Part shown: positions 1 through 27,676 of the stretch, in pieces
How the letters are laid out: the number at the start of each line of letters is the position of its first letter
How positions within the stretch are numbered: the first letter of the stretch is position 1
DNA from: a virus
Virus record (IMG/VR): IMGVR_UViG_3300046804_001322
Span: 1-27,676 of that record
Direction: 5' to 3' (one strand)
DNA length: 27,676 nt
The notes under the pieces: model-generated
What the model saw: only the letters and a program-made list of their open reading frames with translations
What the model was told of the DNA's origin: nothing
Databases searched by the model: none
Program-made: the position numbers and the translations under genes

Positions 1-2
1 CG

Positions 3-71
3 TTTAATACCTTCCCAGTCGGTGTTGTCGGGGAAGAAATGGACTTAACTGGACTTAGGTTGGAGGCGTAA
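3..71 (+). CDS. C-terminal end of an upstream phage gene (partial)
   Basis: An open frame enters from the left edge and ends at TAA 69-71, giving a 22-residue tail that reads FNTFPVGVVG...LRLEA. The stop overlaps the ATG of the next gene by one base (TAATG), the same junction used repeatedly along this strand, which is the main reason to believe the frame is real. From the position in a phage late module the gene is probably a head or connector component, but 22 residues are not enough to identify it. Confidence 0.5.
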   Translation, partial: FNTFPVGVVGEEMDLTGLRLEA

Positions 72-436
72 TGGCTCACTTTGCCCGTATTGATGAAAAT
101 GGTGTGGTGCAACAAGTTGTCGTGGTGGATAACAAGGACACCTCTGATGCTTCCGGCGTAGAGAAAGAGCATATCGGCGCAGCGCATCTTGAGAAGATTC
201 TCGGCGGTACTTGGAAGCAGACAAGCTACAACGGCAACATGCGTAAGAATTACGCAGGGATTGGCTACACCTACCGAGCAGACATTGATGCGTTTGTACC
301 GCCACAGCCTTTTGCTAGTTGGACGCTTAATGCAAATGCACAGTGGGAAGCGCCAACACCTATGCCTAACGATGGTCAGATGTATACTTGGGATGAGGCT
401 TCAACCAATTGGGTGAAGTATGCCAGCCAAGAGTAA
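71..436 (+). CDS. Conserved hypothetical phage protein (MAHFARID family)
   Basis: This 121-residue protein starts MAHFARIDENGVVQQVVVVD. That opening, followed by a G-x-x-x-L-E-x-I-L-G-G-x-W-K-x-T-S-Y motif near residues 38-57 and a Y-R-A-D-I-D-A-F patch, is a pattern I know from uncharacterised proteins of marine and freshwater tailed phages, including T4-like cyanophages, where it often sits near structural genes. No catalytic motif, signal peptide or membrane segment is visible. The start is supported by a TGGAGG ribosome site four bases upstream and by the one-base TAATG overlap with the preceding gene. The following gene starts inside its last codons (17-base overlap), so the two are probably translationally coupled. 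A minor virion role is possible; function unknown. Confidence 0.8.
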   Translation: MAHFARIDENGVVQQVVVVDNKDTSDASGVEKEHIGAAHLEKILGGTWKQTSYNGNMRKNYAGIGYTYRADIDAFVPPQPFASWTLNANAQWEAPTPMPNDGQMYTWDEASTNWVKYASQE

Positions 437-824
437 AGCACAGTTTCGGCTCATGAAAGCAGCCGAAAATAATCCTAAGTTTGCCAAGAAGGTTGGCATT
501 CGACCTGATGTTGCTGCAGAGTACACGCAGTCCAATGTGAAGGGAAAATCGTATGCAAAACTTCCTGAACAGCTTAAGAATGGTGGTCCGAGCTTGGCGA
601 TTGGCCGTGGTGAAAAGCTTCCGGCAGATCAAGGCGCGGGTCTTACCGCCAAGGGCAGAGCGAAGTACAACCGAGAAACAGGATCAAACTTGAAGGCGCC
701 ACAGCCCCAAGGAGGCCCAAGGCGCGACTCGTTTTGCGCACGCATGGGTCCCATCGCACGCAAGTCTGAGCGTGGATCTCGAGCCAGGGCTTCGATGAAG
801 CGCTGGAATTGCCCATCATGGTAA
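420..824 (+). CDS. Small basic phage protein with DUF6321-type C-terminal domain
   Basis: The 134-residue product is strongly basic. The N-terminus (MPAKSKAQFRLMKAAENNPK, residues 1-20) resembles the short helical start of DUF3008-like proteins. Residues about 73-134 carry the DUF6321 signature: LTAKGRAKYNRETGSN, a PQPQGGPRRDSFCARM stretch, and a closing S-M-K-R-W-N-C. Cys106 and Cys131 are the family's conserved cysteines. The family's function is unknown; the composition suggests nucleic-acid contact, which is inference. The gene starts within the end of the previous gene, with a GGGTGAAG ribosome site just upstream of ATG 420. It lies between the upstream virion genes and a neck-type protein. 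Another small basic phage-conserved protein (DUF5872-type) occurs at 9005-9397. Confidence 0.8.
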   Translation: MPAKSKAQFRLMKAAENNPKFAKKVGIRPDVAAEYTQSNVKGKSYAKLPEQLKNGGPSLAIGRGEKLPADQGAGLTAKGRAKYNRETGSNLKAPQPQGGPRRDSFCARMGPIARKSERGSRARASMKRWNCPSW

Positions 825-835
825 AGGGCAAGTAA

Positions 836-1906
836 ATGTCCTATTCCGATACTTATGGCCAGGTTTTTAATGTCCAGACGCTAATTGACCACGCTGCGAG
901 GCGCTGTGGCAAGCTTGCTGAGGAGTTGACTAGCGAGCAATTGCTAACGGCCAGAGAGTCCTTGGGCTTTGTGCTGACCAATCTAATCAACATTGGCATC
1001 CAATATTGGGCTGTCAAGAAGGAAGTGATTGGCCTAACACCCGAAAAATACATTTACACCTTGCCGGTAGGCGCCAATGACGCCTTGAATGTGCTTTATC
1101 GGACCATGACACGGCCTTCTGGCAGTTATTCAAGCAGTGCTGGTGGCAATGCTGCCTATGCAGGGGATGATGATGTCGATACTTACTGCCTGCAAACAAG
1201 CACTAATGGCAATATTTCGATCAATTTTGGCACGAGCAACCCGATTTATGCTGGGTCAATCGGCCTGCTCCCCTATGTTTCTGGTGGTGGAAGTGCCACA
1301 TGGACTCTCACCCTTGAGTATTCGACCGACGGATCAACTTGGAACACCTTGTATGACATCGGATCAGTGGTTGTTACTGACAAACAGTGGGTCTGGTATG
1401 ACATTGACCCCGGTCAGAGCGTCCAATACTACCGAGTAAGGGCATCTGGAGGCACAACGCTGGCCTTGCGTGAGTTTTATGTGGGCAATAACTCGCGTGA
1501 AATCCAAATGGCAAGGCTAAATCGTGACGATTACACGAATTTGCCCAACAAAAACTTCACGGCCAATCAGCCTTACCAGTTTTGGTTCAATCGCACGGTC
1601 CCACAGCCTGAAATTTACCTCTGGCCGGTCCCCAACGAGTGGTATGTGCAGATGACGGTCTGGTATTCCAAGCAAATCATGGATGTGGGTGATTTGACCG
1701 ATGAATTGCAGATCCCGCAGCGCTGGTATCTGGCCACAGTGGGCATGTTGGCGCATCAATTGAGCATGGAATTGCCCCAAGTGCCGATGGATCGCATTCA
1801 ATACCTTGAAGGGCAAGCTGAAAAGTATCTCAATCTTGCCGAGGCAGAAGAGCGTGATCGCAGTCCGATTTACTTTGCGCCCAACATTTCGGTTTACACA
1901 AAATAA
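836..1906 (+). CDS. Neck/connector-like virion protein with inserted beta-sandwich-like domain
   Basis: The 356-residue protein has a helical N-terminal part (about 10-60) followed by a strand patch (Y-I-Y-T-L-P-V-G-A). Its C-terminal part (about 218-350) has REIQMARLNRDDYTNLPN, a P-E-I-Y-L-W-P-V-P motif, and D-E-L-Q-I-P-Q-R-W leading into an amphipathic helix. This is the pattern of head-to-tail connector or tail-accessory proteins in podovirus-type phages. Residues about 112-217 look like an insertion: strand-rich, with I-S-I-N-F-G, L-E-Y-S-T-D-G-S-T-W and Y-Y-R-V-R-A-S-G-G, resembling a discoidin/F5-8C-type carbohydrate-binding fold. A GGGCAAG ribosome site precedes the ATG. It ends in a one-base TAATG overlap with the next gene. 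The assignment to the neck rests on motif resemblance and context; a second adaptor-type gene lies at 9397-10026, so it may be a different neck layer. Confidence 0.65.
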   Translation: MSYSDTYGQVFNVQTLIDHAARRCGKLAEELTSEQLLTARESLGFVLTNLINIGIQYWAVKKEVIGLTPEKYIYTLPVGANDALNVLYRTMTRPSGSYSSSAGGNAAYAGDDDVDTYCLQTSTNGNISINFGTSNPIYAGSIGLLPYVSGGGSATWTLTLEYSTDGSTWNTLYDIGSVVVTDKQWVWYDIDPGQSVQYYRVRASGGTTLALREFYVGNNSREIQMARLNRDDYTNLPNKNFTANQPYQFWFNRTVPQPEIYLWPVPNEWYVQMTVWYSKQIMDVGDLTDELQIPQRWYLATVGMLAHQLSMELPQVPMDRIQYLEGQAEKYLNLAEAEERDRSPIYFAPNISVYTK

Positions 1907-2247
1907 TGCCAATGTTTCTTGACACTGAGGGCTACAGCGACATCGCGATTGCGATATGCGATCGTTGTCGTATGAAACGTCCTCATGCCACTCTTGGCCC
2001 TGACATTAACTTTCCAGGGCTGATGGTTTGCGAGGAGAATTGCCGCGATGAAAAAGATCCTTATCGCCTACCAGCACGGCAGACAGAGCGCATTAATTTA
2101 CGTTTTCCAAGGCCTGATGTTTCTGTGGCTGCAATCCAGAATAATTTGGTCTTGAATGATCAGCAGTCGATTATCCTTTCGACAGAGGGCAATACCCAGA
2201 CGCCGGAAAACAATGGGAATCTCGACGGACTAGCGATTTCACCATAA
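1906..2247 (+). CDS. Small Cys4 (zinc-knuckle-like) phage protein
   Basis: The 113-residue protein has a CDRC pair at Cys18/Cys21 and a second pair at Cys42/Cys46 (CEENC), a plausible single zinc site. This is followed by a D-P-Y-R-L-P-A-R-Q-T-E stretch and F-P-R-P-D-V-S. I recall this arrangement from uncharacterised genes beside neck genes in environmental podoviruses; its role is unknown. The C-terminal 40 residues are polar and probably disordered. It is joined to both neighbours by one-base stop-start overlaps, which fixes the start. It lies between the connector-like gene and the tail-fibre genes, so an assembly role or minor structural role is more likely than a regulatory one. No other domain is visible. 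Confidence 0.75.
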   Translation: MPMFLDTEGYSDIAIAICDRCRMKRPHATLGPDINFPGLMVCEENCRDEKDPYRLPARQTERINLRFPRPDVSVAAIQNNLVLNDQQSIILSTEGNTQTPENNGNLDGLAISP

Positions 2248-3368
2248 TGGCAAATCAAACTATTACCCAACTTCCTGATGCCACTGCATTAGCAGGCACA
2301 GAGTTAGTCCCCATTGTCCAAGGCGGTGGGACTGTTAAAACAACTGTCTCTGCGATTGCTGCAACATCAACATCGTCCTTTAGCGCTGGCACGACGGGAT
2401 TAACGCCATCAACGCCAACAAGCGGTGCTGTTGTTCTTGCAGGCACGCTTATTACAAGCAATGGCGGTACGGGCCTATCTTCCTATACAGCAGGCGATAC
2501 GCTTTACTACGCCTCGGGAACGGCTTTATCAAAACTAGCCATCGGTGCTGCATCACGCATCATGACGTCATCGGGATCTGCGCCACAATGGACGGACCCG
2601 GCAACTATTACCGTGGGCACGGCAACTTCTGCCACTACGGCGACAAATATTGCCGGTGGTGCTGCAGGATCATTGCCCTACCAAACTGGGTCTGGCGCAA
2701 CCACCTTCCTTGGTATTGGTACGGCCACGCAGATTTTGAAGGTCAATGCAGGCGCCACAGCCCTTGAGTATGCAGATCAATCGACACTAGCAGTTGGCAC
2801 TGCAACCAACCTGGCTGGTGGCACGGCCAATCAGATTGCTGTGCAGTCCAATGTCGGCGCCACGACATTTATCACAGCACCCACGGTTTCAAGCACGTTC
2901 TTATCATGGAACGGCTCTGCATTCGCTTGGATTGCAGGAGCATCAGGAACCGTCACAGCAGTTACGGCATCAGCGCCACTAGCATCTTCAGGTGGCACGG
3001 CTCCAGACATCAGTTTGGGCACGGTGACGACAGCTAATGGTGGCACAGGACTCACCACGTACACGGCTGGCGATCTACTGTATTACGCCACGGGCACGGC
3101 GCTTAGTAAGCTTGGTATTGGCGCATCAACCTATATCCTGACATCTTCCGGCACAGCGCCTCAGTACACAGACCCTGCCACTATTACGGTAGGAACAGCT
3201 ACTACAGCAACCACAGCAACTAATGTAACAGGTGGTGCTGCAGGCTCACTGGTTTATCAAACTGCAAGTGCAACAACATCAACATTGGCACTAGGCACAA
3301 GAGGATATGTCCTTCGTGCTGGTGCTTCAGCCCCTGAGTGGGCAGTGATCGACGGAGGTACATTCTAA
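2247..3368 (+). CDS. Tail fibre-like protein with internal duplication
   Basis: The 373-residue protein begins MANQTITQLPDATALAGTEL...VPIVQGGGTVKTTV, a fibre N-terminus seen in many phages and thought to attach to the particle or adjacent fibre. The rest is Gly/Thr/Ala/Ser-rich, low in charged residues and Cys-free, as in trimeric beta-fibres. Two copies of a roughly 90-residue unit are visible at about 71-160 and 263-352. Each contains NGGTGL-x-x-Y-T-A-G-D, L-Y-Y-A-x-G-T-A-L-S-K-L, a W/Y-T-D-P-A-T-I-T-V-G-T-A-T string and G-G-A-A-G-S-L. It is the first of three consecutive fibre-like genes, linked by TAATG overlaps. It probably forms a shaft segment; the receptor-binding tip may be in one of the next proteins. 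Confidence 0.8.
   Translation: MANQTITQLPDATALAGTELVPIVQGGGTVKTTVSAIAATSTSSFSAGTTGLTPSTPTSGAVVLAGTLITSNGGTGLSSYTAGDTLYYASGTALSKLAIGAASRIMTSSGSAPQWTDPATITVGTATSATTATNIAGGAAGSLPYQTGSGATTFLGIGTATQILKVNAGATALEYADQSTLAVGTATNLAGGTANQIAVQSNVGATTFITAPTVSSTFLSWNGSAFAWIAGASGTVTAVTASAPLASSGGTAPDISLGTVTTANGGTGLTTYTAGDLLYYATGTALSKLGIGASTYILTSSGTAPQYTDPATITVGTATTATTATNVTGGAAGSLVYQTASATTSTLALGTRGYVLRAGASAPEWAVIDGGTF
2457..2726 (+). repeat. Intragenic repeat unit 1 of fibre gene
   Basis: This encodes residues about 71-160 of the fibre-like protein and matches the second unit 576 bases downstream at protein level (NGGTGL..YTAGD..YYA.GTALSKL.IGA and ..DPATITVGTAT). The nucleotide identity is partial, so the duplication is not recent. 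Confidence 0.7.
3033..3302 (+). repeat. Intragenic repeat unit 2 of fibre gene
   Basis: This is the second copy of the roughly 90-residue unit, residues about 263-352, in the same frame as unit 1. Between the copies lies a spacer of about 100 residues that holds a shorter related segment (GGTANQIAVQSNVGATTF). Confidence 0.7.
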
Positions 3369-4312
3369 TGCCAGCCACCAACTTTACGCCTATCCAGCTT
3401 TACAGAACCAACACGGCGTCTACCACAGCGCCTTCGGCTGGTAACTTAAACGCTGGTGAACTTGCCATCAACTACAACGATGGCGGGATGATTCTGTTTG
3501 CCAAGAACACCACGGGCAACGTCATTAAGTTGATGAACAACCCTGCCAACTTGCTGTATCCCACAGCAGATGGCACTAATGGCCAAGTTATTACAACCAA
3601 TGGATCTGGCACGTTGTCATTTACAAGCGTTGCTGTAGGTGACGTTACCGCCGCTGGCAATAACGCCTTCACAGGCGCAAACACTTTCTACAACGCCACA
3701 GGGCAGGCGTTTGCTCCGGCAACAACAAACGATGGGATTATTCTTCAAGGCAGGGCTGGAGGGTCTTCGTCTTATCGCGTGACGTTTGCCACTGCAACAC
3801 TTAGTGGGAATAGAACGCTTACATTCCCTGACGCTACAGATACCGCTGCTGTTCTTGGCACTGCTCAAACCTTCACCGCGCTGCAAACTTTTAGCGGGTC
3901 AACCAGCGTAGCGGCAACAAAGTTAGCCAATGCAAAAGAAGTTGCAACGATTTCAGCCACGGCAGCAACGGGAACTATTAATTACGACATAACGACGCAG
4001 TCCGTTCTTTACTACACCAGCAATGCTTCGGCTAACTGGACAGTTAATTTTCGTGGCTCAAGTGGCACGAGTTTGAATACGTTGATGTCTACTGGCGAGT
4101 CTATGACGGTAGCTTTTCTTGTAACCCAAGGATCAACGGCTTACTACAACAGCGCGGTTCAAGTTGATGGCTCCTCAGTCACCCCCAAGTACCAAGGTGG
4201 CACAGCATGGTCAGCAGGCAACGCAAGCTCTATTGATGCCTACGTTTATACAATTGTTAAAACAGGCAGTGCTACGTTCACGGTATTTGCTTCACAAACG
4301 AGGTTTGCGTAA
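3368..4312 (+). CDS. Tail fibre-like protein
   Basis: The 314-residue protein starts MPATNFTPIQLYRTNTASTT, followed by S-A-G-N-L-N-A-G-E-L-A-I-N-Y-N, a well-known fibre N-terminal motif in marine and freshwater phages. The middle part (F-T-G-A-N-T-F, a S-G-N-R-T-L-T-F-P-D-A-T-D-T strip, A-Q-T-F-T-A-L-Q-T-F) is the repeated beta-shaft type. The C-terminal 115 residues (from about K-E-V-A-T-I-S to F-A-S-Q-T-R-F-A) match a globular fibre-tip domain I recognise from cyanophage-type fibres. I chose ATG 3368 because it forms the TAATG junction with the preceding fibre gene; an upstream in-frame start at 3338 would add ten residues lying inside that gene. It ends in another TAATG overlap. Confidence 0.8.
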   Translation: MPATNFTPIQLYRTNTASTTAPSAGNLNAGELAINYNDGGMILFAKNTTGNVIKLMNNPANLLYPTADGTNGQVITTNGSGTLSFTSVAVGDVTAAGNNAFTGANTFYNATGQAFAPATTNDGIILQGRAGGSSSYRVTFATATLSGNRTLTFPDATDTAAVLGTAQTFTALQTFSGSTSVAATKLANAKEVATISATAATGTINYDITTQSVLYYTSNASANWTVNFRGSSGTSLNTLMSTGESMTVAFLVTQGSTAYYNSAVQVDGSSVTPKYQGGTAWSAGNASSIDAYVYTIVKTGSATFTVFASQTRFA

Positions 4313-6333
4313 TGCCTTTAATTGAAACCAAAGGTGCTGCATCGGCTCAGGGGTTTGGGGAATTCTCCGGCCCATCTGGCCCTGTGATTTACATCGAAGA
4401 CGTTTTCTCCACCTATCTCTACACCGGCAACGGCTCTACCCAGACCATCACCAACGGGATTGATCTGTCCACGAAGGGTGGGATGGTTTGGATAAAAAAT
4501 AGAAGTCTGGGCGGGACAAATCATGCGTTGCAGGATACCGTTAGGGGTCGCAACAATATTTTGTTTTCCAACGATACTGTCCAAAATCAAGCCTATTCGA
4601 CATCAATTAACTCATTTAATTCTACTGGGTTTACGCTCGGTAGTGAAAATTTAACTAATCAAAGCGGGCAAACCTTTGTCTCATGGACCTTCCGCGAACA
4701 ACCAAAGTTCTATGATGTGGTGACTTATACGGGGGATGGTCAGACTTACAAACAAGTCTTTCACAATCTTAAAGCCCCTATTGGGATGATGATCATAAAG
4801 CGCATTGACTCTACTTCTAATTGGAGTGTAGTGGCTCGTACTGGGGCTTCAAGCGCCACTGGCCCAATAGCTTTGAATAGCACAGGAATTCCTATTTTCT
4901 CAAACGCTAATGTGCTTTTTGGAGATAGTCTTTCTGGCGGGGCTAATACATTTTTTTACGCTTCGCAGCAATCTGGAATGACAGGGGACGATTCTACAAA
5001 CGTATCTGGCGGCACCTACGTCGCCTACCTCTTCGCCCACAACGCAGGTGGCTTTGGCCTGAGTGGTACGGACAATGTGATTTCGTGTGGGAGTTATACG
5101 GGGTCCAACGGCGCGGGGCAAGCCATCAATCTAGGGTACGAGGCGCAGTGGGTGCTGATCAAAAACACCAGTCGCGCAGGGCAAAATTGGGTGCTCATGG
5201 ATAACATGAGGAGTTTTGACCAGACTAATTATGGCTGGCTGTACCCAAATACAAGCGGCGCAGAAGCGACAGGTTCTGGCGCGTATGTGGTCCCAACAGC
5301 AACTGGGTTTGCAACAACAACAAATGCAAACGCCGCTACAGACTATTTGACTGACTCCTACATTTACATCGCCATCCGTCGCGGCCCGATGAAAGTGCCG
5401 ACGAGTGGGACGAGTGTGTATACGCCAATTACACGAAGTGGTAATAGCACAGCAACTACAGTTACTGGCGTTGGGTTTGCGCCAGACTTGGTGTTTGAGG
5501 CCGCGAGAACTAATAGTGGTGGCAACAACTGGGTTTGGTTTGACCGATTGCGCGGCGGAGCCGTTGGCTTGTCGTCTGACAACACAGGCGCTGAATTTAC
5601 AAACAGCGCAGTAATTCAATCCGATTCGCTATCAACGACCATGGACGGTTTCCGTATTCAAACGGCAAACCCAATTAATTCCACGGGAAATACGTACGTC
5701 TATTATCCACTGCGCCGCGCCCCCGGCTTCTTTGATGAGGTGTGCTATACGGGGACGGGAAGTGCAACTACGCAGGCTCATAACTTGGGTGTTGTGCCTG
5801 AGTTAATGATTGTGAAGCAGCGTTCAGGTACAAATGCTTGGCAAGTTTATTCGTCAGCTTTAGCGAATACTGAATATTTGGTTTTAAACACTACAGCAGC
5901 AAAAGCAACAGGTGCTACCCGCTGGAATAGCACTACTCCTACATCGACAGTTTTTAGTATAGGAACGGCATCTGAGGTAAATACAAGCACGGCAACTTAC
6001 GTCGCCCACCTCTTCGCCACCTGCGCTGGCGTATCCAAAGTAGGAAGCTACACAGGCACAGGCGCACTCCAGACCGTCAACTGTGGCTTTACTGGCGGTG
6101 CTAGGTTTGTTCTCATCAAGCGTACCGACAGCACGGGCGATTGGTATGTGTATGACAGCGCACGGGGTATTAGCAGCGGCAATGATCCCTATCTCTTTAT
6201 GAATTCGACCGCTGCTGAAGTCACCGGCACCAACTACGTCGATACCGCCAGCGTTGGGTTCCAAGTCACAGCCGCCGCCCCTGCTGGCTTAAATGCCAAC
6301 GGTGGTACATATATTTTCTTGGCTATCGCCTGA
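4312..6333 (+). CDS. Large tail fibre/receptor-binding-like protein with six DUF7483-type repeats
   Basis: The 673-residue protein is mostly tandem units of roughly 100-120 residues, beginning near residues 36, 134, 256, 370, 473 and 576. Each opens with a Y-T-G-x-G or related turn, then a hydrophobic strand ending in W/V-x-I-K-x/R, then a W-x-x-x-D-x-x-R-G-like piece and N-T/S-T/S-A. Units close on aromatic strands such as F-V-S-W-T-F-R, Y-V-A-Y-L-F-A-H-N and Y-I-Y-I-A-I-R-R. This is the architecture of DUF7483-type fibre proteins, presumably a string of lectin-like beta modules reading the cell surface (inferred). It is the last of three fibre genes in a row and precedes the fibre assembly chaperone-like gene, supporting a role as the distal receptor-binding part. 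Confidence 0.8.
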   Translation: MPLIETKGAASAQGFGEFSGPSGPVIYIEDVFSTYLYTGNGSTQTITNGIDLSTKGGMVWIKNRSLGGTNHALQDTVRGRNNILFSNDTVQNQAYSTSINSFNSTGFTLGSENLTNQSGQTFVSWTFREQPKFYDVVTYTGDGQTYKQVFHNLKAPIGMMIIKRIDSTSNWSVVARTGASSATGPIALNSTGIPIFSNANVLFGDSLSGGANTFFYASQQSGMTGDDSTNVSGGTYVAYLFAHNAGGFGLSGTDNVISCGSYTGSNGAGQAINLGYEAQWVLIKNTSRAGQNWVLMDNMRSFDQTNYGWLYPNTSGAEATGSGAYVVPTATGFATTTNANAATDYLTDSYIYIAIRRGPMKVPTSGTSVYTPITRSGNSTATTVTGVGFAPDLVFEAARTNSGGNNWVWFDRLRGGAVGLSSDNTGAEFTNSAVIQSDSLSTTMDGFRIQTANPINSTGNTYVYYPLRRAPGFFDEVCYTGTGSATTQAHNLGVVPELMIVKQRSGTNAWQVYSSALANTEYLVLNTTAAKATGATRWNSTTPTSTVFSIGTASEVNTSTATYVAHLFATCAGVSKVGSYTGTGALQTVNCGFTGGARFVLIKRTDSTGDWYVYDSARGISSGNDPYLFMNSTAAEVTGTNYVDTASVGFQVTAAAPAGLNANGGTYIFLAIA

Positions 6334-6341
6334 GGTTACTT

Positions 6342-6791
6342 ATGGAAATCAGACTACGCGCAAACGGCCAGACGATGCTTGAAGATGAGCTTCGCCGCTG
6401 GGCAAAAGAAAATAACGGACCATCATGGGATCGTACAACGGATGAAGTTTTAGAAGCACTTGGTGCTGATGTTGTTTTTGAAGGTCCACAGGCCACACCG
6501 ACGCGCTACCAGATTGCCTACCGAGATGGTGTGGAGCAAATGGACGGCAAGTGGTACACCAAGTACAGCGTAGCCGATCTTGACGATGAAGGCATCGCCG
6601 CCAAGGATGCCGAGCAAGCCAAGTCAGTGCGCGAACAGCGCAATCAAAAGCTCAAAGACTCCGACTGGACGCAAGTTGCTGATGCTCCAGTAGATCAAGC
6701 TGCTTGGGCCGCATATCGTCAAGTATTAAGGGATATTCCAAGCCAACAAGAATTTCCTTGGGACGTGCAATGGCCTACTCAACCGGAGTGA
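6342..6791 (+). CDS. Tail fibre assembly chaperone-like protein (Phage_tail_APC type)
   Basis: The 149-residue protein ends with a clear tail-assembly-chaperone signature over about residues 100-149: R-x-Q-R-N-Q-K-L-K-x-S-D-W-T-Q, D-A-P-V-D-Q-A-A-W-A-A-Y-R, L-R-D-I-P, and F-P-W-D-V-Q-W-P. The N-terminal half carries the often associated V-x-F-E-G-P-Q...T-R-Y-Q and D-G-V-E-Q-M-D-G-K-W-Y-T-K-Y segment. Such proteins assist folding or trimerisation of the adjacent fibre and are usually not virion parts. A GAGG ribosome site lies six bases before the ATG, overlapping the stop of the fibre gene. Position directly after the large fibre gene fits the role. Confidence 0.85.
   Translation: MEIRLRANGQTMLEDELRRWAKENNGPSWDRTTDEVLEALGADVVFEGPQATPTRYQIAYRDGVEQMDGKWYTKYSVADLDDEGIAAKDAEQAKSVREQRNQKLKDSDWTQVADAPVDQAAWAAYRQVLRDIPSQQEFPWDVQWPTQPE
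6785..6788 (+). promoter_or_regulatory. Ribosome binding site for the lipoprotein gene
   Basis: GGAG lies five bases before ATG 6794. It decides that start over an in-frame ATG at 6704, which lies 88 bases inside the preceding gene and would bury the signal peptide. Confidence 0.7.
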
Positions 6792-6793
6792 TT

Positions 6794-7441
6794 ATGAAAA
6801 AGCTAATCCTCACCCTGCCCCTGCCCCTGCTACTAGCGTCATGCGCTACAAACTACGAAGGTTATGCCGAGGCTAATGTAAAGATTGCTCAAGCTCGCGC
6901 ACAAGCTGAGAGTGAAAAGTACAAAGCGATGGCAGCAATTGCTGCTACGGGAGATGCAGCGGCAAAAGTTGCCGCCGTGATGAGCATGGCGCTTGGACAG
7001 CCAAACCAACAGCAACAACAGATTGCACCGCCAAAGTCGGCAGCAGACACAACCCTGCAAGCCATAGCAACCATCCTGCCAAGTATTGCTCAGATCTACG
7101 GTATCAACCGCCAAGTCGCGCTTGGCATGGAGCAGGTCAGAGGTAACGTAGCTATCCAGCAAGCTGTAAGCAATGCGTCAGTGGCAAATACGGCAAGCAC
7201 CAACACAGCCTTCACAAATATCGCTGGGAAGATCCAAGCGCCAGCAGCAAACGTCACGACAACAACCACGACAACGACATCAACCGATAACACGCATACG
7301 CCGACTGTTGTGACGACGGACAAAGCTGTTGTGCTTGATCCTAAAGTTGTGACTGTTGATAAGCCCTTAATCGTGAATCCGACCGTGGTGCGGCCTGAAG
7401 TGGTAAATCCCGTGGTTGTTAACCAGACAGCACCAAATTGA
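6794..7441 (+). CDS. Lysis-region lipoprotein, candidate outer-membrane spanin-like protein
   Basis: The 215-residue product begins MKKLILTLPLPLLLASC: a positively charged start, a hydrophobic core and a lipobox (Leu14-Ala15-Ser16-Cys17), so it should be lipidated at Cys17. The mature part has an Ala/Glu/Lys-rich helical stretch (about 25-75), a QQQQQ run, a second helical region (about 90-160), then a Thr run and a Pro/Val-rich tail with repeated V-V-x-P/V-N-P units (about 175-215). Phage outer-membrane spanin subunits are small Pro-rich lipoproteins; this one is longer than usual but is the only lipoprotein in the lysis block. Spanin function is inference. Alternatively it is a virion or superinfection-related lipoprotein. 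Two bases separate it from the chaperone gene. Confidence 0.8.
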   Translation: MKKLILTLPLPLLLASCATNYEGYAEANVKIAQARAQAESEKYKAMAAIAATGDAAAKVAAVMSMALGQPNQQQQQIAPPKSAADTTLQAIATILPSIAQIYGINRQVALGMEQVRGNVAIQQAVSNASVANTASTNTAFTNIAGKIQAPAANVTTTTTTTTSTDNTHTPTVVTTDKAVVLDPKVVTVDKPLIVNPTVVRPEVVNPVVVNQTAPN

Positions 7442-7443
7442 TC

Positions 7444-7641
7444 ATGAGCGAAGATTTGGACAAGCGCCTTTCGGTTCACGAAGCCATTTGTGCGAGCCGA
7501 TATGAAAACATTGAAAAGCGTTTTACCGACGGCTCAAAGCGTATGCAACGCATTGAGTATCTGCTTTACATCACGATTGCTGCCGTCTTGCTTGGTCCAG
7601 GTGTCGCGGCCATGTTCGTTAAGAAGTTGTTAGGTATCTGA
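7444..7641 (+). CDS. Small membrane protein, XhlA-like architecture
   Basis: The 65-residue protein has a charged, probably coiled-coil N-terminal half (MSEDLDKRLSVHEAICASRY..., up to about residue 37) and one C-terminal membrane helix (about L-L-Y-I-T-I-A-A-V-L-L-G-P-G-V-A-A-M-F), ending in a KK tail. This is the layout of XhlA/hemolysin-type accessory proteins of phage lysis cassettes, though sequence identity to that family cannot be established by eye. ATG 7444 was chosen; a TTG at 7438 would add only two residues. It follows the lipoprotein gene by two bases and shares TGATG with the next gene. A role in lysis with the holin is inferred from location. Confidence 0.65.
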   Translation: MSEDLDKRLSVHEAICASRYENIEKRFTDGSKRMQRIEYLLYITIAAVLLGPGVAAMFVKKLLGI

Positions 7642-8066
7642 TGGACGATAAGACCCATGAGTTAGCCGTCATCAAGGCGCAAGCCAAGATCCGGCTTGAA
7701 GAGCTTAAAGCGCAAGACTCGGCTAAAGAAGTAGCAGGAAAAGCCATTGGCGAAGATGGCTTGCTTTATATCTTTCTCATTGTGCTTGTGGGTGTTGGCG
7801 CATCACTGTTTTTAGAAGGCGAAAAAATTGCTGCTGTTATGGGCCTTCTGGGCGCTTCACTTACTGCACTTATTCAAATGCTGAATGGCATTGCAGGCAC
7901 TGCACCGAAGCAGGAAAAGCCTGAGTTTGAAGTCATCAAGGATCTCATCACCCGTTTGGATAAGCTTGATCGTGCCGAGCCACCTATGCAAGTGGATGTT
8001 GAAGGCTCCAAAGTCACAGTCAAGAAGGGCGCTGACATCGTAACTACTAAGGGTAATCATGTTTGA
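7641..8066 (+). CDS. Two-helix membrane protein of the lysis block
   Basis: The 141-residue protein has a charged helical start (about 1-35, with many Lys, Glu, Ala), two adjacent hydrophobic segments (about L-L-Y-I-F-L-I-V-L-V-G-V-G-A-S-L-F and V-M-G-L-L-G-A-S-L-T-A-L-I) joined by a short charged loop, and a polar C-terminal part with a D-L-I-T-R-L-D-K-L-D-R stretch. A helical hairpin with both ends on the same side is expected. It could be a holin, an antiholin or a regulator of the larger 3TM protein that follows. It is not an inner-membrane spanin of the Rz type, which has a single N-terminal helix and long periplasmic coiled coil. It overlaps the previous gene by one base and the next by eight. 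Confidence 0.65.
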   Translation: MDDKTHELAVIKAQAKIRLEELKAQDSAKEVAGKAIGEDGLLYIFLIVLVGVGASLFLEGEKIAAVMGLLGASLTALIQMLNGIAGTAPKQEKPEFEVIKDLITRLDKLDRAEPPMQVDVEGSKVTVKKGADIVTTKGNHV

Positions 8067-8544
8067 CCTTTTGTCTGGCGGGTTACTTGGCTCCATATTC
8101 GGCGGCCTATTCAGGCTTGCACCTGAAGTCCTAAAGTTCTTGGACAAGAAGAACGAACGCGCTCATGAGCTAAGTATGTTCCAGCTTCAGACTGACTTGG
8201 AAAAGCTGCGCGGTGAATTCAAGATGGAGGAGAAGTATGTTGACTACTCCATTCAGCAGATGGACACCATTAAGGCTGCGTTTCAAGAGCAAGCTGAAAC
8301 GGCTAAAGCAGCGGGTTGGTTTGTGGCTGCTATCTCGGCGTTGGTGCGTCCGGGCATTACTTGGGCTTTGTTCTTTATGTATGCGACAGTCAAGGCGGCT
8401 GCGCTTGTTATCGCGTTTCAGACGGGCGCGGATTGGACAGAGGTTGTGAGCAAGTGCTGGGACGAAGATGACTTTGGTGTCTTCACAATGTGTATTACGT
8501 TTTGGTTCGTTGGCCGCAGCGTAGAGAAATATCAGAAATCGTGA
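8059..8544 (+). CDS. Holin, 3TM family (GTA_holin_3TM type)
   Basis: The 161-residue protein has a Gly-rich hydrophobic N-terminus (LLSGGLLGSIFGGLFRL), a long charged coiled-coil region (about 35-78, Gln/Glu/Lys-rich), then two clear membrane helices. The second helix is preceded by A-L-V-R-P-G-I-T-W and the third sits in F-T-M-C-I-T-F-W-F-V-G-R-S. The central R-P-x-x-T-W motif and this layout are those of the 3TM holin family found in phages and gene-transfer agents. It should form the inner-membrane lesion that releases the endolysin encoded immediately downstream. Its stop overlaps the endolysin's proposed GTG start (GTGA), indicating coupled translation. Confidence 0.8.
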   Translation: MFDLLSGGLLGSIFGGLFRLAPEVLKFLDKKNERAHELSMFQLQTDLEKLRGEFKMEEKYVDYSIQQMDTIKAAFQEQAETAKAAGWFVAAISALVRPGITWALFFMYATVKAAALVIAFQTGADWTEVVSKCWDEDDFGVFTMCITFWFVGRSVEKYQKS

Positions 8545-9008
8545 ATGAGGCTAAGAAGCTTTGCAAGGATGTACTGATCAAGCCTTTTGAAGGCTTGGCA
8601 AAGCGTTTACCTGATGGAAGAGTTCAAGCCTATCCCGACCCCGGAACCCGTGGGCATCCTTGGACCATCGGTTGGGGAGCTACTGGCCCTGAAATCAATC
8701 CTGGCACGGTATGGACCATCGAGCAGTGTGAGGATGCCCTTGACCATCATGTTGAGTATTTCGTGCGTGGCCTGCTCAAGATGTCGCCAACCCTTGCTAA
8801 CGCGCTTCCAAGGCGTATGGCAGCCGTTACAAGCTGGGCTTACAACTGCGGCCTTGGTAACTACAGGGTGAGTACTTTCAAAAAGCGCATCGATGCTGGT
8901 AACTGGGACGGCGCCGCGGATGAGTGCCTGAAATGGAATAAAGCCGCTGGCAGGGTTTTGCCAGGCCTAACGCGTAGGAGGGCGGCTGAGGCCGCGTTAA
9001 TGCGATGA
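8541..9008 (+). CDS. Endolysin, GH24 lysozyme (muramidase)
   Basis: The 155-residue enzyme should cleave the MurNAc-GlcNAc bond of peptidoglycan. The catalytic triad of phage-type GH24 lysozymes is visible: Glu17 in I-K-P-F-E-G-L, Asp33 in A-Y-P-D-P-G and Thr42 in P-W-T-I-G-W-G. The downstream S-W-A-Y-N-C-G-L-G and S-T-F-K-K-R-I-D-A-G-N motifs, and the ending L-P-G-L-T-R-R-R-A-A-E, complete the family pattern and length. No signal-anchor helix is present, so export depends on the holin. I chose GTG 8541, which overlaps the holin stop as GTGA and gives the usual distance to the catalytic Glu. An in-frame start at 8490 would add 17 residues inside the holin gene. Confidence 0.88.
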   Translation: MNEAKKLCKDVLIKPFEGLAKRLPDGRVQAYPDPGTRGHPWTIGWGATGPEINPGTVWTIEQCEDALDHHVEYFVRGLLKMSPTLANALPRRMAAVTSWAYNCGLGNYRVSTFKKRIDAGNWDGAADECLKWNKAAGRVLPGLTRRRAAEAALMR

Positions 9009-9397
9009 GTTCAGCAACCAAGTCAGATCCAGGCAAATGGAAGCGCATTGTTGCCTCAGTCAAAGCTTCGGGCAAAGGTGGCAATCCAGGCCAATGGAGT
9101 GCCCGTAAGGCTCAACTAGCCACCCAGAAGTACAAAGCCTCTGGCGGGGGTTACAAAGGGCCTAAAAAAGCGGATAATTCACTCTCAAAGTGGACGAAGG
9201 AAGACTGGGGTACGAAGTCTGGTAAGCCGTCTACGCAAGGCCCCAAAGCAACTGGCGAGCGTTACTTGCCCAAGGCAGCACGAGAGAAGCTCACCCCTTC
9301 TGAATACGCGGCAACCACGCGAGCCAAGCGCGAAGGCATGAGGCAAGGCAAGCAGTTTGTGCCCCAGCCCGAATCGATCAAGAAGAAGGTGTGGTAA
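9005..9397 (+). CDS. Small basic DUF5872-type phage protein
   Basis: The 130-residue product is Lys/Arg/Gly-rich. It carries the DUF5872 pattern: S-D-P-x-x-W near the start, a G-x-P-G-Q-W-S-A-R-K-A-Q-L segment (about 27-39), G-G-G-Y-K-G-P, N-S-L-S-K-W-T-K-E-D-W-G-T-K-S-G (about 58-73), E-R-Y-L-P and E-Y-A-A-T-T-R-A-K-R-E-G. The family is uncharacterised and occurs in diverse phages and some bacteria. High positive charge suggests DNA contact, and the position between endolysin and neck adaptor suggests a late gene; both are inference. The ATG overlaps the endolysin stop (ATGA) and the stop overlaps the next ATG (TAATG). Confidence 0.82.
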   Translation: MSSATKSDPGKWKRIVASVKASGKGGNPGQWSARKAQLATQKYKASGGGYKGPKKADNSLSKWTKEDWGTKSGKPSTQGPKATGERYLPKAAREKLTPSEYAATTRAKREGMRQGKQFVPQPESIKKKVW

Positions 9398-10026
9398 TGG
9401 CCTACGCAATGACTTACAACAACTTGGTGACTGACATCCAGCAATACCTGGAGCGCACCGACGCCGAGACTGTTGCTCGCATTCCCACCTTCATCGGACT
9501 TGCCGAGCAAGTCATTGCAAGCCAGATTAAGTTCCTCGGTAATTTGACCGTGCAAAGCAGCACGATGAATGCTGCTAATCCAATTATCGACAAGCCTGCA
9601 CGGTGGCACAAAACTGTTTCCATGAACATCACAGTGGCAGGCAAGCGTTATCCTGTGCTGCTACGAAAGTATGAGTACCTGCGTGAATACTGGCCCGACC
9701 CGACTCAAACGGACATTCCCAAATTCTATTGCGATTACGATTACACTCATTGGTTTGTGGCTCCAACGCCGACTCTTGCGTATTCCTTTGAAGTGCTTTA
9801 TTACGAAAGAGTACAACCGCTAGACTCAAGCAATCAAACCAACTGGTTTACGGTGTACGCGCCTCAAGCATTGCTTTACGGCTCACTGCTGCAAGCGATG
9901 CCATTCCTCAAAAACGATGAGCGCACACCGATCTGGCAGGCGCAGTATGACGCCATCATACAAACCCTTATGGCTGAAGATAAGCTGCGTATCGCTGATC
10001 GCCAGGCCATTGCCGCGGATAGTTAA
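9397..10026 (+). CDS. Head-to-tail adaptor protein (SU10/P22-type)
   Basis: The 209-residue protein begins MAYAMTYNNLVTDIQQYLER and continues with the typical adaptor helix I-P-T-F-I-G-L-A-E-Q-V-I-A-S-Q-I (about 27-42). A strand section with Y-L-R-E-Y-W-P-D-P and P-K-F-Y-C-D-Y-D-Y follows, then Y-S-F-E-V-L-Y-Y-E-R and T-N-W-F-T-V-Y-A-P-Q-A-L-L-Y-G-S-L-L-Q-A. This matches the phage adaptor family that forms the ring beneath the portal in podoviruses. ATG 9397 gives the TAATG junction with the DUF5872-type gene; an in-frame GTG at 9391 adds two residues and is less likely. It is followed two bases later by a fibre-like gene and then by the gp10-like hub, consistent with neck assembly. Confidence 0.82.
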   Translation: MAYAMTYNNLVTDIQQYLERTDAETVARIPTFIGLAEQVIASQIKFLGNLTVQSSTMNAANPIIDKPARWHKTVSMNITVAGKRYPVLLRKYEYLREYWPDPTQTDIPKFYCDYDYTHWFVAPTPTLAYSFEVLYYERVQPLDSSNQTNWFTVYAPQALLYGSLLQAMPFLKNDERTPIWQAQYDAIIQTLMAEDKLRIADRQAIAADS

Positions 10027-10028
10027 TC

Positions 10029-11270
10029 ATGAGCTATACCAGTCCGTTTACAGGCGACGTTGTACAGCCTACTGACGTTTCGTATGAGTCCATTACGTTA
10101 ACTGCCAACTTGCAGTTGGTATGGCCCATCAATGGGAACTTAAGTACCGACACGCCAGCAGCACGCATCATGGACGTTGATGCAACGGCTGCAAGCCTTG
10201 AGTTAAGAATGCCTCAGGCTAATCAAGTCTCAGTGGGTCAAGACGCGTTAATTAGAAATGTAGGCGCGGAAGATTTTACCGTCACTACTTATGACGGTGC
10301 CTCAACCATTGTCACAATAACGTCGGGAACTGCGCGTTACATCTACCTAACTGATAATGGTGATGAAGAAGGTACTTGGGCCAACTTTGAGTTCGGTGCT
10401 GGCACTTCAAGTGCTGATGCTGCCACCCTTGCTGGCGCAGGCCTTCTAGCCTCGGGATTAACGCTTAATCAAAGCCATCCTGTTGAATCAGTTGTTGCAA
10501 GCCAATCCTTTGTGGATGGCGATCGCGCTAAGACTTATGTATGGTCTGGTGGCGCGACTACGGTTACGTTGCCATCTGCTGTTACCGTGGGCAATAACTG
10601 GTTCATGCTCTTGAAGAACAATGGCACAGGCACATTAACACTTGATGCGCCAGGCTCTCAAACCATTGACGGCAGCTTGACCAAAGCATTTGCGCCCAGT
10701 GAATCAGCATTCATTGTTTCCACGGGCACTGAGTTTGTCACGATTGGCTATGGTGTCAGCACGCAGTTTGAGTTTGGCATTCTGACCAAAACAGTAACCA
10801 ATGGCACTTACACGCTGACTGCTAGCGAAGCTGCCAACACAATCATGATCTTCAATGGCACGTTGTCTAATAACGTGACCATCATTGTGCCGCCCGTGAT
10901 CAATTTTTATGTGATCAGCAATCAAACCACGGCAGGTGGCTTTACGCTGACCATCTCAACGGGCGCTGTTGGTGCCAATACGGCTACGGTGCCTGCAGCA
11001 GGCCAGGCCACGGTATTTTGCGATGGCACCAACATTCTGAATGCCAACACCACACAGGCTGGCGGTACGTCCTTTAGCCTGGTTAATGGCTCTGCTGGCA
11101 GCCCATCACTTAACTTTGGCTCTGAAACCAACACAGGCATTTACAGGCCTGGTGCTGGGCGTTTTGGCGTTTCCATTCTTGGTAACTTAGTCTTGGATGT
11201 AGATGCAAATGGCATCAATGTCACAGGCACTGGTAACTTTACAGCAGGCATCAGTGGGGGCACCTTCTGA
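10029..11270 (+). CDS. Fibre-like virion protein next to the gp10-like hub
   Basis: The 413-residue protein starts MSYTSPFTGDVVQPTDVSYE and has an I-M-D-V-D-A-T/M-P-x-A-N-Q-V-S-V-G-Q-D-A-L-I-R-N-V-G segment. These are motifs I recognise in a widespread family of environmental-phage virion proteins of unknown structure. A helical link (S-S-A-D-A-A-T-L-A-G-A-G-L-L-A-S-G, about 130-150) is followed by Gly/Thr/Asn-rich beta segments. The end (S-L-N-F-G-S-E-T-N-T-G-I-Y-R-P-G to A-G-I-S-G-G-T-F) resembles fibre tips or the last turn of a beta helix. Its place between adaptor and hub genes suggests a short neck or tail-associated fibre rather than the main receptor-binding fibre. It ends in TGATG with the next gene. 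Confidence 0.72.
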   Translation: MSYTSPFTGDVVQPTDVSYESITLTANLQLVWPINGNLSTDTPAARIMDVDATAASLELRMPQANQVSVGQDALIRNVGAEDFTVTTYDGASTIVTITSGTARYIYLTDNGDEEGTWANFEFGAGTSSADAATLAGAGLLASGLTLNQSHPVESVVASQSFVDGDRAKTYVWSGGATTVTLPSAVTVGNNWFMLLKNNGTGTLTLDAPGSQTIDGSLTKAFAPSESAFIVSTGTEFVTIGYGVSTQFEFGILTKTVTNGTYTLTASEAANTIMIFNGTLSNNVTIIVPPVINFYVISNQTTAGGFTLTISTGAVGANTATVPAAGQATVFCDGTNILNANTTQAGGTSFSLVNGSAGSPSLNFGSETNTGIYRPGAGRFGVSILGNLVLDVDANGINVTGTGNFTAGISGGTF

Positions 11271-13549
11271 TGACCAAGAAGGTTTTTGCGCTTGATACCA
11301 AGCCTGGCATTCAGAGGGATGGAACGCTCTTTGATAAAGAGTTTTACTCTGATGGCAGGTGGGTAAGATTTCAGCGTGGTCGCCCTCGCAAGATCGGTGG
11401 TTATCGTGAAATCATCAACAATCTGGCAGGCCCCTCACGGGGCATTTTTGTAGTTGTCCGCAATCTTTTTAACAACGTCTACAGTGGCTACAGCGATGGC
11501 TTGCAAGTGCTGCCTGTCAATAACAGTGGCGTAGGGTCAGGCCTTCAAGATTACAGTTTTGGCGGTCCGATTGCATCGTTATCGATTGCTGATGCAGGCT
11601 CTGCCTATACCGATGGTACGTATACCAATGTGCCTTTGAGCTATACCACCTCGGGAACAGGCGTAGGTGCTGTAGCTACAATCACGGTAACGGGCGGTGT
11701 AATTACAGCAGCCACGATCACAGGCTTTGGTGTGCATTATGTGGCTAGTGAGTTGCTCACAACGGCCAATACAAATATTGGTGGCACTGGCTCTGGCCTT
11801 GTCTTGCAAGTGGCAACGATTGACTCGCCATTTACAGCGTCTGATGTCAATTCCTGGCAGTTTGATACGTTCACAGACACGGTCAGCTATCAAACCAACT
11901 TGCTCTTAGCTCACCCTTCGAGGGATCTGGATAACATTGATTCAGACATCAATACGCCACTGCTTTGTGGACCGTTATCGGGCACTGTTTTGTGGGCTGC
12001 AGGTCTTTTTGCTGTCTCAAGTTGCTCGGTTACTAGTGGCTCAGCGACGGTCACGCTTGCAACCATTAACACGAAGATTGCTGCAGGCCAATTAGTCAAG
12101 GGTTATGGCATTCCTGCTGCCACCACAGTAGTGTCGATTGTGGGTACCACGGTCACACTCAGTGCCAATGCTACGGCCACATCAACAACCACGCTGACAT
12201 TTGACAATCAAGTCTCAATCTCGGGTGGTGTGGTTGCTCTGCACCCCTATGTGTTTGTGTATGGCAATGATGGCCTCATCAAAAACTGCTCAGCAGGTGA
12301 TATTGATGACTGGGTCTCAGCAGACGCTAACGAGGTCAATGTGGCCACGGGCAAGATCTTGCAGGGTTTACCCGTCCGAGGTGGTTCCAACGCGCCTAGC
12401 GGCCTATTTTGGTCCTTAGACAGCCTTATTCGTGTGTCCTTCACGCCTCAAACGCTTGGCGTGCCTGGCACAGGGAATTTTGCTGCCACCACGTACTGGC
12501 GCTATGACATCATCACAAGCCAGTCATCATTTCTGTCGTCATCGGCGGCCATCGAATATGACGGGATTTACTACTGGATTGGCACTGATCGATTCCTGCT
12601 CTACAACGGTGTCGTCAAAGAAGTTCCCAATCCAATGAACCAGAATTACTTCTTTGATAACTTAAATTATGCACAGCGCCAGAAGGTCTGGGCCACAAAA
12701 GTTTCAAGGTTTGGTGAAGTGTGGTGGTTCTATCCGCGTGGCAGTGCCGTTGAATGCACGGATTGCGTGATTTATAACATCCGTGAAAACACTTGGTATG
12801 ACTCTGGTGAAGCTTATGGCGTTCAGCGTTCTGCAGGTTACTTCACGCAAGTATTCCGCTATCCCGTGGAAGCAGGGTATGAAGTCAATACAGCGAATGC
12901 TATCAATCAAGTAAGCATCACGGACCTTGGCAGTGGCTATACCGACGGTACGTATAGCTTTGAAGCACTGACGGGTGGTACAGGTTCTGGCGCAACAGCC
13001 ACCATGGAAGTGGTTGCAGGCTCAGTGGTGCAAGTCACAATCAACAATCGTGGCTCAGGCTATACCGTGGGCGATACGCTCACAGCCACGCTTGATGGCA
13101 TTGGTATCGACTTTGAAATTACGGTTGATACGCTCATGCAATTGGTCTCGTTATGGCAGCATGAAGTGGGCAAGAACCTCGTTAAGGGCACCAATGTTTT
13201 GGCCATTGAAAGCTCATTTACCACCTCAGATCTTGGTGTAATTGCTGGCGGTCCATCACAGCCAAGTCCAGTGGGTGAGAATCGTTGGACACGTCTTGAG
13301 CGTGTGGAGCCAGACTTTATCCTTGAAGGCAACTTGGACCTTTACATCGTTGGCAGGCCTTATCCTGACCAGCCCGATCAAATTACGGGGCCTTACACCT
13401 TCGATTCAGTCACGGGCAAGATTGATATGAAAGAGCAGCGCCGATTGCTGCGTTTGAAGTTTGTGTCTAATCAAGTTGATGGCGACTACCAAGTCGGTAA
13501 AATTATTGTCGATGCCGATTTGGGCGATGTTCGAGGTTACACAACATGA
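11270..13549 (+). CDS. Tail hub / packaged-DNA stabilisation protein, P22 gp10-like, with inserted modules
   Basis: The 759-residue protein opens with a motif set typical of P22 gp10-like proteins: P-G-I-Q-R-D-G-T near residue 12, then W-V-R-F-Q-R-G-R-P-R-K-I-G-G-Y. Later segments fit the same hub: P-Y-V-F-V-Y-G-N-D-G (326-335), Y-W-R-Y-D-I-I-T, Y-Y-W-I-G-T-D-R-F-L-L-Y-N-G (434-447) and W-W-F-Y-P-R-G-S (485-492). In P22, gp10 plugs the tail tube. Three stretches look inserted: 101-184 and 544-620, which share G-S-x-Y-T-D-G-T-Y and Gly-rich turns, and about 250-312 (S-G-S-A-T-V-T...G-I-P-A-A-T-T-V...L-S-A-N-A-T-A-T). P22 gp10 is roughly 470 residues, so the extra length is largely these modules. 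TGATG joins it to the previous gene. Confidence 0.78.
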   Translation: MTKKVFALDTKPGIQRDGTLFDKEFYSDGRWVRFQRGRPRKIGGYREIINNLAGPSRGIFVVVRNLFNNVYSGYSDGLQVLPVNNSGVGSGLQDYSFGGPIASLSIADAGSAYTDGTYTNVPLSYTTSGTGVGAVATITVTGGVITAATITGFGVHYVASELLTTANTNIGGTGSGLVLQVATIDSPFTASDVNSWQFDTFTDTVSYQTNLLLAHPSRDLDNIDSDINTPLLCGPLSGTVLWAAGLFAVSSCSVTSGSATVTLATINTKIAAGQLVKGYGIPAATTVVSIVGTTVTLSANATATSTTTLTFDNQVSISGGVVALHPYVFVYGNDGLIKNCSAGDIDDWVSADANEVNVATGKILQGLPVRGGSNAPSGLFWSLDSLIRVSFTPQTLGVPGTGNFAATTYWRYDIITSQSSFLSSSAAIEYDGIYYWIGTDRFLLYNGVVKEVPNPMNQNYFFDNLNYAQRQKVWATKVSRFGEVWWFYPRGSAVECTDCVIYNIRENTWYDSGEAYGVQRSAGYFTQVFRYPVEAGYEVNTANAINQVSITDLGSGYTDGTYSFEALTGGTGSGATATMEVVAGSVVQVTINNRGSGYTVGDTLTATLDGIGIDFEITVDTLMQLVSLWQHEVGKNLVKGTNVLAIESSFTTSDLGVIAGGPSQPSPVGENRWTRLERVEPDFILEGNLDLYIVGRPYPDQPDQITGPYTFDSVTGKIDMKEQRRLLRLKFVSNQVDGDYQVGKIIVDADLGDVRGYTT

Positions 13550-13794
13550 CGATTGCGCTTGTTTATGATCCTCGGTATCACACGTTTGATTCGTGGGCAG
13601 CACTCATGTGTGAAGCCTACGCAGGCCAACAACTGCAAATTCCTGGCCCTGATGTGGACTTTAAGTCTTGGGGCGCAGGCTTAAAAGCCATCGATATTTT
13701 TGCCAATGAAGGCATACCAGAGCCTTATAGTTTTGAAAACTGGGAAGATTGGGCGGCTGCCTTAGTCAACGCCGTCAATAGAAGGGTTGAGTGA
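13546..13794 (+). CDS. Small acidic hypothetical phage protein
   Basis: The 82-residue protein is acidic and Trp-rich (F-D-S-W-A-A-L-M, F-K-S-W-G-A-G-L-K-A-I, F-E-N-W-E-D-W-A-A-A-L-V). Three repeats of an F-x-x-W-x-x-W/A-A pattern suggest short amphipathic helices. No known domain is recognised. It overlaps the hub gene by four bases (ATGA) and lies immediately before the ejection-protein genes. Small genes at this point in related phages are conserved but unexplained; a hub- or ejection-assembly role is only a guess from position. Confidence 0.75.
   Translation: MTIALVYDPRYHTFDSWAALMCEAYAGQQLQIPGPDVDFKSWGAGLKAIDIFANEGIPEPYSFENWEDWAAALVNAVNRRVE
13781..13786 (+). promoter_or_regulatory. Ribosome binding site for the PATGA-repeat protein
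   Basis: GAAGGG lies nine bases before ATG 13796 and supports that start over the in-frame TTG at 13787, which is too close to the site. Confidence 0.6.
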
Positions 13795-13795
13795 C

Positions 13796-15499
13796 ATGAC
13801 AACTTCAAATTTGCTATCCAGCACTGGAACTACTTTTCAGATGAGTCCTTTGGATTATGCAAATGTACTCAACAAAACCTACACAGATGCAACTGATCTG
13901 TACAACCGAGCCGTAGGAATGTTTGGCGAGACATCTGCTCAAGCGGCGGCTGCTAAAAATAATATGCTTGTATCTCAGAGGCAGTTGTCTAACTTAAGCG
14001 GTGCCGCAACAGGAGCTTTGCCAGCCACAGGCGCCGTAACAACCACCCCAGCTACTGGAGCTTTAACAACAACTCCAGCAACAGGTGCCATAACAGCAGC
14101 ACCAGCTACTGGTGCTTTAACAACACCAGCTACGGGTGCTGTAACGTCGACTCCTGCTACTGGAGCCTTAACAACGTCAGCCACAGGTGCTGCGACAGCA
14201 GCGCCTTTGACCATCCAACAAAGACTTCAAACAGCCGCCGGAGCCGACAATAACTTGACATACAGTCAGTTGATGTCAATTGCTAATCAGAACAATTTAA
14301 CGCTTGATCAAATAGCGCCTTACATCTCAGATCCTACAAATCGTACGGCAGTGCTTGCAGATCTAAATAAATTCAAACCTTCGTTTAATGCACTTTATGA
14401 AACGTATGCTCCAAATGCTGTAAATACGTACGCTATTAACCAAGCGGAAGAGCTAGCAAGGGAAAACCAAAAAGTTGACTTTTCTAATCAAAACCGCGCA
14501 ACGCAGTTAGAAGCTTGGAAGCGTGGTTATTGGAACACCCCTGAATTGTTGGCAGGCGGACGCGAATCGATCAACACTTATTACGGCGCAAAACCCGTTT
14601 ATTTAACAAGCGCACTAACTGGCTCAAACCAAGGTGCTACGAGCAATCGCCTTATATCAACGCTTCAAAACGCTATGCAAAGTCCTGGAGGGTTGGGTGA
14701 AAACATCAAGGCGGCTGTTGGTGCGTACCAAGATCCGACGGGCAAGACACTTGCTTCGCCAACAGAGATTGCAGCAGCAGACGCTTATGTCAAAAGAATA
14801 ACGGGCAATCCAAATGCAACTTACGCAAACACTTTACGAGATTTAGATACGCGTGGTGGCGGCTTCATGTACGACGAGCAGCGACTACTCGGTGATGTGA
14901 AGAGCAATCTTACTAAAGGGTTAGAAGCAAATCTTTCAATATCTAAATGGGACCCCAAGACTAGGGGTGAGATGTTTGCTCAGCAAATAAATAAACTCAA
15001 AGTAACTCCAAGTTTTGTTGCAGCGGCACTGGGCGTTTCAGAGAATGATATTTTAAGACTCGCCGGTGGCGACCCTGCACTGTGGAGCCGACTTGCAGTC
15101 AATGAATTAATCCCCACGCAACCCGTAAGAGAGGGTGCATCTTACAGATATGGGCCATCCGCAACAGTAAGTGGACCAAGCACTAACACGGCGCTTACGT
15201 CTAGCCAGCCAACAACAAGCAGATCTAGCACGGCGATCACTTCTAGCCAACCAACAGATGCTGGAAGAATCCTTCCAAGATTTGATCTTTTTCCTCAGAC
15301 TGGCGCGGGGGCTGACGGAAAGCCTGAAGCTGTAAAAGTAGGAAGTAAAACAGTTTATATGGAATCAATTTACGGATTGCCTATTGCCGAGCAAGTAACA
15401 AAGCTTAAAGAGTTGGGAGTCAAGGCCTCTAATTTAATTGCAAGTGGCGCTGATCAAAATTACGTTGATGATTTAATAGCATTAGGGTTGCAAAAATAA
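13796..15499 (+). CDS. Probable internal virion protein with PATGA-repeat linker
   Basis: The 567-residue protein has a helical N-terminus (about 15-70; A-Q-A-A-A-A-K-N-N-M-L) and a low-complexity linker (71-138) made of eight A-T-G-A units separated by Thr/Pro-rich spacers. A long, mostly helical, polar body follows (about 139-460). A second Ser/Thr-rich segment contains two S-S-Q-P-T strings (about 460-490), and the C-terminal helical end has E-Q-V-T-K-L-K-E-L-G-V-K-A-S-N-L-I. No enzyme motif or signal peptide is seen. It is not a family I can name. It is the first of five consecutive genes in the position of the P22/T7 ejection proteins, and it shares Thr/Gly/Ala linker style with the next, very large protein. 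It ends in TAATG. Confidence 0.75.
   Translation: MTTSNLLSSTGTTFQMSPLDYANVLNKTYTDATDLYNRAVGMFGETSAQAAAAKNNMLVSQRQLSNLSGAATGALPATGAVTTTPATGALTTTPATGAITAAPATGALTTPATGAVTSTPATGALTTSATGAATAAPLTIQQRLQTAAGADNNLTYSQLMSIANQNNLTLDQIAPYISDPTNRTAVLADLNKFKPSFNALYETYAPNAVNTYAINQAEELARENQKVDFSNQNRATQLEAWKRGYWNTPELLAGGRESINTYYGAKPVYLTSALTGSNQGATSNRLISTLQNAMQSPGGLGENIKAAVGAYQDPTGKTLASPTEIAAADAYVKRITGNPNATYANTLRDLDTRGGGFMYDEQRLLGDVKSNLTKGLEANLSISKWDPKTRGEMFAQQINKLKVTPSFVAAALGVSENDILRLAGGDPALWSRLAVNELIPTQPVREGASYRYGPSATVSGPSTNTALTSSQPTTSRSSTAITSSQPTDAGRILPRFDLFPQTGAGADGKPEAVKVGSKTVYMESIYGLPIAEQVTKLKELGVKASNLIASGADQNYVDDLIALGLQK
14006..14209 (+). repeat. Tandem ATGA-coding degenerate repeat
   Basis: Eight A-T-G-A units are encoded with spacers of two to five residues (L-P, V-T-T-T-P, L-T-T-T-P, I-T-A-A-P, L-T-T-P, V-T-S-T-P, L-T-T-S, then A-T-A-A-P). 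The codons vary between units, so the repeat is maintained at protein level and is not a recent slippage product. Confidence 0.8.
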
Positions 15500-18400
15500 T
15501 GGCTGATCCTGATTACGCCTCGCTCGGGCGCTTGTTATTCGGGTTTAAGCCCGAGGAGCCACTTGAGGAGCCGTTAAAGGAGCCGCAAGACTTAATCGGC
15601 GCTCAGCCACTCATCACAGAGCAATCACCTCTCGATACGGGCGCGAGTCTTTTTAAAGCTACAGAACAAACAGCGCCATTGACTGATGCGTCAAGCTCAA
15701 GCGCATTAGATACGGTTATTGAAAAACCAAAGACAGCCGACACGGTCACAGGTGCAATCGGCAGCGACACAATAACGGGCGCCGCTCCAGACACGGGTCT
15801 TGCAGATCGATTTTATGACCCTATGTTGAAATCCAACTGGGACCGTGAAAGTGTTGCTGATTTTGGTTTGCAAAACGACCCAAGGTTTGCTGGAAGCAAT
15901 GAGTTTTATATTGATCCAAATACTGGAAAGTATGTATCAAGAACAGACTATTTAGCGACCGCCAATACGCCAGAGGCCGTTGCTTATCGCAATGAGCAGG
16001 CTCGAATTGCCGCCGCAAATGCAAAGTTATTCAGACCTGGAAACACGCTAACAAGTGGTTTCGGCAACGTCACTGAACAGCTCGGAGGGTCTGGCTACTA
16101 CAAAGGCGTAGCCATACCAAAGTTTTATGAGCAGTCTCTTGGCGACGCTGGGTCGTTATCGGTTGCCGATCAGCTTGCACAATGGAAAGCCAATATTGAT
16201 AAGCAAGACCTGAGTGCTAACGCACCCTTTGGTTTTGTCGAGACGCCAGTCTATACGCAGCCCACAGGTGATTACGATCCTTATGTTAGTGGTTACAAAT
16301 CAACACCTGCTACGGCGTTTGATTACTTAACGCAGAACAATCCTAATATTGCAAATGCTGTCTTAGGGCATACGTCAACAGGTGCGTTTGCGTACAAAGT
16401 TGTCAATGGCGAGCTAAAAGAAGTAGGGCATGACGAAATAACGCCTGAAGATATTGCTCAAGGCAATGCTTTCTTCTTGCTTGCAGGCGCAACAGGTGGC
16501 CCGAATCGACAACGTATGTCGCAACTTTATCGGGCTGATGGCAACGACCTTATTCCTGTTGGCGATCCTAAGATGTATCAAGGCGCCAAAGAACAGGACA
16601 TGGGGCTTGCATTCCTTGATATGGCTGCATCAGCCCTGGCATTTGTTCCAGGGCCATGGCAAGTTCCAGCAGCAATTTACAAAGCTGGACGCGCCATAGA
16701 TCAAGGTGACTGGGCGCAGGCAGCGCTTGCTGCAATACCCGTAATTGGCGACTTTGCAAATGCAGCAGCAGTTGCCTCGGAAGCTGCTCAAGTGGCTGGT
16801 GCTGTTGAATCAGCATCTTTTGCAAATGACATTGTTAACGCAGTTTCGAGTGCTGTTCCATCGCTAGACTCCGTAGGAAAAGTAACCAACGCGCTGCAAC
16901 AATCAGTTAGTGCTCTAAAAGCCATTGACGACAAAAACTGGTTAGGGCTTGTTGCATCGGGCACAGGGCTTGCTGGAGCCACAGGAGCAATTGACCCAAA
17001 TACAGCGGGTCTTATCAGGAGCACAGCAAATCTTGCAAATGTTTTGAATAACAACGGCAGTCCAGCGCAAATCATTGCTGCTGCTACAGCATTAGCAAAC
17101 AATCAAGGTTTTGTTGATCGCGCCACTACCGATCAGGTCAATGCAGTCGCTTCGATCATTGCTGCTAAAGACAATCCTGCGGCATTAATGGGTGCTGTAG
17201 CGCAAGCAGCCCGATCAGGCGTATTTAATGAGACTGCGAAAATCGGTGCGCAGTACGAGCAACTTAACAACCGTGGCGTAATCGACGAATACAACGTCAC
17301 TGGTGGTGGCGGTGCGCTTATAAGCAGTGGCAACCCCACTGAAGACGAGCAAATTAGAATCCAGCAGCGCCAGAACGCTGCCAACCAAGCGTTAACAGAC
17401 TACATGGGGTCAGGCAATGACTTAAGCCGTGAAGGCCTAGTAAGTCAATTGCAAAGCCTTGGTCTTACGGCAGATCAAGCCGAGGGGTATGCTCAACAAG
17501 CCGATCAGAAGATCAATATGAATCGCGTCGGCGCTGATGTGATGTATCGCTACTCAAAGATTGATCCTGAGTTTGGTACGCCTCAGCTTGATCGAGATAC
17601 GGCGGTACAGGAAATGGTTGCTGCTGGCTTCACATCAGATCGAGCCAATGAAATACTCAATGGTATTGATGCGCAGAATGCGATCAAGTTAGAAAACAAA
17701 CTGAGCGTTCAATCTGCATACAACAATTACACATCTGGCAAAGGTACTGAAGAGCAGTTACGGAGTGCATTGACATCGGCTGGTTACACAGATGCAGAAA
17801 TCAATAATTTAGTCACGCGTGGCAATGCAGTCCTTGAAGGCAAAAGACTTACTTCTGGTGAGCAGGCTCAAGAGCGTGCCGCAAATCTGCCGGATATAAG
17901 AGCAGAGATTGCAGGAAAGTCTAGCTTTAATGAAGCGTATGCGTTAGCCAGAGAAAAGCTTGGTGCAGGCGCTACATTTACTTGGCAAGGTAAAGACTAT
18001 GTTGCGTCATCTGCAGCCGAGCGTCCAGACTTAAGTGGAAAACCAACTGACTATTCGGCAGCAGGTGCTTCACTGTTTAAAACGCCCGCTGCTGATATTT
18101 CATCCTATGGTACGCCTTACGTAGCTCCAAGTGGCATGCACAATCGTGCGTCATTCATACAAGCTGGTGGTGGCACAAGCGATGAGGACTATGCCAAATA
18201 TGTGCGAGCCGTAAATGCGTTGATAGCAGAGGGTAAATCAGGCGCATTAATTACGCCTGCATCGGTTAATAGCACTGGCAAAGAGATGCCATCGACCACA
18301 GGCCCGGTCACGATGGAAAAACCCAAAGTTGACTCAGTGCTTGGCAGTGTTGTTGCGCAGGGTGTTGCAAGCTTTGGCGCCAACTCAATTGCTGGTGTAT

Positions 18401-20880
18401 TGAATTCATTAGGCTTCACAGACGCTGGCAAGACAGTCCTTGATAAGGCCAATCAAATTGCTGCTGCCGCCACTGCAGCAGAAGGCGCTGACATCACTAA
18501 GGGCAAAGCCGATATTAATGCTGCAATCAAAAAGGTTGGTGAATCATCTGGCATCAAAGATTTTGCCATTAATGTTGGCAATTTGGCCTCGACCGCATTT
18601 AACAATCCCAAGGCTTTTGGCGCAACTGTTGGCAGTGAAGTTGTGGAAGAGCTATTTCAGTTTGCAACGCTCAAATTCCCAGCAAGTTTCCTCGTTAAAG
18701 AAACCGTTGCGTCAGCCTTGGAAAATGCTGGCGCTGCTTATAACACTGAATATGAGTCGCAAATTGCGAAAGGCGCATCCAAAGAAGATGCGCATCAAGC
18801 CGCGCAAAAGGCTGCTGGAACTGCTGCTGGCGTTTCAGTAGCGTTAGGAGGCGCTGCTGCAGGCTTAGGCAAGGTGGCCGGTAAAGTAATTGGCAGCCAG
18901 GCTGATGAAGTGCCCACAAGCGGCGTAGGTCAAGTTGGCAAAACAACGCTTAAAGAATCGGCTCAAGAAACAGTTGAAGAAGGCAGTATTGCCGGTGCCA
19001 TTGATTTGGCTTTAGGTCGTCCAGTTGATGCTGTAAACGTGCTTACTAACATGACAGGTGGCGCCTTATATGGCGGCCCAACAAGTGGCGTGATGCAAGC
19101 CACTAAACTTGATTCACTTGACCAGCAATCAACATTCATTGGATCTGGACTGGGGGCCGATTCAGCATCTGTTAATCAAGCAATTAATAATTTACAGTCA
19201 GTCTTTGGCACTGATGGCGCAGCAAATTATGTTGGCAATCTGATTGGCTCGGACAATCTTGCTGCTGGAGGTCAAACTTTAGCTTCTAATCTTGCTAACG
19301 TCATGGGCAGCGATGCTGCAGTCACAACGGCTAATACGCTTGTTGGAAACTTGGCGATTAGCAAAGTCTCAGACACATTGCAAAGCGCAGGTATCGACTT
19401 AGAGAATTTATCAACCGTGGTTGGTAAAACCGACGCAGGCAATGACATCACGCTTGGTGATGCACTCGGCGCTTCGATTACTGGCAATGGTCAAAGCGTA
19501 TCAGCATCGACTGTAGTTGGCCTAAAACCAAATGGATCAGATCTCACTCTTGGTGAGCTAGCCAGTGCTATAAAGACTGGCAATGTATCTCAAGTGACCA
19601 CTGACTTTGCAGAGACAGGTAAATCGCTTTTTGGAAGCGGTCAAGATACTGCCACTTCAGGAGCAGTAACGACTGACGTTACGGGTTCAACGGCAACCAC
19701 TGGCACAGCAACTGACACAACTGGGGTAGTTACTGCCGAAACGGGCGCTACAACTGGAGCCGCAACTGGAGCAACTTCAGGCGTTGACACAGCCACGGGT
19801 GCGAGCACATCTACTGATCCAGCAACTGGCGTTATTACGTCCACATCTACTGATGAAGCCACTGGGGTAAAAACAGTAAAAGAAGTTGATCCTGTCACGG
19901 GTGAATCTACCGTGATTACGTCCGATGAGACGGCTGGTATTGTCACAAAAGAGACTATCGATTCAAATGAAAGTAGCACTACAACTGTAGACTCAAATAA
20001 CAACATAACAACAAACACAACTGTCAATACAAATACAAACACGACAACTAACATAACGGTAAACACCAATACTGGTGAAGTTGTTGTAAAAGTTACAAAC
20101 AGTGGTACTGGTGAAGTTCTTGACACCCAAATTAAGACTGTTGATGAACTGACGCCCAGTGAATTAGAAAAACTCACTATTACTGATCCAGCAACTAAGA
20201 CATCAGTAACTAAGAAGCCTGTAACCAAGCCTCCGGTGGCTACAGCGCCAAAACCAGGCTCATCAGCCGGATTTTCTATGTTTGGAGAAATAGGAAGGTT
20301 AGGTACGCCTATGCTTAAATCTGCTGGTGACACCCAAATAAAAAACCCGCTTGAGAAATTGTTTCAAAGCGTTGATGTGATGAATCAAATTGATCCTGCG
20401 CTTTTAGCAGTGATGACACAACGCTTAAATATTCAGCCTGAGCAAGCGCCTACGTTCACTTATGGCCAAGAAACATCCATTGATGACATCCTAGGCCTTC
20501 GAGAGCCTAAGAAGCCAGAAGAGGCTCTATATGCTGAAGGTGGCTATGTAGAGCCACTTCGAGCCAAGCCAATGAACTTGCAATTCATGAATCGTGGCGG
20601 CGCATTACCAGGTGGCCGTGAAGACTTCAAAGACGGCAAGCACGTTGCTGGTGATGGTGATGGTCAATCGGATGACATCCCGGCATGGCTTGCAGACGGA
20701 GAATTTGTATTTCCTGCCGATGTGGTTTCTGCACTTGGTAATGGCTCAACCAAGGCAGGAACAGATAAACTCTACAAGATGATGCACGAGATCCGAGCAC
20801 GAGCCAGATCTACGAAAGTCAAAGACTTACCACCGCCAGCGCACAAGTCACCGCTGGACTATATTAAGAAGGGTAAATAA
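15499..20880 (+). CDS. Giant internal virion / ejection-type protein (1793 aa)
   Basis: The product is built of several parts. An acidic Pro-rich start is followed by aromatic polar segments. An Ala-rich hydrophobic region lies at about 370-435, and a helical region at about 630-790 contains repeated L-x-x-x-G-Y/F-T-x-D/A-x-A/I motifs. Around 810-837 is an F-N-E-A-Y-A-L-A-R-E...T-F-T-W-Q-G-K-D-Y motif known from phage virion proteins. About 1100-1131 is a Gly/Ala-rich potentially membrane-inserting stretch, and about 1386-1544 is a Thr-rich linker. The C-terminal region (about 1680-1793) contains G-D-G-Q-S-D-D-I-P-A-W-L-A-D-G-E-F-V and P-A-D-V-V-S-A-L-G-N-G-S-T, a motif recurrent in large phage internal proteins. 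By size and position it corresponds to the large ejection proteins (like T7 gp15/gp16), probably helping DNA cross the envelope. No transglycosylase motif is visible; that is in the last gene of the group. Confidence 0.75.
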   Translation: MADPDYASLGRLLFGFKPEEPLEEPLKEPQDLIGAQPLITEQSPLDTGASLFKATEQTAPLTDASSSSALDTVIEKPKTADTVTGAIGSDTITGAAPDTGLADRFYDPMLKSNWDRESVADFGLQNDPRFAGSNEFYIDPNTGKYVSRTDYLATANTPEAVAYRNEQARIAAANAKLFRPGNTLTSGFGNVTEQLGGSGYYKGVAIPKFYEQSLGDAGSLSVADQLAQWKANIDKQDLSANAPFGFVETPVYTQPTGDYDPYVSGYKSTPATAFDYLTQNNPNIANAVLGHTSTGAFAYKVVNGELKEVGHDEITPEDIAQGNAFFLLAGATGGPNRQRMSQLYRADGNDLIPVGDPKMYQGAKEQDMGLAFLDMAASALAFVPGPWQVPAAIYKAGRAIDQGDWAQAALAAIPVIGDFANAAAVASEAAQVAGAVESASFANDIVNAVSSAVPSLDSVGKVTNALQQSVSALKAIDDKNWLGLVASGTGLAGATGAIDPNTAGLIRSTANLANVLNNNGSPAQIIAAATALANNQGFVDRATTDQVNAVASIIAAKDNPAALMGAVAQAARSGVFNETAKIGAQYEQLNNRGVIDEYNVTGGGGALISSGNPTEDEQIRIQQRQNAANQALTDYMGSGNDLSREGLVSQLQSLGLTADQAEGYAQQADQKINMNRVGADVMYRYSKIDPEFGTPQLDRDTAVQEMVAAGFTSDRANEILNGIDAQNAIKLENKLSVQSAYNNYTSGKGTEEQLRSALTSAGYTDAEINNLVTRGNAVLEGKRLTSGEQAQERAANLPDIRAEIAGKSSFNEAYALAREKLGAGATFTWQGKDYVASSAAERPDLSGKPTDYSAAGASLFKTPAADISSYGTPYVAPSGMHNRASFIQAGGGTSDEDYAKYVRAVNALIAEGKSGALITPASVNSTGKEMPSTTGPVTMEKPKVDSVLGSVVAQGVASFGANSIAGVLNSLGFTDAGKTVLDKANQIAAAATAAEGADITKGKADINAAIKKVGESSGIKDFAINVGNLASTAFNNPKAFGATVGSEVVEELFQFATLKFPASFLVKETVASALENAGAAYNTEYESQIAKGASKEDAHQAAQKAAGTAAGVSVALGGAAAGLGKVAGKVIGSQADEVPTSGVGQVGKTTLKESAQETVEEGSIAGAIDLALGRPVDAVNVLTNMTGGALYGGPTSGVMQATKLDSLDQQSTFIGSGLGADSASVNQAINNLQSVFGTDGAANYVGNLIGSDNLAAGGQTLASNLANVMGSDAAVTTANTLVGNLAISKVSDTLQSAGIDLENLSTVVGKTDAGNDITLGDALGASITGNGQSVSASTVVGLKPNGSDLTLGELASAIKTGNVSQVTTDFAETGKSLFGSGQDTATSGAVTTDVTGSTATTGTATDTTGVVTAETGATTGAATGATSGVDTATGASTSTDPATGVITSTSTDEATGVKTVKEVDPVTGESTVITSDETAGIVTKETIDSNESSTTTVDSNNNITTNTTVNTNTNTTTNITVNTNTGEVVVKVTNSGTGEVLDTQIKTVDELTPSELEKLTITDPATKTSVTKKPVTKPPVATAPKPGSSAGFSMFGEIGRLGTPMLKSAGDTQIKNPLEKLFQSVDVMNQIDPALLAVMTQRLNIQPEQAPTFTYGQETSIDDILGLREPKKPEEALYAEGGYVEPLRAKPMNLQFMNRGGALPGGREDFKDGKHVAGDGDGQSDDIPAWLADGEFVFPADVVSALGNGSTKAGTDKLYKMMHEIRARARSTKVKDLPPPAHKSPLDYIKKGK
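19656..20130 (+). repeat. Thr/Gly/Asn-rich low-complexity segment in the giant protein gene
   Basis: This encodes residues about 1386-1544. The first half is A-T-G-A/T-T-G-A-like units, the second half T-N-T-N-T and N-x-N-x-T strings with V-D-P-V-T-G-E and D-P-A-T-G-V pieces. It reads as an extended linker and is rich in threonine codons of all kinds. Confidence 0.7.
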
Positions 20881-20882
20881 TC

Positions 20883-21860
20883 ATGGCTGGATTATTTGAA
20901 GGTTCTGCACCGCCAGATGTTACAACCACGCGTACGACGGCTACTCAAGCGCCTCAGTATCTCACTGACTATTTGACTAGCCTTGCTCAGGCAGGGCAGA
21001 AGCAACTAGGGCAGACTGATTTAATTGCGCCCATGTCAGACCTGCAAAAGCAGGCTTACGCTGCTGCGCCCGACGTACTTACCCGGTATCAAACCCCACT
21101 GGATCAAGCATTGACGGCTGGCAAGTCTGCTATGGATGTGTCCTCCGCAGACATTTCAAAGTTTTACAACCCATACCAGCAGCAAGTCATTGATGAGATG
21201 CAAAGGCAATCTGACATCAACTTGCAGCGCAGTGTACTGCCAGGGTTAAAAGCACTAGGCGTTAGTGGCGGCCAGTTTGGTAGCAGCAGAATGGGCAACA
21301 TCGGTGGCCAAGCGCTTGCAGATATTGCTTCCAGGCTTCAGGCACAACAAACCGAAGCAAGGTCTAAGGGTTTTGAGACTGCATTGGATGCTGCGCTTAG
21401 AGAACAAACCGGGCAGACAGGCGCCACCACGGCATTGTCAGGCCTTGGATCTCAAGAGCAACAGGCTGCAAAAAGCGCTCTAGGCACCCTGTCAGATCTT
21501 GGTACACAACAGCTTGAATATGAGCAGTCTAAGATTGAAGCGCCCTTAACAAGGGCTGCCAATGTTGCTGCATTGCTAAGAAATTATCAGTTCCCGACCA
21601 CAACGACTGAAAACTATAAGGGTCCAATGGCTGGCATTACTTATGGTCCAAGTACCATAGATAAAATTGGCTCACTGACATCGTTCTTGACGGGCATTAA
21701 AACTGGTACAGGAACTGGCAAAGCAGACACTATTGGAGCCAACATCGTAAACCTGATCAAAGGATTTGGCGGTAGTGATTTGACTCAAGCTGAATTGACG
21801 CCAGAACAGCAGCAGGTAATTTTTGACTTTTATGCTGGATATGACCCAGAAGCGCCTTGA
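20883..21860 (+). CDS. Internal virion / DNA-ejection protein, small subunit type
   Basis: The 325-residue, Gln/Ala-rich helical protein carries a motif I know from a widespread podovirus internal-protein family: F-Y-N-P-Y-Q-Q-Q-V-I-D-E-M (about 93-105), then L-K-A-L-G-V-S-G-G-Q-F-G-S-S-R-M-G (about 122-137) and A-D-I-A-S-R-L-Q-A-Q-Q-T-E. The G-x-F-G-S-S-R turn between long helices is the most diagnostic part. Ejection proteins of this size (T7 gp14, P22 gp7 class) form the first channel segment in the outer membrane; assignment to that role is by analogy. It begins two bases after the giant gene and ends nine before the next. Confidence 0.75.
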   Translation: MAGLFEGSAPPDVTTTRTTATQAPQYLTDYLTSLAQAGQKQLGQTDLIAPMSDLQKQAYAAAPDVLTRYQTPLDQALTAGKSAMDVSSADISKFYNPYQQQVIDEMQRQSDINLQRSVLPGLKALGVSGGQFGSSRMGNIGGQALADIASRLQAQQTEARSKGFETALDAALREQTGQTGATTALSGLGSQEQQAAKSALGTLSDLGTQQLEYEQSKIEAPLTRAANVAALLRNYQFPTTTTENYKGPMAGITYGPSTIDKIGSLTSFLTGIKTGTGTGKADTIGANIVNLIKGFGGSDLTQAELTPEQQQVIFDFYAGYDPEAP

Positions 21861-21868
21861 GGTAAATT

Positions 21869-23512
21869 ATGGCTAAACAATCTCCATTGGCGACGGTCTC
21901 GCCAGTAGCAATTCCTGGCGAAGATCCAGAGCTTGCAACATCGCGGCAAAAGTACATTGATGCGCAGCAGGCCATGCTTGATGCCTTGCAAGCACGAAAT
22001 GAGTTCATTGATCCGCGCAACTTAGCGATGGCTAGAGCATTCTTGCAGCCAACCAAATCAGGGCGCTTCGGTGAAAGCCTTGGCAATGTCATAGAGGCTT
22101 ATGGCACGGCTGATGAGGCTGAGCGCAAGCGAAACATTGAGATGGCTCAAATCCGCGCAGAGCTTGCTGCAGGCCAATATGGTGCAGCACAAAAAGGTCA
22201 GGCTCTTAAAGCACTTACTAGCACCATGCAACCTGGGAAACAAGGACAGACCGTAACTGTCGGAGGCCAAGAATATCCGGCAGAATTTGTCGGCATGACA
22301 CCCCAAGATGCTATGCGTATTAGCTTGTATGACAAAGACCTTGGCGAGCTTGCCTTTAAGTTTTTGAAGGAACAGAGAGAAGGCTTTGCAGTTCAGCCCA
22401 CTGGCACAGTCAACTTGCGCACGCCTGGCGGTCCTAGCTTTACGCCATTTCCAGGACAGGCCAATGAAATGGTTACGATTCCTGGAATTGGCACACTTAG
22501 CGTCACTAAGGAAGACAAGATTGCGCTTGATGTAGCCATGAGTAAAGACGACGCAGCTACGCTCTTTAAGATCGTTGATAAGTACACGAAGCCTATGACA
22601 AGGCCTGGCGCAGCATCCACAGCAGCACCATCAGCAGGAACTGCACCACCACCTACAGGCACTCCTGGATCGGGCATTAGGCCATCACCATCAGCTATGA
22701 GTATTCCTGTGACGGCTGAAGAAAAAGAAGCAGCAAAGCGTCAGCAAGAGCTAGAAGCGGCAGTGCAACGCGCTGAAGAGACAGAACTTGCTACGGCTGG
22801 CGCTAAGCGCACAGGTGCTGCGATTGATGCGGGTTCAATGGCTGTGGCCAAGGTCCAAACCGCTAAGGACATTCAAAAGCTCGTCGGCACTGAGGGGATG
22901 AACCAATACTTTGGTGCCTTCAATAAACCGAATGACATTTTTGCTGCTATCGTTACCCTTGCAAGGCGTGCTCAAGAGACAAAATCTGAAGGCATCGATA
23001 AGTCGCAGCTTGATACTGTGATTTCCAACTTAACGCTTAACCTGCCCAAGTCTCCCAACGAGACCATGGAACAGTTCAAAGAGCGTAAGCAGCAGGTGAT
23101 TGACCGTGCGGCCATGGCAGCATCGCGCATTGCCGAGATGGAGTTGTACTACTCGCAACTGATCAAGGGCCAGGGTCAGATTACTGAGGGCGAGCGCGAG
23201 ATCTTGCGCAGGGCTGCAATCAATCCACGCTTTGACACGCCAAATGTGATCATGGCCAAGGCCAAAGCGATTGAGGCCATCAGCAACTTTGAGAGGTGGC
23301 GTGCTGATACGCTTGAGCAGAATCCCAAAATGACACTGGCACAGCTAAAGGCTGGTCAAGATTACAAGCGTGAAGAAGCCAAGCGTATTGCGGCTATTGA
23401 AGATGCGATGAAGCCTTTGTTGCCTAAGGGTACACAGCAGGCACCACGCTCTGGCGGTGGCTTGACCATGGATGCGATCAACAAACGAGCTAGTGAGCTT
23501 GGGGTGCGCTAA
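21869..23512 (+). CDS. Internal virion / ejection-associated protein
   Basis: The 547-residue protein has an N-terminal helical part with A-R-N-E-F-I-D-P-R-N-L-A-M-A-R-A-F-L and P-T-K-S-G-R-F-G-E-S-L-G-N-V (about 42-78), a combination I recognise in environmental-phage internal proteins. Around 190-210 is G-T-V-N-L-R-T-P-G-G-P-S-F. A Pro/Ala/Ser-rich linker (about 245-280) separates this from a long, strongly charged coiled-coil-like C-terminal part (E-E-K-E-A-A-K-R-Q-Q-E-L-E-A-A-V onward). No catalytic motif is visible. It is flanked by a gp14-like gene and a transglycosylase gene and shares a TAATG junction with the latter, so a structural role in the ejection complex is the best reading. 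Confidence 0.7.
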   Translation: MAKQSPLATVSPVAIPGEDPELATSRQKYIDAQQAMLDALQARNEFIDPRNLAMARAFLQPTKSGRFGESLGNVIEAYGTADEAERKRNIEMAQIRAELAAGQYGAAQKGQALKALTSTMQPGKQGQTVTVGGQEYPAEFVGMTPQDAMRISLYDKDLGELAFKFLKEQREGFAVQPTGTVNLRTPGGPSFTPFPGQANEMVTIPGIGTLSVTKEDKIALDVAMSKDDAATLFKIVDKYTKPMTRPGAASTAAPSAGTAPPPTGTPGSGIRPSPSAMSIPVTAEEKEAAKRQQELEAAVQRAEETELATAGAKRTGAAIDAGSMAVAKVQTAKDIQKLVGTEGMNQYFGAFNKPNDIFAAIVTLARRAQETKSEGIDKSQLDTVISNLTLNLPKSPNETMEQFKERKQQVIDRAAMAASRIAEMELYYSQLIKGQGQITEGEREILRRAAINPRFDTPNVIMAKAKAIEAISNFERWRADTLEQNPKMTLAQLKAGQDYKREEAKRIAAIEDAMKPLLPKGTQQAPRSGGGLTMDAINKRASELGVR

Positions 23513-24768
23513 TGGAAGCAAACAAACTCGACGAGAATCAGGTCCGTTACGCCCTGCAGATTGGCGATGAAGCGCGTCGCATGGGCATCAACCCTGACTT
23601 TGTGTTGCCCATGGTGGCGGCTGAAAGCAAGTTTGATCCAAGGGCTGTCTCACCCAAGGGTGCGATAGGTCTGATGCAACTCATGCCGAGCACGGCAAAA
23701 GAGCTTGGCGTTAACCCTTATGACATCAGCCAAAACATCAAAGGCGGCTTAACCTACCTCAAGCAACTGTCATCACTACCCGACATCGGTACCAATCCTG
23801 TTGCATTGTTGGCAGCTTATAACTCAGGACCCAATAAGGCGTACCTTAAAACACTTGATCCCAAGGACATCCCTGAAGAGACTGCAGCTTATGTAAGAAG
23901 GATCAATACTTATGCAGGCGGTACGCTGCCACAGCCTTTTATAGGCCTAGAAGGCGAGGCTGAAGGTGAAGGCGTTGGCCAAGGTGGCACCCTTACTGAA
24001 GGTGAAAGGCCAGCGCCAGCGTCTGAATTAGATTACCAGCGGCTCATGCTTGATGCTGCTGGTGGCTTAACAGGTGCTGCAACTGCAGCAGGTTTACAGT
24101 TTGCAGGCTCTAAGTTTAATTTGCTTGGCCGAGCACTCGAGGGTATGGCCGCTATGAAGGAGCCATCATCTGATGGCGGCAAATCATCAGGGCAAAAATG
24201 GGCTGAAAAGGTTACTGGCTATGTAGATCCTGAAGCTCGAACGGTTTCTGAACAAGCAAGATCGTACAACCGAGCCAAAACAGGAGCTACAGGCCAACTG
24301 TATGGCAAGCCAAAAATAAGTGGCCGTTTACCAAATATGTATGGGCCACCAGCCCCTGGCGAACCAAAGTCAATGGTTGATCGTTTACTGCAGCAACAAC
24401 AAGAAAGAGAAGCAGAAAAAAAGGCGCTTGCGGCGCAAGTCAAGCGCCAACAGTCTCCATTAAATATGGCCGGGCGGTTTATGACATCGCCAGCAGGCAA
24501 GGTGGTTGGTGGTGCTCTTGGCGGTATCAGCGCTGCAGAGCAGGCTCAACAAGCCATAAACAAGTATGCTGAGCAGGATATGCCCATGGCAGCAGCATAT
24601 GGTACAGGTGCACTAGGCTCGGCTATGATGGCCATTCCTCACACGGGTACACAAATCCTTGGTGGTGCTATGGCAGCCTCTCCCTTGGTTATGTACGCCT
24701 ACCGTAAGGCCCAAGAGAAAGGTATGCCTTCAGGATTGCCTGCTACTTACAGCCCTTACTTCAAATAA
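23512..24768 (+). CDS. Virion-associated lytic transglycosylase (SLT domain)
   Basis: The 418-residue protein has a soluble lytic transglycosylase domain at about 10-140. The catalytic Glu38 lies in M-V-A-A-E-S-K-F-D-P, followed by S-P-K-G-A-I-G-L-M-Q-L-M-P-S-T-A and A-A-Y-N-S-G-P-N-K-A. This domain should cleave peptidoglycan locally during DNA entry, as the N-terminal domain of T7 gp16 does. The rest is Ala/Gly/Gln-rich with charged helical segments. A hydrophobic stretch near the C-terminus (about 360-400; A-A-A-Y-G-T-G-A-L-G-S-A-M-M and G-G-A-M-A-A-S-P-L-V-M-Y) could insert into membrane. It is distinct from the GH24 endolysin, which serves lysis. It is the last gene of the plus-strand block and its last 13 bases overlap the convergent minus-strand gene. 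Confidence 0.85.
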   Translation: MEANKLDENQVRYALQIGDEARRMGINPDFVLPMVAAESKFDPRAVSPKGAIGLMQLMPSTAKELGVNPYDISQNIKGGLTYLKQLSSLPDIGTNPVALLAAYNSGPNKAYLKTLDPKDIPEETAAYVRRINTYAGGTLPQPFIGLEGEAEGEGVGQGGTLTEGERPAPASELDYQRLMLDAAGGLTGAATAAGLQFAGSKFNLLGRALEGMAAMKEPSSDGGKSSGQKWAEKVTGYVDPEARTVSEQARSYNRAKTGATGQLYGKPKISGRLPNMYGPPAPGEPKSMVDRLLQQQQEREAEKKALAAQVKRQQSPLNMAGRFMTSPAGKVVGGALGGISAAEQAQQAINKYAEQDMPMAAAYGTGALGSAMMAIPHTGTQILGGAMAASPLVMYAYRKAQEKGMPSGLPATYSPYFK

Positions 24769-25052
24769 CGCTTCTTAAAACAGACTTTGCACTCTGCCAG
24801 CCAGCCACCCCTAGAACGCTCATAAAAGGCTTCTACGGGCTTTGTGTCCTGGCACTTAGAGCAAACCTTCATGCCGTCCTTTACGGCGTTCCTACGCTCA
24901 AATAAACGCTCTGGTGGCCATCCTTGATTCACACGCCACTTCAAGGTGTAGTAACTTAGCTTTCCTCGCTTGGCCCACTCGCGGAGAGTGAGGGTGGTCG
25001 AACCGATGGTGAGAACTCTCTCGTTAGAAATCTGGTTTGGCACTTTTTGCAT
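24756..25052 (-). CDS. Small DNA-binding-type protein: HTH-like N-terminus plus Cys4 zinc finger
   Basis: Residues about 13-52 (L-T-L-R-E-W-A-K-R-G-K-L-S-Y-Y-T-L-K-W-R then G-W-P-P-E-R-L-F) look like the helix-turn-helix found at the end of some HNH homing-endonuclease-type and phage regulatory proteins. The C-terminal part has Cys64-x2-Cys67 and Cys88-x2-Cys91 (K-V-C-S-K-C and E-C-K-V-C-F), with P-V-E-A-F-Y between. This is the zinc-knuckle arrangement of HNH-associated fingers, but no H-N-H catalytic residues follow: the protein stops at residue 98. It may be a small regulator or an HNH relic. The start lies 97 bases inside the upstream NrdR-like gene in another frame, and no later start codon would preserve the HTH. 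The stop overlaps the end of the convergent late module. Confidence 0.65.
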   Translation of the reverse strand: MQKVPNQISNERVLTIGSTTLTLREWAKRGKLSYYTLKWRVNQGWPPERLFERRNAVKDGMKVCSKCQDTKPVEAFYERSRGGWLAECKVCFKKRYLK

Positions 25053-25168
25053 TCGCGTCTGCGCTCTAAATAAAATCTAAACTTGTTTGGTTCCCAGTAA
25101 GACCGGGTGTCAAGGACGGTTGTCTTGTAGGACCGTCCTGACTCGTTTCGACAGTATGGGCATTGCAT
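24956..25168 (-). CDS. NrdR-like zinc-ribbon protein (stand-alone)
   Basis: The 70-residue protein has MQCPYC at the start (Cys3, Cys6), V-L-D-T-R at about 18-22, and E-R-R-R-E-C-K-K-C-Q-T-R-F-L-T-R-E-F at about 35-52 (Cys40, Cys43). That spacing and the R-R-R-x-C-x-x-C-x-x-R-F-x-T motif are those of the N-terminal zinc ribbon of NrdR, the bacterial repressor of ribonucleotide reductase genes. The ATP-cone domain of NrdR is absent. A role in DNA binding or in relieving nrd repression is inference. The last 20 residues are Ser/Pro-rich and overlap the next gene out of frame. AGAAAGAG lies eight bases before the start and could serve as a ribosome site. The upstream frame overlaps by 59 bases. 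Confidence 0.65.
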   Translation of the reverse strand: MQCPYCRNESGRSYKTTVLDTRSYWEPNKFRFYLERRRECKKCQTRFLTREFSPSVRPPSLSASGPSEES

Positions 25169-25386
25169 CGTGTAGTCTCTTTCTCAATTCCAGAACATTC
25201 CAGGCCAGATCGTGCAAGTATTGATCTGCCAATGCAGGATCTGTCTTCATTTGGTTTTGCGCCTGGTTGTGTAGTCGCTCGATAATTTTCAATTGCTTCT
25301 CGTATAAGCTCATCTAGGTCAGCATCCATTTGATCGGGGTAGTCAACCAATTGCCTGAGCATGCGATAGCGTAGGGCGTCATCCAT
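25066..25386 (-). CDS. Small hypothetical protein; C-terminal half doubtful (possible frameshift)
   Basis: Translation from ATG 25386 gives MDDALRYRMLRQLVDYPDQM followed by an acidic helix (D-A-D-L-D-E-L-I-R-E-A-I-E-N-Y). The start is well supported: AAAGGAG lies four bases upstream, within the end of the preceding gene, and the two genes overlap by eight bases. From about residue 45 onward the sequence (S-C-I-G-R-S-I-L-A-R-S-G-L-E-C) loses protein-like character, while a second frame beginning at 25313 becomes convincing. Either the two are overlapping genes or one gene of roughly 90 residues has a frameshift, natural or an assembly error, somewhere between about 25313 and 25250. Function unknown. 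Confidence 0.45.
   Translation of the reverse strand: MDDALRYRMLRQLVDYPDQMDADLDELIREAIENYRATTQPGAKPNEDRSCIGRSILARSGLECSGIEKETTRCNAHTVETSQDGPTRQPSLTPGLTGNQTSLDFI
25110..25313 (-). CDS. Small helical hypothetical protein or second half of a frameshifted gene
   Basis: The 67-residue frame reads MSLYEKQLKIIERLHNQAQN, then a charged helix with A-L-A-D-Q-Y-L-H-D-L-A-W-N-V-L-E-L-R-K-R-L. Both look like a genuine alpha-helical protein. There is no recognisable ribosome site before ATG 25313 and the frame lies wholly within the gene starting at 25386, so independent translation would need coupling or a weak start. The alternative is that the true product starts at 25386 and enters this frame by a +1 or -1 shift. 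The last 59 bases overlap the NrdR-like gene. Confidence 0.45.
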   Translation of the reverse strand: MSLYEKQLKIIERLHNQAQNQMKTDPALADQYLHDLAWNVLELRKRLHDAMPILSKRVRTVLQDNRP

Positions 25387-25621
25387 TGCGCTCCTTTAGC
25401 TTGGATTCAATGGCTTTACCGAATGCTTTGATACCGTAATTACTGCCATGCTGATAAAGATACTTATCTGCATATTCATAGAATTCCTCATCAGTCAGCC
25501 CAACCCATTCACGCTTATGTGCTGCGACAAGTGCAGCGAACTTGCACAACATTGCATTCGACCCGTCAAACCCGACAAACCCCGCCTCCCGCGCCATGCG
25601 GGTGATGTCTTCTTGGTTCAT
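25379..25621 (-). CDS. Small hypothetical phage protein, chimeric MAREAG/REWVGLTDEE modules
   Basis: The 80-residue protein has two parts. The first (MNQEDITRMAREAGFVGF to C-K-F-A-A-L-V-A-A-H, about 1-35) matches the N-terminal module of the upstream neighbour. The second (K-R-E-W-V-G-L-T-D-E-E...F-G-K-A-I-E-S-K-L-K-E-R-N-G, about 36-80) matches the C-terminal module of the gene beyond it. At nucleotide level the two matching blocks meet at 25516/25517. Both modules are frequent in phages of Burkholderiales, with no known function. AAAGGAG lies six bases upstream of the ATG, which overlaps the previous stop as ATGA. Confidence 0.8.
   Translation of the reverse strand: MNQEDITRMAREAGFVGFDGSNAMLCKFAALVAAHKREWVGLTDEEFYEYADKYLYQHGSNYGIKAFGKAIESKLKERNG
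25391..25397 (-). promoter_or_regulatory. Ribosome binding site (AAAGGAG) for the gene starting at 25386
   Basis: Strong site four bases before the start. It makes 25386 the best supported initiation point in the doubtful 25066-25386 region, as nothing comparable precedes 25313. Confidence 0.7.
25485..25516 (-). repeat. Short dispersed coding repeat, copy 1 (REWVGLTDEE module)
   Basis: 32 bases that match 25953-25984 with one mismatch (25493 versus 25961). They encode K-R-E-W-V-G-L-T-D-E-E in two different genes. Confidence 0.8.
25517..25540 (-). repeat. Short dispersed coding repeat, copy 1 (F-A-A-L-V-A-A-H module)
   Basis: 24 bases identical to 25759-25782, encoding F-A-A-L-V-A-A-H in two adjacent genes. 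The block abuts the REWVGLTDEE repeat at 25516 directly. Confidence 0.8.
25584..25608 (-). repeat. Short dispersed coding repeat, copy 1 (D-I-x-R-M-A-R-E-A-G)
   Basis: 25 bases matching 25823-25847 with one mismatch. They encode the D-I-T/I-R-M-A-R-E-A-G start of two neighbouring genes. Confidence 0.75.
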
Positions 25622-25860
25622 TGCTCACTCCTTTCTCTGATGTCGTCTCTAATTTCGTGCAGTGCTCGGTAAGTCCATTCACAAGCAAGCTCTCCAGACG
25701 GAGAATTGCCGACAGGGATTCGGTACGTTTCAATGATCTCGATGCAGGCTTTTCTTTCATGTGCTGCGACAAGTGCAGCGAAGCGTTCAATGCTCTCGTA
25801 ACCGTAGACAGGCCCAATCCCAGCCTCCCGCGCCATGCGGATGATGTCGTCTCTATCCAC
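25618..25860 (-). CDS. Small hypothetical phage protein, MAREAG module
   Basis: The 80-residue protein starts at GTG 25860 (MDRDDIIRMAREAGIGPVYG) and includes F-A-A-L-V-A-A-H-E-R-K-A-C-I-E-I-I-E (about 28-45). This two-part module is common in small phage proteins of beta-proteobacterial hosts, with unknown function. The rest (W-T-Y-R-A-L-H-E-I-R-D-D-I-R-E-R) is a charged helix. The GTG start is chosen because AAGGAGA lies seven bases upstream inside the previous gene's last codons. It overlaps that gene by eight bases and the next by four. The N-terminal half is a paralogue of the gene at 25379-25621. Confidence 0.8.
   Translation of the reverse strand: MDRDDIIRMAREAGIGPVYGYESIERFAALVAAHERKACIEIIETYRIPVGNSPSGELACEWTYRALHEIRDDIRERSEQ
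25759..25782 (-). repeat. Short dispersed coding repeat, copy 2 (F-A-A-L-V-A-A-H module)
   Basis: Identical over 24 bases to 25517-25540. In this gene it is followed by E-R-K-A-C-I-E-I-I instead of K-R-E-W-V-G-L. Confidence 0.8.
25823..25847 (-). repeat. Short dispersed coding repeat, copy 2 (D-I-x-R-M-A-R-E-A-G)
   Basis: Matches 25584-25608 with one mismatch and occupies the equivalent N-terminal position in the adjacent gene. Confidence 0.75.
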
Positions 25861-26446
25861 CGTTCTTCTCCTTTAGTTTGGCCTCAATCGCACGAGCAAA
25901 CTCTCGAATACCCCTCTCGCTTAACGACAAGCGACTCCCATTGCTCCAAATCTCCTCATCCGTCAGCCCAACCCATTCACGCTTTGGTGATGTGGTGTAG
26001 AGTGGTATGTCATCTGGATTGGGGCCGATCAGGTTGCCTTCTTCATCGAACTTTGATGATTGATACCACCAAAGTTCCCCCTTGCCCCCATCGGTAATCC
26101 ACGCCACAGGCTCCTGCTGCGCTAATGCTGCATTCCATCCTCGCTCATAAGCCTGTGCAATCTCGATTTGTTTGTCGTGTTCAGTTTTCACCATTTCATC
26201 GACACGTTTTTGCGATGTGTCGTAGGCATCGACAAGTGATAGACAGCAATGACCACACCTTGGACACTCAAACTGTTGTGATGCTTTCCTCAATCTGCTG
26301 ACATGGCCCTTGTCATAGCCAGTCAGTTCAACAATGTCTTTAATTCTTAGTGACGGATCTTTGACTAGCTCACGCACTTGTTTATAGCGATCCATGCCAT
26401 CAAGATATGACTTATCCTTCTGATGCTGATTGTGATCACCACTCAT
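25853..26446 (-). CDS. Modular phage protein: HTH, Cys knuckle, EPVAW and REWVGLTDEE modules
   Basis: The 197-residue protein has a helix-turn-helix-like stretch at about 30-56 (L-R-I-K-D-I-V-E-L-T-G-Y-D-K-G-H-V-S-R-L-R) and an immediate Cys cluster (Cys61, Cys64, Cys67, Cys68 in F-E-C-P-R-C-G-H-C-C). A charged helix (about 80-110; A-Y-E-R-G-W-N-A-A-L) leads to an E-P-V-A-W...P-L-Y-T-T module (about 112-152), common in small phage proteins. The end is a K-R-E-W-V-G-L-T-D-E-E...F-A-R-A-I-E-A-K-L-K-E-K-N module (about 155-197). The front could bind DNA; the other modules are of unknown function. ATG 26446 overlaps the upstream stop as ATGA and has AGGGG nearby. It looks like an assembly of exchangeable pieces. 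Confidence 0.75.
   Translation of the reverse strand: MSGDHNQHQKDKSYLDGMDRYKQVRELVKDPSLRIKDIVELTGYDKGHVSRLRKASQQFECPRCGHCCLSLVDAYDTSQKRVDEMVKTEHDKQIEIAQAYERGWNAALAQQEPVAWITDGGKGELWWYQSSKFDEEGNLIGPNPDDIPLYTTSPKREWVGLTDEEIWSNGSRLSLSERGIREFARAIEAKLKEKNGG
25867..25873 (-). promoter_or_regulatory. Ribosome binding site (AAGGAGA) deciding a GTG start
   Basis: The site lies within the last codons of the preceding gene, seven bases from GTG 25860. It supports initiation at GTG rather than at the internal ATG in M-A-R-E-A-G. Confidence 0.7.
25953..25984 (-). repeat. Short dispersed coding repeat, copy 2 (REWVGLTDEE module)
   Basis: 32 bases matching 25485-25516 with one mismatch, in the C-terminal module of the 197-residue protein. 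Confidence 0.8.
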
Positions 26447-26775
26447 GGTCTTACCCCTAAAGCAATGCGCTCACGCTCCATACGTGCGCGTAATCGTTGT
26501 CTGAATCGGTACCGTTTAGCAATCTCAGCCCGTGTCATCTTCGACCGTGGCTTGTCTTCACCGATACCAAGCTTGTAAATGTGCGTGGCATCAACACCGC
26601 GGGAGTTCTTCACCCAGCCCGTGATGTGAGTCACGCCTTCCTTGTGTAAAGCCCTGAGATAAGACTGGACCGTTACGACATGCAGGCCTGTCTCATCGCA
26701 GATGTTGTACGCAGTGCAGCCCTCCATCAGCATCTTGATCATCCGCGCGTACAGCAGTTCATTGATCTTGATCAT
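26443..26775 (-). CDS. Winged-helix/HTH DNA-binding-type protein
   Basis: The 110-residue basic protein has an HTH at about 15-50 (L-M-E-G-C-T-A-Y-N-I-C-D-E-T-G then V-V-T-V-Q-S-Y-L-R-A-L-H-K-E-G), followed by a wing-like V-T-H-I-T-G-W and H-I-Y-K-L-G. A highly basic tail (S-K-M-T-R-A-E-I-A-K-R-Y-R-F-R-Q-R-L-R-A-R) follows. It resembles small phage transcription- or replication-linked DNA-binding proteins. I chose ATG 26775, which overlaps the upstream gene by 17 bases. The longer reading from 26838 adds a Lys/Thr-rich segment lying inside that gene and is less likely, but no strong ribosome site separates the two. The stop overlaps the next ATG (ATGA). Confidence 0.7.
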   Translation of the reverse strand: MIKINELLYARMIKMLMEGCTAYNICDETGLHVVTVQSYLRALHKEGVTHITGWVKNSRGVDATHIYKLGIGEDKPRSKMTRAEIAKRYRFRQRLRARMERERIALGVRP

Positions 26776-27025
26776 AGTTTTCTGAAACGTAATCAGCGTA
26801 ACCGTAGGCTTTACCGTGCTCTTTTTTGTACTCCTCATCCATTTGTTTTGTTAGCTCGTACAGGGCATCGTAGCCATGACGGTCATAAATAAATTGTTCA
26901 AACATTCTGAGCGCTGGCAGATGCTTGTACATGACTCTATCAACCTCTGCGAGAAGACTTTGAATTTCTTTGTCTTGCTCACCGATAAGCAACTCATAAG
27001 CTTTAATCTGTAATTGTGTTTTCAT
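26759..27025 (-). CDS. Small acidic helical hypothetical protein
   Basis: The 88-residue protein begins MKTQLQIKAYELLIGEQDKE with a coiled-coil-like run (I-Q-S-L-L-A-E-V-D-R-V). It continues with aromatic segments (F-E-Q-F-I-Y-D-R-H-G-Y-D-A-L-Y-E-L) and an acidic, Tyr-rich tail. No known family is recognised. The start has GGAG seven bases upstream and overlaps the previous stop as ATGA. A small cytoplasmic phage protein is the most that can be said. Confidence 0.7.
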   Translation of the reverse strand: MKTQLQIKAYELLIGEQDKEIQSLLAEVDRVMYKHLPALRMFEQFIYDRHGYDALYELTKQMDEEYKKEHGKAYGYADYVSENYDQDQ

Positions 27026-27183
27026 GCTGCATCTCCTGCGCTGTCACGCCAATCATCGGTACAGGCTCGCTTACGCAAGACCATGGCTTCAATGGCACGA
27101 GCAAAGGCATAAAACCAGTGATCAGCCGTCAGTGAGTCAGGGACGCTGTCAGCACAGGCCCTGATGTCAGCATCGCTAAGCAT
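27022..27183 (-). CDS. Small hypothetical phage protein with FARAIEA-like module
   Basis: The 53-residue reading from ATG 27183 is MLSDADIRACADSVPDSLTA, then W-F-Y-A-F-A-R-A-I-E-A-M-V-L-R-K-R-A. The F-A-R-A-I-E-A core is the same as in the C-terminal module of the 197-residue protein (25853-26446), suggesting a shared ancestral module. AGGGG lies about nine bases upstream of 27183, inside the end of the previous gene, with an eight-base overlap. A longer reading from 27258 adds 25 residues that lie within the previous gene and look unstructured. Function unknown. Confidence 0.65.
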   Translation of the reverse strand: MLSDADIRACADSVPDSLTADHWFYAFARAIEAMVLRKRACTDDWRDSAGDAA

Positions 27184-27349
27184 GTTCTTGGCCCCTGCGT
27201 AAGAAGCTTGGCCCTTCCGACTCAGCTTCGAGTTCGCGGATGTCATTGGCTGCATCACTCACACCGTGCCAATCCCTGCGAGCGATCATGACTTGCATGT
27301 ATTCAACCAGCACTTGAATCTGTACTTCTGGGTCTTGGTAATCTCTCAT
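27176..27349 (-). CDS. Small hypothetical phage protein (RDWHGVSDAANDIRELEAE)
   Basis: The 57-residue protein reads MRDYQDPEVQIQVLVEYMQV, then A-R-R-D-W-H-G-V-S-D-A-A-N-D-I-R-E-L-E-A. The second motif is a small conserved phage module I recognise from Burkholderiales phages, function unknown. ATG 27349 has GGAG seven bases upstream (27357-27360). A longer frame from 27481 is rejected because its first 44 residues are not protein-like. It overlaps the upstream gene by 47 bases, out of frame, and the next by eight. Confidence 0.7.
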   Translation of the reverse strand: MRDYQDPEVQIQVLVEYMQVMIARRDWHGVSDAANDIRELEAESEGPSFLRRGQEHA

Positions 27350-27512
27350 TGCTAATCTCCAGGGTTGCGTCTGCAATACGGATGGCCAAGGTCGCAATGC
27401 GCTCAGGCGTATCCAGTGAGTAAGGTCCGTCCTTGTAATGCTCAATGCCACGGGACAAGATCCCGTTAAGCGCTGCGGCAATCAGCGTCAATCGATCATC
27501 ACTCTTCGCCAT
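27303..27512 (-). CDS. Small hypothetical phage protein
   Basis: The 69-residue protein starts MAKSDDRLTLIAAALNGILS and continues as an amphipathic helical protein (P-E-R-I-A-T-L-A-I-R-I-A-D-A-T-L-E-I). The last 15 residues (N-E-R-L-P-R-P-R-S-T-D-S-S-A-G) look disordered and overlap the next gene. ATG 27512 is preferred over 27533 because GGAG (27521-27524) lies eight bases upstream of it. It overlaps the 35-residue membrane peptide gene by 14 bases. No family recognised. Confidence 0.7.
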   Translation of the reverse strand: MAKSDDRLTLIAAALNGILSRGIEHYKDGPYSLDTPERIATLAIRIADATLEISNERLPRPRSTDSSAG

Positions 27513-27606
27513 AAGGCATGCTCCATAAGACATAGATTAGAAAAACTGTCAGCCCGATTGAGCCGACACCAAACATCGTGACAAGCCAGTCCATGAGGTC
27601 AATCAT
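27499..27606 (-). CDS. 35-residue single-pass membrane peptide
   Basis: This short frame reads MIDLMDWLVTMFGVGSIGLT, then V-F-L-I-Y-V-L-W-S-M and a short acidic end (P-Y-G-E-E). About 20 consecutive residues are hydrophobic, so one membrane helix is expected. The ATG overlaps the preceding stop (ATGA), as at most junctions of this operon, and the frame ends inside the next gene's start region. Its size and unknown function leave several possibilities: holin-like or antiholin, superinfection exclusion, or a small membrane regulator. Coding status rests on the overlap and the hydrophobic profile. Confidence 0.55.
   Translation of the reverse strand: MIDLMDWLVTMFGVGSIGLTVFLIYVLWSMPYGEE
27521..27524 (-). 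promoter_or_regulatory. Ribosome binding site for the gene at 27512
   Basis: GGAG eight bases before ATG 27512. It sits within the coding region of the membrane peptide and supports 27512 over 27533 as the start. Confidence 0.6.
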
Positions 27607-27676
27607 CGAACCGCCCACTGTGCAACGCCGTTGCTGAAGTAGATAACAGCGCCGGCAAAAAGGGCGTACAGAAGCC
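27603..27676 (-). CDS. C-terminal end of a membrane protein (partial)
   Basis: A frame entering from the right edge reads L-L-Y-A-L-F-A-G-A-V-I-Y-F-S-N-G-V-A-Q-W-A-V-R before TGA 27603-27605. It is hydrophobic with a short polar end, as for a terminal membrane helix. It overlaps the 35-residue peptide gene by four bases (ATGA). Too little is present to name it. Confidence 0.45.
   Translation of the reverse strand, partial: LLYALFAGAVIYFSNGVAQWAVR

What the first reader, a model, noticed from the sequence alone, without database searches (positions are those of the whole stretch)
11270..13549. gp10-like hub carrying three inserted beta modules, two of them related
Residues 101-184 and 544-620 share the G-S-x-Y-T-D-G-T-Y motif and Gly-rich turns, and about 250-312 is a different S-G-S-A-T-V-T...L-S-A-N-A-T-A-T module. 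Together they could account for most of the excess over the roughly 470-residue P22 protein. Such decorations on a hub that faces the cell could bind envelope components or brace the fibres.
Basis: partly seen in the sequence, partly recalled or inferred. Interest (0 to 1): 0.5.

Follow-up and report, generated by a model that had tools for sequence, protein, structure and literature searches.

The report
Phage tail nozzle with swappable modules
A phage tail-tip ring protein carries three add-on beta domains that its relatives have or lack in different combinations, sometimes one inside another, at fixed loops of an otherwise steady protein: a clear example of how a virus can rebuild the outside of its tail while keeping the DNA channel.

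Summary
Confirmed and extended. The 759-aa protein is a podovirus tail-nozzle protein (P22 gp10 / T7 gp12 / SU10 gp17 fold; AF2 pLDDT 89.8; VIA Z 26.7 to the Pa223 tail protein 9nwi_Y, 18.1 to P22 gp10). The three regions are real insertions: Caulobacter phage GB2A has the same protein without them (510 aa), phage MW202545 has two of them. Among 256 distinct relatives the lengths at these three sites fall into widely separated classes, while other segments differ by about a dozen residues or less. Modules A and C are homologous (score 128 vs 42±7 for shuffles, 0 of 1000); B is unrelated to A. New beyond the finding: four module types in 13 arrangements (the empty one included) among 247 of 249 sequences typed, with modules nested inside the B-type module. 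The B type resembles a capsid decoration protein (Z 10.3). Modules evolve faster than the core (dN/dS 0.10-0.11 vs 0.04-0.05) but under purifying selection. Most likely they are outer, cell-facing accessory domains of the nozzle; position is inferred and a binding function is not shown. Inserted Ig-like nozzle domains are already known (SU10, crAss001), so this is a new variant of a known kind.

The parts
11270..13549 (+). 759-aa tail nozzle protein (gp10/gp12/gp17-like hub) carrying the three modules
   Evidence: sequence hits to 9nwi_Y, deposited as 'Capsid and scaffold protein' of a Pa223 tail entry, and to VP1 nozzles 8zkk_O, 8zkm_E; phrog_3287 virion structural, E 7.6e-22; AF2 pLDDT 89.8; Z 26.7 to 9nwi_Y; 18.1 to P22 gp10
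11570..11827 (+). module A, type T1 (residues about 101-186), site A, between propeller blades 1 and 2 by strand order (inference)
   Evidence: absent in GB2A, present in MW202545; segment length classes; pLDDT 92-96 by block
11999..12205 (+). module B, type T2 (residues about 244-312), site B, between blades 2 and 3 by strand order (inference); small beta-barrel like a capsid decoration protein
   Evidence: profile E 0.004, with a composition bias larger than the score; Foldseek E 0.026; 8eci_1 Z 10.3, 74 aligned
12890..13150 (+). module C, type T1 (residues about 541-627), site C, in the last blade at the position that maps next to the SU10 fibre-dock loop (weak mapping)
   Evidence: absent in GB2A and MW202545; homologous to module A; mapping (hhalign probability only 5%)
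12227..12835 (+). part of the propeller without the three sites (residues 320-522), expected to line and gate the channel (inference from SU10/T7)
   Evidence: lowest dN/dS, 0.04; segment 447-509 is 61 long in 254 of 256, segment 388-428 varies between 27 and 40
11270..11404 (+). N-terminal platform strands (residues 1-45), by analogy
   Evidence: secondary structure; T7/SU10 platform described in passages of PMC6702177 and PMC9509320
13247..13537 (+). C-terminal platform part (residues about 660-756), by analogy
   Evidence: secondary structure; residues 659-669 have pLDDT under 50
9391..10026 (+). tail adaptor gene upstream
   Evidence: PF24175 SU10_adaptor E 4.2e-23
10029..11270 (+). 413-aa fibre-like protein encoded directly before the nozzle
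   Evidence: phrog_12796 tail fiber E 1.9e-7; an ORF of 60 aa or more ends within 120 bases of the hub start in 252 of 256 distinct relatives

Best explanation
It is the tail nozzle (hub) protein of a short-tailed phage, by analogy a hexamer. Its seven-bladed propeller and platform (fold shared with P22 gp10, T7 gp12 and SU10 gp17) hold and gate the DNA. Three permissive loops on the outer, distal side accept self-contained beta modules of about 65-90 aa. The module types recur in other phage virion proteins (baseplate wedges, fibres, a capsid decoration protein, tailspikes). In this family they are present or absent in many combinations, the same type occurs at different sites, and some are nested in others, without disturbing the core. 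The likely job is an accessory outer layer of the tail tip that makes low-specificity contacts with the cell envelope and with neighbouring subunits or fibres. Shown here: fold, insertion, homology of A and C, combinations, nesting, faster but constrained evolution. Inferred: outward and distal position, hexamer, movement between sites, and the contact function.
For: Fold. Insert-free and two-insert relatives. Length classes in 256 distinct sequences from 302 loci: (site A 34-36 / 116-125 / 180; site B 32-38 / 94-101 / 173-186; site C 25 / 50-55 / 100-118 / 181-182, plus a few cut or single cases). Arrangements: (249 of 256; 7 cut sequences set aside). Recurrent change on the core tree of 116 representatives: at least 8, 11 and 6 state changes at A, B and C. 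Same module types at different sites: T1 at A, C and inside T2; T2 at B and C. The nested C-site T1 of L279 and L268 score best against A-site T1 (68-69% and 63-64% identity; the best-scoring C-site T1 48-50% and 51-52%). Modules in other families: 18 PHROGs for T1, 15 annotated as virion parts; 4 for T2, each matched by at most 11 of 39 members; BFVD matches to the T1+T2 model include cyanophage baseplate wedge, fibre and structural proteins. Selection: dN/dS A 0.11, B 0.10, C 0.11 against 0.04-0.05 in the core over 112 pairs, with similar synonymous divergence. [quoted passage not shown]
Against: No hexamer model and no coordinates were available, so outward projection was not measured. No ligand or receptor evidence. 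dN/dS near 0.1 is not the signature of diversifying selection. 60 of 249 sequences have none of the modules, so they are dispensable there. A test on the T1 tree does not reject all A-site copies as one group without the nested C-site copies (p-AU 0.786), so transfer from site A to site C rests on pairwise similarity alone. Gly/Thr/Ser-rich sequence makes weak database matches unsafe. The SU10 dock mapping has an hhalign probability of 5%.
Confidence: 0.66

Rival explanations
1. Bracing: the modules mainly strengthen the tail by packing against the neighbouring nozzle subunit, the fibre base and the needle, as SU10 nozzle domains do before release, with no contact to the cell. (Overlaps with the best explanation; the two are not exclusive.)
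For: SU10 nozzle domains contact neighbouring subunits and the fibre dock (PMC9509320 passages). Site C maps next to the SU10 dock loop (weak). In the insert-free clade site C holds a tandem R[VI]T[EQ] repeat of period mostly 8-9; 27 of 41 distinct segments have exactly three strict copies, recalling the three-Trp SU10 dock for a trimeric fibre.
Against: Occupancy differs between related cores, which is hard if each module is fitted to a neighbour. The upstream fibre-like protein is homologous across most pairs of states. Modules diverge faster than the core.
Confidence: 0.4
2. Receptor adhesins: the modules are the specific receptor-binding domains and set the host range.
For: Position at the tail tip by analogy; T2-like parts in tailspikes and T1 in fibre and baseplate families.
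Against: Purifying selection without excess amino-acid change. Fibre-like proteins are encoded nearby (4312-6333 and 10029-11270). Many relatives lack one, two or all modules.
Confidence: 0.15
3. Neutral passengers: promiscuous beta modules that insert into loops by recombination and are tolerated, with no benefit.
For: Repeated change of occupancy, nesting, and presence of the same modules in many other virion protein families.
Against: Reading frame and predicted fold are kept, dN/dS about 0.1, and modules persist over core identities down to about 0.65-0.7.
Confidence: 0.15
4. Integral hub: the regions are ordinary parts of the propeller and platform rather than inserts.
For: None found; pLDDT there is as high as in the core.
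Against: Insert-free relatives with the same core; solved nozzles align over 455 of 512 and 429 of 471 residues (residue-level alignment not seen).
Confidence: 0.02

Closest known systems
Escherichia phage SU10 nozzle protein gp17 (PDB 7z47/7z4b; PMC9509320)
   Same: Platform plus seven-bladed propeller; [quoted passage not shown] a fibre gene directly before the nozzle gene (gp16, gp17 in the paper) as in the window; VIA Z 25.5
   Different: SU10 has four nozzle domains at one site and a Trp-based fibre-dock loop; here single modules sit at three sites and vary between relatives. The adaptor gene (gp11) is several genes away in SU10 but next to the fibre-like gene in the window
crAss001 muzzle protein gp44 (PDB 7qol/7qok; PMC10172136)
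   Same: Propeller nozzle with Ig-like domains between blades 2/3 and in blade 3, and a further domain nested in the second one: the same nesting principle; VIA Z 19.1
   Different: About 1,370 residues with a unique crass fold as the nested part; the passages read call it highly conserved, with length variation by insertions, but describe no set of interchangeable modules
P22 gp10 and T7 gp12 nozzle/hub proteins
   Same: Same core fold: P22 Z 18.1 with 429 of 471 aligned; T7 Z 18.3
   Different: P22 gp10 is about 290 residues shorter; T7 has one tip domain in a propeller loop (PMC6702177, passages)
Arthrobacter phage Bridgette decoration protein (8eci_1), for module B only
   Same: Small beta-barrel, Z 10.3, rmsd 3.1, 74 aligned, 27% identity; similar G-I-P-A-G-T-T motif
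   Different: A free-standing 126-aa protein named decoration protein, not part of a tail hub; F1-ATPase and E1 barrels also score Z about 5-6, so the fold is common
Caulobacter phages GB2A, RW, RLK, KcrB hub
   Same: Direct homologue, 42.6% identity over 61% of the window protein in each; similar neighbours in GB2A
   Different: GB2A: 510 aa, none of the three modules; the other three have a match of the same span, not aligned one by one

Membership tests
Podovirus tail nozzle (P22 gp10 / T7 gp12 / SU10 gp17) | Propeller plus platform fold over the whole core | tested here: met
   Z 26.7 (9nwi_Y), 25.5 (SU10), 18.1 (P22); unrelated propellers at 15.3 and less
Podovirus tail nozzle (P22 gp10 / T7 gp12 / SU10 gp17) | Sequence similarity to solved nozzle proteins | tested here: met
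   8zkk_O 'nozzle gp16' E 1.8e-11; 9nwi_Y E 2.5e-15 (deposited as 'Capsid and scaffold protein' in a tail entry)
Podovirus tail nozzle (P22 gp10 / T7 gp12 / SU10 gp17) | Encoded near adaptor and fibre genes | tested here: met
   adaptor PF24175, then fibre-like ORF, then this gene
Podovirus tail nozzle (P22 gp10 / T7 gp12 / SU10 gp17) | Hexamer on the adaptor at the tail end | not testable with these tools
   only monomer prediction was available
Nozzle with inserted Ig-like domains (SU10 / crAss001 kind) | Extra beta domains inserted between propeller blades 2 and 3 | tested here: inconclusive
   insertion of module B is shown; its place between blades 2 and 3 is my reading of the strand order
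Nozzle with inserted Ig-like domains (SU10 / crAss001 kind) | Inserted domains have the Ig-like fold | tested here: inconclusive
   module B resembles a decoration-protein beta-barrel; module A/C was barely tested
Phage capsid decoration proteins (module B) | Same beta-barrel fold as 8eci_1 | tested here: met
   Z 10.3, 74 aligned; next 8.1, a tailspike; Foldseek E 0.026
Phage capsid decoration proteins (module B) | Binds the capsid surface | not tested
   the module lies in a tail protein; no claim of capsid binding

The most novel reading that the evidence does not exclude
The nozzle is a combinatorial mounting plate. Three fixed loops, plus two internal points of the T2 module that can host a second module, accept at least four beta-module types from a pool that also circulates through capsid decoration, tail-tube, baseplate, fibre and tailspike proteins. 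The outer surface of the tail tip can thus be rebuilt by insertion, loss and site-to-site transfer while the DNA gate stays fixed.
Probability: 0.48. Interest if true: 0.62.

Novelty: new variant of a known kind. Interest (0 to 1): 0.47.

Why it matters
Solved nozzle proteins of short-tailed phages (many are listed) are single snapshots with or without extra domains. Here one family shows states in between: empty, one, two and three modules, two types at one site, and modules within modules. That makes it testable whether such domains are contact parts, braces or tolerated passengers. It also links small beta modules in tail hubs with a capsid decoration protein and with baseplate proteins.

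Tried and rejected
tblastn of the three single modules against 50,697 phage records found nothing. The low-complexity filter is the probable cause, since module-bearing MW202545 was found with the whole protein, so this is no evidence of absence. Pfam gave no family for the hub at E 1 and only matches below the curated cut-offs for module pieces. The best solved-structure sequence hits for T1 were a beta-lactamase (E 0.045) and an antibody (E 0.94), rejected as chance.

Idea that site C follows the type of the neighbouring fibre gene: among 109 of 116 representatives the upstream proteins match each other at 1e-5 in 1800 of 1845 C0-C1 pairs, 480 of 615 C0-insert-free and 540 of 675 C1-insert-free pairs, so not supported. 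Diversifying selection: not supported, dN/dS about 0.1. Other proteins of the same viruses with the modules: of 10,588 ORFs of 80 aa or more in the window and 302 loci, the 222 that matched T1 or T2 at 1e-3 were all hubs (most loci reach 5 kb or less from the hub). A tree of T1 modules (93 of 121 copies, 88 columns) was poorly resolved (5 of 90 inner branches starred); A-site and C-site copies lie mostly apart, and one group of all A-site copies is not rejected. An alignment for a model of nested modules failed, T2 being laid on T1, and was not used.

Paper searches: searches listed, by title and start of abstract, no paper that I recognised as being on interchangeable nozzle modules, apart from the SU10 and crAss001 papers on inserted domains; two searches found no paper and one search was about decoration proteins. 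Only passages of PMC9509320, PMC6702177, PMC10172136 and PMC10607447 were read; the last describes a phage protein with four Ig-like domains before a propeller. The listed P-SCSP1u, LSH1 and GT1 papers were not opened.
Full report
What was checked. The ORF at 11270-13549 (+) encodes 759 aa; on the other strand of this stretch only ORFs of 104 and 90 aa were listed at 80 aa or more. The motif and residue ranges of the finding are right. Modules A and C align almost end to end (128 against 41.7±7.0; 0 of 1000 shuffles), A and B do not (671 of 1000), B and C only weakly (81 of 1000). Within the protein the only windows that match A above 41 are those overlapping C.

What the protein is. Profile search of solved structures finds podovirus tail proteins (9nwi_Y of phage Pa223, deposited as 'Capsid and scaffold protein', E 2.5e-15; VP1 'nozzle gp16' E 1.8e-11). 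An AF2 model from 115 sequences has pLDDT 89.8 and pTM 0.88, with blocks of 92-97 in all three modules. VIA-align gives Z 26.7 for 9nwi_Y (455 of 512 aligned), 25.5 SU10, 24.9 VP1, 19.1 crAss001 muzzle, 18.3 T7 and 18.1 P22 gp10 (429 of 471); the first unrelated propeller stands at 15.3. Upstream lie an SU10-type adaptor and a fibre-like ORF. SU10 also has a fibre gene directly before its nozzle gene, but its adaptor gene is further away. So 'gp10-like hub' is right.

The modules are insertions. GB2A (510 aa) has none, MW202545 (672 aa) has A and B, the window protein has all three. I collected 302 loci with hubs, 256 distinct sequences. Between conserved anchors the three sites fall into widely separated length classes. 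Other segments vary much less: 447-509 is 61 long in 254 of 256, but 388-428 ranges from 27 to 40 and 632-681 mostly from 41 to 55.

Module types and arrangements. Four profiles were built: T1 (modules A and C), T2 (module B), T3 and T4. Of 256 sequences, 7 cut by contig ends were set aside (a few of them still hold a site in full); one further cut sequence, L247, is counted. In the other 249: A:T1 B:T2 C:T1 67; none 60; A:T1 B:T2 58; B:T2 C:T1 24; A:T1 C:T2 11; B:T2+T3 C:T1 8; A:T1 B:T2+T4 5; B:T2 5; A:T1 B:T2+T3 3; B:T2+T1 C:T1 3 (L282, L290, L262); single cases A:T1 B:T2 C:T2 (L248), B:T2 C:T2+T1 (L268), B:T2+T3 C:T2+T1 (L279); and two whose site-C stretch is untyped (L270, L222). That is 13 arrangements, the empty one included, for 247 sequences. 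L153 is counted with A:T1 B:T2 although its site A is longer (180) by an untyped stretch. A further copy of the L279 arrangement lies in a contig binned as Limnohabitans sp. (L304). In 59 of the 60 'none' sequences site C holds a stretch 25-30 aa longer than in GB2A.

Nesting. In L262, L268 and L279 (site C) the T2 match stops at profile position 50-55 and T1 follows; in L252, L279 (site B) and L160 it stops at 58-61 and T3 or T4 follows; in L282, L290, L124 and L131 it runs to 61-66 and T1 or T3 follows. Judged by eye from what remains of T2 after the guest (sequences), these are two internal points, one in a hairpin and one before the last strand, each used by more than one guest type. The nested C-site T1 of L279 scores best against A-site T1 (68-69% identity; best-scoring C-site T1 48-50%), L268 likewise (63-64%; 51-52%). 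This suggests transfer from site A to site C, but the T1 tree does not reject all A-site copies as one group without the nested ones (p-AU 0.786), so it is not proved.

History. On a core tree of 116 representatives (418 columns, sites left out) the 17 rows without T1 or T2 are one side of a branch (support 100), and occupancy needs at least 8, 11 and 6 changes at A, B and C. These counts do not tell gain from loss. In the A:T1 B:T2 C:T1 group, core identity of 0.90-0.97 (131 pairs) goes with 0.73, 0.81 and 0.77 in A, B and C. NG86 pooled over 112 pairs of that group (85-98.5% identical; pairs not independent): dN/dS 0.04-0.05 in the core, 0.11, 0.10, 0.11 in A, B, C, with pS 0.50-0.53 everywhere. 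The modules look functional, less constrained than the core, and within that group have travelled with it.

What the modules are like. Of 53 T1 pieces scanned (2 of the window, 51 of the 103 listed), hits fall in 18 PHROG families, 15 of them annotated as virion parts (baseplate wedge, tail fibre, Hc2 head closure, virion structural), 4 of them matched by all 53. Of 39 T2 pieces, 4 families are hit, by 11, 10, 2 and 1 members. A second AF2 model, residues 90-318 (pLDDT 93.1), finds for the T2 part the decoration protein of Arthrobacter phage Bridgette (Foldseek E 0.026, no match under 0.001; VIA Z 10.3, 74 aligned, 27% identity), then parts of the LKA1 tailspike (8.1), the Mystique tail tube (7.3), the Phi92 tailspike (6.1) and the lambda tail tip (6.0). 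E1 and ATPase barrels reach about 5-6, so part of this is a common fold. BFVD matches to this T1+T2 model, 27 at E 0.001 or less, include cyanophage structural, fibre and, further down, baseplate wedge proteins; which module matches is not told.

Where the sites lie. By strand order of the model (my assignment), A follows the last strand of blade 1, B lies between blades 2 and 3, and C lies in the last blade before the chain returns to the platform. [quoted passage not shown] The hhalign match of the family to SU10 pairs residues 412-539 with 712-844, which puts the dock at site C, but its probability is only 5%. In the insert-free clade site C holds tandem R[VI]T[EQ] units of period mostly 8-9, exactly three strict copies in 27 of 41 distinct segments, fewer in 14. 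This resembles the three-fold SU10 dock, but is an analogy.

Function. Best reading: an accessory outer layer of the tail tip, touching the envelope and/or neighbouring parts, on a conserved gate. No binding was shown, and the two halves of this reading (cell contact, bracing) cannot be separated here. Against specific receptor binding: purifying selection and frequent absence.

Prior work. Inserted Ig-like domains in nozzles and nesting are described for SU10 and crAss001; the crAss001 paper also notes length variation by insertions. New here is the set of intermediate states inside one family. That novelty rests on the listed paper searches only, seen as listings.

Noticed in passing
L218, L212, L184 and other loci of the insert-free clade, site C (residues corresponding to about 533-627): Short stretch of tandem [IV]R[VI]TEAGD-like units, period mostly 8-9, exactly three strict copies in 27 of 41 distinct segments; recalls the three-Trp dock for a trimeric fibre in SU10 gp17. 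GB2A (L082), which lacks it, has a fibre gene of about 790 aa before the hub, whereas most of its clade have about 370-450 aa there.
   Followed up: partly
window 13787-15499 and 15499-20880: Two proteins (570 and 1793 aa) after the nozzle with no PHROG match at the thresholds used and only Pfam matches below cut-off for the larger; by position perhaps ejection proteins.
   Followed up: no
window 23512-24768: 418-aa protein with a transglycosylase/endolysin-like N-terminal part (several PHROG lysis and lytic tail families), perhaps an ejected cell-wall enzyme.
   Followed up: no
L026 and L067 (contig IMGVR_UViG_3300047121_000347): One 101,830-base contig holds two different hub genes about 55 kb apart (75% and 76% identity to the window protein): two related phage genomes joined, or a chimeric assembly.
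   Followed up: no
L304-L308, L314: Hub relatives in contigs binned with Limnohabitans, Burkholderiales and other betaproteobacterial MAGs (6 of 12 genome-contig hits; the other six are binned with other groups): a hint at betaproteobacterial hosts, but binning of phage contigs is unsafe.
   Followed up: partly
window 4312-6333: 673-aa protein with DUF7483 (E 3e-96) and a tail-fibre PHROG match; a second fibre-like protein of this phage.
   Followed up: no
L153 site A (residues about 92-257): Site A segment of 180 aa: a T1 module followed by a stretch that no module profile explains; a possible fifth module type.
   Followed up: no
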